64,000 nt of DNA, taken from SAR86 cluster bacterium SAR86E (GTDB lineage Bacteria > Pseudomonadota > Gammaproteobacteria > Magnimaribacterales > D2472). Positions 1 to 64,000 of the stretch are shown here, in pieces. The translations under genes were made by a program, and so were the position numbers. Location: the NCBI GenBank assembly GCA_000307935.1, contig AMWX01000012.1, forward strand, positions 124,001-188,000, read 5' to 3'. The notes below the pieces were generated by a model. That model made no database searches and was not told where the DNA came from. It was given only the letters and a program-made list of their open reading frames with translations. Positions within the stretch are counted from its first letter, which is position 1. Every line of letters starts with the position of its first letter.

Positions 1-1493
1 AAATTATTTTTTGATTCATGCAGCAATTTTATCCTTTCTTTGTTGGGCATAGATTTTATTTTAGGAGATGAATTTATAAACGCAATGGATTCTCTAATAT
101 TATAAGTATCCCAACGCATCAAATCTGAAGATGGGGAACCGGTTTTTGCAAACTGAGTCCAGGAAACTTGAAAAAAATTAGAAATTTTTTGAGCTTCTTT
201 TGAGCAAAAATCTTGAATAATTTTTTTAGATGCAGACCCGAAGACATATGGAAGCTCGCTTGCATGATATGCACCCAATTTACCGTTTAGGAATGGACTA
301 GGCTCATTAAAAAAATATCCATAAGCATTATCTTGATGTTGCTCTAATAGTTCCAATGCGTGAATTCCAAATGTCCAATCAGTCATAATATTTGATAGCG
401 CATGCTTATATTGATTGTCTGATTTTCCTTTGGGTAAATAATTTTCAGCAATTCTATCAATAGCCTCTGTTATGAATAATTTATTTAACCTTTTATAAAA
501 ATTATCTTTATTTAAATTTAGATAATATGGTTCAAATTCTGACCAAAGTCTGTATTCGTCTGCTGTTGTTCCAACTATTAATTTAATTGGTGAATCTTGA
601 AAATTTTTTATGGGATTTAAGGGTAAGAAATTACCATCTGCAATTGGTGCAAATCCTATTTCTGGCGAAAGCCACTTTCCACTTGAAATCATCGTATGTT
701 TTATAGCAGATGCAAGTGAGGTTATTTGCTTGTGATCAAGCAATAGTAAATCATTAATTTTGATTCCATTATCATGTGCGGTTTTGAGGAATAACTCACC
801 CCACTGATTTCCTCTCTCTTTATCAAAAAATGCATTCATTCCTCCGCTTTGACAAATAGCTTTAGAAAATAAATCACCTTCTGGGCTTATTGAAGATTGC
901 AATGCAACACTCCAAGCTCCGGCTGATTCTCCAAAAATAGTGATGTTTTCAGGATCTCCTCCAAACTCAGCAATGTTTTCTTTTACCCATTCTATTGCTA
1001 ACTTTTGATCCATTAAACCTTCATTGCCTGAAGATTTAATTTCACCGTTTGAGACTTCATCAAGCTTTAAGAATCCAAATGGTCCTAAGCGATAGTTAAT
1101 TGTAACTAATACAATTTCATGACGAGGAAGAGAATTAAGATCATAGAGAACTGAATTAGATGAGCCGGTAATATACGCTCCTCCATGAATCCAAATCATT
1201 ACTGGCATATTGCCATTTATATTTTGCGAGGCAATGTTAAGAGACAAACAGTCCACTGATTCATCTGGCATGTTTGGATCAGTTAAAAAAGAATCTTGAT
1301 AAATTGTTTGAGGTGCACTAAGCCCTCTTTTGGTCGCGTCATAAGATATTTGAGAATCAATTTTTTCAGGTGCCTGCCACTGCGTTTTATTGGTTAAGGG
1401 TTTTGCGAAAGGAATGCCATAAAAAAAATTTATATTATTATCATTTACACCAGAAAATTTTCCTGCGCTACAGTGCACACTTATATATGACAT
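1..1493 (-). CDS. Type B carboxylesterase (3' end beyond window)
   Basis: The reading frame is open from an ATG at 1493 to the window edge, about 497 residues, so only the extreme C-terminus is missing. It is an alpha/beta-hydrolase of the carboxylesterase/cholinesterase family, hydrolysing carboxylic esters. Visible marks are the oxyanion-hole segment WIHGGAY (about residues 101-107), the nucleophile elbow GESAG (Ser190), an acidic stretch in TTADEYRLW and the catalytic-histidine segment GAYHASELPYVFG. There is no signal peptide, so it is probably cytoplasmic. The true substrate cannot be read from the sequence. The gene is divergent from the HsaA-like monooxygenase, with a palindrome between them, so the two may share control. 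No clear Shine-Dalgarno precedes the ATG. Confidence 0.85.
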   Translation of the reverse strand, partial: MSYISVHCSAGKFSGVNDNNINFFYGIPFAKPLTNKTQWQAPEKIDSQISYDATKRGLSAPQTIYQDSFLTDPNMPDESVDCLSLNIASQNINGNMPVMIWIHGGAYITGSSNSVLYDLNSLPRHEIVLVTINYRLGPFGFLKLDEVSNGEIKSSGNEGLMDQKLAIEWVKENIAEFGGDPENITIFGESAGAWSVALQSSISPEGDLFSKAICQSGGMNAFFDKERGNQWGELFLKTAHDNGIKINDLLLLDHKQITSLASAIKHTMISSGKWLSPEIGFAPIADGNFLPLNPIKNFQDSPIKLIVGTTADEYRLWSEFEPYYLNLNKDNFYKRLNKLFITEAIDRIAENYLPKGKSDNQYKHALSNIMTDWTFGIHALELLEQHQDNAYGYFFNEPSPFLNGKLGAYHASELPYVFGSASKKIIQDFCSKEAQKISNFFQVSWTQFAKTGSPSSDLMRWDTYNIRESIAFINSSPKIKSMPNKERIKLLHESKNN

Positions 1494-1541
1494 CAAACAA
1501 TTATAGATGCATATAGTAAAAAATTTCTGAATACGCAATAT

Positions 1542-1559
1542 TGAACATGAATGTGTTCA
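1542..1559. promoter_or_regulatory. Operator-like inverted repeat in divergent intergenic region
   Basis: TGAACA (1542-1547) and TGTTCA (1554-1559) form perfect inverted arms around a 6-base spacer, between two divergently transcribed genes. The layout fits a dimeric repressor site (for example TetR type). No regulator gene is adjacent, so the binding protein is unknown. Confidence 0.35.
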
Positions 1560-1676
1560 TAAAAATTAATAATTGTAATATTAATCGTAAAAATAATGAT
1601 AAAAAATATGAATTATTATGTTGAATTAACAAAGTATTAATGGAATCATTACTATCAATACAAAAAAAGGTGAAAA

Positions 1677-2879
1677 ATGGCATTAGCAGCAATTACCAAA
1701 GAAAGAACAAATCCTGACCTACACAACGAAATGATCAGAAAAGCTGAAGATCTTATTCCTGTTCTCAAGAAAAGATCTGAATCCGCAAACATTGATCGAA
1801 GAATTCCTAAAGAAACTATCCAAGACATGAAGGATGCCGGATTTTTTAAGATTCTTCAACCTAAGCAATATGGTGGTCATGAATTAGATCCGCACACTTT
1901 TTCAGAAGTCCAATTAAGAATTGCGCAAGGCTGTATGTCCACTGCATGGGTTTTAGGTGTTGTTGGCATTCATCCTTTTCAACTTGCTCTTTATGATGAT
2001 AAAGCTCAACAAGAAGTTTGGGGTGAAGATGACAATACTCTCGTTTCATCTTCTTATGCTCCTATGGGGCAAGTCACTCCTGTGGAAGGTGGATTTAAAT
2101 TTTCAGGTCATTGGCAATGGTCAAGTGGTTCAGAGCATTGCGATTGGGCGTTACTTGGTGGTTTAATCTTCCCACCTGAAGGAGGCGCTCCTGAATATAG
2201 AACTTTTCTAATTCCCAAAAGTGACTACGAAATAAAAGACACTTGGTACTCAATGGGTTTAAAGGCAACTGGTAGCCAAGATATCCACGTTAATGATGTG
2301 TTTGTTCCAGAATATCGAACTCATAAACAGTCTGACGGCTTCAACCTAACCAATCCGGGATACGAGGTAAACAAAAATGATTTATATAAAATACCTTGGG
2401 GTCAATTATTTGTAAGAGCTGTTTCTACCCCAGCAATCGGTGCTACAAAGAAAATGCTGGAACTATTTATAGATGGTGCCAATAACAAAGCTTCTAGCGA
2501 TCCTGCAAAATTAGCTGGTGACACTCACACTCAATCAATTGTAGCTGAAGCATCGGCAAAACTGGATGCCATAGAAACCGTTATGTTTAGGAACTATGAT
2601 GTGATGGTAGATCATGCTGGCAATCAAGGTGGTATCGCTATGATTGACAGAGTGAAGTTTAGATATGACGCATCCTTGGTTATAGAAAAGTGTCTAGAAG
2701 TAGTTGATACTCTATTTTCAAATGCAGGTGGTGGTGCAGTATTTGCAGGCAGTGATATTCAAAAAATATTTTTAGACGTTCACACATCCAGAGCTCATGT
2801 TGCAAATAATCCTGTTAGCTTTTCAAGAAACTATGGAGCCATGCAGCTTGGAGTAGAGAATACAGACTATTTTGTATAA
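1677..2879 (+). CDS. HsaA-like flavin-dependent monooxygenase (acyl-CoA dehydrogenase fold)
   Basis: This 400-residue protein belongs to the group D flavin monooxygenases with an acyl-CoA dehydrogenase fold (HsaA/HpaH type oxygenase components), which hydroxylate phenolic or steroid-ring substrates using FMNH2 from a separate reductase. The N-terminal helical domain (about 1-110) contains GGHELDPHTF. The middle beta domain has GFKFSGHWQWSSGSEHCDWALLGG, here described as the FSG(x)W(x)WSSG flavin-site pattern typical of HsaA. The C-terminal helical domain contains NAGGGAVF. The ATG is preceded by AAGGTG at suitable spacing. No reductase partner (HsaB type) is adjacent, so the reductase must be elsewhere. 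A true acyl-CoA dehydrogenase is less likely because of the WSSGSEH motif, but substrate is unknown. Confidence 0.75.
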   Translation: MALAAITKERTNPDLHNEMIRKAEDLIPVLKKRSESANIDRRIPKETIQDMKDAGFFKILQPKQYGGHELDPHTFSEVQLRIAQGCMSTAWVLGVVGIHPFQLALYDDKAQQEVWGEDDNTLVSSSYAPMGQVTPVEGGFKFSGHWQWSSGSEHCDWALLGGLIFPPEGGAPEYRTFLIPKSDYEIKDTWYSMGLKATGSQDIHVNDVFVPEYRTHKQSDGFNLTNPGYEVNKNDLYKIPWGQLFVRAVSTPAIGATKKMLELFIDGANNKASSDPAKLAGDTHTQSIVAEASAKLDAIETVMFRNYDVMVDHAGNQGGIAMIDRVKFRYDASLVIEKCLEVVDTLFSNAGGGAVFAGSDIQKIFLDVHTSRAHVANNPVSFSRNYGAMQLGVENTDYFV

Positions 2880-2882
2880 ATC

Positions 2883-3650
2883 TTAAAGGTGGTAACCGCC
2901 ATCAACTGGAACACAGTGTCCAGTAATGTAACCTCCTTTACTTGAGGCTAAAAACACAGCTGTGTCAGCAACTTCTTTGGGAAATCCAAACCTTTTAATA
3001 GCTAGTGTATTCATAACAGCTTCATGCCAGGCATCATCAAAGAAAGTATTATTTTCCTCTCTTAATCTATGAAAAATTCCGGTATCTATTACACCAAGTG
3101 CAATTGAATTAGCCCTTATGCCATTTTTTCCTTCCTCTTTTGCTATACCCCTTAAAACGTGCTCTATTGTTGCTTTAGGAGCAACAGATAAAATATCACC
3201 AGGAGGATACTTAAATAGACCTGCTGAACTTATGAAAACTATAGAGCCTTTAGACTCACGCAAATAAGGTAATCCAGATTTTATTAGATTAAAAAAACCA
3301 TTGATGTCTGCATCAATAACTCCTTTCCATAAATCAATATCTATTTCATTAATAAATTTTTGCGGTATATCAAATCCTGCGGCATTAACAAGAGTATTAA
3401 TAGAGCCATAGTCTTTTATTACATTCTTAAAAGTATCTTCTACGGATTTTGAATTGCTATTATCTAATTGGTATATATTTACATCAGCTTTAATTTCATT
3501 TGCTATATCAATCGCAGCTTGCTCATTTTTATAATAGGTAATGGCAACCTTGGCATTCGAATTAGCAAATTCTTGAGCACATAATGATCCGATACCCCCA
3601 CTTCCTCCGACAATCAAAACACAACCCTCTTTAAAATTTGAATCTATCAT
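2883..3650 (-). CDS. SDR-family oxidoreductase with altered active site, coupled to aceF
   Basis: A 255-residue classical-size short-chain dehydrogenase. The cofactor loop GGSGGIG (about 15-21), a NAAG segment (89-92), catalytic Ser region FISSAG (139-144) and the C-terminal ITGHCVPVDGG end are typical. The usual YxxxK motif is not: the spot reads SVAPK, so Ser155 stands where the catalytic Tyr should be, while Lys159 is kept. The nearest Tyr (148) is not at a canonical spacing. The gene overlaps aceF by ATGA, so it is translationally coupled to pyruvate dehydrogenase, in the position where many bacteria have lpd. Function is unknown; it may be a degenerate enzyme or use another proton donor. 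Confidence 0.7.
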   Translation of the reverse strand: MIDSNFKEGCVLIVGGSGGIGSLCAQEFANSNAKVAITYYKNEQAAIDIANEIKADVNIYQLDNSNSKSVEDTFKNVIKDYGSINTLVNAAGFDIPQKFINEIDIDLWKGVIDADINGFFNLIKSGLPYLRESKGSIVFISSAGLFKYPPGDILSVAPKATIEHVLRGIAKEEGKNGIRANSIALGVIDTGIFHRLREENNTFFDDAWHEAVMNTLAIKRFGFPKEVADTAVFLASSKGGYITGHCVPVDGGYHL

Positions 3651-4930
3651 TTAAAACTCTTTTCAATCAATTCATTATCAGACAAGGCTTCTCCCAACTG
3701 ACTAGTAAATTGTACTGCATAGACCCCATTAATTGCGCGGTGATCATAACTCAGTGAAATTGGTAAGAAGCTTCGGCCCTCAAAGCCAGCTTTTGATGAA
3801 ATAACTTTTTCGTAGCTTTTTGATACTCCTAATATACCCACTTCAGGAGGATTGATTATTGGCGTAAAAAATCTTCCACCAATTGCTCCCAGAGAACTTA
3901 TGCTAAAAGACGCACCTTTCAAATCAGCAATTTTTAACTTTCGTTTTTTTGCGGCTTGAGCTAATTCACTAATTTCTGACGAGATTTCCACAATTGATTT
4001 TAATTGAGCATTTTTTACATTTGGCACAATCAGCCCCTCAGGAGTATCCACAGCAATACCCAGATTGACATAATCTTTCAAAATAATTTTTTCTAAATTA
4101 TGATCTAAAGAGCAGTTGAGTAATGGGTAATCTGCAAGTAATTGGGAAACAATTTTCGCTATAAAGGCTAGAGGTGAGATTTTTATTTTATGCTTTTTAC
4201 ATAATCGAGCTCTAGTTTCAAGCAATATAGTTAAATCACATTCATCATGTTGTGTAACATGCGGGATATTGATCCAAGATGTATGGAGGTTAGCAAGAGA
4301 AGATTTTTGAAACTTTGAAAGCTTTTGCTCCTTAATTGGTCCCCATTTTGAATAATCAATATCAGGCTGAGAAAACTCAAAGCTATTTTCTTGCGGAGCT
4401 GCAGAAAGTCGAGATTTTACAAATAAATGTAAGTCTTCTTTTTGTATTCTATTCTTCGGGCCTGTTGGTTGCACTTGTGATAATTCAATTCCAAATTCTC
4501 TTGCGAGCTTTCTAACTGCGGGTCCTGCATAGATGTTTTCATTATTTGTATTTGAAATATTTAGAGAATTTTTTAGTTTTTCAGGGCTAGCTAATTGTTC
4601 AGATTTAATATTTTCTGATTCTTCACTAACAGTATGATTCTTTTGATCTGTATTTTTTGGAGGGACTTTTTCATCCTTTTCCACAACATCGTCAGAAACT
4701 TCAATTTGTAAAAAAGGCAAGCCTGAATTTACCGTATCTCCAACAGAAACTTCAATAGAAATTACTTTACCAATTGCAGATGCTGAGATTTCCATTGCAG
4801 CTTTATCAGATTCCAAAACAATGATTGGATCCTCAGAGTCAACTTGATCTCCCGCTTTAGCGCAAATTTCGATCACCTCAACATCCTCAGCTTCACCTAG
4901 GTCTGGAATATTAATAGTTTTATTAGCCAT
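3647..4930 (-). CDS. aceF: Pyruvate dehydrogenase E2, dihydrolipoyl acetyltransferase
   Basis: E2 core of the pyruvate dehydrogenase complex; it moves the acetyl group from lipoyl-lysine to CoA. Domains in order: one lipoyl domain with ESDKAAME (lipoyl Lys43), an acidic/polar linker, a peripheral-subunit binding domain (AGPAVRKLAREFGI, about residues 137-170) and the catalytic domain ending in SYDHRAING. The His and the Asn in HRAING match the His/Asn pair known from Azotobacter E2p. E. coli AceF has three lipoyl domains; one is present here, giving 427 residues. I place the start at the ATG at 4930, which overlaps the aceE stop as TAATG and has GGGAAG upstream; a TTG four codons earlier is less likely. 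Confidence 0.93.
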   Translation of the reverse strand: MANKTINIPDLGEAEDVEVIEICAKAGDQVDSEDPIIVLESDKAAMEISASAIGKVISIEVSVGDTVNSGLPFLQIEVSDDVVEKDEKVPPKNTDQKNHTVSEESENIKSEQLASPEKLKNSLNISNTNNENIYAGPAVRKLAREFGIELSQVQPTGPKNRIQKEDLHLFVKSRLSAAPQENSFEFSQPDIDYSKWGPIKEQKLSKFQKSSLANLHTSWINIPHVTQHDECDLTILLETRARLCKKHKIKISPLAFIAKIVSQLLADYPLLNCSLDHNLEKIILKDYVNLGIAVDTPEGLIVPNVKNAQLKSIVEISSEISELAQAAKKRKLKIADLKGASFSISSLGAIGGRFFTPIINPPEVGILGVSKSYEKVISSKAGFEGRSFLPISLSYDHRAINGVYAVQFTSQLGEALSDNELIEKSFK

Positions 4931-7581
4931 TAGACTTCCCAAGGATTTGGTTTGCTTGGATTAACCTTTAATTTTTTGTAAAAAGCTGTAATTTGTTTTT
5001 TATTGAGATCTCCTTTTTGAAAAAGAGAGTAAATAGCGATTCTAGCAATGCTAGTTGCATCTACTTCAAAAAATTCTCGAAGTTTTTGTCGAGAGTCGCT
5101 TCTTCCGTATCCGTCTGTTCCAAGTGTATAGTATGGTGCTTTAATAAAACCTCTAATTTGTTCAGGATAAGCGCGCATATAGTCAGTCGCTGCAACAACA
5201 GGTATTTCTGAGTTTGACAAACACTCTTCTACATAGGTTTGCTGTTGCTTTGATGTTGGATTTAACTCATTAAAACGCTCTTTCTCCATTCCGTCTTTTC
5301 TTAGCATATTAAAGCTAGTAGCACTCCAGACATCAGATCCAATTCCAAAAGAATCTAGTATTTTTTGAGCCTTGATTGATTCATTAAGAATTGATCCAGA
5401 GCCAATTAATGTAACCTGAGGATCGCTATGATTATTAAGCTTGTATAAGCCCTTAATAATTCCTTCCTCTGAATCTTTTGGTTGAGCAGGTTGCAAGTAG
5501 TTTTCGTTGGTAACAGTAATGTAGTAGTAGTAATTTTCAAGATCTACAAACATTTTCTTAATTCCATCTTTAAAAATTACTGCTAATTCATAGGCGTATG
5601 CCGGATCATATGAGCGGCAATTAGGAATAGTTGAAGAAAATATATGGCTATGACCATCTTGATGCTGCAAACCTTCTCCATTTAAAGTAGTTCTTCCAGA
5701 TGTAGCTCCAATCAAAAATCCCTTGGCTTGCGAGTCACCGGCAGCCCAAGCAAGATCATGAATACGCTGAAAACCAAACATTGAATAGAATAAGTAAATA
5801 GGAATCATTGGTATGTTGTAGTTTGAATATGCTGTTGCCAGAGCAATCCAGGCTGAGAATGCTCCAGCTTCGTTTATACCTTCTTCAAGCATGACTCCGT
5901 CTTTTGATTCCTTGTACCACATTACTTGATCAGCATCTTCGGGTTTATACTTTTGACCCTCGGAAGAATAAATACCAATTTGTCTAAACAAACCCTCCAT
6001 TCCAAAAGTTCTAGCTTCATCAGGCACAATTGGAACGATACGCTCTCCAATATTTTTGTCTTTTAAAATATCTGTCATCATTCTTACAAATGACATAGTG
6101 GAGGAAATTTCTTTATCTTTAAATCCTTGAGTAAATTTCTGAAAAATCGAATCTGATGGCTCGGAGAGTTTCTGAGTATGGTCACGCCTTCTCGGTATCG
6201 GGCCTCCTAAGCCATCTCTAGTTTTTAAAAGGTATTGTATTTCAGGTGAATCTTTTGGAGGTTTAACATATGGAAGTTTTTCAATCTCCTTATCTGTTAC
6301 TGGAATGTCAAACTTATCTCTGAATGATTTGATATTTTCAAGTGTTAATTTTTTTACTTGATGAGTTGTATTATCTGCTTCTCTTGATCCAGTCCCATAA
6401 CCTTTTGTAGTCAGGGCAAGAATTACTGTTGGAGCTCCTTTAGAATTTACTGCTTTATGATACGCAGCATAAACTTTATATGGATCATGCCCGCCTCGGT
6501 TTAATTTATATATGTCTTCGTCAGTTAGATCATCAACCATTTCCAATACATCGGGGTCTTGTCCGAAGAATTTTTCCCGAGTATAGGCTCCGCCTTTTGC
6601 TTTAAAATTTTGAAGTTCGCCATCTACCACTGCATCCATGAGTTCTTGAAGCTTATCTTCCTTGTCCCTGGCAAAGATTGGATCCCATAGTCTTCCCCAA
6701 ATAACCTTGATAACATTCCAACCTGAGCCTCTAAATTCTCTTTCTAATTCATGAATAATTTTATTGTTTCCTCGAACAGGTCCATCTAATCTTTGCAAAT
6801 TACAGTTTACTACAAAAATTAAATTCTCTAGTTTTTCTCTACCCGCCAAACCGATAGCACCTTTAGATTCTGGTTCGTCCATTTCTCCATCACCACAAAA
6901 AACCCAAACCTTTCTATCGTTCCTTGGAGCAAGGCCTCTTGCCGATAAATATCTCATAATATTTGCTTGATAAATTCCCATAATTGGCCCCAAACCCATT
7001 GAAACTGTTGGAAATTGCCAATAATCAGGCATCAACCATGGATGAGGATAAGATGAAATTCCAGGCTTATCGACTTCTCTTCTAAAGTTATCCAAATCAT
7101 CTTCTGATAGATATCCCTCTAAAAAGCTTCTTGCATAAATTCCAGGTGAAGAGTGTCCTTGAAAATATATTAGATCTTCTTGGCTATCTTTTGACCCTTG
7201 AAAAAAATAATTAAATCCAATGTCATACAAAGTTGCTGAAGAAGAAAAAGTTGCAATGTGGCCACCTAAGTCATCCGATGACTTATTTGCCCTCAGCACC
7301 ATTACCAAGGCATTCCATCTTATAAGAGATCTTATCTTGCGTTCCATGAAAAGATCCCCGGGCATTTTGGCTTCTTCATTTACTGGAATTGAGTTTCTAA
7401 ATGGGGTGGTTAGATTAAAGTCAGGAATGGTCCCTGATTCTGTTAATTTTGATGCAAGTTTACCTAAAATAAATGAAGCTCTATTATTGCCATCTTCATT
7501 AATAATATTTTCTAATGCGTCTAACCATTCCTTGAGCTCAAGATCATTTACCGAGTTATTTTTTTTAGACTGATCTTTCAA
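4930..7581 (-). CDS. aceE: Pyruvate dehydrogenase E1, homodimeric type
   Basis: Thiamine-diphosphate-dependent decarboxylase of pyruvate, 883 residues, matching the homodimeric gammaproteobacterial E1 (E. coli AceE 887). The ThDP motif GDGEMDEPES and the Asn-rich continuation FVVNCNLQRLDG are present, as are SGRTTLNGEGLQHQDGHSH and the N-terminal E2-binding region. No ATG lies near the expected N-terminus; the first start in frame is TTG at 7581, and homology to the family begins a few residues later (ELKEWLDAL). The gene heads an operon with aceF and an SDR. A palindrome lies at the predicted transcription start. No pdhR or lpd is nearby. Confidence 0.95.
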   Translation of the reverse strand: MKDQSKKNNSVNDLELKEWLDALENIINEDGNNRASFILGKLASKLTESGTIPDFNLTTPFRNSIPVNEEAKMPGDLFMERKIRSLIRWNALVMVLRANKSSDDLGGHIATFSSSATLYDIGFNYFFQGSKDSQEDLIYFQGHSSPGIYARSFLEGYLSEDDLDNFRREVDKPGISSYPHPWLMPDYWQFPTVSMGLGPIMGIYQANIMRYLSARGLAPRNDRKVWVFCGDGEMDEPESKGAIGLAGREKLENLIFVVNCNLQRLDGPVRGNNKIIHELEREFRGSGWNVIKVIWGRLWDPIFARDKEDKLQELMDAVVDGELQNFKAKGGAYTREKFFGQDPDVLEMVDDLTDEDIYKLNRGGHDPYKVYAAYHKAVNSKGAPTVILALTTKGYGTGSREADNTTHQVKKLTLENIKSFRDKFDIPVTDKEIEKLPYVKPPKDSPEIQYLLKTRDGLGGPIPRRRDHTQKLSEPSDSIFQKFTQGFKDKEISSTMSFVRMMTDILKDKNIGERIVPIVPDEARTFGMEGLFRQIGIYSSEGQKYKPEDADQVMWYKESKDGVMLEEGINEAGAFSAWIALATAYSNYNIPMIPIYLFYSMFGFQRIHDLAWAAGDSQAKGFLIGATSGRTTLNGEGLQHQDGHSHIFSSTIPNCRSYDPAYAYELAVIFKDGIKKMFVDLENYYYYITVTNENYLQPAQPKDSEEGIIKGLYKLNNHSDPQVTLIGSGSILNESIKAQKILDSFGIGSDVWSATSFNMLRKDGMEKERFNELNPTSKQQQTYVEECLSNSEIPVVAATDYMRAYPEQIRGFIKAPYYTLGTDGYGRSDSRQKLREFFEVDATSIARIAIYSLFQKGDLNKKQITAFYKKLKVNPSKPNPWEV

Positions 7582-7594
7582 AATTTTTTTAATT

Positions 7595-7613
7595 TGACAA
7601 CGCTGTCATTATA
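7595..7613 (-). promoter_or_regulatory. aceE promoter -10 with adjacent operator-like palindrome
   Basis: On the minus strand TATAAT lies at 7608-7613, and directly downstream TGACA and TGTCA (7595-7599 and 7604-7608) form inverted arms over the likely start of transcription, about 20 bases before the aceE start. No good -35 is visible. The site does not match the PdhR consensus, so the regulator is unknown. Confidence 0.35.
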
Positions 7614-7678
7614 TATCGATTTCTATAATTTTTGTTATTATATTATTTATATAAAATTTAACCAAAAGGTAAATAATT

Positions 7679-8557
7679 ATGCGTTTTTCATATCACCCAT
7701 CAATGTGCAATCCATCATTTTATCTAGAGCTTGGAAAAGCTGCTGAAGCTGCAGGCTTTGATGCAATAACATTTCCTGACAGCATCTGCTATCCAAAAGA
7801 ATGTGATTCAACATATCCATATAATGATGATGGTAGCAGAGAGTTTCTTGATGGAGTTCCCTTCCTGGAACCGTTTTCTATTATTCCAGCTATTGCAGCT
7901 GTTACAGAAAAGCTAGAATTTTCTACATCTGTTTATAAACTTGCTCCTAGACAAGCTGTAACAACTGCGAAATTTGTTACTACGCTGGGCGTAATGACCA
8001 ATAATAGATTCCATTTTGGAGTAGGAGTCAGTCCATGGTATGAGGACTTCCTTGCTACAGGAGAGCGCTGGGAAAAAAGAGGAAAAAGAATGGATGAACA
8101 AATAGATATTCTTAAAGGGCTCATGAATGGAGAATACTTTGCTTATAAGGGGGATTTTTATGATATTCCAGAACTAAAGCTTTGCCCTGTGCCTACAAAA
8201 CCTGTCCCTATTTTGATTGGAGGTCATTCAAAGCTTGCTTTAAAAAGAGCTGCGAGAGTTGGAGACGGCTGGATAAGCGCTGGATTAAGTTTAGATGAAA
8301 CAAAAGCTCTAATAGATCAGATAAATAATTATAGGAGTGAATTCGGAACTTTAGATCATCCAAATTATCAATTTCAAGTGATGGGTGAAGCAGCCTATTC
8401 ACCAAAGGGAATAAAACAACTTGAAGAACTTGGTGCAACAGAAGTTATAGTTGCATTTAGAAACACTTATGAAGGTGGGGCAGATGAAAGAACACTTGAA
8501 AGCATGATAGCTGAAATCAATTGGTATGCTAAGGAAGTAATTAACAAATCTATTTAA
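7679..8557 (+). CDS. Luciferase-like (LLM class) flavin-dependent oxidoreductase
   Basis: A 292-residue single-domain TIM-barrel protein of the bacterial luciferase-like family, the group that includes F420-dependent and FMN-dependent enzymes. Typical features are the N-terminal strand MRFSYHP, AAEAAGFDAITFPDS, LEFSTSVYKLAPRQ, a glycine-rich RFHFGVGVSPW segment, and PILIGGHSKLALKRAARVGDGW, which is the conserved phosphate-binding region of LLM enzymes. AAGG lies about 10 bases before the ATG. Whether F420 or FMN is used cannot be decided from sequence alone; most gammaproteobacteria do not make F420. It is divergent from aceE and converges on tRNA-Pro, with one base between them. Confidence 0.8.
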   Translation: MRFSYHPSMCNPSFYLELGKAAEAAGFDAITFPDSICYPKECDSTYPYNDDGSREFLDGVPFLEPFSIIPAIAAVTEKLEFSTSVYKLAPRQAVTTAKFVTTLGVMTNNRFHFGVGVSPWYEDFLATGERWEKRGKRMDEQIDILKGLMNGEYFAYKGDFYDIPELKLCPVPTKPVPILIGGHSKLALKRAARVGDGWISAGLSLDETKALIDQINNYRSEFGTLDHPNYQFQVMGEAAYSPKGIKQLEELGATEVIVAFRNTYEGGADERTLESMIAEINWYAKEVINKSI

Positions 8558-8558
8558 A

Positions 8559-8635
8559 TGGTCGGGATGGCCGGATTTGAACCGACGACCACCTCACCCC
8601 CAGCGAGGTGCGCTACCAGGCTGCGCTACATCCCG
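8559..8635 (-). tRNA. tRNA-Pro (anticodon GGG)
   Basis: The minus strand folds as a full cloverleaf: acceptor CGGGATG/CATCCCG, D arm GCGC..GCGC, anticodon loop CTGGGGG giving anticodon GGG, T arm with GGTTCAAATCC, and an encoded CCA (8559-8561). It is 77 nt including CCA. Confidence 0.93.
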
Positions 8636-8651
8636 AAATCACATAAAAAAT

Positions 8652-8657
8652 ATTATA
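8652..8657 (-). promoter_or_regulatory. Probable -10 box for tRNA-Pro
   Basis: TATAAT on the minus strand ends 16 bases upstream of the mature tRNA 5' end. The -35 region is poor, and AT-rich context makes chance matches easy. Confidence 0.35.
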
Positions 8658-8751
8658 TTGTAAAAAGCTGAAAAAAGATTATTCTATCCGTCGAATGCAC
8701 GTTATAAAAGCATATAAAATGTGCAAAAAAAAACATTATTAAAAAAAAATG

Positions 8752-8780
8752 TTGCTAAAATAGTTTTTTTTTATGATAAT
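8752..8780 (+). promoter_or_regulatory. Probable promoter of the GfcA-like gene
   Basis: TTGCTA (8752-8757) and GATAAT (8775-8780) are separated by 17 bases, about 30 bases before the coding start. GGAG (8797-8800) then serves as ribosome binding site ten bases before the ATG. Confidence 0.45.
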
Positions 8781-8810
8781 TAGAACCTAATACATTGGAG
8801 CTTAAAAAAA

Positions 8811-17518: not shown

Positions 17519-18588
17519 ACCTCGCTAATTACTCTGCTGATATAACGAACTTGTGATGTTGGCGTATATTTATTCATTATTATATCAAAGCCTTTTAATC
17601 TAATAAGAGGCTCATAATCTTTAACCCACCAAAATTTTAAGGTCTCAACGAGAGAAGAAATGTTACCTTGTCTAAAAAAGCCATTTGAGAATTCATCCAC
17701 AAGCGCTTCAGCCTCTGGCATTTGCTGATCAAAATTGTTATGAGTAATTACCGGCGTACCATAAATAAGTGAATGCATAACTATTAGACCTGCTTTTCCA
17801 GGAGCTATTACTGCTTTTGCAGAATAAATTAACATTGCTAATTTAGATTCATCATAAATTGCACCAAGAAAATTAACCTTTAAACTATTTTTTTTAGCAT
17901 ACGCTTCAAGCTCATCTCGACAAGGGCCATCCCCAACAACCTTTAAAGTTATTATTTGATTGTAATTATCTTTTAGGTTTTTCATTGCTTGAAGCATCAA
18001 CATCAAATCTAATTCAGGCGTTAATCGACCAAGGGAAAGAAAGAATTTTTCTGAGCTAGTAGTTTTTTTTAAGTATGGAATTTGAGCGATTTGCTTTTCT
18101 GTGTCAAGTGAATTGTAAATTACCGCAATTCTATTTCCATCAAAGCCTTGGCTCATCCCTATATTTCTAGCTCTGCTGCCATAAACAAGAAGAACATCAG
18201 CTAGAGAGTAAAAGCTATTTGTTATAAATCGATGAATAAAACTTCTCCTTCTAAGCCAACCGTGGGTCCAAAATAATACCTTAACGGAAAAAATTTTTGC
18301 AGCTATTGCGTAAAACCAATATGAAAGAATTTTCCAGTCACCTAACAAAATAATTGCATCATATTTTTCATTACATAAAATTCTTAAGAATCCAGATTGA
18401 ATATAAAAATTTCCAAATTTTTTAGTTTTCAAAACTGAGATTTGATGGTCGCTTATACACTTAATTCCATTCAGATCACTGATAGACCCTGTAAAAATTT
18501 GAAATTCAATTTCTTTATGAGAAAGCAAACTCTTAAAAACGGCTTCTCGATAATGAGGGAAGTGGCTATATAAAATTGCAACTTTCAT
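17506..18588 (-). CDS. Family 4 (GT-B fold) glycosyltransferase
   Basis: A 360-residue GT-B glycosyltransferase. The C-terminal Rossmann half has FFLSLGRLTPELDLMLMLQA, LKVVGDGPCRDELEAYA, VNFLGAIYDESKLAMLIYSA and the donor-site segment AVIAPGKAGLIVMHSLIYGTPVI, which is the glycine-rich form of the usual EGFGL..EA region. The N-terminal half begins MKVAILYSHFPHYREAVF. It is predicted to transfer a hexose or deoxyhexose during repeat-unit assembly. It lies just downstream of the wzy candidate, 13 bases away. Confidence 0.82.
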   Translation of the reverse strand: MKVAILYSHFPHYREAVFKSLLSHKEIEFQIFTGSISDLNGIKCISDHQISVLKTKKFGNFYIQSGFLRILCNEKYDAIILLGDWKILSYWFYAIAAKIFSVKVLFWTHGWLRRRSFIHRFITNSFYSLADVLLVYGSRARNIGMSQGFDGNRIAVIYNSLDTEKQIAQIPYLKKTTSSEKFFLSLGRLTPELDLMLMLQAMKNLKDNYNQIITLKVVGDGPCRDELEAYAKKNSLKVNFLGAIYDESKLAMLIYSAKAVIAPGKAGLIVMHSLIYGTPVITHNNFDQQMPEAEALVDEFSNGFFRQGNISSLVETLKFWWVKDYEPLIRLKGFDIIMNKYTPTSQVRYISRVISEVCKK

Positions 18589-18601
18589 TTCTTATATGCA
18601 T

Positions 18602-19861
18602 CTAAGCAAGGTTTATTTTTCTATTAATCTTTTTCTTAGACTGGCCTGCATTAACTTTAATCAATAGGGCTAGGCAAGAGAAAATCAGATAAACCAAAAC
18701 CGATGAAAATATAGTTCCTAAAAAACCATATGCCGTGGTTTCAAGACGAAAACATGTTATTAGATGCGATATAAGAGCCAATTCGCAGAAAGGTTTTGGC
18801 AGGAGGGCGCTAAGATGGATCAATGAAAAAAAAATGCTCCAGAAGAATACCAGTGAAGGCAATAAGCCTATCCAGCCAAATGACCAAAGCAAGTGCCCTG
18901 CTGTTGTTGCAGCAAGATTTACATCATCATGCGATGTTATGTAGCCTCCTAAGGGTAGCATTTCTCTAGAGTGTTGAGGATACTCAAAAACAATAGCTGG
19001 GACTACTGACAAAGGTATTCCTGCAAAAGACCAAATTGGCAATGTTGGTCGAATTGGGTGATCACTTAATTCATTTTTTATTAGTGCTCCAGTAGTATCC
19101 ACAACACCAAGTCTTCCAGCGGATGCAACTAATCTTTCTACTATAAGATCGGATCCCTTCTCACCTACTGAAATTTCTACATCGTTTCGTGTTGAGGATA
19201 CAATTAGACTAGATGCAATAAATACTGTAGCAGATAAAAAACCAACGCTCACCCACCGAAAATTAAGCGAAAATTTATGTCGCATAATTATTAATAAAAT
19301 AAAGGGAAAGATTGTAATTAAGATCAGTCTTTCTTTTGAAACTAAGAAAAATTCATCCTGAATACAAAATAATACTGTTATTAAATGGAGTAATAGGGCT
19401 AATATCAATTTACGTCTTTTATCAGCATATATGTAAAGCAAGCAAATAGAGGGTACTAGCATAATTATTGCAAAATAAAACTTAATGCTTGACTCAGCTG
19501 GGGAAAATACAGTACCTACAAAAAATATAATCCAAAGAGAAAAAATAGACCTGAACATTACACTTTTGTCAGGGATAAAAATACCTATGCTAGGAGACCA
19601 TCTATTCCAAATAATCATAAAAATAAGATAACTCAGGCTTAGTAGCAAAGAAGCTAGACCAATATATTCATAATTTGGCAGCACTAAATTTAGTTCTGCC
19701 ATATATATAAAGATTGGGCCCAGAACACCATAGCCAATCGTCCATATGCCAACAAATACAGATAATAATCGAATTAATCGATTCTGATGATCGCGATCAA
19801 AAAATTTATATGTAATTGCTAAAATTAATAGACTAATCATTAATTGGAAAGCAATACTCAT
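18602..19861 (-). CDS. Wzy-like polysaccharide polymerase candidate
   Basis: A 419-residue integral membrane protein with about ten to twelve hydrophobic segments and one large soluble loop around residues 205-300 containing many charged residues (STRNDVEISVGEKGSD). This topology, length and position between glycosyltransferases and near wzx fit the O-antigen/EPS polymerase Wzy, which joins lipid-linked repeats in the periplasm. Wzy proteins share little sequence, so the call rests on topology and context. No other gene in the locus could fill this role. Confidence 0.7.
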   Translation of the reverse strand: MSIAFQLMISLLILAITYKFFDRDHQNRLIRLLSVFVGIWTIGYGVLGPIFIYMAELNLVLPNYEYIGLASLLLSLSYLIFMIIWNRWSPSIGIFIPDKSVMFRSIFSLWIIFFVGTVFSPAESSIKFYFAIIMLVPSICLLYIYADKRRKLILALLLHLITVLFCIQDEFFLVSKERLILITIFPFILLIIMRHKFSLNFRWVSVGFLSATVFIASSLIVSSTRNDVEISVGEKGSDLIVERLVASAGRLGVVDTTGALIKNELSDHPIRPTLPIWSFAGIPLSVVPAIVFEYPQHSREMLPLGGYITSHDDVNLAATTAGHLLWSFGWIGLLPSLVFFWSIFFSLIHLSALLPKPFCELALISHLITCFRLETTAYGFLGTIFSSVLVYLIFSCLALLIKVNAGQSKKKINRKINLA

Positions 19862-19933
19862 AATAGAACCTCTAGAATAATATAAGACATGTGAGAATCT
19901 TGCCAGTCTACAAGCAATAAATAAAAAGTTTCA

Positions 19934-20779
19934 TTAAAAAGTAGCATTATTCAATACTTGTATGCTTTTAGTACAATAAGTATTTTTAACCTGTATATCG
20001 TTTTGCCCTGATCGATTTGTCTTATGCAACGCTAATCCTTGGCTGAATGGAATAATGTCCGGTGTGTAAAACTCATTACGGCATTGCCTGTATGGAATAT
20101 CATAAAACACTGAAATCCAATGGAACCATATATCATCATTCTGAGGACACGAATCTAAAAATTTTTTTTGAAGTTTTTGAACGATGCCAGCAAATTTCGA
20201 GCAAACCAATACACCTCCTACGCCTGTAGCAAAATTTTTAACTGAGGTCCTTTTTAAGTTATTAAAAGCCCATGAATTATATGGAGAAATTTCATTATCA
20301 TTTAAACCGATAGTCTGTGATCTCATACAAATATTTAGTTCAGGATTTAAGGCTGCTTCATTAACTAATCCTTCAAAAATATCAGATCTATAAATTGCAT
20401 CATCATCAAATACTGCAAAACTCCTTTCCCTGCTCCAGTGACTGTTAAGGTAATGAATGTATTTACAATGAGGGCCTAAGCTTTCTCCATAGATGATATT
20501 TATTCCAAAACTAGCTAAACGACGAATAAAAAAAGCCTTAGCGAAAGTCATTTTTTCCGTTAAATCTAAAGTAACAAAAAATCGATTTGGTCTTTTGTTT
20601 GCAGACATTAATGCCTCAATTGCTATTGGCATAAAATATATTCTTTTTCCATGAGAGGTCATACAAATATCAATTAAGCTATCTTCAAAAGCATAAGCTC
20701 TCATCCTGCAAATAAATTTAATAAAATAATATAAAGACAAGATTAATATCCAAATTCGAGCAAGTATTTTTTTGATCAA
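19934..20779 (-). CDS. Putative glycosyltransferase with DDD motif
   Basis: A 281-residue protein with an N-terminal membrane-anchor helix (ARIWILILSLYYFIKFI) and a GT-A-like core: DICMTSHGKRIYFMPIAIEAL, RFFVTLDLTEKM, then FAVFDDDAIYRSD with a DDD cluster (about 125-127) that would bind metal and nucleotide sugar. A late FATGVGGVLVCSK and NDDIWFHW look like acceptor-side motifs of this enzyme class. The start is TTG at 20779; a strong AGGAG six bases upstream decides it. The precise family is not recognised, so donor and linkage are open. Confidence 0.6.
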   Translation of the reverse strand: MIKKILARIWILILSLYYFIKFICRMRAYAFEDSLIDICMTSHGKRIYFMPIAIEALMSANKRPNRFFVTLDLTEKMTFAKAFFIRRLASFGINIIYGESLGPHCKYIHYLNSHWSRERSFAVFDDDAIYRSDIFEGLVNEAALNPELNICMRSQTIGLNDNEISPYNSWAFNNLKRTSVKNFATGVGGVLVCSKFAGIVQKLQKKFLDSCPQNDDIWFHWISVFYDIPYRQCRNEFYTPDIIPFSQGLALHKTNRSGQNDIQVKNTYCTKSIQVLNNATF

Positions 20780-20858
20780 AAGATTCTCCTTTTTTTAATT
20801 CTCAATAACAGATATCAACTTTGCATATCTGATTAAAAATTTTTTTACCTTAAAAATT

Positions 20859-21671
20859 TTAACCTGAAGAAATTATTTTTTTTATTTGAATGTAGCCATC
20901 TGGCCAATATTTTTCAGGATTAATCGCATCCATAAGTTTTATAGAAGGCGTTCTGAGATAATATGTTTTTTCTTTCAGGCTTTTATCCAATAATTCCTTG
21001 GCTGTTAAATCCCGTGAACCATATTCAAATGAATGCGCAAAGTTCTGAACTTTTTTTAGCAATTCCGCATATGGAAGACACCATGAAAAATGGCAGCCTG
21101 AGACCTCATTAACCTTTTTACCTGCATAGCGCCAATGAGCATAACTGTTCTTAAATAAATATCTCCCAGCACCAATTATTGAAGGGCCATAAAAATGAAA
21201 ATCAGGAGCAATTAGCGAATCTGACAGCATAAACTGATTGAGTCTTAATGTTTCAGCTTTAAAGCAAATAAATCTTGAAGAAATTCTATCCAGAGATTTG
21301 CTTACTGATGATTGATACAAAACTTCATCTGAATCTGTAGAAATAACTATATCATTAATAGATAAATTAAAATGATCTATGAATGCGCCACGAGTTATGT
21401 TTTCATTAAAGTGGGAATGAGCGTCATTTCTACTTTTGGAAACACTATATGATTCTAAAAATAAAGGAATATAGTCTATTTTACTTGAGAGTTTAGGAAT
21501 CATAGATAATAGTTTATCAATACCAATTAATTTTCGCTCATATCCAGTGTGAGTAAACTGAGGCTCAATAATAATAACTCTATCTAGCAAACTATCTAAT
21601 TCTATGATCTGAGCAGCGATAAAGGGAATTTCGTGCTCTGAAGTAAAAATTGTTTTTAAAAATACATTCAT
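20859..21671 (-). CDS. GT17-like glycosyltransferase
   Basis: A 270-residue protein resembling family 17 glycosyltransferases (beta-1,4-N-acetylglucosaminyltransferase type). Supporting motifs are ELDSLLDRVIIIEPQFTHTG, the DIVISTDSDEVLY acidic motif (about 107-119), and the C-terminal GCHFSWCLPYAELLKKVQNF followed by a His-Ser-rich stretch, the pattern seen in GT17 proteins. It is unlike the neighbouring GT2 enzymes. Role in repeat-unit synthesis is inferred from the locus; the sugar is unknown. Confidence 0.6.
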   Translation of the reverse strand: MNVFLKTIFTSEHEIPFIAAQIIELDSLLDRVIIIEPQFTHTGYERKLIGIDKLLSMIPKLSSKIDYIPLFLESYSVSKSRNDAHSHFNENITRGAFIDHFNLSINDIVISTDSDEVLYQSSVSKSLDRISSRFICFKAETLRLNQFMLSDSLIAPDFHFYGPSIIGAGRYLFKNSYAHWRYAGKKVNEVSGCHFSWCLPYAELLKKVQNFAHSFEYGSRDLTAKELLDKSLKEKTYYLRTPSIKLMDAINPEKYWPDGYIQIKKIISSG

Positions 21672-21758
21672 TATAAATACTCAGAAAAATTCAGATTCAC
21701 AGATAAAATCTAGAAAAGAAGAGCTTACTTAAAAATCTTATAAGCTTCAAATATTAGC

Positions 21759-22448
21759 CTATAAAAGCTCAATAGCTGCATAATTTGTCTCTTCATTATT
21801 TAAGTTTTTAGCCCAGAATAAATTACCATTTTTACCTTCAATGGCAGCATATTTTTGTGGATATATAATTTTTTTTGATCCAAGAATTGCAGCTGCTAAA
21901 GAAAAGGTTGAGGGGCTGGCAATAATTTTTTTTGCTCTCATCAACATAATAAAATCAGAAAAAGGGTTGCCGCTTACAAGAAGAATCTTAAGACCCCTGC
22001 TAACAAGGGTCTCGACTATTGCTTGAACTATGCTGTGATGAGAGTCATCGGTTACTAAAAATATTGTGTCTGTATAGTCCGAAGGTATGCTGTCAATAAA
22101 AAAATCCTCTTTGATAATAGAATGCTTTTTCCATTGTGAAAAATCTGTTCCGCGAAAATGAAGAGCTATATAGTTTGCTGGTTTTTCAAACAACGATTCA
22201 GCGGTAATGAAATAAGAAGGAATATCGATTGGTTTTTCATGAAATAGAACTTCACTTAGCTGCCATTTTTGTTTTAGTTTAAAATCGAACTTTTTAGATG
22301 TATTTTTAAGAAAACGTCTGCAATCTATATCATTAGAAACGATGGTACCCTCTCGATCAGCAATATAATTAAGGGCATCTATATGTTGTAAAAATTTATT
22401 ACCAAACCGACCAGAAAGCCCATCAATTAAAAAAATTGGTTTTTGCAT
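21759..22448 (-). CDS. GT11-like (fucosyltransferase-type) glycosyltransferase
   Basis: A short 229-residue protein with GRFGNKFLQHIDAL near the N-terminus, YIALHFRGTDF in the middle and SPSTFSLAAAILG near the C-terminus. These correspond to the GxxGNxxFQ, HxRxxD and S-x-STF-S-x-x-A patterns of family 11 and related fucosyltransferases. GT11 proteins are usually about 280-300 residues, so this is a short member. GDP-fucose synthesis genes (gmd, fcl) lie in the same operon, which supports fucosyl transfer. Specificity is inference. Confidence 0.55.
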   Translation of the reverse strand: MQKPIFLIDGLSGRFGNKFLQHIDALNYIADREGTIVSNDIDCRRFLKNTSKKFDFKLKQKWQLSEVLFHEKPIDIPSYFITAESLFEKPANYIALHFRGTDFSQWKKHSIIKEDFFIDSIPSDYTDTIFLVTDDSHHSIVQAIVETLVSRGLKILLVSGNPFSDFIMLMRAKKIIASPSTFSLAAAILGSKKIIYPQKYAAIEGKNGNLFWAKNLNNEETNYAAIELL

Positions 22449-22525
22449 TTTGATGTATCTTATTAAAAATTAGTTTAATTTGAATTATTTTAACAAAATA
22501 TTTATTTGAGCAACTTATTTAGAAA

Positions 22526-24025
22526 TTAAATAAGTTTATTATTAGCCCGCAAAAGCCCGAATATCCAGATCCTTATCTGCGAATTAAAAAGAAGTAATAA
22601 ACCATACAAAGAAAAAGCTAGTAAGAGAAAAAATATTTGCCAAATAAAACCATTGTATGATTCAACAATATTTTGAAATGTTAAAAAGACGGATGTAACC
22701 AAAAATGCGCAGAATAAAGGAAATAAAAAGCAGCTTATAAGCTTTTTGAAATCTAGATTTAATCTTTGAAAGCTTATAAAAATAAATAATGGAAGTCGAA
22801 GACAAGCTGAGCCTGTTGCATAAGTAATTATCATAGGGATAATGCCGAACGAAAAACTCATAGCTATTAAAAAAGAAACTACTATAAAATCAATGATACG
22901 GAGCTTTAATACAATATCTGGCATACCTTTGGCTGTAAGTTGACATGCTAGTAAATAAATTACTGGCTCTACAATTGCTATAGGTGCAAGAAGTTTTATC
23001 AATGAACCCACTTCAGTCCAACCCTCTCCAAGAATAATGGTAGCAAGTAAATCAGAGAAAAGAATAAAAATCATGCAGGTCAATATAGCCATTATCGAAA
23101 TTGCTTGTAATGCTGATAAGGCAAGGCGATCAAATGAATCTTTTGAAGATTTGCCATGAAACCTACTAAGGCTAGACTGAGTAAGGTGCGAAATAGGTAT
23201 AAGGAACATGGCAGAAAAAATGCCCACAATCATAATAGCTCGCGAATATATTCCTGCACCATTAATACCATCAATTAATCCTACTACCAAAGCGACTAAC
23301 GAAACGGTCAATGTTGCCAAAATACTTGCAAATAATGAAATTCCGCCAAATTTTAGTAAATACAAGATGTTGGTTTTTCTAGAGTAAAATAAGGGTCGCC
23401 ACTTTGAAGCATAGGCAGCTAAAGTTAAATGGCCAGCAACCGGCAAAATTGATAAAGCCACTAAAGCCCAATAGCCAAAACCTGTTAATGCCATATAGCA
23501 AGCAATTATTATAGCAAATGTGACAGTCAGGATTTCAATTATCATTATAAGGGTATAGTCCAGGCGACGACGCAATAGCGCATCAAATTGAACTCCAAAA
23601 CCCCCAAAAATATAAGCAGTAGATAAAAAAATTAAAACTGAAGCCAGTTTAGGCTCTGAGTACATGAATGCCATAGAAGGAGAAATTAATACGCAGAAAA
23701 ACATTAAGGAAAAACCAATTGCAGCATTGATCCAAAATATATTTGAAGCTTCTTGAATGGAGATAGACTGGGTTTGAATAACTGCAGTGGACAAGCCACC
23801 ATCCTTTAGTCTGGCTAAAATAGCAGTCACAGAAGTGCAAATAGCTATAATACCAAAATCTTCTGCACTCAATATGCGAGCTAAGAAAGCTGTTGAAAAA
23901 ATAGTAGCTATAGCTTTGATTATTTGGCCAAAAATTATTATTTTACTAGATTGGACAAAATTTGTAGCAATCCCAGTATCAGTAAAGTCCACCTTAAAAG
24001 GATTTTTTTTTGAGGAATCAATCAT
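22526..24025 (-). CDS. Wzx/WzxC-type oligosaccharide flippase
   Basis: A 499-residue polytopic membrane protein of the MOP/polysaccharide-transport family, with about 14 hydrophobic segments. It opens with SSKIIIFGQIIKAIATIFS and has the family signature LSAEDFGIIAICTSVTAIL plus FGVQFDALLRRRLDY, typical of WzxC. It flips lipid-linked repeat units to the periplasm for polymerisation. I use the ATG at 24025; a TTG five codons upstream (24040) is an alternative, and neither has a strong ribosome binding site. It lies 27 bases downstream of the methyltransferase gene. Confidence 0.87.
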   Translation of the reverse strand: MIDSSKKNPFKVDFTDTGIATNFVQSSKIIIFGQIIKAIATIFSTAFLARILSAEDFGIIAICTSVTAILARLKDGGLSTAVIQTQSISIQEASNIFWINAAIGFSLMFFCVLISPSMAFMYSEPKLASVLIFLSTAYIFGGFGVQFDALLRRRLDYTLIMIIEILTVTFAIIIACYMALTGFGYWALVALSILPVAGHLTLAAYASKWRPLFYSRKTNILYLLKFGGISLFASILATLTVSLVALVVGLIDGINGAGIYSRAIMIVGIFSAMFLIPISHLTQSSLSRFHGKSSKDSFDRLALSALQAISIMAILTCMIFILFSDLLATIILGEGWTEVGSLIKLLAPIAIVEPVIYLLACQLTAKGMPDIVLKLRIIDFIVVSFLIAMSFSFGIIPMIITYATGSACLRLPLFIFISFQRLNLDFKKLISCFLFPLFCAFLVTSVFLTFQNIVESYNGFIWQIFFLLLAFSLYGLLLLFNSQIRIWIFGLLRANNKLI

Positions 24026-24052
24026 TGTAACTAGGGCCAAATGAAAGAATTA

Positions 24053-24730
24053 TTATTTAAATATTCCAAAGGTTTTTGCGTATCCTCTGTGGCTTCCATA
24101 TTCTTTGTAAGATAAATGATTTTCTAAACAAAAATCACATACTGCCTCATAAACCATCTTAGAATTAAAATCTCCATCAAGATTTTTAAGTTTATCATTT
24201 GAAGAGTGACGCATGTGAAAGTCATCACCGCATAAGACTCCACCAGGTTTTAATTTTGGCCAATAATTTCTTAAGTCGCTTAATACATAATCATAAGTAT
24301 GATTACCATCAATAAATATAAGATCAAGTGACTCCTCGGGTATCGATGCTAGAACTTCTAGATCATCAGAAAAAGAACGGTAAAATACAACATTCTCATT
24401 CATTTTTAATAGTTCTTTTCGGGTTTGATTATATACTTTATCTCCACCTGTATCTAATAAAATCCTATCAAAACCATCACCTATATAATCATCATACATT
24501 TCATAAGGGTCTACTATAATGTACTTTTCTACTCTGAAATTAGAAAGAACTATCTTGCTACTCTCACCAAAGCGTGCTCCTACTTCCAATACAGTTATGG
24601 CTCTTTTAGAGAATTTCTCTTTTAATTCAAGAATAATGGGTCTTATTGACCCACCTTTAGGACCCACAATTCCTAAAAAAAATCTTTCATAAAAATGCCA
24701 AAAAAGACTTTTAAATTTTGCTACAATCAT
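24053..24730 (-). CDS. Class I SAM-dependent methyltransferase
   Basis: A 225-residue methyltransferase of the Methyltransf_24 kind. Motif I is VLEVGARFGESSKIVLSNF (about 45-63), an acidic strand end IIVDPYEMYDD follows, and the DLIFIDGNHTYDYVLSDL motif with PGGVLCGDDFH completes the SAM fold. Such proteins in EPS loci methylate sugars. It is next to an FkbM-family methyltransferase, which suggests a methylated polysaccharide; the target is unknown. Confidence 0.75.
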   Translation of the reverse strand: MIVAKFKSLFWHFYERFFLGIVGPKGGSIRPIILELKEKFSKRAITVLEVGARFGESSKIVLSNFRVEKYIIVDPYEMYDDYIGDGFDRILLDTGGDKVYNQTRKELLKMNENVVFYRSFSDDLEVLASIPEESLDLIFIDGNHTYDYVLSDLRNYWPKLKPGGVLCGDDFHMRHSSNDKLKNLDGDFNSKMVYEAVCDFCLENHLSYKEYGSHRGYAKTFGIFK

Positions 24731-24914
24731 TTTGATTTTCCTAATATAATGTTTCCAATTTTTATGATCAATGGTCGTTTAGTTATATAAAATTTATATA
24801 TTTCATACTTTTCACGTCATATATTTTATAAAATAAATTCAATATTTAATAAGCATGCTAGTTTCTCAAGCTATAAGATGCTGAGTTAATCAAAAATTTG
24901 AAACTACCCTATAT

Positions 24915-25820
24915 TTACAATAGAAGTGATCTTTTTGAAATTTGGTCCGTAAATTCAAATTTTGAATTTTTACAGCATGCCACAATTAAGCCATCCTCAG
25001 AGAAAGTATCATTAAGGTCAATATCACAAATAATCCTATAGTCATGGTCTTTAATATTTTGTATGCAGTCATAATGCAACTCATTAGAATGAGTTGAAAT
25101 GAACAAGAATTCTGCTGAATGGTTGCTTAGGATATCCTTTGCGCCCTCTAACATGGCTAGCTCATATCCTTGGATATCACTATGAAGGATATCTATATTG
25201 GTTATTGCAAATTCCTCTTTTAAACCATCAACGCTTACTGTACGAGTACGAGAAGTCTTTTCATTTTCATGAATATCGCTTACAAATGCATTGATAAAGG
25301 TTCCTTCTTTATTATTTAATTTAAAATTTCTTTTTCCAGATTCAATATTAAAACTCTCTGGCTCAACCATAAAGACATTGGAATCTGTAAATTTTTGTTT
25401 AAACCAGAGTGAATAAAAAGCCCAAAAACTTCCAAGCTCTATCATTGTCGGTTTAGATTTATTATTACGATCTATGTACTCTAGAACAAGCTGAAAAAGA
25501 AGCTCCTCTTGAGGTTCATGTACACCATTATTTTCAGTTAATAGAACGGTTTTTTCTGGCCCATAATAACTGCCGACATTTACTTTAATTCCATTATGCA
25601 TAAGCTGCTTTCCATTCTTTATACTTCCTGCACCCGCACACCTCGGAATTTTAAAATTATCTGGAGAGGATAAGCATATATCAATCCTTTTACGCCAAAT
25701 ATCATCTACCTTCCAGTTTCTGAAAGTATTATCAAAAAATCCTGTAGAGGGAAGAGTATGGCCAACAAATCGTCTAATTAACGGATAATTTCGTATATAA
25801 CTGCGTATTTTTTTAAACAT
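24915..25820 (-). CDS. FkbM-family methyltransferase
   Basis: A 301-residue SAM-dependent methyltransferase. The SAM-binding region MIELGSFWAFYSLWFKQKF (about 112-130) and VFMVEPESFNIESGKRNF are followed by IDILHSDIQGYELAMLEGA, the DxQGxE pattern diagnostic of the FkbM family. These enzymes O-methylate sugars in many polysaccharide loci. It is separated from the neighbouring methyltransferase by 184 AT-rich bases in which I see no gene, and from the dehydratase upstream by a hairpin. Confidence 0.8.
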   Translation of the reverse strand: MFKKIRSYIRNYPLIRRFVGHTLPSTGFFDNTFRNWKVDDIWRKRIDICLSSPDNFKIPRCAGAGSIKNGKQLMHNGIKVNVGSYYGPEKTVLLTENNGVHEPQEELLFQLVLEYIDRNNKSKPTMIELGSFWAFYSLWFKQKFTDSNVFMVEPESFNIESGKRNFKLNNKEGTFINAFVSDIHENEKTSRTRTVSVDGLKEEFAITNIDILHSDIQGYELAMLEGAKDILSNHSAEFLFISTHSNELHYDCIQNIKDHDYRIICDIDLNDTFSEDGLIVACCKNSKFEFTDQISKRSLLL

Positions 25821-25910
25821 ATAATTTTTCCGGGATTAAAGATTAAGATAAAAAAAACAGAAACTCTAAAAGTATAAAAATTGAAATTATTTTTATCATT
25901 AATTTTTTTA

Positions 25911-25946
25911 AAAAATGCTAAACTTCTTCTGCGGTGCAAGAAGTTT
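25911..25946 (-). terminator. Hairpin between gmd paralogue and fkbM gene
   Basis: AACTTCTT (25921-25928) pairs with AAGAAGTT (25938-25945) around a GC-rich 9-base loop. On the minus strand the stem is followed after a few bases by seven T. It could end or attenuate transcription inside the long EPS operon, which would matter if RfaH-type antitermination operates. Confidence 0.45.
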
Positions 25947-25976
25947 TTTAAGTATATTTTTATTACATTTTTACTA

Positions 25977-26933
25977 TTAGTAAAGTTTATTTTCAATCAT
26001 CATGCGTACTATATCTTTAAGCTGATATTTTGGAGACCAGTTTAATACATTTTTTGCTTTTTCTGGAAGACCAAAATTAGACTGAATCTCACTAGGTCTT
26101 ATAAATTGATCTGATTGATGCACATACTTGCTCCACTCTAAACCGTAATAGTCAAAAACTAGTTTTACAAATTCCTCTAATGAATAGCTGATTCCAGATG
26201 CAATTACATAGTCACCTGGCGTATCATTCTGCAACATCAGCCACATGGCTTCGATATACTGAGGAGCCCAACCCCAGTCACGTTGAATAGATAAGTCGCC
26301 TAATACTAATTTTTTACTAGTGCCTTCAGCAATTTTTTTAGCTTCAAGGCAGATTTTTTTTGTAACAAAATGATCTCCCCTTAAATGTGACTCATGATTA
26401 AAAAGTATTCCAGAACTTACAAATAAATCATAGGCATCCCTATAATTTGAAGTATGAAAATACGCAGCAGCTTTAGCAACCCCATATGGACTTTTGGGAT
26501 TAAAGGGTGTGTTTTCATCAGCCCCATCTATGGCTGTATCCCCAAAACACTCTCCAGAACAAGCATTATAATATCTAACATTACTAAAATGATGACGAAG
26601 GCACTCTAAAATATTTAAATTTGGTTGGCAATGACTAATCATTGTGTCAATGGGGTTTTGATAGGATTTACTTACCGAACTCTGACCTCCAAGATTATAA
26701 ATTTCATTGGGTTTATATTGTCGTATTATTTTCTGAACATCTTTAGGGTCCAGCATAAATGAAGAAATCAACTCTACGTCTTTTTTAATGTTTAATGCAA
26801 TCAAATTACTGAAGCTATTTAGAGTAGCATCACGAGAGATGCCAATTACATTATAATCATTAGAGAGTAAATGATGAGCCATAAGTGAGCCGTCTTGGCC
26901 TGATATCCCATTAATAAGAGCAGTTTTAGCCAT
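25977..26933 (-). CDS. GDP-mannose 4,6-dehydratase paralogue (extended SDR)
   Basis: A 318-residue extended SDR, similar to GMD but shorter and divergent. It has the NAD loop NGISGQDGS, GGQSSVSKSYQNP, the dehydratase-type SGECFG (Ser and Glu kept) and SPYGVAKAAAYF (Tyr and Lys kept), then NHESHLRGDHFVTKKI and RDWGWAPQYIEAMW. The retained Glu suggests a 4,6-dehydratase rather than a simple reductase. It lacks the C-terminal KGNKAP-type insert present in the neighbouring gmd. It starts six bases after the gmd stop. It may make a second GDP-deoxysugar; the substrate is open. Confidence 0.75.
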   Translation of the reverse strand: MAKTALINGISGQDGSLMAHHLLSNDYNVIGISRDATLNSFSNLIALNIKKDVELISSFMLDPKDVQKIIRQYKPNEIYNLGGQSSVSKSYQNPIDTMISHCQPNLNILECLRHHFSNVRYYNACSGECFGDTAIDGADENTPFNPKSPYGVAKAAAYFHTSNYRDAYDLFVSSGILFNHESHLRGDHFVTKKICLEAKKIAEGTSKKLVLGDLSIQRDWGWAPQYIEAMWLMLQNDTPGDYVIASGISYSLEEFVKLVFDYYGLEWSKYVHQSDQFIRPSEIQSNFGLPEKAKNVLNWSPKYQLKDIVRMMIENKLY

Positions 26934-26939
26934 ATGTTT

Positions 26940-28067
26940 CTACTCTCGTGGTAATTTAACTTCAAATCCATGCTTGGATAATATTTTTTGACTCTCAGCA
27001 ATTTTATAGTCAGCTTCAACCATCTCTGCGCACATCTGCTGCACAGTTATCACTGGCTCCCAACCTAATATTTCCCTCGCTTTAGTAGGATCGCCCAATA
27101 ATGTTTCGACTTCCGAGGGTCTAAAGTATCCAGGATCAACTCTAACGATTATATCTCCAACAGATATTGCTGGTGCCTTGTTACCTTTTATTGATTCAAC
27201 AATTCCAACCTCTTCAATGCCTGAGTTGATAAACTTCAATGAAATGCCTAGTTCTTGAGCACTCCACTCAATAAATTGACGAACGCTGAATTGAACACCA
27301 GTTGCAATAACAAAATCCTCAGGTTTATCTTGTTGCAGCATCATCCACTGCATTCTTACATAATCTTTAGCATGCCCCCAATCTCTCAATGCATTTAAAT
27401 TACCTAAAAATAAGCATTTTTCCAAACCTAAAGCTATATTGGCAATGCCCCTTGTAATTTTACGAGTAACAAATGTTTCTCCACGACGAGGACTCTCGTG
27501 GTTAAATAAAATACCATTACAGGCATATATTCCATATGCTTCTCTATAATTTACTGTAATCCAATAAGCATAAAGCTTAGCAACTCCATATGGACTTCTC
27601 GGATAGAATTGAGTTGTTTCTTTCTGCGGGGTTTCTTGAACAAGACCATATAATTCTGATGTGGAAGCCTGATAAAAACGAGTTTTTTTCTCAAAGCCTA
27701 AAATACGAATCGCCTCTAAGATTCTTAATGTTCCCAATCCATCTACATCTGCAGTATATTCTGGACTATCAAAACTTACTGCAACATGACTTTGTGCTCC
27801 AAGATGATAAATTTCATGAGGTTGAACTTCTTGAATAATACGGATTATATTTGTTGAGTCAGTTAGATCGCCATAATGCAACTTCATTTTTAAGTTATCT
27901 GCATGCTGATCTTGATATATATGATCTATTCTTTGTGAGTTAAATAAACTTGCCCTTCTCTTAATGCCATGGACCATATAACCTTTTTCAATCAAGAGTT
28001 CGGCTAAATATGAGCCATCTTGTCCAGTGATTCCAGTTATTAAGGCAACTTTACGATTATTTTGCAT
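26940..28067 (-). CDS. gmd: GDP-mannose 4,6-dehydratase
   Basis: A 375-residue enzyme of normal GMD length. It converts GDP-mannose to GDP-4-keto-6-deoxymannose with NADP. Marks: [46 protein letters not shown], catalytic STSELYG and [12 protein letters not shown], then [16 protein letters not shown] and the C-terminal [22 protein letters not shown] lies eight bases before the ATG. The next gene upstream, fcl, uses its product, so the pair makes GDP-fucose. Confidence 0.96.
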
Positions 28068-28083
28068 CTCTTTGCTCCAGTTT

Positions 28084-29064
28084 CTACATTCTTAATGTGT
28101 TGATATTGCTTTGGAAATCGCTATAAGCATCTTCAAGGCCTTCCTCTAGGCTAATAGTTGCATCCCAATTTAAGTTTTTTAATCTGTTGCTATCCATAAG
28201 CTTTCTTGGAGTGCCATCTGGCTTGGTAATATCAAATTTAATATCTCCTTTAAAACCAACTACCTTACTAATTATTTTAGCCAAATTTTTTATTGAAATT
28301 TCATGCCCTGAACCTACATTTATATGACTTATCATTGGTGAAGTATTTGCAGTATACATATCAAAATCTAAATTCATAACATGTATGCATGCTGCAGCCA
28401 TATCATCAACATGAAGAAACTCTCTAAAGGGCTCCCCTGAACCCCAAACAATTACCTCGCTGAGGGCATTAACTTTTGCATCATGAAATTTCTTAATTAA
28501 AGCAGGCACTACATGACTGTTACTAGAGTGATAGTTATCACCAGGACCATATAAATTTGTTGGCATAACGCTCCTATAATCTATGCCATGGGATTCACCA
28601 TATTGACGATTGTAACTTTCACATAATTTTATTCCAGCTATCTTAGCAATTGCATATGGTTCATTCGTTGGTTCCAGAACTCCAGTTAATAAAGCTTCTT
28701 CTCTCATTGGTTGAGTGACTTGTTTTGGATAAATACAACTAGATCCTAAAAAAAGCAGCTTCTTAATACCTGCTTTCCAACACCCATGGATAATGTTTGC
28801 TTGAATGATAATATTTTCATAAATAAACTCTGCCGGGTAAGAGTTGTTTGCCAATATTCCACCAACCTTTGCAGCTGATAAGTATACTTGGTCTGGATGT
28901 TCTGACTTTAGAAAATCATGAACTTCCTGTTGATTTGTGAGATCTAGTTGATCGCGATGGCGAGTTACTATATTTGAAAACTCTTTTTGATGTAATGATC
29001 GAATCAATGCACTTCCAACCATGCCATTATGCCCAGCAACATAGATTTTTGGGGAATTATTCAT
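28084..29064 (-). CDS. fcl: GDP-L-fucose synthase
   Basis: A 326-residue epimerase/reductase (also called wcaG) that turns the GMD product into GDP-L-fucose with NADPH. It has [16 protein letters not shown], the [11 protein letters not shown] segment, SSCIYPK with the catalytic Ser, and [17 protein letters not shown] with Tyr and Lys, followed by [13 protein letters not shown], all typical of the family. It lies between manC and gmd, the normal GDP-fucose order in EPS operons. Confidence 0.96.
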
Positions 29065-29101
29065 TTTGTATGCCTAAAATAAATGTTCAACCTAATTTAT
29101 A

Positions 29102-30508
29102 TTAATCAGCAGATACCCTGCCATATACATCTTGAAGCCTTACAATATCATCCTCACCAAGATATGAACCTGTCTGAACCTCTATTAACTCAAGATCAAT
29201 TTTCTCAGGATTTTCTAAAGCATGCACTGAACCAACTGGGATATAGGTAGACTCATTAACTGACAATAAAAAAGTTTCTTCTTCAATCGTAACTTTTGCT
29301 GTGCCCACTACTACTATCCAATGTTCAGACCTATGATGATGCTTTTGCAAACTAAGTTTTGCTCCCGGCTTAACGGTGATTCTTTTAACTTGATACCCCT
29401 CACCGATATCTACTGAGTCATATTTGCCCCATGGTCGGAAAACCTCCCGATGAAGCTCATGTTCACTTCGCGATTCATCCTTTAACTTATCAGTAATTTT
29501 TTTTATATCTTGCACGTTATTCTTATGAGCAACCATAACTGCATCTTTTGTGGAAACTATAACCAAATCATTGATTCCAACTGCTGCAATTAATTTATCT
29601 TCCGACCTAATATAGCAACCATTAGTATCGTGACATATTATATCGCCATGATGAAAATTATCATTTTTATCCTTTTCACTTGCTTTCCACAACGATAACC
29701 AAGAGCCAATATCACTCCAACCTGCATTCATCGGAACCATAACACCATTATCAGTATTTTCCATTACAGCATAATCAATAGATTCACTTGGGCACGAACG
29801 GAATGCATTTTCATTGATACGAATAAAATCTAGATCTTCTTTATTATCGCTCATTGCATCTTTACATGCCTGATAAATATCCGGACGAAATTTATTCAAC
29901 TCAGAAAGTAAGGCACTGGCTTTAAATAAGAACATACCACTATTCCAGTAATAATCCTTTGATTTTAGAAAGTCCTCAGCAAGCCTTAGTGACGGTTTCT
30001 CAATGAAGCTGTTGATAGTATATCCAGAGCCCTCTGCTGAGCCTGTTTTAATGTAACCATAGCCTGTATGCGGCTCATTAGGAACAATACCAAATGTAAC
30101 TAATTTACCTGACTCAGCTAAATTAATTGCAGATTTAATTGCGTTTTGAAAGGCATAAATATCTTTAACTTCATGGTCTGCAGATAAAACTAATAGCAAT
30201 GGATCTTTTTCTAGAGATTGTAAAGCTGCAAGGGCTATGGCTGGTGCAGTATTTTTACCCTCTGGCTCTAAGATTATTGACCCATGCTGATCAATTGCCC
30301 TTAACTGTTCTGCAACAAAAAATCTATGGTCTTCATTGCAGATAAAAATAGGATCTTTAACAGTCAGTCCACTGAGACGCATTAAAGTGTTCTGAAGCAT
30401 TGTATATTCATTATTTAGTGCAAAAAATTGCTTTGGATGCTTTGATCTCGATAATGGCCATAGTCGAGTACCAGCACCACCAACTAAAATTACTGGGCAT
30501 ATAATCAT
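29102..30508 (-). CDS. manC: Mannose-1-phosphate guanylyltransferase / mannose-6-phosphate isomerase
   Basis: A 468-residue bifunctional type II enzyme that makes GDP-mannose. The N-terminal guanylyltransferase domain has the GTP pyrophosphorylase signature GGAGTRLWPLSR and FIEKPSL. The C-terminal cupin isomerase domain has RPWGKYDSV, the metal site QKHHHRSEHW and a final GEDDIVRLQDVYGR. GGGAG precedes the ATG. It supplies gmd. Phosphomannomutase (manB), which normally works with it, is not in this window. Confidence 0.95.
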   Translation of the reverse strand: MIICPVILVGGAGTRLWPLSRSKHPKQFFALNNEYTMLQNTLMRLSGLTVKDPIFICNEDHRFFVAEQLRAIDQHGSIILEPEGKNTAPAIALAALQSLEKDPLLLVLSADHEVKDIYAFQNAIKSAINLAESGKLVTFGIVPNEPHTGYGYIKTGSAEGSGYTINSFIEKPSLRLAEDFLKSKDYYWNSGMFLFKASALLSELNKFRPDIYQACKDAMSDNKEDLDFIRINENAFRSCPSESIDYAVMENTDNGVMVPMNAGWSDIGSWLSLWKASEKDKNDNFHHGDIICHDTNGCYIRSEDKLIAAVGINDLVIVSTKDAVMVAHKNNVQDIKKITDKLKDESRSEHELHREVFRPWGKYDSVDIGEGYQVKRITVKPGAKLSLQKHHHRSEHWIVVVGTAKVTIEEETFLLSVNESTYIPVGSVHALENPEKIDLELIEVQTGSYLGEDDIVRLQDVYGRVSAD

Positions 30509-30541
30509 TTCAATTCTCCCTATTATTTAAAAATATTCTAC

Positions 30542-31720
30542 TTAATTTTCCCCATACAAATCTCGGGAAAAACATTTTTCTGCAACATCAATCAAGCTTT
30601 CGGACATTCTGTTTGCAACGATTAGATCGCTATTTTTTTTAAAGCGAATTAAATCTGTTTCAATTTCCATACCAAGAAAACTAGACTCATTTAACTTTGG
30701 TTCATAAATAAGAACGCCTACGCCTTTCTCTTTAATTCGTTCTATAATTCCTAAAATAGCAGATGATCTAAAGTTATCACTACCAGCCTTTGCAACCAAC
30801 CTAAAAAATCCCACTACCTTAGGATTTTTTTTTACGATTTCCTCTGCAATAAAATTTTTTCTCACAGAGTTTGATGAGACAATGGCATCTATGAGAGTTT
30901 GGGGGACTTGATCATAGTTTGCTAGCAACTGTCTAGTATCTTTAGGAAGGCAATAGCCGCCATATCCAAAAGAGGGATTATTGTAGCCATCTCCTATTCT
31001 ATGATCTGAGCTAACACCAGAAATAATGCTCTGGGAATCAAGGTTTTTTGCAAGAGCATAAGAATCTAATTCATTAAAAAATGATACTCTCATGGCTAAA
31101 TATGTATTAGAAAAAAGTTTGATAGACTCAGCTTCAGCCGACTTGACGAACAATACTTTAATATTTTCTTTGTCTGCAGCATCAGCTAAAAGGCTCGCAA
31201 ATACTTTGCCTGCATGACAATTACTACCAACAATTATTCTTGATGGATGAAGGTTATCTTGCAATGCGCTACCTTCTCGGAGAAATTCTGGAGAAAAAAT
31301 AACACGCTTTGTTGAATGTTTTCTTTGAAGAAATTCTGTATGTCCCACAGGTACTGTTGACTTGATAACAACTGTAAGGTCTGAGTTAGCATTTAAAGCA
31401 GCTTTAACAACCGAATCTACATTTCTGGTATCAAATTTATTTGTATTAGGATCATAGTCTGTAGGAGTCGCCACGATAACAAAATTTGCATTTTGAAAGG
31501 CAATATTGGCATTATCAGTCGCATTAAGACTCAAATCTTTTGTTGCTAAAAATTTTTCAATATGAAGATCAGAAACAGTTGTCTTGCCTTCATTAATTTT
31601 ATTTACTCGATCTTTGTTCACATCGAGAATCATAACGTCATTGTGCTGAGCTAGCAGAGCTGAAAGTGACATTCCAACAAAACCAGCACCTACTATAGTT
31701 ATTTTTAATTTTGCAGACAA
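30542..31720 (-). CDS. ugd: UDP-glucose 6-dehydrogenase
   Basis: A 392-residue enzyme that oxidises UDP-glucose to UDP-glucuronate with two NAD. It has the dinucleotide loop VGAGFVGMSLSALL, STVPVGHTEFL, FSPEFLREGSAL, a lysine/Asn region FSNTYLAMRVSFFNEL and the catalytic GYGGYCLPKDTRQLL with the active Cys. Size matches E. coli Ugd (388). No ATG is available at the N-terminus; the frame opens with TTG at 31720. It predicts a uronic acid in the polymer, which would make it anionic. Confidence 0.93.
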   Translation of the reverse strand: MSAKLKITIVGAGFVGMSLSALLAQHNDVMILDVNKDRVNKINEGKTTVSDLHIEKFLATKDLSLNATDNANIAFQNANFVIVATPTDYDPNTNKFDTRNVDSVVKAALNANSDLTVVIKSTVPVGHTEFLQRKHSTKRVIFSPEFLREGSALQDNLHPSRIIVGSNCHAGKVFASLLADAADKENIKVLFVKSAEAESIKLFSNTYLAMRVSFFNELDSYALAKNLDSQSIISGVSSDHRIGDGYNNPSFGYGGYCLPKDTRQLLANYDQVPQTLIDAIVSSNSVRKNFIAEEIVKKNPKVVGFFRLVAKAGSDNFRSSAILGIIERIKEKGVGVLIYEPKLNESSFLGMEIETDLIRFKKNSDLIVANRMSESLIDVAEKCFSRDLYGEN

Positions 31721-31803
31721 AGTGATTAGATTGTATTAAATTAATTATTGATAAAATTGCAGCCTAGTAAAAATTTAGAAATAAAATTTTTGTTATTGGG
31801 AAA

Positions 31804-32748
31804 TCAAGTCAATTTATTTTTCTCTTGAAAAATATAGTTATTAGTGATCACTGTTATAATACCAAGCATAAGCCCAAATATAGTTCCTAAAATACATATA
31901 AAGGCTCTTCTTGGCTCCGATTTCTTTTCCATTACTGAAGGAGGATCAATATATTCAAATACATATGATTCATTCACTGCAATTAATGTTAATTTTTGAG
32001 TCTCTTTCTGCAAGAGTGTAGCGATTGCCTGTTTTATTTCGGTAAAGTTAGTTTTTATCATTTCTGAGTTGAGAAAAATAACTGCTTTTTCAGCTTCGTC
32101 TTTATCTTTTTTCCTGTAAAAAGCATTAATTTGATTGATAATTAGTTCAGCCCATTTATGGGCAATATAAGGAGATTGATGTTTGATTGAAAGCGAAATA
32201 AAACCTGTTTTCTTATCCTCATCAATGATGAAATGTTTTTTTTGAAAGACTTCATAGCTTTCCTGAGCACTTGGTATTAATTTTTGTGGATACGAAAAAT
32301 CCCTTACCCAAGAGTTATTTTTTTCATCATATAAGTCATCATCAATCACCAGCTTATTTAAATTTACATCCCATGATTTGACAGCCATTAGTTCATGTAG
32401 AGAAATACTCGGTAAAATATTGTTTTCAAAGAAACTTAAAGAAATAAGTTTTTCCAAGGCTCTTTTGGAGTTACTTCCAGAGTTTTGACTTGGCAATGAA
32501 ACTCCAGCAAGACTAGCTAACCCACTATAGCTTTCTAATGCGCTTGATACTCCTTCCTGGGGCTCTACTGGAACAAGTAAAGCTTTTGATTGATAAATAT
32601 TTGGTAAAGATAAACTATAAATAACCGCAAGCACCGCTGCAATTATAGTGAAAGAAATAATAATACGCTTACCGTGAGCTATAACTTGAAATAGTTGGTA
32701 AAAATCAAATTCGCCATCATAAGAATTATTGTAGTTAGTATCTTGCAT
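31804..32748 (-). CDS. wzz: Wzz-type chain-length determinant protein
   Basis: A 314-residue inner-membrane co-polymerase. The N-terminal Wzz domain has a membrane helix at about 29-50 (IIISFTIIAAVLAVIYSLS) and LPNIYQSKALLVP; a long periplasmic helical region follows, then the Pro-rich PPSVMEKKSEPRRA motif before a second membrane helix (about 283-305). There is no cytoplasmic tyrosine kinase domain and no separate wzc is seen. It sets polymer length. Its ribosome-binding region is replaced by the end of a 7-bp tandem repeat, leaving no Shine-Dalgarno. Confidence 0.9.
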   Translation of the reverse strand: MQDTNYNNSYDGEFDFYQLFQVIAHGKRIIISFTIIAAVLAVIYSLSLPNIYQSKALLVPVEPQEGVSSALESYSGLASLAGVSLPSQNSGSNSKRALEKLISLSFFENNILPSISLHELMAVKSWDVNLNKLVIDDDLYDEKNNSWVRDFSYPQKLIPSAQESYEVFQKKHFIIDEDKKTGFISLSIKHQSPYIAHKWAELIINQINAFYRKKDKDEAEKAVIFLNSEMIKTNFTEIKQAIATLLQKETQKLTLIAVNESYVFEYIDPPSVMEKKSEPRRAFICILGTIFGLMLGIITVITNNYIFQEKNKLT

Positions 32749-32754
32749 GTTTAT

Positions 32755-32785
32755 ATTTTTTATTTTTTATTTTTTATTTTTTATT
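32755..32785. repeat. 7-bp tandem repeat (ATTTTTT, four copies) between EPS regulator and wzz
   Basis: A occurs exactly every seven bases at 32755, 32762, 32769, 32776 and 32783, separated by T runs. The array contains the regulator's stop codon and ends six bases before the wzz ATG, so copy-number changes would alter the wzz translation start region. Confidence 0.85.
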
Positions 32786-33082
32786 CAAGTAAACGGATAA
32801 TTGATCAAATTCAACTTGTTTTTTTGCAATAAACTCTTTTGTTATAGCTGTTTTTTCCCTAATGCCCTTAGGAGTTATTATATACATATAGTTCAATTTC
32901 TTTTTAGAATTAGTAAAATTTTCTATTTTAATAAACCCAACATCAATCAAGGCTTTAAGACAATAATTCACCTTTCCTAAGCTTAAACCTGATTTAGTGG
33001 AAAGTTTTCTTTGAGATGTATGCGAGTCTTGCTGAATCAAATGCATCACTTCTAAAACATCTTCAGTTATTTTTTTATTCAT
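32774..33082 (-). CDS. EPS-associated MarR-family transcriptional regulator
   Basis: A 102-residue single winged-helix protein. The helix-turn-helix lies at about residues 20-45 (QRKLSTKSGLSLGKVNYCL), followed by a wing (KIENFTNSKKKLNYMYIIT) and a C-terminal helix. It resembles the short MarR-type regulators that head exopolysaccharide operons in many Proteobacteria. It is the first gene after the ops-like leader and precedes wzz by 25 bases. A perfect palindrome near its promoter could be its own operator; that is inference. Confidence 0.8.
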   Translation of the reverse strand: MNKKITEDVLEVMHLIQQDSHTSQRKLSTKSGLSLGKVNYCLKALIDVGFIKIENFTNSKKKLNYMYIITPKGIREKTAITKEFIAKKQVEFDQLSVYLNKK

Positions 33083-33134
33083 AGATTAAGGGGTAAATTT
33101 TTTAGAAGATCAAACAAATGCAATAGACATAATA

Positions 33135-33142
33135 GCTACCGC
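33135..33142 (-). promoter_or_regulatory. ops-like element (RfaH recruitment site)
   Basis: The minus strand reads TGCGGTAGCTAT here. The GCGGTAGC core equals the central part of the E. coli ops element (GGCGGTAGnnT), with the first G and the distal T differing or shifted. It lies in the transcribed leader, 53 bases before the first EPS gene and in the correct orientation, with the rfaH gene directly upstream. The pairing of site and factor makes chance unlikely, but binding is not shown. Confidence 0.7.
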
Positions 33143-33175
33143 ACGGCATAAATAAATTTTATTTTTTAATATACC

Positions 33176-33190
33176 GTTCAACTATTGAAC
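33176..33190. promoter_or_regulatory. Perfect 15-bp palindrome in the EPS operon leader
   Basis: GTTCAA-CTA-TTGAAC. It lies just downstream of a possible -10 box and would cover the transcription start of the EPS operon, a normal place for a repressor. The adjacent MarR-type regulator is the obvious candidate ligand. Confidence 0.5.
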
Positions 33191-33195
33191 ACTAT

Positions 33196-33201
33196 ATCAT
33201 A
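33196..33201 (-). promoter_or_regulatory. Possible -10 box of the EPS operon
   Basis: TATGAT on the minus strand, about 115 bases before the first EPS gene. No convincing -35 is found at 16-18 bases, so the promoter may need an activator or lie elsewhere. Confidence 0.3.
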
Positions 33202-33281
33202 TTGTAGTCCACAGAACATAAATTTTATTTTTTTGTTCAGAGGGTCCGTTGAAAGGAACAATTGATAGCTCTAGGCCAAGC

Positions 33282-33791
33282 TTAACTATCTAATAAGGAT
33301 ATCATAGGCTTGATAGGAGAAATATCTTTCTGATTCACCCAAATAGTTTGAGCAGAGTTTAGAATTGCTAACAAAATTTTCTGAGCACTTCTTTTATCAA
33401 TAATATCTATTACCCTAGCTCGTTGACCAGACAGCAGTTTTAATCGAATAATTACCTGATCATCTTTTTTAAAAATAGGTGTTAAGTTACTCTCTAGTGA
33501 AATCACATCAAGTTGATTTTGAATATTAATAATAGTGTCATCCGGAAGCTGTGGAATTTGATTATTTACACGTAATACTCTGGAAATTCCTTTGGTAGAA
33601 TTAATTGCAGACAGTTTTTCCAAATTATTGACCATAACAAATGCATAACCAGAGAAAAGATCTTTAACATACCTATTGCCATTATTTTGATAATAAATTC
33701 TAGGAAAGAAGGTTTTGTGACCTTGAAAAGCAAGATTTTCTTCGGCTTTTTTAGACTGATTAGGTTTAACAACTACGATAATCCAAGCCAT
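33282..33791 (-). CDS. rfaH: RfaH-type transcription antitermination protein (NusG paralogue)
   Basis: A 169-residue protein close in size to E. coli RfaH (162). The NGN domain occupies about 1-95: MAWIIVVVKPNQSKKAEENL, FFPRIYY, a basic GNRYVKDLFSGYAFVMV, and INSTKGISRVLRVNNQIP, matching RfaH landmarks (INATRGVSHFVRFG). A linker and a small C-terminal domain (KDDQVIIRLKLLSGQRARVIDI) follow. I use the ATG at 33791; the longer frame would run into tRNA-Cys. RfaH joins RNA polymerase at ops sites and suppresses pausing and Rho termination in long surface-polysaccharide operons. Here it sits next to such an operon with an ops-like site between. Confidence 0.88.
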   Translation of the reverse strand: MAWIIVVVKPNQSKKAEENLAFQGHKTFFPRIYYQNNGNRYVKDLFSGYAFVMVNNLEKLSAINSTKGISRVLRVNNQIPQLPDDTIINIQNQLDVISLESNLTPIFKKDDQVIIRLKLLSGQRARVIDIIDKRSAQKILLAILNSAQTIWVNQKDISPIKPMISLLDS

Positions 33792-33806
33792 AAAAATTGA
33801 TTCCAT

Positions 33807-33880
33807 TGGAGGCTGAAGCCGGAATCGAACCGGCGTAAACGGCTTTGCAGGCCGCTGCATAACCACTCTGCCATCCAGCC
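33807..33880 (-). tRNA. tRNA-Cys (anticodon GCA)
   Basis: Minus-strand cloverleaf with acceptor GGCTGGA..., anticodon loop CTGCAAA (GCA), T arm CGGTTCGATTCCGG and an encoded CCA (33807-33809), 74 nt. It begins directly after the pgsA stop, recalling the E. coli uvrC-pgsA-glyW-cysT-leuZ order, and its CCA abuts the rfaH leader. Confidence 0.94.
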
Positions 33881-34417
33881 TTATTTCCTAAATGAAGCTA
33901 TTGTATATGAAAGTCCTGTTTGCAGAGTAATTATTAACGCTAAAAATAAAAAGAGATTTGAAATAAAAAGTAATAAAGCAGAGTTACTATAGAGTCCTGA
34001 TAAATAAAAGGTAAATGTAAAAAATTGAATTGTGGTCTTTGCCTTGCTCAATAATGAGACTTTAGTAGCCTCATTATTGTTATTTCTTGCATTAAAGTTT
34101 CTCAAAGCGCCTACCCAAAACTCTCTAACAAGAATAAGTCCTCCAATCAAACCTATGTAAATACTGGATAATTCAAGGCTCAATGCCAAAATTAAAAATG
34201 TTACTAATATTTTATCAGCAATTGGATCCAAAATTGCGCCCATTGTTGATTCAAGTTGATATTTTCGTGCAAGTAAACCATCCCAGTAATCAGAAATACT
34301 AGCCAAAATAAATAGAGATAATGCCCAGCCATAAAGATCGAATTGAGTAATTAATATAAAGATTACTGGAGCAATAAAAATTCTAAAATATGTAAGAAAT
34401 TGAATAAATAAATTCAT
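33881..34417 (-). CDS. pgsA: CDP-diacylglycerol-glycerol-3-phosphate 3-phosphatidyltransferase
   Basis: A 178-residue integral membrane enzyme making phosphatidylglycerolphosphate, the first step to phosphatidylglycerol and cardiolipin. The CDP-alcohol phosphatidyltransferase signature D-x2-DG-x2-AR-x8-G-x3-D-x3-D is seen in SDYWDGLLARKYQLES then MGAILDPIADKIL. About four membrane helices are visible. It overlaps uvrC by four bases (ATGA), the usual gammaproteobacterial uvrC-pgsA pair. Confidence 0.94.
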   Translation of the reverse strand: MNLFIQFLTYFRIFIAPVIFILITQFDLYGWALSLFILASISDYWDGLLARKYQLESTMGAILDPIADKILVTFLILALSLELSSIYIGLIGGLILVREFWVGALRNFNARNNNNEATKVSLLSKAKTTIQFFTFTFYLSGLYSNSALLLFISNLFLFLALIITLQTGLSYTIASFRK

Positions 34418-36198
34418 GATGTGTAAAATAAATTAATCTCTTTTGCTAGTTTAATACTAATTCCTGAAACCTTACACAAATCTTCTATAGAGGCCCTCTT
34501 AATTGATTTAATAGATTTGAAATAATTCATTAGACTCTTCTTTTTTTGTGGTCCGACACCACAAATATCATCAAGCGACGATTTTTTTATAGTTTTATTT
34601 TCTTTCCTTCTATTGCTAGTGATTGCAAACCTATGAGACTCATCTCGGATTTGCTGAAGAAGCAAAAATCCAGGACTATCTTTAGGCATTTCAATAACTC
34701 CATCCTTAGAAAGAATAGTTTCTGTAGATCTAACTCTTTTAGATCCCTTGACAATACTGATTACCATTGGTAATTTTTTGTCTAAATTAGAAAAAGCGCT
34801 TAAAGCGACCTCCAGCTGAAGTTTACCGCCATCAATTAAAATAATATCTGGTAATGGGTTGATACTTTTTTTATTAATTCTTCTTTCAAGAACATGCCTC
34901 ATTGAACCTATATCATTTCCAGAAAATTCGTCAGGAATATTAAAAAGCCTATAATTATTTTTTTCTGGTCCATGAGATGAAAACCTCACAGCGGAGGCCA
35001 CAGCATTCTTGCCGCCATGATGACTGGTATCAAAACCTTCTATTGTTATGTTCTTTCTTTTTAAACCTAAATATAAAATCAGGTCCTTAATTGCAAATGA
35101 ATATTTATCCGCCTGATTAATCCTATTCTCAATAACTTGATTAGCATTTAATTTGCCTAACTTAGCCACTTTTCTAATATTTGAATTAATGTTTGCGGAA
35201 ATTGAGATTTGTTTTCCAAATTTAAGCTTTACTGCTTGTTTTATTAGAGACAAATTACAGGGCTTAATATTTAAGATAATTTTCTTAGGCAAAGAAAAGC
35301 TATTTTGGTAATAAGAAAATATTAAACTTTGAAACAGGCTATCAGCATCATGTAATTGATTGCCTTTTAAATAATGAGTCTTGGTACCTCTGATTTTTCC
35401 ATTTCTTACCGATAATATGCATATTCCCGTCCTATTAAGCTTAGAAACACATGCAAAAAAATCAACACTAATCAAAGCACTATTAAATGATTGCTCTTGC
35501 TGAAGTAAATCTAAACTTTGAATCCTTTTTTTGATCTCTTGTGCTCTTTCATACTCTTGCTTGTCAGCAAGCATGTGCATCTGAGCGGTCATTAATGATT
35601 TAGTTTTTTTTCCAGAAGATGATAAGTAGTGTTGAGAAGATACAATGTCTCCTTGATAGCTAACCTCAGAGATTAAATTAACGCATGGAGCAGAACATCT
35701 TTGCATTTGATGCTCAATACATGGTCTAGACCTATTATTAAATGTTGTATCGCTACAATTTCTAATCAGATAAATCTTCTGCAAGTCTTTAATAGTTGCC
35801 TTTACAGCTTGTGCGCTTATAAAAGGGCCAAAAAAGTTTTTAGAAACAGCCTGTTTTGACCTTCTCATGCTAATGCTTGGGTATTTATGATCCATAGAAA
35901 AATGTACATATGGATATGTCTTATCATCCCGCAAAAGAATATTAAATCGAGGTAAATTTTCTTTAATTAAAGACTGTTCTAAAAGTAATGCTTCAGCCTC
36001 AGTAATTGTTGAAAAAGTTTCTATGTGATCTGTCAGAATTTTAATTTGTTGTGTTTTTCTATCCTTGAAAGATTTACCAAAATATGAAGATACTCTTTTT
36101 CTTAAATCCTTTGCTTTACCAATATATATAATTTTATTTTTAGAAAAAAATTTGTATATTCCAGGAGTATTGGGAACTTGTTTTAAATCCAATGCCAT
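34414..36198 (-). CDS. uvrC: Excinuclease ABC subunit C
   Basis: A 594-residue nuclease of nucleotide excision repair making the 3' and 5' cuts next to a lesion. Domains: N-terminal GIY-YIG nuclease (PGIYKFFSKNKIIYIGKAKD, about 12-31), a Cys-rich segment with CIEHQMQRCSAPCV, a UvrB-interacting helix pair (about 200-225), an RNase H-like endonuclease domain with EGFDTSHHGG and DIILIDGGKLQL, and C-terminal helix-hairpin-helix repeats. It overlaps pgi by one base (TAATG). Confidence 0.95.
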   Translation of the reverse strand: MALDLKQVPNTPGIYKFFSKNKIIYIGKAKDLRKRVSSYFGKSFKDRKTQQIKILTDHIETFSTITEAEALLLEQSLIKENLPRFNILLRDDKTYPYVHFSMDHKYPSISMRRSKQAVSKNFFGPFISAQAVKATIKDLQKIYLIRNCSDTTFNNRSRPCIEHQMQRCSAPCVNLISEVSYQGDIVSSQHYLSSSGKKTKSLMTAQMHMLADKQEYERAQEIKKRIQSLDLLQQEQSFNSALISVDFFACVSKLNRTGICILSVRNGKIRGTKTHYLKGNQLHDADSLFQSLIFSYYQNSFSLPKKIILNIKPCNLSLIKQAVKLKFGKQISISANINSNIRKVAKLGKLNANQVIENRINQADKYSFAIKDLILYLGLKRKNITIEGFDTSHHGGKNAVASAVRFSSHGPEKNNYRLFNIPDEFSGNDIGSMRHVLERRINKKSINPLPDIILIDGGKLQLEVALSAFSNLDKKLPMVISIVKGSKRVRSTETILSKDGVIEMPKDSPGFLLLQQIRDESHRFAITSNRRKENKTIKKSSLDDICGVGPQKKKSLMNYFKSIKSIKRASIEDLCKVSGISIKLAKEINLFYTS

Positions 36199-37565
36199 TA
36201 ACTAAGAAATTTCTTTGCAATAAGTTTGCCTGCAGCCACTCCATATTGATCAAAAGGATTAATTTGAAGCATGCTTGCGGTAATAAAAACTCTATGCTCC
36301 CAAGTTGCTAATAAAAAACCGAGTGCTTCAAGTGACAGTTTATTAAGATGGAAAAGGTTAACTGGGGAGTTGCTATTTGTTTTTTCAAGCAAGCAAACAG
36401 ACTCTTTAAAGTCTGAAGATAGCAAAGCAGCCTGTCCTATTGCTTGCGCCCTTGATAATGGACTATTGATTGAGGTTGAGTAAATGATATCGGTACAAAA
36501 TTGAGCTGTGCCCTGATGCAATAATTGAAAATATGAGTGTTGAGCAGTAGATCCAAAACCTCCGAATATTGACTGGCCCGTTTCTTTAAATATAGATTTA
36601 GGATTTGCCTTTTTCCCAAGTGACTCCATCTCAAGTTGTTGAATATAACTTTGTAGAGATCGCAATTTCCAATTATAAGAGAGAACCACTCTATTGTTTT
36701 TATTTAAAAAGTTGCTGAACCACAAATCTGAAAATGCCAATATTTTAATAAATTTTTGATATTGCAGATCTATTTTTGCACCACCTTGAAGCATTCTGTC
36801 TGCGGAAAGGCCGCCCTTTAAAAATTTAGAGAAGTTATTTTCTAATGCGGCACTCAGGGAGATAGGTGACCAAATTGAATATCTGCCTCCAACCGTTTCT
36901 GGAAATGGGACAATGCAATTTTCATTAAAACCCAGAGTTTTTGCTTTTTTTGTGTTTGCAGTAATTACTATAGAGTTATTTGAATTTCTTTTTGCACCCA
37001 GCCATCTCAAGCATAAAAGAGTCTCATCTGTTGAAAGTGACTTAGATGAAAAAATGTAAAAATTCTTTTGGTCTCTTAATGGTTTTAATATGGTATTGAA
37101 CTCATCCCTATCAGGCCCAGATACAAAATAGTAATTTAATTTAGATGATTGTTTGTTTGTATATTCTTGAAGTAATTTTGGCCCTTCATAGGAGCCACCA
37201 ATTCCGAAAGTAATAATATTCTTAAAGCCATCTTTTTTAATCCTTTTAATAAAAGGCCATGTAATTTTTTTAAAATCGAACTCCAGTACTGTTTGATTAT
37301 TGCGATATCGATGGTGTAAAGCTTGTCTATTTTCTGTCTTGTTAACAATCTCCCCATCAAATAAATCATTAATGGAATCTTGAAGATTCAATTGATGTGC
37401 AAGTTCTTCAAATAATTTATAGTGCTGAGAAGAGAAGTTCTTTAAATAGGGATGATAATCTAAAAGTTCAGATTCAAACTTAAAGGATAGTTTTTTGGAG
37501 CTATGATTAGACTTTGATAATTTCTTAAGCTCAGAAAAAATATTTTTAATGGATCTATTTTTCAT
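36198..37565 (-). CDS. pgi: Glucose-6-phosphate isomerase, divergent
   Basis: A 455-residue Pgi-family protein, much shorter than E. coli Pgi (549). Family signatures kept are GIGGSYEGPKLL, FSSKSLSTDETL, GRYSIWSPISL, QLEMESLGKK and the C-terminal INPFDQYGVAAGK with the active-site Lys. The segment that normally reads EPGTNGQH is GFGSTAQH, so the usual catalytic Glu seems absent, and the usual HH..NFFAQTEAL stretch reads NSPLSRAQAIGQAALL, without His. By eye this suggests altered catalysis or another sugar substrate. The ATG at 37565 overlaps the pyrF end by 11 bases; the longer frame inside pyrF is unlikely. Confidence 0.82.
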   Translation of the reverse strand: MKNRSIKNIFSELKKLSKSNHSSKKLSFKFESELLDYHPYLKNFSSQHYKLFEELAHQLNLQDSINDLFDGEIVNKTENRQALHHRYRNNQTVLEFDFKKITWPFIKRIKKDGFKNIITFGIGGSYEGPKLLQEYTNKQSSKLNYYFVSGPDRDEFNTILKPLRDQKNFYIFSSKSLSTDETLLCLRWLGAKRNSNNSIVITANTKKAKTLGFNENCIVPFPETVGGRYSIWSPISLSAALENNFSKFLKGGLSADRMLQGGAKIDLQYQKFIKILAFSDLWFSNFLNKNNRVVLSYNWKLRSLQSYIQQLEMESLGKKANPKSIFKETGQSIFGGFGSTAQHSYFQLLHQGTAQFCTDIIYSTSINSPLSRAQAIGQAALLSSDFKESVCLLEKTNSNSPVNLFHLNKLSLEALGFLLATWEHRVFITASMLQINPFDQYGVAAGKLIAKKFLS

Positions 37566-38247
37566 AAATGGAATTATTAAAATTCTGTAATGCTTGAGAA
37601 ATACCTTCTGCTTGTGTAATAGGTCTGCCAATCACTAAAAATGTAGAGCCCATCTCAATCGCTTCTTTTGCGTTCATGGTTCTTACTTGATCATCTTTTA
37701 TTTTTATATCCCTAATACCTGGTGTAATTTTTATTGAATTAGGGCCTAGAATTGTATTTGCTATTTCTAGCTCATGCGGTGAACAAACAATTCCATCTAT
37801 GTTTGCTTTGACTGCTACTCTAAATAAATTGCTTATTTGATCCTCAAGCTTATTACCAAATAAAGTTAATGAGTCTTCATCTTCTAAGCTTGTAAGCATA
37901 GAGACTCCTATAACTTTGGTATTAATAGATTTACCTGCAAGGATAGCTGTCTTGAGCATCTCTTCTCCGCCAGATAAATGAACTGTTAGCATATCTATTT
38001 TGCAGTCATTGAAGCCTTTAATTGTTTCACTAACAGTATTTGGAATATCGTGCAATTTTAAATCTAAGAAAATTTTAAATCCTTGAGAAGATGCATGCTT
38101 AAGGAATGATTTTCCAAGGGCATTAAAAACAACACTTCCAATTTTAACCAGACAAAGATCTGGGTTAAGTTGTTCTAAAATTGCATTAGCCTTTTCAAGG
38201 TCAAATGTATCAATAGCTACAATTATTCTTGGATCAGTCATGAGCAT
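37555..38247 (-). CDS. pyrF: Orotidine 5'-phosphate decarboxylase
   Basis: A 230-residue TIM barrel that converts OMP to UMP in pyrimidine synthesis. It starts near DPRIIVAIDTFDL, has the catalytic FLDLKLHDIPNTV motif (Asp/Lys pairs, about 62-74), GVSMLTS and the C-terminal phosphate-binding ITPGIR and GRPIT. It overlaps ihfB by 14 bases. In many gammaproteobacteria pyrF lies a few genes after rpsA-ihfB; here it follows ihfB directly. Two ATGs two codons apart are possible starts. Confidence 0.95.
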   Translation of the reverse strand: MLMTDPRIIVAIDTFDLEKANAILEQLNPDLCLVKIGSVVFNALGKSFLKHASSQGFKIFLDLKLHDIPNTVSETIKGFNDCKIDMLTVHLSGGEEMLKTAILAGKSINTKVIGVSMLTSLEDEDSLTLFGNKLEDQISNLFRVAVKANIDGIVCSPHELEIANTILGPNSIKITPGIRDIKIKDDQVRTMNAKEAIEMGSTFLVIGRPITQAEGISQALQNFNNSIYEK

Positions 38248-38530
38248 GCAGGAGTTTCTTGGATGCTTTGAAATGCATAATTGAGGTTTCGCCTAAATAA
38301 GACTCTTCTTTTGTCTTAGGATTTATATATTTTCTTGGTCTGATAGTTTTTTTTGAGAATGAGCCGAAACCTCTTATCTCAACTCTATTGTCTAATGCAA
38401 CAGTATTAATTATTTCCTGCAGTATTAAGTCAATCCCTTCAATAATTGCTTCATCATTCAAAGATGAGAACTTTCTAGAAAGATAAATCGCTAGATCTGA
38501 TTTATTAAAATTTTGTACCTGTTTCTTCAT
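38234..38530 (-). CDS. ihfB: Integration host factor beta-like DNA-binding protein
   Basis: A 98-residue HU/IHF-family protein. It has the family motif VEIRGFGSFSKKTIRPRKYINPKT (Arg-rich beta-arm; described as GFGSF..R..R.NPKT), with the GETSIMHFKASKKLLH tail of IHF-beta type. IHF bends DNA as an alpha/beta heterodimer. Assignment as beta rests on similarity of the tail and its link to pyrF. It follows ihfA with only two bases between, so the two subunits are co-transcribed, unlike in E. coli. Confidence 0.8.
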   Translation of the reverse strand: MKKQVQNFNKSDLAIYLSRKFSSLNDEAIIEGIDLILQEIINTVALDNRVEIRGFGSFSKKTIRPRKYINPKTKEESYLGETSIMHFKASKKLLHAHD

Positions 38531-38532
38531 TT

Positions 38533-38811
38533 TTAATTCAAAAAATACTTAGCTTTTGAAGTTGGGCTAAAGCGAACTTTATTCTGGGAGGGGATTTTGA
38601 AATTTTCCATACTCTTGGGATTCCTTCCCATTCTTTCTTTTGTTACAAATGTTTCAAAAGAGCCAAAGCCAGATAGCTTAATATTTTTTTGAGATCTAAG
38701 GGTTGTTTTTATCGCTTGAAAAAATTCATCGACTAGTGAATCAGAGATATCAACTGAAAGCCTCAATTCTTTTTTTAATATTGCGCTTAAGTCTTTTTTG
38801 GTCAAATTCAT
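38533..38811 (-). CDS. ihfA: Integration host factor alpha-like DNA-binding protein
   Basis: A 92-residue HU/IHF protein. LTKKDLSAILKKELRLS forms the N-terminal helices, IKLSGFGSFETFVTKERMG and NPKSMENFKIPSQNKVRFSP form the DNA-binding arm and body. It overlaps the pheT stop by ATGA, the standard pheST-ihfA arrangement, which supports the alpha assignment. Confidence 0.87.
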   Translation of the reverse strand: MNLTKKDLSAILKKELRLSVDISDSLVDEFFQAIKTTLRSQKNIKLSGFGSFETFVTKERMGRNPKSMENFKIPSQNKVRFSPTSKAKYFLN

Positions 38812-40823
38812 GACCTTATTTTAGCATTCAATCTTTTTTCTAAAAGCTTCAATATCGCTTGCATTGAACTATTAATTTCAGACTCTAATAAAGATTTTGT
38901 ATAGCTTTGAAAGGTAAATCTTAATGTCATGCTGACAGAGTCCTTGGGAATATCCTTTCCATCAAAAGTATTGACAAGATTGAGGGAGACTAGATGCTTA
39001 ATAATTCTCTGGGCAATCAAGCTTTCAACCTCTTCATAAGAAATAGATTTATCTATGACGATATTTACATCTCGAGTGGAAAGAGGGAATTTGCTAGTCT
39101 TTACGATTTTTGGATTTATAGAAGATAATGAAATTTTTTCTGGATAAATTACAAATCCATGAGCTTGTTTCTTGATCAGTTTCTCTGTAACGGAGAGGTC
39201 TATTTCACCCATCACTCCAATCTTTTGTTTGCCAATAAATATATCTAATACATTTTCATTGAATGGAGTTATTGAACTCGCTTTTTGAAGTTCAATATTT
39301 TGCATGCCTAAGGTTTGCAATAATTTAGAGATCTCTGCTTTCAGCGAAAAGAAATCATATGACAATTCTTTCTGACTCCAGGTTTGTTGTGGTTCATGAT
39401 GATAGATAATCCCTGATAAATGCAACCATTGAGTGAAGCTACTTTTTTCTTTTTTAAATACATTCCCTGCTTCAAATACTTTAATAGATGTATGCCCTTT
39501 TTTTAAATTGCTGTTTACTGCTGTAAATAGAGATCTGAAAAGACTCCCTCTAAGCAATGGCTCGTTTTCATTTATTGGATTGCGTAATTCAGCAGGCTTC
39601 CAGTTATTGGAATTTAACTGATGGAAGGAGTCTCTTGAAACAAATGGCATATGCATAAGTTCTTTAAAGCCAGAATGAACAAGGCCAAGCCTAAGCTTAC
39701 CTAATGCATGATTCTGCTTATTGTTTGTGATTGGCCCTGCCTTTGGTTTTGATATAGGTATATTGTCATATCCATAAGACCTTAATAGCTCCTCATACAA
39801 ATCCTCTTCTATGGAAATATCAAATCTGTGGCTAGGAATTTTGAATGTAACATTCTTTTCATTTCTGGCATGTATCTTAAAACCAAGGTTTTTCAATATA
39901 AGAATTGCTTTGCTTGCCTTTAAACTTAAGCCAGAAAATTTATTAAATCTTGCTACGTCCAATTTAACATTTTTCTTTTTAGTCTTGCTGGAATATGCAT
40001 AATAAAGCGCAATTGAGTCATACTCTGCTATTTGATCTAATAGAAATAGATATCTTTCTAATGCTGATTGCTGTAATTCAGGATCTACCCCTCTTTCAAA
40101 GCGATGGGAGGCATCAGTAGCCAGCCCATACTTTCTAGCTTGATTTACAATAACCTCGGGTCTAAAAAATGCAGCTTCAACAGCTATGCTAGAAGTGCTC
40201 GATGATACAGAAGATGCCTCACCACCAATAATACCCGCAATTGCTTGGGTCCCAGATTGATCCTGAATTGTTAATGAAGACGACTGAACATCTTTAACAT
40301 CACCTCCAATAACTGTTACTGCATGATTCTTATCTTGAGGAAAAAGAACATTAATTGGAAAAGATAACTTAGCAGAATCAAATACATGCATAGGCGCACC
40401 AAGCTCTAACATCACATAATTGCCTAAATCAACCAAAGGGCTTATTAATGGAATACCAGCAGATTCTATGAAGCTTCGCTTTTTTTTGTCTAGATTTTTT
40501 ATTTTCTGCAAATCTTTAATTATCATTAAGTGATAATTTCCACAACCAGATCCATCTATTTTGTTAATAATTTTCTTATTTTGGATTGGTTTTAATGATG
40601 AGGTTTCAATTTTTTGGCTAGGTTTTTTTGATTGATATGCATAGAATTCTCTTTCCAAACCTCTGAGTGATAGCGCGTCTCCTCGATTTGGAGTGATATC
40701 AAATTCTATTAAATCTCCCTCTATCTCGCACTCAAAACCAACTTGCGTAAATACATCACTAAGTTTTTTTTGGCTAAGGCTTGTGTTAAGAAAATTCTTT
40801 AAATATGAATATTGAATTTTCAT
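38808..40823 (-). CDS. pheT: Phenylalanyl-tRNA synthetase beta subunit lacking the EMAP-II-like domain
   Basis: A 671-residue beta subunit; E. coli PheT is 795. After MKIQYSYLKNFLNTSLSQKK the sequence passes directly from about residue 38 into FDITPNRGDALSLRG, skipping the roughly 115-residue OB-fold (EMAP-II/tRNA-binding) domain that normally lies there. The B3/B4 editing domain (AIAGIIGGEAS, AVEAAFFRPEVI), the B5 domain, the catalytic-like fold and the C-terminal ferredoxin-like anticodon-binding domain (FPLSTRDVNIVID onward) are all present. It overlaps pheS by ATGA. The frame is intact, so the loss is a real architecture, not a frameshift. Confidence 0.94.
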   Translation of the reverse strand: MKIQYSYLKNFLNTSLSQKKLSDVFTQVGFECEIEGDLIEFDITPNRGDALSLRGLEREFYAYQSKKPSQKIETSSLKPIQNKKIINKIDGSGCGNYHLMIIKDLQKIKNLDKKKRSFIESAGIPLISPLVDLGNYVMLELGAPMHVFDSAKLSFPINVLFPQDKNHAVTVIGGDVKDVQSSSLTIQDQSGTQAIAGIIGGEASSVSSSTSSIAVEAAFFRPEVIVNQARKYGLATDASHRFERGVDPELQQSALERYLFLLDQIAEYDSIALYYAYSSKTKKKNVKLDVARFNKFSGLSLKASKAILILKNLGFKIHARNEKNVTFKIPSHRFDISIEEDLYEELLRSYGYDNIPISKPKAGPITNNKQNHALGKLRLGLVHSGFKELMHMPFVSRDSFHQLNSNNWKPAELRNPINENEPLLRGSLFRSLFTAVNSNLKKGHTSIKVFEAGNVFKKEKSSFTQWLHLSGIIYHHEPQQTWSQKELSYDFFSLKAEISKLLQTLGMQNIELQKASSITPFNENVLDIFIGKQKIGVMGEIDLSVTEKLIKKQAHGFVIYPEKISLSSINPKIVKTSKFPLSTRDVNIVIDKSISYEEVESLIAQRIIKHLVSLNLVNTFDGKDIPKDSVSMTLRFTFQSYTKSLLESEINSSMQAILKLLEKRLNAKIRS

Positions 40824-41803
40824 GATGGAAATTGATTTAAAAAATCTAAATTCGATGAGTAAAATTCCCTGATATCTGTTACTCCATAATAAAGCATAGC
40901 TAAACGCTCAACTCCCATACCAAAGGCAAAGCCACGGAATTTTTTTGTGTCTATATTGCAGCCATTTAATACATTGGGATGAACCATTCCACATCCTAGA
41001 ATTTCTAACCATCCTTGCTTGCCAAATTTTATGTCTACTTCTGCTGAGGGCTCAGTGAAGGGAAAATATGATGGCCTAAATCTGACTTCCATTTTTTCAT
41101 TAAAAAAATCCTCTAAGAAATCTATTAAAACTCCTTTTAAATCGCCAAAGGTAACATCTTCATCAACTACCAATCCTTCAATTTGAGTAAACATAGGGAG
41201 ATGAGTGGTATCAGAGTCACATCTAAATACCCTACCAGGAGAAAGCATATATAAGGGCAAATCTTCATTTAGCATTGCATGTACTTGAGTATTTGAGGTA
41301 TGTGTTCTTAATAAATATTCTGTTTTACTGCTGGAATTAAGATAAAAGGTGTCATGCATTTGTCTTGCAGGATGATTTTCTGGAAAATTTAATGCTTCAA
41401 AATTGTAAAAATCTGTTTCTATCTCATTTCCAGAAAAAATTTGATAATTTAGAAGGGTGAAATAGTTAATAATTTTTTGTGAAATTTTAGTTATTGGATG
41501 CTCAGAACCAACCAAAAACGGATCAGCAGGAAGAGATACATCTAATTTCTTATGGTCGCTTTTGCCTTCTATATCTTCAATGGAGGTCTCAAACAATTTA
41601 GTTAAGTTATTTTTAAGAATATTTAACTCTTTTGCGACATTTACTTTCTTATCTGATTGAAGGTCTCTAAGCTTTGAGAATGCCGTGACAACAAAAGATT
41701 TTTTACCAAGATATTGAGCTCTTAGTTGAAAGAATTCAGCCTCTGATTGAACGGATTTTAATTTGAGAGCGGCTGTTTCAATTAAATCCTGAGGGATTTG
41801 CAT
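40820..41803 (-). CDS. pheS: Phenylalanyl-tRNA synthetase alpha subunit
   Basis: A 327-residue catalytic subunit, same size as in E. coli. The N-terminal coiled coil (about 1-90) is followed by the class II catalytic core: motif 2 in SPGRVFRCDSDTTHLPMFTQ and motif 3 in RGFAFGMGVERLAML, with HPARQMHDTFYL and EPSAEVDIKF typical of PheS. It charges tRNA-Phe as an alpha2beta2 complex with PheT. It lies seven bases after rplT. Confidence 0.97.
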   Translation of the reverse strand: MQIPQDLIETAALKLKSVQSEAEFFQLRAQYLGKKSFVVTAFSKLRDLQSDKKVNVAKELNILKNNLTKLFETSIEDIEGKSDHKKLDVSLPADPFLVGSEHPITKISQKIINYFTLLNYQIFSGNEIETDFYNFEALNFPENHPARQMHDTFYLNSSSKTEYLLRTHTSNTQVHAMLNEDLPLYMLSPGRVFRCDSDTTHLPMFTQIEGLVVDEDVTFGDLKGVLIDFLEDFFNEKMEVRFRPSYFPFTEPSAEVDIKFGKQGWLEILGCGMVHPNVLNGCNIDTKKFRGFAFGMGVERLAMLYYGVTDIREFYSSNLDFLNQFPS

Positions 41804-41810
41804 GAGAACA

Positions 41811-42158
41811 TTATACCCTTACTTTTTCTACGATTTTCTTAAAAGTATCAGGATCAGAAAATGCAATACCAGCCAAAGATTTTCTATCTAGTTTTATATT
41901 TGCTTTGGAAAGTTGATTAATGAATCTACTGTAAGAAACTTCCAACGGTATTAACGCTGCAGAGATTCTTGAAATCCACAAAGATCTAAAAGTTCTTTTC
42001 TTATTTCTTCTATCTCTAAAAGCATATTGAAGGGCTTTAACATTAGATTGCTTAGCAGTTCTAAATAATCTACTTCTAGCGCCATAATGACCTTTGGTGG
42101 CTTTCAGTACTTTCTTGTGTTTTGCTTTTGCTGCTAGTGCTTTGGTTACTCTTGGCAT
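41811..42158 (-). CDS. rplT: 50S ribosomal protein L20
   Basis: A 115-residue, highly basic protein starting MPRVTKALAAKAKHKKVLK, with the conserved GHYGARSRLFRTAKQ and YAFRDRRNKKR. L20 is an early assembly protein of the large subunit and in E. coli represses its own operon (rpmI-rplT) by binding the mRNA. Third gene of infC-rpmI-rplT. Confidence 0.97.
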   Translation of the reverse strand: MPRVTKALAAKAKHKKVLKATKGHYGARSRLFRTAKQSNVKALQYAFRDRRNKKRTFRSLWISRISAALIPLEVSYSRFINQLSKANIKLDRKSLAGIAFSDPDTFKKIVEKVRV

Positions 42159-42163
42159 GATAT

Positions 42164-42361
42164 TTAAATGTTATATAAAAGTTTTTGCGCAATTTTTTTG
42201 GTCTCATCAGCCATCTTGATCATTCCACGATTATGGCGCTTTCTTTTAGTAGTTTGCTTAGTCAAGATATGAGCACGAGAAGCGCTTCTTCTTTTTAAAC
42301 CACTACCAGTAGCTTTAAAACGCTTTTTTGCGCTTGAATGTGTTTTTAATTTATAACCCAT
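42164..42361 (-). CDS. rpmI: 50S ribosomal protein L35
   Basis: A 65-residue basic protein, [19 protein letters not shown] at the N-terminus and a [11 protein letters not shown] end, as in L35. It lies two bases after infC and five before rplT. Confidence 0.95.
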
Positions 42362-42363
42362 AA

Positions 42364-42885
42364 TTATTTCTTTCTAATTTGTGAGAGAACCATCAATAAC
42401 TGTCTTCCTTCTAGAGATGGCTCTTGGTCTACTTGAGCAATATCTTGAAGGTCATCCCTCAAACGATTTAGTAGTTCAAGCCCTAAATTACTATTTAAAA
42501 TTTCTCTGCCTCTAAATCGAACGCTGATTTTAGTCTTATCTCCGTCATTAATAAAGCTTTTTATCTTTTTTAATTTAATATTGTAATCACCAATATCAGT
42601 GGTGGGACGAAACTTAATCTCTTTTAAGGACTGCTTTTTTGGTTTTTTAGTCCCGCCGGTACTTTTTTTCTTTTCAAATTGAAATTTACCAAAATCTAAA
42701 AGCTTACAAACTACTGGTTGGGCATCAGATGGTGAAACCTGAACAAGATCAAGATTATTCTTCTGGGCTTCTTCTAAGGCTTCATCAATAGACAATAAAC
42801 CTAATTTTTCTCCATTAGAACCTATTAACATAACCTCTTTTGCATAGATTTTGTTATTTATAGGAGTCGTTGATTTTTTCTTCAA
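42364..42885 (-). CDS. infC: Translation initiation factor IF-3, non-AUG start
   Basis: A 173-residue IF-3: N-domain with [20 protein letters not shown], basic linker ([15 protein letters not shown]) and C-domain with [16 protein letters not shown] and [13 protein letters not shown]-3 blocks subunit joining and rejects non-AUG starts, and in E. coli it regulates itself through its own AUU start. No ATG is available here either. In-frame stop TAA lies four codons upstream of the TTG at 42885, leaving only TTG, or ATC at 42891, as starts; AAGG at 42901-42904 spaces better (nine bases) to the ATC. thrS, usually next to infC, is absent. Confidence 0.95.
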
Positions 42886-42923
42886 AGCGATGACTTAGAA
42901 CCTTAAGTATTAGGAAAGAATTT

Positions 42924-42942
42924 AATCAAAATAATTTTGATT
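42924..42942 (-). promoter_or_regulatory. Leader hairpin of the infC operon
   Basis: AATCAAAAT and ATTTTGATT form a perfect 9-bp stem around a single base, in the transcribed leader between promoter and infC. All-AT pairs make it weak in RNA; it may instead be an operator. Confidence 0.35.
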
Positions 42943-42982
42943 TAAGAGTTGTGTTGTTAAGTGATTTAACATGGAAGTGGAT

Positions 42983-43012
42983 TTTATAGCATTATTCATA
43001 AAAAGAAAACAA
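42983..43012 (-). promoter_or_regulatory. Probable infC operon promoter
   Basis: TTGTTT (43007-43012) and TATAAA (42983-42988) are separated by 18 bases, about 100 bases before infC and starting just after the pdxH stop. Confidence 0.5.
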
Positions 43013-43014
43013 TC

Positions 43015-43614
43015 TTATGGCTGCAGAATTTGCTCTATCCATTCTTCGCCTTGCATATCAAAGACATGCCTTTTATTCAGTCTATTTTCATGACCTTGCC
43101 AGAACTCAAAATAATATGGAGTAAATGAGTAGCCTCCCCAAAAATTTGGTCTATTTGTTTCTGGTGTCATGTTTTCAAGGGTTTTATAAAAATTTTTTGA
43201 AACTTCATCAAAAGAATCAATGGTTTGTGACTGATTGGAGCTTATAGCCAATGCATTTTTTTCTTTGGTTCGTCCTTGAAAATGCTGATCAGAAAATTCT
43301 TCAGAGGTCTTAGAAATTTTCGCCTTCATTCTAATTTGGGTATTAGTGCTTGCCCAGTAAATTAAAATAGAGACTTGGTTGTGAGACTCAAATTGGCAGC
43401 CTTTGGGAGAATTGTAATTTGAAAAAAAGATCCATTCATTGGCATCAATATATTTAAGATTCACATATCTTGCTTCTACTTCATTGGCTTCTTTATTGAA
43501 TGACGAAACTGAAATAGCTTCAATCCCTTTCTGCCCATTATCTAAAGCTGCTTGATATGCTGATTTAAACTGAAGATAGGGTTTTTCAGAGCTAAGATTA
43601 AGAAACTTAATCAT
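43015..43614 (-). CDS. pdxH: Pyridoxamine 5'-phosphate oxidase
   Basis: A 199-residue FMN enzyme that oxidises pyridoxamine- or pyridoxine-phosphate to pyridoxal phosphate. Typical parts are a split-barrel fold with ARYVNLKYIDANEWIFFSNY, a GCQFESHNQVSILIYW strand, the RPNFWGGYSFTPYYFEFWQG segment and the C-terminal RLNKRHVFDMQGEEW, corresponding to the substrate-binding RLHDR-type end. It lies 16 bases after tRNA-Leu, so it may be transcribed with it. Confidence 0.92.
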   Translation of the reverse strand: MIKFLNLSSEKPYLQFKSAYQAALDNGQKGIEAISVSSFNKEANEVEARYVNLKYIDANEWIFFSNYNSPKGCQFESHNQVSILIYWASTNTQIRMKAKISKTSEEFSDQHFQGRTKEKNALAISSNQSQTIDSFDEVSKNFYKTLENMTPETNRPNFWGGYSFTPYYFEFWQGHENRLNKRHVFDMQGEEWIEQILQP

Positions 43615-43630
43615 TGGTAATGGTTAATAA

Positions 43631-43717
43631 TGGTGCCCAGAGCCGGACTTGAACCGGCACGAAGTTGCCTTCGAGGGATTTTAAGTCCCTTGTGTCTACC
43701 AATTCCACCACCTGGGC
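43631..43717 (-). tRNA. tRNA-Leu (anticodon TAA)
   Basis: Class II tRNA on the minus strand: acceptor GCCCAGG, D loop AATTGGTAGAC, anticodon loop CTTAAAA (TAA), long variable arm CGAAGGCAACTTCG, T arm GGTTCAAGTCC and encoded CCA (43631-43633); 87 nt. Confidence 0.95.
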
Positions 43718-43767
43718 AATTAGTTTGTTCAATTAATTTTTTAATTAATATAATGTTGCTGATAGAA

Positions 43768-45075
43768 TTAAGCACTAAGCTTTAGTGAAATCCTTTCTCT
43801 TTCAGCATCAATTCCAAAGATGATGCATGATAGCTTGTCACCTTTTTTATAATTCTCCATCGCTTCTGCAGGATTTTCGTCCTCAGTAATGTCTGAAAGG
43901 TGGATCAGCCCGTCGATGTCACCCTCTAGACCAACAAAGATTCCAAAATCAGTTACAGACTTGATACTACCTTCAACAGAATCACCCAGTCCATACTTAT
44001 TAGCAAATTCCGTCCAAGGGTTTGGTTTGGTTTGTTTTAAGCCAAGTGAAATTCTTCTCTTGTCATGATCAATCTCTAATACCATGACCTTAATTTTTTC
44101 TTCTAAATCAACAACCTTTGATGGGTGGATATTCTTATTGGTCCAATCCAGCTCTGATAAATGTATTAATCCTTCAACGCCCTGTTCAAGCTCAGCAAAA
44201 CATCCATAGTCAGTTAAGTTTGAGACTGTAGCCTCATATACACCACCAACTGAATATTTGCCTTCTATTGTTTCCCATGGGTCATTTTGAATTTGTTTTA
44301 ATCCTAATGAAACTCGAAGTTTTTCTTTATCAAAGCTTAATATTTTTACGTCAATCTCTTGACCAAGACTTAAAACCTCTGATGGATTAGTAACCCTTGA
44401 CCATGAAATATCAGTTATGTGTAATAAACCATCCAAGCCTCCCAGGTCAACAAAAGCACCGTAGTCAGTTAGGTTTTTAACAACTCCTTTAACAATTTGT
44501 CCTTCATCAAGATTTTTTAGTAACTCAACTTTTTCAGCAGAATTAATTTTTTCTAATACAGCTTTTCGTGAAAGAACAACATTGTTTCTTTTGTAATCTA
44601 ATTTGATAACTTTAAATTCTTGAACAGTATTCTCAAGCTCCGGAGCTTCCTTGACAGGTCTAATATCTACAAGTGATCCAGGCAGAAATGCTTTAACAAC
44701 ATCCACCTCAACAGAAAAACCACCTTTAACTCTTGTTAAAACCTTTCCCTCAACAAATTCTCCGGTCTCTAGAGCTTCCTCAAGCTTTTTCCAAGTTCCA
44801 ATTTTTCTTGCCTTTTCTCGAGAAATTCTTGTTTCACCATATCCATCCTCAACGGCCTCTAGAGCAACTTGCACCTCATCACCAGATTCAATTTCAACAG
44901 ATCCATCATTATTCCTAAACTCATCCAGAGAAATGACTCCCTCTGATTTTAATCCAACATGGACTGTCACCCATTCTTTATCAACATCTAAGACAACTCC
45001 TGTGACAATGGAGCCGGGTTGCATTTCAAGTGTGCTTAGACTTTCGTCTAATAGTGCAGCAAAGCTTTCTGACAT
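43768..45075 (-). CDS. rpsA: 30S ribosomal protein S1, five-domain form
   Basis: A 435-residue S1; E. coli S1 is 557 with six OB-fold S1 repeats. Five repeats can be counted, starting near GSIVTGVV (21), GEFVEGKV (106), GQIVKGVV (192), GGVYEATV (278) and GDSVEGSI (364). The sixth is absent and the protein ends right after the fifth with ERISLKLSA. Repeats 3-5, the mRNA-binding part, carry the usual [20 protein letters not shown] pattern. It follows cmk, as in gammaproteobacteria, but ihfB, its usual downstream partner, has moved next to ihfA. Confidence 0.95.
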
Positions 45076-45080
45076 ATTCT

Positions 45081-45743
45081 TTATACTTCCTTGGTATGTT
45101 CTTTATAAATTTTTAAAACTATTTCTAATACTTCTTGAGGAGTTAGATCAGAAGAATTCACTTCAATGGAATCATCTGCTGGAATCAAGGGAGATATTTC
45201 TCTTGCCTTATCTGCCTCGTCTCGCAATCTAATATCTTCAATTAGATCGCGCATATTAACGCCTTGATCCGCATTCTGCAACTCTAAAAACCTTCTCTTT
45301 GCTCTAACTTCTGCATCTGCAACTAAAAAAATTTTAGTCCCCGCATCTGGAAATACAACTGTGCCCATATCCCTGCCATCTGCAACCAATCCATTGTTAC
45401 TGGATAAGTCTCTTTGAAAGCTGATTAAGTTATCTCTAGTTTCTTTTAAGCTACTCAATTGAGATGCAGATTTAGCTATATTTTCATGTCTAAGGATAGA
45501 AGTAATGTCAGTGTTACTCTCAAAAACATGCATCTCATGATCGATACTATCAATTCTTAAATTAGAAAAAAGCTTCTTTGCAGAAGGATGATTATGAGCC
45601 TGATCAAAACAATATGAATATGCTCTATACAGGAGGCCGCTATCTAATAAAATGAAATTAAGCTCTTTTGCTAATGCTTTAGCAAGCGATCCCTTGCCAG
45701 ATGCAGATGGGCCATCAATAGTAATGATATTATTATTTTTCAA
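45081..45743 (-). CDS. cmk: Cytidylate kinase
   Basis: A 220-residue (d)CMP kinase. The P-loop is [14 protein letters not shown] (about 10-23), with [15 protein letters not shown] and RRFLELQ-type nucleotide-binding parts and the LID region [10 protein letters not shown]. The start is TTG (45743) overlapping the aroA end by 11 bases; AGGA seven bases upstream supports it. Member of the aroA-cmk-rpsA operon. Confidence 0.95.
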
Positions 45744-47049
45744 GCCTATATCCTATTGAAGAAATTAACTCTATAAAATCAGGGAATGATGTGAAAATAT
45801 TTTTACAATCTTTTACAGTAATTGGTTTTGAGCATTTCAAACCAGCTATTAAAAAACTCATAGCAATTCTATGATCTTCATGAGATTCAATGGAGATTGG
45901 CTGATCTATCAAAAGAGATTTTGGGCTTCCCATAATACTCATACCATCTTCAAAGTTTTGATGAGCAACGCCAAGTCTAGTGAAGCCATCTGAGACTGCT
46001 TTTAGCCTATCTGATTCCTTGACCCTTAATTCTGCAGCATCTCGAATCACAGTCTCGCCCTCTGCAAATGCAGCGGCAATAGAAATAATGGGTATTTCAT
46101 CGATAATATTTGGAATAATATCTCCGGAAAGTTCCACTCCTCGTAATATAGATTTTTTAATTTTTAAATCGGCACAAGGCTCTCCTGACTCTAGCCTTTG
46201 ATTTTTAACCTCAATATCTGCACCCATTTTTTGCAAAGCCAGCAATATTCCTGTTCTTGAAGGATTCATTCCAACATTAGTAATTTCTAGACCTGGTGAA
46301 TCACTTATTAAAGCAGCAACCATCAAAAAAGCAGCCGAAGAAATATCACCCACCACTGTATAATTTTTAGCATTTAAATGATTTAAAGGTGCCAATTGAA
46401 TAATATTCTTACTATCCTCAGCTGTTATTTTTATTTTTGCACCAAAGTGTTTCAGCATTCTTTCTGTATGATCACGTGTCTGAATAGGCTCGATAATTTC
46501 AACACCAGTCCCTGAAGCCAGGCCAGCCAACAAGATGCTCGATTTTACTTGAGCACTTGCTACAGGTAACTCATAGGTGTATTGCTTTTGAAGAGACGTT
46601 GGCAATATTGAAATAGGCAATTTTCCATTTGATGATTCAATGCTTGCTCCCATTTCCGTTAATGGGTTTATTACCCTGCTCATCGGTCGTGATGACAAAG
46701 ATTCATCTCCACAAAAAGAAAGATTTAAGCCAATACCAGAAGTTAAACCCAACATGAGACGTAAGCCAGTCCCAGAATTGCCAAGATGCAGGGGTTCGTC
46801 ACAATTTTTAAAAATATAGTCTCTTTTGCATAAATGAACCAACCCATTTTCATTAACTGAAATGCCTGCTCCAATTTGATTGAGAGCATTCATTGTGGAA
46901 AGCGGATCTTCTCCATGCAAGAAGCCATCTACTGTCATTTCTTGATTCATCAAAGCTCCAATCATCAGAACTCTTTGTGAGATGGATTTGTCTCCTGGAC
47001 ATTTAACTGTCCCAAAAATTTGGTTGTTGGTAGACGTAGTTAGATTCAA
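45733..47049 (-). CDS. aroA: 3-phosphoshikimate 1-carboxyvinyltransferase (EPSP synthase)
   Basis: A 438-residue two-domain enzyme joining shikimate-3-phosphate and PEP. Signatures: GDKSISQRVLMIGAL (substrate Lys), LGNSGTGLRLMLGL, LSSRPMSRVINPL and the C-terminal RVKESDRLKAV and HEDHRIAMSFLIAGL. The start is TTG, overlapping the tyrA stop as TTGA, with AAGGA nine bases upstream. It feeds chorismate to pheA and tyrA of the same operon. Confidence 0.95.
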   Translation of the reverse strand: MNLTTSTNNQIFGTVKCPGDKSISQRVLMIGALMNQEMTVDGFLHGEDPLSTMNALNQIGAGISVNENGLVHLCKRDYIFKNCDEPLHLGNSGTGLRLMLGLTSGIGLNLSFCGDESLSSRPMSRVINPLTEMGASIESSNGKLPISILPTSLQKQYTYELPVASAQVKSSILLAGLASGTGVEIIEPIQTRDHTERMLKHFGAKIKITAEDSKNIIQLAPLNHLNAKNYTVVGDISSAAFLMVAALISDSPGLEITNVGMNPSRTGILLALQKMGADIEVKNQRLESGEPCADLKIKKSILRGVELSGDIIPNIIDEIPIISIAAAFAEGETVIRDAAELRVKESDRLKAVSDGFTRLGVAHQNFEDGMSIMGSPKSLLIDQPISIESHEDHRIAMSFLIAGLKCSKPITVKDCKNIFTSFPDFIELISSIGYRLEK

Positions 47050-47888
47050 AAGTTTGATTCCTTAAAATTTTTCAGCTCAACTAAAAAAGTCTTAAGGCTA
47101 TTAGGGTCTTTACCGATCTTATCCTTTAAAATTTCAAGACTTTTTATCAAATCATCTATTGCGATTGAAATGTTTGTTTCATTCATTGAAAAAATATCTG
47201 CCCACATTTCAGGAGAAGATGAAGCCAGTCTTAAAAATTCTCCAAGACCACCACCTGAAAAATCTGAGAGATCATCTTGCTCAAGTCCCTTTAATGTATT
47301 TAATAATGCATAGGCCGCAACATGAGGAAGATGACTAGAATATGCAAATATCTGATCATGCAAGTCCGCATCTAGTACTGTAATTTTTGATCCAAGGATG
47401 TTCCATAAATTTGTAACTCGATCCACATGTTTTGATTCTACCAAATCATGATAAGACAAGATTGTCGACTTTCCATTGAAAAGATCAGCGACTGAATTTT
47501 TTTCACCCGAAAGATGAGAGCCTGCTACAGGATGAGAGAAAATAAAATTTTTAGGAAAGCTAAATTCTTGCAAAGTTTTCTTTAAAAAACTTTTAGTACT
47601 AGTGGTATCCGTGATTGTAATTGAAGAATTAAATAAAAATTCTAAGGACCTTAAAATGCGGTTAGTTGCACTCGGAGGTGTTGTAATAATTACCAATGAG
47701 TTTTCATATTCGGGATTTACTAGATCATCAAGAGAATGAAGTGAGCCTTGAATTGATTTTTTGTCCAATGCATTTTTTATACTGCTTTGATCTGAGTCAA
47801 AAGCTAATATCTCAAAATCTTCTGAGTTTGATAAGGTTTTAGCTATTGATCCTCCAATCAATCCAAGACCAATAATGATAATTTTCAT
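47046..47888 (-). CDS. tyrA: Prephenate dehydrogenase
   Basis: A 280-residue TyrA with NAD-binding loop IIGLGLIGGSIAKTL, VIITTPPSATNRIL, ITDTTSTKSFL, the catalytic-His segment FIFSHPVAGSHLSG and the helical C-terminal domain with YSSHLPHVAAYALLN. It oxidises prephenate (or arogenate) on the tyrosine branch. There is no fused chorismate mutase or ACT domain. It overlaps hisC by four bases (ATGA). Confidence 0.93.
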   Translation of the reverse strand: MKIIIIGLGLIGGSIAKTLSNSEDFEILAFDSDQSSIKNALDKKSIQGSLHSLDDLVNPEYENSLVIITTPPSATNRILRSLEFLFNSSITITDTTSTKSFLKKTLQEFSFPKNFIFSHPVAGSHLSGEKNSVADLFNGKSTILSYHDLVESKHVDRVTNLWNILGSKITVLDADLHDQIFAYSSHLPHVAAYALLNTLKGLEQDDLSDFSGGGLGEFLRLASSSPEMWADIFSMNETNISIAIDDLIKSLEILKDKIGKDPNSLKTFLVELKNFKESNF

Positions 47889-48982
47889 AAAAGCTCTTCT
47901 AACGCGCTAATAAATTTTAAGTTTTCAGCCTCTGTTCCAATTGTGACCCTTATAAAATCTTTCATATCATACAAATCAACAGACCTTACAATTACTCCTT
48001 TTTTCATAAGATTGTTGAACATTTCTTTGCCCACAAAATTTCCTTTAAAAGTAATAAAGTTCCCAACTGAAGGAATACAATCAAGCCCAAGTGCAAGCAA
48101 TTTGTTATATAAAAATTCATACTGTTGTGAATTTAGCTCTACACTTTGGTGAATATGCTCATGATCATTAATTGCTATACATGCCATAGCCTGGGCTACG
48201 CTATTCACATTAAAGGGCTGTCTGATTCGATTAAGAACCTCAATTAGGGATGGATTGGCGATACCATATCCAACACGAATGCTGGCCAAACCATGAATTT
48301 TAGAAAATGTTTTTGTAACTAATAAATTATCAAATTCATTCAGAAGCTCTAAAGGTCTTACATAATCATCTTTAGTTACATACTCGAAATATGCGCAATC
48401 AAGTACCACTAATACGGACGAAGGAACTTTTTTAAGCAACGAATGAACTGCTTCATGGTTATTGTATGTGCCAGTTGGGTTATTTGGATTAGCTATAAAA
48501 ATTACCCTTGTATCACTCTCTATATAATTCTCAAATGATTTTAGATCATGAGTCCAGTTACATGTAGGAACCTCTATCAGTGATGCTCCAGATGATTGAG
48601 TAACAATTTTATATACTGCAAACGCGTGCTTTGATGCAATGGATGATGTATTTGAGTTAAGGAAAGCTCTGGCTGCCAATTCTAAAATCTCATTGGAGCC
48701 ATTACCTATTATGATATTGTCTAAAGCGACGTTTTCATGATTGGCAATCTCTTTTTTAAGCTTTGTTCCATTTCCATCAGGGTATAAATGCAAATCGCTC
48801 TCAAGCTCTGCCAAGATTGAAAGCGCTTTAGGAGATGCTCCAAGTGGGTTTTCATTGCTTGCTAATTTAACTACTTCATGATGTCCAAACTCTGCGACAA
48901 CTTCATCAATTGAACGGCCAGGTTCATATGGATGAAGGTTCTCAATCCCAGGGTTAAGATTGTTAAGAATGTTTGAGCTCAT
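47885..48982 (-). CDS. hisC: Histidinol-phosphate / aromatic aminotransferase
   Basis: A 365-residue fold type I PLP aminotransferase of the HisC family. It has LASNENPLGASPKAL at the N-terminus, FIANPNNPTGTYN, VLDCAYFEY and the PLP-lysine segment VTKTFSKIHGLASIRVGYG. In this operon position (pheA-hisC-tyrA) such enzymes commonly act on both imidazole-acetol phosphate and aromatic keto acids. It overlaps pheA by four bases. Confidence 0.93.
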   Translation of the reverse strand: MSSNILNNLNPGIENLHPYEPGRSIDEVVAEFGHHEVVKLASNENPLGASPKALSILAELESDLHLYPDGNGTKLKKEIANHENVALDNIIIGNGSNEILELAARAFLNSNTSSIASKHAFAVYKIVTQSSGASLIEVPTCNWTHDLKSFENYIESDTRVIFIANPNNPTGTYNNHEAVHSLLKKVPSSVLVVLDCAYFEYVTKDDYVRPLELLNEFDNLLVTKTFSKIHGLASIRVGYGIANPSLIEVLNRIRQPFNVNSVAQAMACIAINDHEHIHQSVELNSQQYEFLYNKLLALGLDCIPSVGNFITFKGNFVGKEMFNNLMKKGVIVRSVDLYDMKDFIRVTIGTEAENLKFISALEELL

Positions 48983-50061
48983 GATTCAGATGGATATGAG
49001 CCAAGGATACGAACAGATGCGCCTAATGCCTTCAAGCTCACAATGACTTGCTTTAGCTTTGCATCCATATGGTGACCACTACTATCTATAAAAAAATTAT
49101 GGGCATTCTTTGATTCTCTTGATGGACGTGTTTCAATTCTTTCTAGATTAATTTTTCTTTTATTGAATGGTTCAAGAATCTTTATTAAAGCTCCTGGTTT
49201 GTTATCTGTTTGAATCAAGAGAGAGGTTTTATCTTTTTTAGTTTGACCGATATCAATATTTCCAATAACTAAAAATCTTGTGTTGTTGTTAGAAAAATCT
49301 TCAATATTTTTTTGGTAAGGATGCAGCTTATATTTTTTAATTGCTAAGGAGCTCACTATGCACAATGTTTTTTGTTGAGTTTTAGATAGCTTTGCAGCTT
49401 CTGCTGTACTGGATGTAATCTCTCTCTTAGCATTTGGCAGATTTGCATCCAGCCATTTGCTGCACTGACCGAGAGCCTGGGGATGAGATGCAATAACTTG
49501 AGCATCGGCTAATTTAAATTTTTTTGCTGAGGCAAGCTGATGATGAATTGGCAGATAAGTTTCACCACAAATTTTAATATCCTCGTCTGCTAAAGAATTC
49601 AAAGTTGCATTAACAACTCCCTCAGATGAATTTTCGACTGGCACAATACCAAATTTTACCGATCCAGTTCTTACTTGATGAAAAACATCTTCAATGGTTG
49701 CTCTAGGTGATCTCAGTGATGAGGAACCAAATTTCTGAATCACTGCACCTTCAGAATGCGTACCTTCAGGTCCAAGAAATGCGATAGTCATTTCTTCTTC
49801 CAATGATAGGCATGAAGAGATAATTTCTTTAAAAATATATTTAATTTTATTGTCTGGAATCGGACCTTCATTGAGCTTAGCAATACCTCTCAAGATCTCT
49901 GCTTCTCTATCAGGCTTATAAAAGGACTTGCTAGAATCTATCAAGCCCTTAAGGTCACCTATTTTTTGAGCTAAGGAACCTCTTTTTTGAATAAGCTTCA
50001 AAATTTGATGGTCTAATGCATCGATCTTTTGCCTAATAGGTTTAATTTTATTATTACTCAC
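48979..50061 (-). CDS. pheA: Bifunctional chorismate mutase / prephenate dehydratase
   Basis: A 360-residue P-protein: AroQ chorismate mutase (about 1-88, IRQKIDALDHQILKLIQKRG), prephenate dehydratase (about 92-270, IAFLGPEGTHSEGA and VPVENSSEGVV) and a C-terminal ACT domain (about 280-355, LLIQTDNKPGALIKILEPF, ERIETRP). The ACT motifs GALI and ETRP are near the GALV/ESRP phenylalanine-binding motifs, so feedback inhibition is likely. The start is GTG at 50061 with GGA upstream. Confidence 0.95.
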   Translation of the reverse strand: MSNNKIKPIRQKIDALDHQILKLIQKRGSLAQKIGDLKGLIDSSKSFYKPDREAEILRGIAKLNEGPIPDNKIKYIFKEIISSCLSLEEEMTIAFLGPEGTHSEGAVIQKFGSSSLRSPRATIEDVFHQVRTGSVKFGIVPVENSSEGVVNATLNSLADEDIKICGETYLPIHHQLASAKKFKLADAQVIASHPQALGQCSKWLDANLPNAKREITSSTAEAAKLSKTQQKTLCIVSSLAIKKYKLHPYQKNIEDFSNNNTRFLVIGNIDIGQTKKDKTSLLIQTDNKPGALIKILEPFNKRKINLERIETRPSRESKNAHNFFIDSSGHHMDAKLKQVIVSLKALGASVRILGSYPSES

Positions 50062-50065
50062 AACT

Positions 50066-51139
50066 TTATCCGTGCTTAGATTGAAAATCTCCCATGAAAT
50101 TAATCAATGCTTCTACTGCTTCAATTGGAGTAGCATTGTAAATACTTGCTCTCATCCCGCCAACTGACCTGTGTCCTTTTAAGTTAAGTAAACCTGCATT
50201 TTCTGCATCATGCAAGAATTCAGAGTCTAATTTTGAGTCTGCCAATAGAAAAGGGACATTCATTTTTGATCTATTTTCTTTAAATATAGGATTAGAATAA
50301 AAATCTGATTGATCTATAAAATCATATAATTTTTTTGCTTTAAGCTTATTAATTTCACCTATAGATTTTAGGCCCCCCATATCTTTTAACCATGAAAAAA
50401 CTTTGCCGGATAAGTACCATGCAAATGTTGGCGGAGTATTAAACATTGATTCAGCATCTGCATGTTTTGCATACTGAAGCATGCCAGGTAGTTCGCTGGA
50501 TGCTGTATCCAAAAAACTATCTTTTATAATGCAAATAGTTAGGCCAGCTGGGCCAATATTTTTTTGCGCTCCTGCATAAATCATAGAGAACTTTGATACG
50601 TCAATTTGCTCACTTAAAATAACTGATGACATATCTGCGATCAGAGGCGCCTTTGTCACTGGAGGAGCATGTAGAGCGTTACCTTGAATTGTTTCATTGG
50701 CAACATAATGCAGGTATGCTGCATCCTCAGAGCAGTTCCAACTTTCCTCGTTTGGCACATGATCAAAATTCGATGATTCAGTGCTGGTAACCACGTTTAC
50801 ATCTATTATTTTTGCTGCTTCATTGATCGCTTTTTTAGACCAACTTCCAGTTAGGGCATAATCACCAACCTTCTGTGATCCAAAATTCATTGGGATCATG
50901 GAGAATTGAAGAGTTGCGCCTCCCTGAAGAAATAGAACCTGATAATCATTTGGGATTTCTAATAAATCTATTAAGTCTTGTCGTGCTTGATTTGCTATGC
51001 CAATGTAGTCGGAAGATCTGTGGCTCATTTCCATTACTGACATACCAGAATCTTTCCATTCCAGCAATTCAGATTGAACTTCTTGCAGAACAGGTTCAGG
51101 AATTGCAGCAGGACCTGCAGAAAAGTTCCATTTTCTCAT
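50066..51139 (-). CDS. serC: Phosphoserine aminotransferase
   Basis: A 357-residue PLP enzyme for serine (and pyridoxine) synthesis. It begins RKWNFSAGPAAIPEPVLQE, has LFLQGGATLQFSMIPMN, the PLP-Lys segment FSMIYAGAQKNIGPAGLT and the C-terminal GHRSVGGMRASIYNA. It overlaps the gyrA stop by one base and precedes pheA, the usual gyrA-serC-pheA order. Confidence 0.96.
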   Translation of the reverse strand: MRKWNFSAGPAAIPEPVLQEVQSELLEWKDSGMSVMEMSHRSSDYIGIANQARQDLIDLLEIPNDYQVLFLQGGATLQFSMIPMNFGSQKVGDYALTGSWSKKAINEAAKIIDVNVVTSTESSNFDHVPNEESWNCSEDAAYLHYVANETIQGNALHAPPVTKAPLIADMSSVILSEQIDVSKFSMIYAGAQKNIGPAGLTICIIKDSFLDTASSELPGMLQYAKHADAESMFNTPPTFAWYLSGKVFSWLKDMGGLKSIGEINKLKAKKLYDFIDQSDFYSNPIFKENRSKMNVPFLLADSKLDSEFLHDAENAGLLNLKGHRSVGGMRASIYNATPIEAVEALINFMGDFQSKHG

Positions 51140-53676
51140 TATTCCTCTTCTTCTTCTGGAGGGATCCTAACGCCCTCAATTAACTTTTCTCCATCTTTGG
51201 GAGTAATAACCTTAACACCTTGAGTATTTCTACCCAAAGTAGGTATTTGACTAATAGCTGTTCTTATTAAGGTACCTTTATCACTAATAAGCATAATTCC
51301 ATCATTCTCATCAACTGCTACTGCAGAGACCATATTTCCATTTCTTTCGCTTGTTTTTAATGCGATGACACCTTGACCACCTCTATTATACGAAGGGAAG
51401 TCTTCTAACTTTGTTCTCTTTCCAAAACCATTTTCAGATAAGCATAAAATGGTCTTGGATGGATCACCAACCATTAAAGAAATAACCTTCATGCCATCTT
51501 TAAGAGTTATCCCTTTTACACCTCTTGCTGTTCTGCCCATGGGACGAACTTTAGATTCGTGGAATCTAATTAATTTACCGGAATAAGATGAAAGCAAAAT
51601 ATCATTATCACCATCAGTAATAACAGTTCCAACCAATTTATCATCATCATCTAATCGAATTGCCTTTATTCCAGATTTATATTTTTTATGAAATAAATTT
51701 AAATTTGTTTTTTTAACAACTCCGTTTCGTGTTGCCATAAAAATAAATTTATCCTCTGAAAATTCTTCTACAGGTAGAATTTGTGTCACTGTCTCATCGT
51801 CATCTAACTTCAACATATTAACCAAAGGTCTGCCTTTGGATGTTCTGCTTGCTACAGGAATTTCATATACTTTTAGCCAAAAGACTTTACCTTTAGTGGT
51901 GAAGCAAAGTAACTGACTATGTGAACTCAATACATAGAGATTTTGAATCAAGTCCTCCTCTTTAACTGATGCACCAGCTTTGCCAACACCGCCTCTTCGT
52001 TGTTCTCTATATTCATCAAGGGGTTGAGTTTTGGCATAGCCGCTTCTAGATAAGGTTAAGACTCTTGTCTCTTCCGGAATTAAGTCCTCGTTTGAAATGT
52101 CATGACGAGTATCATTAATGTTCGTTTTTCTTTCATCTCCAAAATTTTCTCTAACTTCTATTAACTCATCTTTGATTAACTGTAAGAGAGTTTCTTTGTC
52201 ATCAAGGATTTTTTGAAGTTCTAAAATAACTTCTAGGATTTCATTAAATTCTGCAGAAAGATTATCTTGCTCAAGACCTGTAAGCCTTCCTAGTCTTAAT
52301 TCGAGTATAGACTTAGCCTGATTTGGAGAAAGTTTATAATTTTTTCCTTTAATACCATATTCAGGCGAAAGACCTTTAGGACGACAAGCATCCTTGCCAG
52401 CTTTTTTAAGAATTGCTTCAATTGGACCAGCTTTCCATGATTTCTTGCATAGCTCAATTGCTGCAATCTTAGTGTCTTTAGATTTTTTAATTATTTTTAT
52501 AACTTCATCAATGTTAGCTATTGCAACCATTAACCCTTCAACAATATGGCCTCTCTCTTTAGCTTTTCTAAGATCAAACTTTGTTCTCTTGGTAACAACA
52601 TCTTTTCTATGTTTTATAAATTCTTGAAGGATCTCCTTTATATTTAATACGCGAGGTTGGCCATCTACAAGAACAGTAAAATTAATACCAAAGGATTGCT
52701 CCAGTTGTGATTGAGCAAATAAATTATTTTCTAAGACCTCAACAGACTCTCCTCTCTTAACTTCGATCACCACTCTCAAACCATCTTTATCAGACTCATC
52801 TCTGATTTCACTAATTCCATCAATCTTCTTATTTTTTACCATCTCGGCAATTCTTTCGAGCATTTTTGCTTTATTTACCATGTAAGGTATTTCATTAATT
52901 ATCAACGAGCTCTTTCCTGATTTATCCTCCTCTACAGAAGTTTTGGCACGAACATGAATAATTCCTCTTCCAGTTTTATAACCTTCGTATATTCCAATTC
53001 TTCCATCTATGGTGCCTCCTGTTGGAAAGTCGGGACCGGTGATGATTTGTATAATTTCATCAATACTTGCTTTAGGGTTCTCCAGTAAAAGCAAGCATCC
53101 GTTTAATACCTCTGTTAAGTTATGCGGGGGTACATTTGTTGCCATTCCAACTGCAATACCTGATGAGCCATTTACAAGCAGGGCTGGAATTCTTGTAGGC
53201 ATTACATCTGGGATCTGCTCTGTTCCATCATAGTTAGGAGAATAGGAAACAGTTTCTTTCTCAATATCATTGAGGATCATATCTGTAATTTTTGCCATTC
53301 TGACTTCGGTGTAACGCATGGCAGCCGGAGAATCTCCGTCTATGGAGCCAAAGTTACCCTGCCCTTCAACCAAGGTATATCTCATTGAAAAATCTTGAGC
53401 CATTCTTACCATTGCCTCATACACAGCAGAATCACCATGAGGATGATATTTACCTATAACATCTCCAACCACTCTCGCTGATTTCTTGTATGGTTGACGG
53501 TATGTATTTCTCAGGACATGTTGAGCAAATAAAATTCTTCTGTGTACCGGCTTAAGACCATCTCGTACATCTGGAAGTGCCCTTCCATGAATGACACTCA
53601 TTGCATAACTTAGATAAGAGGTTTTAAGCTCATCTTCAATATTTATTGGTAAGATTTGTTTTGCAAAATCAGTCAT
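51139..53676 (-). CDS. gyrA: DNA gyrase subunit A
   Basis: An 845-residue GyrA. The N-terminal breakage-reunion domain has [18 protein letters not shown], the quinolone-site region [17 protein letters not shown] and the active Tyr in MRYTEVRM. The C-terminal beta-pinwheel has the GyrA-box [11 protein letters not shown] and repeated blades ([11 protein letters not shown]), and ends in an acidic tail (PPEEEEE). The QRDR has Ser at position 83 and Glu at 87, as naturally found in some gammaproteobacteria. AGGG lies eight bases before the ATG. Confidence 0.97.
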
Positions 53677-53758
53677 TTTTTAACCCTAAAATCGATATTT
53701 TTTTTACGTGGAAAAGTCCCTTAAATCAGGGTAAATTTTACCATACTTCAGGGGGAAT

Positions 53759-55150
53759 TTAGTCTTTAAATTCTGCGACTATTTGGCCGATAGATTCTTT
53801 TGCGTCACCAAATAACATTCTGGTGTTTTCTTTAAAAAATAAAGGATTTTGCACCCCAGCAAAACCTGAGGACATTGATCTTTTGAGGACAAAAACTGTT
53901 TTTGCATTGTGTACTTCTATGATTGGCATTCCGTAAATTGGACTTCCTTCCTCTTCAGTCGCAGAAGGGTTAACTACATCGTTAGCACCAATCACTATCG
54001 CAACATCTATAGTATCCATAGATGGATTTACATCATCAGGCTCAGCAAGCAGATCATAAGATACATTTGCTTCTGCTAGTAGAACATTCATGTGGCCAGG
54101 CATGCGTCCTGCAACAGGATGAATTCCATATTTTACTTCTGTACCATTCTCCTCAAGCAGTTCTCCCATTTCTCTAACAACATGTTGAGCTTGAGCTACT
54201 GCCATACCGTACCCAGGAACCACCAATACACTTGATGCATTTTCTAAAATTAAATATGCATCATCAGCAGTAATGGGTTTAACTTCACCCTGCTCCTCAG
54301 CAGCGCCTGATTGAGCAGACGATGCATATCCCACAAATAGAATATTTGTGATAGTTCTATTCATGGCCTTGGCCATTATGATAGTTAAAATTAATCCACT
54401 AGCTCCAACAAGAGATCCAGCAACAATAAGTACATTATTTAACAATAATAAGCCTGCAAAAGCTGCTGCAATACCGGAGAGTGAATTAAGCAAAGATATA
54501 ACAACAGGCATATCACCACCACCAATTGGCATCACAAATCCAATGCCAGCAATTAATGTTATGCCTAAGAATATTAAAAAATAGGATGGGACTTGAGGAA
54601 CAAACTGAGAAATTGAAGGCTCGGCAATTACATAGATTAATGCCGGCATACTCAAGTAAAAGAAAGATATGAAAATATTTGTAATTATTGAGCCTTTACC
54701 GAGCTTTAATTTTTCAGATAGTTTTCCATACGCAATCAAGGAGCCTGAAAAAGTTATGCCTCCAATATAAATAGTTAACATGATTAACACATGCTGGAAG
54801 ACAGAGTTGCTTGGTTCGTTGAAGGATGACCATGCAATTAAAAATGTTGCCAAACCACCGAAACCATTAAACAAAGCTACCATTTCTGGAATAGCGGTCA
54901 TCTTTACTTTCAGAGCAATAATTGAGCCTATTAGGCCACCAAATAAAATACCAGCAAGAATAATTTTGAGGTCAATTTCTAAACTTAAACAAGTAACTCC
55001 AACCGCAGAGAACATAGCAAGGGCAGATAGATAATTTCCCTTGACTGCCGTAGCTTCCTTGCCAAGCATCTTAATGCCCAGAATGAACATTACAGAGGAA
55101 ACAATGTAAACAATATTTTGGATGACTTGGATGTTAGTTATATTTTCCAT
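53759..55150 (-). CDS. pntB: NAD(P) transhydrogenase subunit beta
   Basis: A 463-residue subunit with about nine membrane helices (dII) followed by the cytoplasmic NADP-binding domain dIII (about 290-463), marked by VVPGYGMAVAQAQHVVREM, HPVAGRMPGHMNVLLAEANV and IVIGANDVVNP. Together with the two alpha subunits it uses the proton gradient to reduce NADP with NADH. Last gene of the operon. Confidence 0.96.
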   Translation of the reverse strand: MENITNIQVIQNIVYIVSSVMFILGIKMLGKEATAVKGNYLSALAMFSAVGVTCLSLEIDLKIILAGILFGGLIGSIIALKVKMTAIPEMVALFNGFGGLATFLIAWSSFNEPSNSVFQHVLIMLTIYIGGITFSGSLIAYGKLSEKLKLGKGSIITNIFISFFYLSMPALIYVIAEPSISQFVPQVPSYFLIFLGITLIAGIGFVMPIGGGDMPVVISLLNSLSGIAAAFAGLLLLNNVLIVAGSLVGASGLILTIIMAKAMNRTITNILFVGYASSAQSGAAEEQGEVKPITADDAYLILENASSVLVVPGYGMAVAQAQHVVREMGELLEENGTEVKYGIHPVAGRMPGHMNVLLAEANVSYDLLAEPDDVNPSMDTIDVAIVIGANDVVNPSATEEEGSPIYGMPIIEVHNAKTVFVLKRSMSSGFAGVQNPLFFKENTRMLFGDAKESIGQIVAEFKD

Positions 55151-55154
55151 TTTT

Positions 55155-55427
55155 TTATTTCTTCTTAAACATGCTTAACATTCTGTTTGTAACTAAATAA
55201 CCGCCAAATACATTTATAGAAGCAAATAAAATAGCGCCAAAAGCTAAAATGTCCTGCATTTGGCCGGCGCTTGACAGCATTAAAGCACCAACTAACGCGA
55301 TTCCAGAAATAGCATTAGCACCTGACATTAGGGGTGTATGAAGAGTACTTGGAACTTTTGAAATTAGCTCCAAACCTAAAAAAATAGACAACAATAGAAC
55401 AAATCCTAGCAAAATATACATTTCCAT
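55155..55427 (-). CDS. pntAB: NAD(P) transhydrogenase subunit alpha, membrane part
   Basis: A 90-residue protein with about three membrane helices (ILLGFVLLLSIFLGLELIS; TPLMSGANAISGIALVGAL), equal to the C-terminal dII part of E. coli PntA. Here it is a separate gene, as in Rhodospirillum-type transhydrogenases. It overlaps pntA1 by one base (TAATG) and ends four bases before pntB. Confidence 0.93.
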   Translation of the reverse strand: MEMYILLGFVLLLSIFLGLELISKVPSTLHTPLMSGANAISGIALVGALMLSSAGQMQDILAFGAILFASINVFGGYLVTNRMLSMFKKK

Positions 55428-56548
55428 TATGCAAACCTCTCATTCATTATTTTTCCTTCGTATGCAAGGACACTGCTTTGAATAACTTCATCTTCAAAAT
55501 CAAAACTAAGGGCATGAGATTCTTCATCATAAAAATCTGTGATCCAATTAATAATATTATTTGAGAGAGCAAAAGAAGCATGTGAGGAAACCTTTGAAGC
55601 TAAATATGAGATACCAACAACTTTTACACCGTTAATATCTACAACCTCATCTAGAACAGAGCCTTCAACATTCCCACCGGTTTCTACAGCCATATCAAGG
55701 ATTACGCTTCCTGGTTTCATCTTTTTAATTGTAGCCTCATCAATAATTTTAGGAGCTGGCCTTCCAAAGATTTGAGCTGTTGTAATCACAATATCTGATC
55801 TTTCGCAGACTAGGCTTTGAAGTTCTTTCTGCTTAGATATTTGTTCGGGAGTTAGTTCTTTTGCGTAACCTTGATCAGTTTGGCCAGTATCACCTAAATC
55901 AATTTTTACAAACTTTGCACCAAGTGATTTAACTTGTTCCTCCACAACATCACGAGTATCAAATGCTTCAACTCTGGCACCCAACCTTTTAGCTGTTGCG
56001 ATAGCTTGCAACCCTGCAACGCCAACACCAATAACAAACACTTTAGCTGGTTTAAGTGTTCCAGCTGCAGTCATCATCATCGGAAGAGCTGAAGACAGAT
56101 GCTGGGCAGCCTCTAAAACAGCTGCATAACCTGCAAGGTTTGCCTGTGAACTTAATACATCCATTTTTTGAGCTCTAGTTATTCTTGGTATGAATTCCAT
56201 GCTCACGGCATTAATCTTTGATTGATTTAATGCTTTAAGTTCATCGCCAGAGTGAAATGGATCCAACATCCCTAAAACAGTAGATCCAGCTTGCACCCTA
56301 TTCGATTCGTCAGTGGTAAGTGAGGAAGGAGTAATTATAAGATTGCCCTTTGCAAGACATTCTTCCCTAGATATTGCCTTTAATCCTAGATCAATAAAAA
56401 CTTGATCAGGAATATTAATGCCATCTCCAATGCCTGATTCAAATGAAAATGTTATTCCTTGAAGATTTACGATCTTGCCAACTGTATCGGGATGAATTAC
56501 AGAGCGGAGATCTCTTGAGTCGGGAGATTTTAAGGCAACTATATGCAT
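55427..56548 (-). CDS. pntAA: NAD(P) transhydrogenase subunit alpha, NAD-binding part
   Basis: A 373-residue soluble dI subunit that binds NADH. Marks: MDVLSSQANLAGYAAVLEAA, the dinucleotide loop FVIGVGVAGLQAIATAKRLGA (shown in part) and VEAFDTRDVVEEQVKSLGAKF. First gene of pntAA-pntAB-pntB. A good promoter precedes it on the minus strand. Confidence 0.94.
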   Translation of the reverse strand: MHIVALKSPDSRDLRSVIHPDTVGKIVNLQGITFSFESGIGDGINIPDQVFIDLGLKAISREECLAKGNLIITPSSLTTDESNRVQAGSTVLGMLDPFHSGDELKALNQSKINAVSMEFIPRITRAQKMDVLSSQANLAGYAAVLEAAQHLSSALPMMMTAAGTLKPAKVFVIGVGVAGLQAIATAKRLGARVEAFDTRDVVEEQVKSLGAKFVKIDLGDTGQTDQGYAKELTPEQISKQKELQSLVCERSDIVITTAQIFGRPAPKIIDEATIKKMKPGSVILDMAVETGGNVEGSVLDEVVDINGVKVVGISYLASKVSSHASFALSNNIINWITDFYDEESHALSFDFEDEVIQSSVLAYEGKIMNERFA

Positions 56549-56576
56549 TTAACTTAATTTAAAAAACTTGTAGTAC

Positions 56577-56605
56577 ATTGCAATTTATTTAAAAGACATT
56601 GTCAA
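56577..56605 (-). promoter_or_regulatory. pnt operon promoter with overlapping palindrome
   Basis: TTGACA (56600-56605, consensus -35) and TGCAAT (56577-56582) are 17 bases apart on the minus strand, about 28 bases before pntAA. The -35 lies inside the palindrome ACATTG-T-CAATGT (56596-56608), which may be an operator. Confidence 0.5.
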
Positions 56606-56642
56606 TGTTTAATAAAAATACTTTAAAAATAGGCTTATATAA

Positions 56643-56667
56643 TAAAAAATATTGTAGTTAAGCTACA
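56643..56667 (-). terminator. Terminator-like hairpin after SDR gene
   Basis: TGTAG/CTACA stem with a 5-base loop followed on the minus strand by a run of six T, just downstream of the SDR stop at 56684. The stem is short. Confidence 0.45.
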
Positions 56668-56683
56668 TGATTTTTAAAAATTT

Positions 56684-57448
56684 CTATAAATTTAGGCTGG
56701 CACCACCATCCACTGTTACTAATTGTCCTGTCACAAGTTCACTTTTTTCAATTAAATTAACTATTACCTCAGCAACAGATTCAGGAGTACAAGTTTGCTT
56801 TAAAGGTGTTGTTGTTTGCACTCGCAATTTAACTGCTTCATACATCTCAGGGCCCATTCCTTTTTTTAACCATTCTCCCTCGATAAAACCAGGACAAACA
56901 GCATTCACTCTTATCGGGCCCAAATTTCTTGCCATAGATAAAGTCATTGTGTTTAAAGCGCCTTTTGAGGAGGCGTAAGCAAGTGAGCTTCCAATACCCT
57001 TTAGGCCAGCTATTGACGATACGTTAACAACGCAAGAATTTGCAGCGCTTAAAAGATGTTCTTTTGCAGCTTTCACCATTTGAAATGGTCCTACTACATT
57101 AACACCATATATGTATTGGAAGTCATCAGCGTCAAGACTGTTTAAATCTGAATGATCCCAAGCAAATTTTGTTGTGCCAGCATTATTAACTAGAGCATCA
57201 ATTCTGCCCCACTTTTCAACAGCCATATTAATCGTGGCTTTGCAGTCAGTATCTTTTGCAACATCTGCTTGCAATGCGACAACCTCCGCTATTTTACTTG
57301 AGCATTTTTTTGCCACTATCTCAGCCTCTGCTAAAGAAGAAGAACATGTAATTAGCACATTCCACCCATTCTCTGAAAGCATTTTTGCTGTGGCAGCACC
57401 GACTCCTCTGCTTCCACCTGTAACAATAGCAACTGGTTTTTCTGACAT
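56684..57448 (-). CDS. SDR-family oxidoreductase
   Basis: A 254-residue classical SDR with all active-site elements: VTGGSRGVGAATA (cofactor loop), NNAG (about 90-93), VVNVSSIAGLKG (Ser), YASSKGALNT (Tyr/Lys) and the end TGQLVTVDGGASL. It probably reduces or oxidises a hydroxy/keto group with NAD(P)H; the substrate is not evident. GGAAG precedes the ATG. It is divergent from ubiG and is not obviously part of the pnt operon. Confidence 0.85.
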   Translation of the reverse strand: MSEKPVAIVTGGSRGVGAATAKMLSENGWNVLITCSSSLAEAEIVAKKCSSKIAEVVALQADVAKDTDCKATINMAVEKWGRIDALVNNAGTTKFAWDHSDLNSLDADDFQYIYGVNVVGPFQMVKAAKEHLLSAANSCVVNVSSIAGLKGIGSSLAYASSKGALNTMTLSMARNLGPIRVNAVCPGFIEGEWLKKGMGPEMYEAVKLRVQTTTPLKQTCTPESVAEVIVNLIEKSELVTGQLVTVDGGASLNL

Positions 57449-57533
57449 ATGTTAGCTTCCTTTTAGAAAAAATAATAAACTTGCCTATTCTTACACGTGA
57501 TAATGTAATCATCCACTTTTTGAAAAGGTATTT

Positions 57534-58235
57534 ATGACTCAAAACATTGACCAACATGAAGTAAATAAATTTGCTGAAATAGCAGAGAATTGGTGGGATC
57601 CAACTGGCGATTTCAAACCTTTGCATGTTATTAATCCCTTAAGAGCAAACTATATCAATCAAAAAATATCTGTAGAGGGTTTAAAGGTTCTAGATGTTGG
57701 TTGTGGCGGAGGGCTTTTGGCGGAAGCTCTTGATGCAAAAGGGGCTAATGTTACTGCTATTGATGTAACTGAAGCTAATATAGGAGTTGCTCAACTTCAT
57801 GCAGAAAAAATGAAGCTTGAAATTGATTACAGACTTATAACTGCTGAAGAGTTGGCGGAGCAGGAAAGCGAGTCCTTTGATGTAGTTTCTTGTTTAGAAG
57901 TAATTGAACATGTTCCTGATCCGGGTCAACTAATTAAAGCATGTTCAGATCTTTTAAAACCAAATGGTCAAATGTTTCTTTCAACTTTAAATAGAAATCC
58001 TAGATCGTTTGTTACAGCAATTGTTGGCGCAGAGTATATTTTTAATGTATTGCCAAAAGGAACCCACGAATGGAGCAAATTTATAAAGCCATCGGAATTA
58101 GAGAGATATATGCGAAATGCGAATATAAAATTAATTGAGAGCAAAGGGATGTTTTACAACCCAATTTTTCATACAGCAAATCTGAACAATGATTTAGGAG
58201 TAAATTATATGATGCACGGATCCAAAAATGCCTAA
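57534..58235 (+). CDS. ubiG: Ubiquinone biosynthesis O-methyltransferase
   Basis: A 233-residue SAM-dependent methyltransferase acting twice in ubiquinone synthesis. It has the UbiG opening NKFAEIAENWWDPTGDFKPL, motif I LDVGCGGGLLAEAL (about 50-63), and VSCLEVIEHVPDP. AAGG lies seven bases before the ATG. It overlaps gph by eight bases; ubiG-gph-SDR is a conserved gammaproteobacterial cluster. Confidence 0.96.
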   Translation: MTQNIDQHEVNKFAEIAENWWDPTGDFKPLHVINPLRANYINQKISVEGLKVLDVGCGGGLLAEALDAKGANVTAIDVTEANIGVAQLHAEKMKLEIDYRLITAEELAEQESESFDVVSCLEVIEHVPDPGQLIKACSDLLKPNGQMFLSTLNRNPRSFVTAIVGAEYIFNVLPKGTHEWSKFIKPSELERYMRNANIKLIESKGMFYNPIFHTANLNNDLGVNYMMHGSKNA

Positions 58236-58878
58236 AGGCGTTCTGTTTGATCTTGATGGCACTCTGTTAGATTCAGCTCCTGATTTTGTAGCAAGCTTGG
58301 ATAATTTACTGACGAAACATAATCGGCCAAAACTTGATCCAGAAATTATTAGAAGCCATGTATCTGATGGCAGCTGGAAACTAACTAGCTTGGCGTTCAA
58401 TATTGATATTTCAGATGAAAAATGTTCTGCGTTAAGAGAAGAGCTCCTTGAAGAATATGAATCCAATCTCCTAAAACATGGTGGAGCCTTTGATGGCATC
58501 GAAGAGATGTTAGCGTTATTAGAGAAGGATGATATTCCTTATGGAATAGTCACTAATAAGCCTTTACGTTTTGCTGAACCAATATTAATAAATGAACCTG
58601 TATTTCAGAATTGTAAAACGCTTATATGTCCTGATCACCTAGATGCTATTAAACCGAACCCTGAAGGAATTTTAAGAGGCTGCAAAGATTTGGGAATACA
58701 TCCAACGGAGTGTGTTTATGTTGGCGATCATGCCAAAGATATCGAGGCTGGTATAAATGCAGGAACACAAGTTGTTGGATGCTATTTTGGATATTCGCTT
58801 CAAGCGGATGATTCTGGTGAGCATATTCTTGGCGCTAATCATCCAGATGAATTATATGAATTAATTAAAAAATTATAA
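58228..58878 (+). CDS. gph: Phosphoglycolate phosphatase-type HAD hydrolase
   Basis: A 216-residue HAD phosphatase: motif I FDLDGTLLDS (nucleophile Asp near residue 8), motif II VTNKPLR, and motif III/IV KPNPEG and YVGDHAKDIEAG. Next to ubiG such proteins (Gph/MupP type) dephosphorylate phosphoglycolate or MurNAc-6-phosphate; the choice cannot be made here. It lies two bases before the next SDR gene. Confidence 0.85.
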   Translation: MPKGVLFDLDGTLLDSAPDFVASLDNLLTKHNRPKLDPEIIRSHVSDGSWKLTSLAFNIDISDEKCSALREELLEEYESNLLKHGGAFDGIEEMLALLEKDDIPYGIVTNKPLRFAEPILINEPVFQNCKTLICPDHLDAIKPNPEGILRGCKDLGIHPTECVYVGDHAKDIEAGINAGTQVVGCYFGYSLQADDSGEHILGANHPDELYELIKKL

Positions 58879-58880
58879 GA

Positions 58881-59624
58881 ATGAATTTATCTAAAAAGAC
58901 CATACTGATCACTGGTGCAACTGATGGAATTGGCAAGGCTTTAGCAATAGAATTTTCTAAGTTAGGGGCTAACATTATTCTCTTAGGCAGAGATTCATCA
59001 AAGTTAGATACAGTTTACGATCAGCTTGAGCACTCATATGAATCCCAAAAGCATTTAATTTTGGAAGTTGATCTTGCTTTATTGAATAATGAATCAGTCC
59101 ATGAAATAGCAAGAGTCATCAATGATGAATATGAGGCATTAGACGGTATCATTAATAATGCAGCCATCTTAGGCACTATGACAACACTAAAAGATTATGA
59201 ATTGTCACGCTGGGATGAAGTAATAAATATCAACCTCAGAGCTCCATTCCTCCTTTCCAGAACACTGATACCAGCCCTTGAGGACTCACGGATGCCAAGA
59301 ATTATTTTTACTTCTTCTGGCGTCGCGGATGTTGGCAGAGCTTTTTGGGGTGCTTACTCAGTTTCTAAGTTTGGTTTAAAGGGTTTAGCAGAGATTTTTG
59401 CAAATGAGCTTGAAACAACCTCTTCAATCAAAGTATTTAATTTTGATCCTGGGGCCACCCAAACTAAAATGAGGGCATCTGCAAGACCTGCTGAAGACCC
59501 TAACACATTGAAAACTCCAAATGAACTATTAAAATGCTACCTATGGTTTTTTAGCGAAGATAGCTCTGAATCAAACAATCACTATTATAAATTTGATGAG
59601 CTATCTAAAAAAGTGAATGCCTAA
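58881..59624 (+). CDS. yciK: YciK-like SDR oxidoreductase
   Basis: A 247-residue SDR of the YciK family, which follows gph or lies near it in many gammaproteobacteria. It has TGATDGIGKALAIEF, NNAAILGTM, FTSSGVADVGRAFWGAY with SVSKFGLKGL (Tyr-x3-Lys across the two), and a C-terminus without the usual VDGG end. Its substrate is unknown. It converges on rluB with 24 bases between stops. Confidence 0.78.
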   Translation: MNLSKKTILITGATDGIGKALAIEFSKLGANIILLGRDSSKLDTVYDQLEHSYESQKHLILEVDLALLNNESVHEIARVINDEYEALDGIINNAAILGTMTTLKDYELSRWDEVININLRAPFLLSRTLIPALEDSRMPRIIFTSSGVADVGRAFWGAYSVSKFGLKGLAEIFANELETTSSIKVFNFDPGATQTKMRASARPAEDPNTLKTPNELLKCYLWFFSEDSSESNNHYYKFDELSKKVNA

Positions 59625-59648
59625 CACTGCTAAAAATTAAGAACTTTT

Positions 59649-60371
59649 TCACTTTCCATAATTTTGTAGCTCTTTGATCTGAGATTCTGTTAAGTTCATG
59701 CATGAACCCTCCCTAAGAGTTGAGGGCAAAAAAATTGGGCCTATTCTTACTCTCTTCAGCCTGCTTACTTCTAAATCTTGAGATTCAAAAAGTTTTCTAA
59801 CTTCACGATTTTTTCCTGTGAGCATGCAAACTGAAAACCATTGATTAGTGCTTTGCTTTTCTCCAGGCACAATATCTGAAAATTTATAAATCTCATTTTC
59901 AACTTTGATACCAGATAGCATATTTTTCTTCTTTTGCTCATTGAAGTGGCCTCTAGCTCGAACAAGATATTCCCTATCAATTTCAAATGAGGGATGCATA
60001 AGTTGGTGAGCCATGCCTCCATCATTGGTAAAGAGCATCAAGCCGGAAGTATTTATATCAAGTCTTCCAACTGCAATCCAATCGGGTTCATTTTCAACTT
60101 TTGGCAAAAAATCAAATACGAGTTTAATTTTCTTGTCATCTTTCTTTGAGGATAAAACTCCACGGGGCTTATTCAGCATAACAACTTTTAATTCAGCGCT
60201 CTTTAATACTATTTTTTGGTTATCAAAAACCACTTCGTCAGCTTCAGAGACTTTTGCCCCTAAAGAGGCTACTGTGCCATTGACGTAAACTTTTTTATCT
60301 TTGATTAATTGCTCACATGAGCGCCTTGAACCCAATCCAGCTTGAGCCAAAAATTTCTGCAGTCGCAGCAT
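59649..60371 (-). CDS. rluB: 23S rRNA pseudouridine synthase, RluB-type
   Basis: A 240-residue RsuA/RluB-family enzyme. The N-terminal S4 domain is LQKFLAQAGLGSRRSCEQLI; the catalytic motif is VGRLDINTSGLMLFTNDG with the nucleophile Asp, followed by HPSFEIDREYLVRARG. It lies downstream of scpA-scpB, the usual place for rluB. RluB proper targets U2605 of 23S rRNA in E. coli; RluE/RluF-like function is less likely given the context. Confidence 0.9.
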   Translation of the reverse strand: MLRLQKFLAQAGLGSRRSCEQLIKDKKVYVNGTVASLGAKVSEADEVVFDNQKIVLKSAELKVVMLNKPRGVLSSKKDDKKIKLVFDFLPKVENEPDWIAVGRLDINTSGLMLFTNDGGMAHQLMHPSFEIDREYLVRARGHFNEQKKKNMLSGIKVENEIYKFSDIVPGEKQSTNQWFSVCMLTGKNREVRKLFESQDLEVSRLKRVRIGPIFLPSTLREGSCMNLTESQIKELQNYGK

Positions 60372-60374
60372 TAA

Positions 60375-60938
60375 TTATCCTACTTCTAATTGATCCAAAG
60401 CCTCTTCCGCTGACAATGCCTCAGGTAATGGCGGTAAATCATTAATAGATTTAAGATTGAGATCATTTAAAAATGTTTTTGTTGTTTCGTATAGGGCTGG
60501 ACGACCTGGAGCATCACGATAACCAGAAACTTTAATCCATTCTCTATCAAGCAGTGACCGGATGATTTGCGTGCTAACGCTTACACCCCTAATATCTTCA
60601 ATATCACCTCTGGTAACAGGTTGTTTATATGCAATGATGGAAACTGTCTCCATAAATGCTTTGGAAATTCTATTGGTGGTATCATTCCAAAGTGGATATA
60701 AACAGTCGCCATATTCCTCTTTTATTTGCATCCTAAAACCCGAAGCAACCTCTTTGATCTCAATAGAGCTCTCTTCATACCTTGCCTCTAAAGAATTAAG
60801 TGCTATTTTAATTGAAGGAAGATCTATATCTAGGTTCTGAGATCCCAAAAGCGTTTTTATTTCAGATAAACGTATGGGCCTCCCTGCGCCAAATAAAATT
60901 GATTCAATAATATTGGTTAGGTTTTCAATATTAGTCAT
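60375..60938 (-). CDS. scpB: Segregation and condensation protein B
   Basis: A 187-residue ScpB with tandem winged helices: LTNIIESILFGAGRPIRLSEI at the N-terminus, and the conserved ETVSIIAYKQPVTRGDIEDIRGV (quoted in part) with a following RSLLDREWIKVSGYRDAPGRP. It is the kite subunit of the SMC-ScpAB condensin. It starts directly after the scpA stop and ends three bases before rluB. Confidence 0.94.
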   Translation of the reverse strand: MTNIENLTNIIESILFGAGRPIRLSEIKTLLGSQNLDIDLPSIKIALNSLEARYEESSIEIKEVASGFRMQIKEEYGDCLYPLWNDTTNRISKAFMETVSIIAYKQPVTRGDIEDIRGVSVSTQIIRSLLDREWIKVSGYRDAPGRPALYETTKTFLNDLNLKSINDLPPLPEALSAEEALDQLEVG

Positions 60939-61733
60939 CTAGTGAACTCCTCTGTTAGTGGATTTTAGATAAAGTTGATTTGAATCTTGATTTTGAATTA
61001 GTTCAACATGACCATCCTTTGCTAGGTCTAGTGAGGCCAACAGTGACACAACAACTCCTTGCTTGCCCTCTTCTTTTTGATACGTTTGGAAAAATTGAAT
61101 TACATTTCTTTTGTTTAGAATAGATAGAATCAGGGCAATCCTATCCTGGGTGGATAATTCTTCAAAATGTATTTCGTGATGAGCAGAAAATTTCGGCCGA
61201 GTTGAGACCTCATGAAATATTTCAGAAAGCTCTTTTGCAGAGATTTCTACTGGTGCTTCTTGATCTTTGAATCTTGGCAATGATGTTGTTGCAAGAAAAA
61301 AATCTCTATCAATTCTTGGGAGATTGGATATGGACTCTGACGCGCTTTTATATCTTTGATATTCTTGCAAACGTCTTATCAGCTCAGAACGAGGGTCTTG
61401 CTCTTCCTCCTCCTCTTCAGACTGAGGAATAAGCATTCTAGATTTTATGTGAGCAAGAGTTGCTGCCATTACCAAATAATCTGCTGCAAGCTCTATTTTT
61501 AAAGCATCCATCAATTCAATATATTTGATGTATTGATCTGTAATTTCAGATATATCCAATTCAAGGATATCAATGTCTTTCTTTTGAATTAAGTACAAAA
61601 GAACATCCATGGGCCCAGAAAAATCTTCTAAATAAATTTCTAAAGCCTCTGGCGGAATAAATAAATCGTCAGGAAGTTGCGTTAAGGCTTCGCCTTTGAA
61701 TTGTGGGAATTCTAGTTGTGCTTGAGACTTCAT
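60939..61733 (-). CDS. scpA: Segregation and condensation protein A
   Basis: A 264-residue kleisin. The N-terminal FSGPMDVLLYLIQKKDIDIL and ITDQYIKYIELM are diagnostic, followed by LVMAATLAHIKSRMLIP and an acidic linker (EEEEEEQDPRSEL). The C-terminal winged helix with VVVSLLASLDLAKDG would contact SMC. Interestingly SMC-ScpAB rather than MukBEF is implied for this gammaproteobacterium. Confidence 0.94.
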   Translation of the reverse strand: MKSQAQLEFPQFKGEALTQLPDDLFIPPEALEIYLEDFSGPMDVLLYLIQKKDIDILELDISEITDQYIKYIELMDALKIELAADYLVMAATLAHIKSRMLIPQSEEEEEEQDPRSELIRRLQEYQRYKSASESISNLPRIDRDFFLATTSLPRFKDQEAPVEISAKELSEIFHEVSTRPKFSAHHEIHFEELSTQDRIALILSILNKRNVIQFFQTYQKEEGKQGVVVSLLASLDLAKDGHVELIQNQDSNQLYLKSTNRGVH

Positions 61734-61746
61734 AAGTTCAATTTAT

Positions 61747-61790
61747 ACAAGATGCTGTAATTATAAGCTCTTTTTACCACAACATCTTGT
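61747..61790. promoter_or_regulatory. Long-spaced inverted repeat between scpA and DAHP synthase genes
   Basis: ACAAGATG (61747-61754) and CATCTTGT (61783-61790) are perfect inverted arms 28 bases apart in the divergent intergenic region. It could be a paired operator or a hairpin in the scpA leader. It does not match the TyrR box. Confidence 0.3.
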
Positions 61791-61900
61791 GATTTCTAAG
61801 AAAAATGTTGATTTAATGCTGTTTGGGATGAACTCAAAAAAAAGCAAATAGAGTAATTAAATTCTACTTTTTTAATTTAATTGCATTAATATTTGGCTTT

Positions 61901-62953
61901 ATGGAATCCATTTACCACACAGACAATACTAGAATTGTTGAGAAATTTGATCTTATTACCCCCAATGATGTAATTGAGGCTCACCCTCTAACCGAAGAAA
62001 TTGCACAGTTAGTTTATGGAACTAGAAATGAAATCAGTCAAATCCTTCATGGAAAAGATGATCGTTTAATAGTGATATGTGGTCCTTGCTCTATTCACGA
62101 TCCTAAGTCCGCTCTTGAATATGCTCATCTTTTAAAAGAAGCAAGAGACTCGTTTAATTCTAACCTTCTTGTAATCATGCGAGTTTATTTTGAAAAACCA
62201 AGAACAACTGTTGGTTGGAAAGGTTTAATCAATGATCCAGATATTGACGAAAGCTATGACGCAAATAAAGGATTAATGCTTGCAAGAAAAATCTTAAAAG
62301 ATATTACTGAACTTGGATTGCCCGTTGGGACTGAATTCTTAGACCCTATCTCTCCTCAGTATGTTGCTGACTTAATTTCTTGGGGAGCAATTGGAGCCAG
62401 AACAGCTGAAAGTCAATCTCACAGAGAGCTGGCCTCAGGAATATCATGCCCAATCGGAATTAAAAATGGTACAACAGGAGCTTTGAAGCCAGCAATCGAT
62501 GGCATTCAAGCTGCAAACCACCCTCATGTATTCTTTTCAAATACAAAGGATGGTCGAGTTTCAATATATAAAACATCTGGAAATTCTGATTCTCATATCA
62601 TTTTACGTGGTGGCAAAGAGCCAAATTTTTCTCGTGATGCTATAGAGCAGACTAGAATTGCTTTGACTGAAGCAGATGTCAATGAGTCGATAATGGTTGA
62701 TGCCAGCCATGGGAATAGTCAAAAGCAATTTAAGAAACAAATAGAAGTTGTTGAAGATTTAAGCAATCAAATTGGCGATGGAAACTCTGCAATTCGAGGA
62801 TTAATGCTTGAAAGTCATCTGATTGAGGGCAACCAAAGTATTACAGATAATCTGACCTATGGACAGAGCATTACTGATGCATGTATGAATTGGGCAGATA
62901 CCTTGGATTGCTTGAAAAATGCAAGTGAAGCCGTGCAAAAGAGGCGAGGATAA
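61901..62953 (+). CDS. 3-deoxy-7-phosphoheptulonate (DAHP) synthase, class I
   Basis: A 350-residue AroF/AroG/AroH-type enzyme joining PEP and erythrose-4-phosphate, first step of the shikimate pathway. It has IVICGPCSIHDPKSALEYA, FEKPRTTVGWKGLINDP, GTEFLDPISPQY, and the KNGTTGALKPAIDG and DASHGNSQKQ motifs. The isozyme type (Phe, Tyr or Trp sensitive) cannot be told. No Shine-Dalgarno is visible. It is co-oriented with, and three bases or less from, the DnaT-like gene. Confidence 0.95.
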   Translation: MESIYHTDNTRIVEKFDLITPNDVIEAHPLTEEIAQLVYGTRNEISQILHGKDDRLIVICGPCSIHDPKSALEYAHLLKEARDSFNSNLLVIMRVYFEKPRTTVGWKGLINDPDIDESYDANKGLMLARKILKDITELGLPVGTEFLDPISPQYVADLISWGAIGARTAESQSHRELASGISCPIGIKNGTTGALKPAIDGIQAANHPHVFFSNTKDGRVSIYKTSGNSDSHIILRGGKEPNFSRDAIEQTRIALTEADVNESIMVDASHGNSQKQFKKQIEVVEDLSNQIGDGNSAIRGLMLESHLIEGNQSITDNLTYGQSITDACMNWADTLDCLKNASEAVQKRRG

Positions 62954-63775
62954 TTGAGCAGAGAAGATCGATTTAATTTTTCAATTCAAGAAGCAGAAAC
63001 CTTAGGGTTAGATTGTGCTGTCGTGCTTTCAGCAACAAAAGAAATTACCACTTCATTATCTTTACCAAACGAAATTGCTGCATTTTTGAAAGATAAGATC
63101 CCATTCATGAGTGATGATGAAATTTTGTCTCATGTTAATAGATTGATTGATTTAAAGTTAATAGCCTCAAAAACTCCAATGCACTCAAAGGAATTTAATA
63201 CTCAAAAAAATGTATATAAATTAAAATTGCCTCAAAATAATCCTAGTGCTGGAAAACGAAAACTCAATAACTCTTGGTCCCCCTCCATGCAAGCCTACGA
63301 GGTTCTGAGCATGGGAAAGATCAACAAAGAATTCATTGACAGTAAGGTTAATGAATTCAAAATGTATTGGCTAGAAAAGAATCAAGTTAGAGATAATTGG
63401 AATGTTTTGTTCGTAGACTTTATTCGCAGAGAATGGGTTAAAGCAAACTCAGATAATAAAGGTATGCCAGTTTGCATTCACGATGAATGGCTTCCATCTA
63501 CTGATGCGTTTGATATTTTAGAATTAGCCAATGTTTCAAAAAATGATGCATTAAAACACCTCAAGGAGTTTATACTTTACTGGAAAGAAAACGGTACTGC
63601 TCTTAGATCTTGGAATTCTAAATTTGTAGATTTTGTACGTAGAAAAGAATTAATTGGTTCCACTGAGGAAAGAAATGGTAAAAAAACTGACAGACATAAT
63701 GGACCTGGAGAATTTACAAAGCAGTTCACAGAAAGAACAAAAGATGACTCCTGGGCAGAAAACCTCGATCTCTGA
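62954..63775 (+). CDS. DnaT-like primosomal protein with two DnaT domains
   Basis: A 273-residue protein. Residues about 1-90 look like a winged-helix replication-protein N-terminus (ETLGLDCAVVLSATKE, NRLIDLKLIA). Two copies of a DnaT C-terminal-like module follow, at about 108-161 and 179-232, each built as W-x-P-S, a helix, EF-x-x-YW, then a W and FVDF(I/V)RR. E. coli DnaT has one such module and helps load DnaB at PriA-marked forks. The start is TTG directly after the DAHP synthase stop, with GCGAGG just before. It overlaps the next gene by 32 bases. Confidence 0.7.
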   Translation: MSREDRFNFSIQEAETLGLDCAVVLSATKEITTSLSLPNEIAAFLKDKIPFMSDDEILSHVNRLIDLKLIASKTPMHSKEFNTQKNVYKLKLPQNNPSAGKRKLNNSWSPSMQAYEVLSMGKINKEFIDSKVNEFKMYWLEKNQVRDNWNVLFVDFIRREWVKANSDNKGMPVCIHDEWLPSTDAFDILELANVSKNDALKHLKEFILYWKENGTALRSWNSKFVDFVRRKELIGSTEERNGKKTDRHNGPGEFTKQFTERTKDDSWAENLDL

Positions 63776-64000
63776 CCGCAAAGGCTTCATTGAAGCCATT
63801 GATAATCTCTTTTTGAAAATGGAACTGTCATATCATTATCAGTTTTATAAAGTCTTTGGGACTGATGATAGGCTGCGAGAGGCAAAAAAAATATGGGCTC
63901 AAAGCTTAAAAAAATATTCAACTGAAAGCATAGATGATGCAATTGAAAATGTTATTCAGTCTAATGACTACCTTCCTACACTAACTGAGATACTCAAAGC
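63744..64000 (+). CDS. Phage-lambda-P-like helicase loader (3' end beyond window)
   Basis: The frame is open from ATG 63744 to the edge, 85 codons. The segment with FLKMELSYHYQF, REAKKIWAQSL, STESIDDAIENV and NDYLPTLTEILK follows the same order as lambda replication protein P (a helix, R-x-x-W, a second helix, then a LPSPGQF-like turn). Lambda P and DnaC load DnaB helicase. Overlap with the DnaT-like gene supports a joint primosome role. No phage genes are nearby, so it seems to be a resident chromosomal loader. The P family call is by eye. Confidence 0.55.
   Translation, partial: MTPGQKTSISDRKGFIEAIDNLFLKMELSYHYQFYKVFGTDDRLREAKKIWAQSLKKYSTESIDDAIENVIQSNDYLPTLTEILK

Follow-up and report, generated by a model that had tools for sequence, protein, structure and literature searches.

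The window analysed here, a stretch of 64,000 nucleotides from a contig of SAR86 cluster bacterium SAR86E, carries on its minus strand the gene order uvrC, pgsA, tRNA-Cys, a NusG-family gene, a 199-nt leader, a MarR_EPS gene, wzz and 20 more open reading frames (ORFs). A first, sequence-only reading of this DNA had placed the core of an ops element between an RfaH-type gene and an EPS operon, and the core GCGGTAGC does lie there, in the order and orientation described. The features are the following.

33807 to 33880, minus strand: tRNA-Cys, directly 5' of rfaH and downstream of uvrC-pgsA
33282 to 33791, minus strand: NusG paralogue closest to RfaH, 169 aa (TIGR01955, 56.5 bits; PF02357, 41.5 bits)
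33191 to 33199, minus strand: extended -10-like element TGATATAGT, abutting the palindrome; read by eye, putative promoter
33176 to 33190, minus strand: palindrome GTTCAATAGTTGAAC, candidate MarR_EPS operator, the sole exact copy of the motif in the window
33132 to 33143, minus strand: ops-like element TGCGGTAGCTAT, with the core GCGGTAGC at 33135 to 33142
32774 to 33082, minus strand: MarR_EPS regulator, operon gene 1 (TIGR04176, 113.7 bits, cut-off 88)
31804 to 32748, minus strand: Wzz-type chain-length protein, operon gene 2 (PF02706, 3e-11)
9539 to 31720, minus strand: remaining presumed EPS operon, 20 ORFs of at least 100 aa, some with profile matches, others named by eye

The start codon of rfaH lies 15 nt past tRNA-Cys, and the ATG of marR_EPS 52 nt downstream of the ops core. 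The EPS operon that the sequence-only reading expected behind the site is present, with a regulator and not an EPS enzyme as its first gene, and the score of this regulator above the curated cut-off places it in the MarR_EPS family. Most of the 20 downstream ORFs resemble polysaccharide genes by eye and some by profile (a sugar dehydrogenase at 30542 to 31720, an acetyltransferase, an export protein and YjbH/YjbF-like genes), and the EPS genes, with intergenic gaps of -13 to 348 nt, presumably form one transcript. The same reading held that internal hairpins and long gaps in the operon would need antitermination. The gaps are there, but terminator-like hairpins do not exceed chance in the two stretches scanned, which flank 29301 to 32599 (in 9400 to 29300, 9.3 are expected and 8 were found over the two strands, including 5 on that of the operon; in 32600 to 34500, 1.0 is expected and none was found), and internal terminators were therefore discarded as the reason for antitermination. 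The 3' end of the operon (9539 to 12263) holds YjbH (PF06082, 582 bits) and a YjbF/GfcB-like lipoprotein gene just below cut-off, a pair that resembles group 4 capsule export genes.

The NusG paralogue finds its best NCBIfam match in the RfaH profile TIGR01955, and its 56.5 bits fall short of the equivalog cut-off of 144.5, so that the label RfaH-type stands for nearest relationship and not for assignment at that cut-off. Two PF02357 genes occur in the genome, one with 99.8 bits on C6 (the normal NusG) and the rfaH-like gene here with 42.4 bits. Residues W4, K10, Q24, F51, Y54, F56 and G74 of E. coli RfaH are kept in all 33 RfaH-like rows aligned, and K10, F56 and G74, which the SAR86 paralogue thus shares with E. 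coli RfaH, are absent from the genome's own NusG; at position 56, in the RNA-polymerase-binding patch, F is present in 33 of 33 RfaH-like rows and L in the NusG. According to the available part of PMC5995543, the side chains of RfaH that contact ops are K10, H20, R23 and R73. Unlike E. coli RfaH, the window protein carries N at 20, F at 23 and K at 73, with K10 kept. E48 and R138, considered in connection with the autoinhibited C-terminal domain, are replaced by K and A, respectively. RfaH-like proteins of the SAR86 order have N at position 20 and N or K, where the window protein has F, at position 23. Nine RfaHs that have a canonical ops near marR were compared; 5 of them likewise have N20, and 8 keep R23.

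A further difference from E. coli RfaH lies in the C-terminal domain, which AlphaFold2 modelled as beta strands and not as an alpha-hairpin, both in the window protein and in the protein of SAR86 AG-422-O05 (mean pLDDT 85.7 and 87.4, respectively, with uncertain stretches in the window model). The input for the window protein was a shallow alignment of 24 sequences, a depth at which the alpha state can go unseen, and E. coli RfaH was not modelled alongside as a control; we therefore treat the beta model as a hint, rather than a result, that may point to a factor that is not autoinhibited. A fold search with the window model returned as top matches a model of NusG and the structure 8phk, which shows RfaH in its fully recruited state at ops (TM 0.50 by query), with TM-scores by query of 0.41 to 0.58 over the first ten rows, and a sequence search of the PDB with the protein gave no match at 0.001. 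The protein is only 23-30% identical to 13 aligned counterparts from the SAR86 order, compared with 38-65% for MarR_EPS and its 13 aligned counterparts. The RfaH tree is poorly resolved (19 of 44 inner branches open) and places the window protein and that of G022 as long branches outside a supported SAR86 clade of 15 rows, from which a swap of the factor with retention of the site appears possible. In 17 of 19 loci of the order, a tRNA gene ends 6-26 nt before the start of rfaH; in the other two (G022, G528) rfaH comes straight after pgsA or overlaps it. This placement suggests constitutive expression. Two genomes (L266, 239-423; L114, 704-900) have the tRNA-Leu/tRNA-Cys pair not before rfaH but after marR_EPS, within the presumed EPS transcript.

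Taken as a bare octamer, the core is unremarkable in number. It occurs once in the window, where 0.14 copies are expected (at least one copy in 13 of 100 shuffled windows), and five times in the genome against 13 copies of the reversed control. The expectation that the element should rise above chance across the genome thus failed for the octamer; it is in placement that the leader copy stands apart, as the only intergenic one, the other four lying inside mechanical ORFs. For E. coli MG1655, by comparison, a review counts 16 ops sites (PMC7819879). The suggestion that the pair acts in cis goes further than the sequence, in which a diffusible factor encoded next door looks the same as one acting in trans; what the locus shows is that a single factor, a single intergenic site and a single operon are linked. 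The ops hairpin and the loop core, positions 2-9, are present, with T1 and T10A11T12 in place of the G1 and G10T11G12 of E. coli ops; GGCGGTAGCGT has no occurrence in this genome. PMC5995543 describes RfaH as reading G5 and T6 of the hairpin loop, and the TG at positions 11-12 as inducing the pause. By these roles, the SAR86 site retains the bases for recognition and lacks those for pausing.

The ops-like site is real and conserved. Within the genus, MarR_EPS scores above cut-off in 2 of 26 genomes and an RfaH-like match is found in the same two; the second of them, G022, has an RfaH only 28% identical to that of the window, yet carries the exact core 51 nt before marR, compared with 52 nt in the window. 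In the family, MarR_EPS exceeds its cut-off in 13 of 107 genomes, 12 of which have an adjoining RfaH-like gene, and all 12 rfaH-marR leaders contain the core, 11 of them in the context CCGTGCGGTAGCTAT. The prediction set beforehand, that the core should be conserved in relatives that keep the linkage of rfaH to EPS genes, was thus borne out. The thirteenth genome, G443, has a 5'-truncated marR, and the 1.5 kb before it contain no rfaH, no site and no palindrome. All seven further loci of the order that were examined and have a strong RfaH match contain the core downstream of rfaH, with the copy in G526 (f183) about 1.2 kb after rfaH. Around pgsA, no core was found within about 3.5 kb in 16 genus relatives that lack rfaH (a seventeenth, L270, sits at a contig edge and is outside this count); these relatives carry other genes there, many of them polysaccharide genes by eye. 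The region after pgsA (33807 to 34417 in the window; loci L253-L269) thus appears as a variable surface-polysaccharide locus of the SAR86 genus, with other nucleotide-sugar, Wzz or glycosyltransferase genes, by eye, and no rfaH in many relatives.

Eighteen order leaders were aligned on the core, namely those of the 12 family rfaH-marR loci, of G555 and of five of the six f183 loci (all but G526). T1, all eight core columns and T12 are invariant and positions 10 and 11 agree in 17 of 18, so that the conserved unit is the 12-mer TGCGGTAGCTAT and not just the octamer first noticed. Information content drops to 0.18 bits right after position 12, against a background mean of 0.44, and the block ends exactly where E. 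coli ops ends; just ahead of T1 conservation is partial, with 0.87 to 1.50 bits at -4 to -2. The chance of the octamer is about 2e-4 per leader, and it is present in 18 of 18. The exact 12-mer occurs 27 times in 24 of the 107 family genomes, compared with 9 occurrences of the reversed control; G022 is without it. Sixteen of these matches are inside ORFs and the other 11 all lie in rfaH-marR leaders, which rules out additional intergenic copies of the exact 12-mer as trans targets in the family.

Beyond the order, the site tracks the factor. Among 369 genomes sampled from the class, MarR_EPS matched at 1e-15 in 77 and above cut-off in 43; the 44 loci compared are 42 of these 43 (the window's own left out), G022 and the sub-threshold G350. 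RfaH was counted as present at a TIGR01955 match of at least 77.9 bits (22 genomes) and as absent where at most one match was found and all were below 64 bits, as expected of NusG (22 genomes). Absence here means that there is no second TIGR01955 match, and a paralogue as diverged as that of the window, which at 56.1 bits in the class search would fail the limit for presence, might escape; G000 is not part of the counts. Of the 22 genomes with RfaH, 19 have a sense-strand core no more than 1.5 kb from marR_EPS, compared with one of the 22 without (p=3.9e-8), or 17 of 20 compared with one of 22 when the two SAR86 rows are removed (p=9e-8); no association of this kind is seen for antisense copies in that span (2 of 22 and 4 of 22, p=0.66). 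In 15 of the 22 RfaH-bearing genomes rfaH is within 10 kb of marR_EPS; in the remaining seven it is far away on the same contig (G157, G131) or on another contig (G209, G244, G344, G236, G227). The core lies after marR, behind rfaH, in G329, G264, G163 and G276, and in G227 it also lies after marR, with rfaH on another contig. Three RfaH-bearing genomes depart from the rule: G360 has a linked RfaH and no sense-strand core near marR, G344 has a core with one mismatch, GCGGTATC, in the expected place 48 nt before the marR match (L085, 10273-10280), and in G126 the contig ends 17 nt past the rfaH match. The opposite exception, G219 (L072), has a near-canonical ops, GGCGGTAGCGTA, 194 nt before the marR_EPS match, and RfaH was not detected there.

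A second set, consisting of the best 80 of 445 named MarR_EPS loci, the nearest of them mostly from SAR86 cluster bacteria, overlaps the class set in SAR86 and gives the same picture. The core is found in 26 of 29 loci with a linked RfaH-like match compared with 7 of 51 with no such match within the flanks, the span to which this search was confined (p=1.4e-11); with SAR86 and the SAR86-like L149 removed, the counts are 13 of 16 and 7 of 50 (p=1.4e-6). Since genomes and loci are related, all p-values given here overstate independence. The three linked-match loci without the core belong to Pelagibacteraceae and have NusG-like matches of only 28-35 bits. In these (L182, L187, L207) a weak NusG-like ORF lies 271-795 nt after the start of the marR_EPS match, without GCGGTAGC; it may be a further linked NusG paralogue, one recruited at a different site. 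Loci with both core and RfaH extend to Marivita (Alphaproteobacteria), Comamonadaceae and a MAG titled Nitrospirae. Two further MAGs, titled Bacteroidetes/Flavobacteriales (L149, L154), carry an rfaH-ops-marR arrangement of SAR86 type with an RfaH inside the SAR86 clade, and their contigs are probably mis-binned.

The leader holds a second conserved element. The palindrome GTTCA-N5-TGAAC is present with at most one mismatch in 17 of the 18 order leaders, and the G022 leader has two copies of a GTACA-N4-TGAAC form instead. Two palindromes 33 bp apart occur in four of the five f183 leaders, with three in G528, and two palindromes 21-24 bp apart were also seen in 11 of 16 Pelagibacteraceae loci. 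When one mismatch is allowed, 69 of 79 named loci have the motif upstream of MarR_EPS, compared with 0.57 expected; the eightieth locus has too little upstream DNA. The exact motif has a spacer of 5 in 64 of the 79 and of 4 in four, and none was found with any other spacer from 1 to 11 or in the downstream control stretch. Class loci contain the palindrome in 40 of 44 cases, compared with 0.42 expected and none for the reversed motif; it is present in 22 of 22 loci without RfaH and in 18 of 22 with it, and of the four loci that miss it all but G022 have a copy at a greater distance upstream. Taken together with the counts of the core, this means that the palindrome goes with MarR_EPS, and the ops core with RfaH. 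Across the 12 SAR86-family genomes there are 16 exact palindromes, of which 10 belong to these leaders; the six elsewhere look like background, as the reversed control is found 8 times. We therefore regard the palindrome as a candidate MarR_EPS operator.

A promoter of the operon between rfaH and marR_EPS may be read from the same leaders, eight of which (of 18) have a TATAAT/TACAAT-like hexamer ending 0-3 nt before the palindrome and a TTGNNT -35. The promoter scan of the window leader preferred another, weak site and did not rank TGATATAGT best, and a sigma-70 scan of 32600 to 34500 gave 7 sites compared with 10.0 expected and none in the leader. By the test used, a Shine-Dalgarno-like sequence precedes marR in none of the 18 order starts, or strictly 17 or 18 of 18 lack one, since the final 3 nt are outside the test and G528 has AGGA there. 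Among chosen ATG ORFs such a sequence precedes 8 of 24 outside the operon and 4 of 16 inside (p=0.007 for the 18 starts compared with those outside), a weak contrast that involves predicted starts and related leaders, with TTG- and GTG-start ORFs left out. As weak evidence, this would fit RfaH-aided translation. In f183 the ops-like element abuts or overlaps the predicted start codon of marR_EPS (L115, 2125-2137; also L116, L117 and L119), with no space for a Shine-Dalgarno sequence in between.

Gene order, conservation, co-occurrence and spacing are observed directly, and together they support the RfaH-ops interpretation first offered for this locus. We consider it quite probable that the SAR86 EPS operon is governed by a linked RfaH-ops control unit with two locks, MarR_EPS acting on initiation and RfaH on elongation. 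Points that speak against this reading are the score below the RfaH cut-off, the replacement of H20, R23 and R73, the changed bases at positions 11 and 12, the octamer count in the genome and the exceptional loci described above. On this reading rfaH, at the end of the housekeeping unit uvrC-pgsA-tRNA-Cys, is probably made constitutively, and the operon would start from its own promoter between rfaH and marR_EPS. As the first lock, MarR_EPS would bind the palindrome, which would overlap the transcription start, and repress its own operon until some signal frees it; this repression is suggested by the conservation of the motif. As the second lock, RNA polymerase would transcribe TGCGGTAGCTAT about 40-50 nt beyond the palindrome, where the non-template strand may fold the small ops hairpin and RfaH may bind and stay on RNA polymerase. 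Once bound, RfaH would keep NusG/Rho off and help the ribosome to load on a message without a Shine-Dalgarno sequence, and the 23-kb operon could be read to its end. The steps assigned to RfaH are taken over by analogy from E. coli RfaH, and promoter, repression, pausing, RfaH binding, antitermination and ribosome loading are all inferred.

The most serious alternative is that the RfaH-like protein is a constitutively active, non-fold-switching linked paralogue that loads without ops, with GCGGTAGC being a relic or a mere pause site. The beta C-terminal domain in both AlphaFold2 models and the loss of the ops-contacting H20 and R23 in the window protein speak for it, and the 2026 preprint PMC13015549, in the part available, treats monomorphic RfaHs near operons as ops-independent and as missing a few ops-binding residues. 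We nevertheless find it unlikely, because a relic would be expected to decay, yet 18 leaders keep the 12-mer with almost no variation despite the divergence of the window RfaH from the 13 other factors; in addition, the depth of the alignment behind the window model and the lack of a folded E. coli control weaken the structural argument. The two-lock unit can also be joined to part of this alternative. Tentatively, and with more doubt than confidence, we suggest that linked RfaHs that do not switch fold would still need ops, that the RfaH of SAR86 and relatives is always active, encoded at a tRNA gene and directed to one target by a single ops-like site that has kept its recognition core but lost the canonical pause bases, and that this site, placed behind a near-universal MarR_EPS operator, forms with it a portable two-lock header of EPS operons in several phyla. 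If so, linkage would have come together with DNA recognition and would not have replaced it.

It is very improbable that GCGGTAGC is instead an operator half or another site of MarR_EPS, or of a different DNA-binding protein, independent of RfaH: the site does lie in the MarR_EPS leader in SAR86, but it is missing beside MarR_EPS in 21 of the 22 genomes without detected RfaH, lies after marR in the five genomes named above, and leaves it to the palindrome to follow MarR_EPS. A chance octamer in an AT-rich leader, which the octamer counts in the genome and in shuffled windows would allow, is practically excluded by the alignment of relatives and the co-occurrence with RfaH.

Likeness and difference to known systems can now be weighed. 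In SAR86 as in the E. coli RfaH-ops system (GGCGGTAGCGTG), a long polysaccharide operon carries the core in its leader, in sense orientation; unlike in E. coli, where rfaH is beside tatD and ubiD, the SAR86 rfaH adjoins its target. JUMPstart contains ops. It is likewise a leader element of polysaccharide operons (PMC2864571, available part), but its RNA model, RF01707, has no match in the window leader at E up to 10 and none in 20 related loci at the gathering score. Genes for RfaH that adjoin envelope operons have been published, as clusters CL2-CL8 of Wang et al. 2020, of which CL4 is associated with an HTH regulator (PMC7593976), and as monomorphic RfaHs (PMC13015549); the parts of these papers available describe the same placement beside envelope polysaccharide genes and give no recruitment site, whereas here an ops-like site accompanies the factor. 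Like UpxY of Bacteroides and LoaP of Bacillus, the SAR86 protein is a NusG paralogue encoded with its own polysaccharide or metabolite operon, and it scores 28.9 and 27.5 bits against the profiles of these two, compared with 56.5 for RfaH. We know of no ops for UpxY or LoaP. The association of CL4 with an HTH regulator is possibly the MarR_EPS pairing described here. A literature search pairing SAR86 with RfaH found nothing, and among the literature matches listed no operator is described for the MarR_EPS family. Within the reach of this search, linked rfaH as a kind is therefore known, and the ops variant, a site that tracks the factor in linked RfaHs and the MarR_EPS operator appear to be new.

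With a conserved site that tracks the factor next to dozens of linked and highly diverged RfaHs, it becomes directly testable which ops bases and RfaH residues are truly required and whether linked RfaHs depend on ops. The palindrome, in addition, provides a predicted operator for the MarR_EPS family, seen from Pelagibacteraceae to the MAG titled Nitrospirae, and allows EPS operons to be examined for each of the two control steps. In the ocean, SAR86 is abundant and for the most part uncultivated, and the control of its surface sugars may bear on interactions with phages and grazers.
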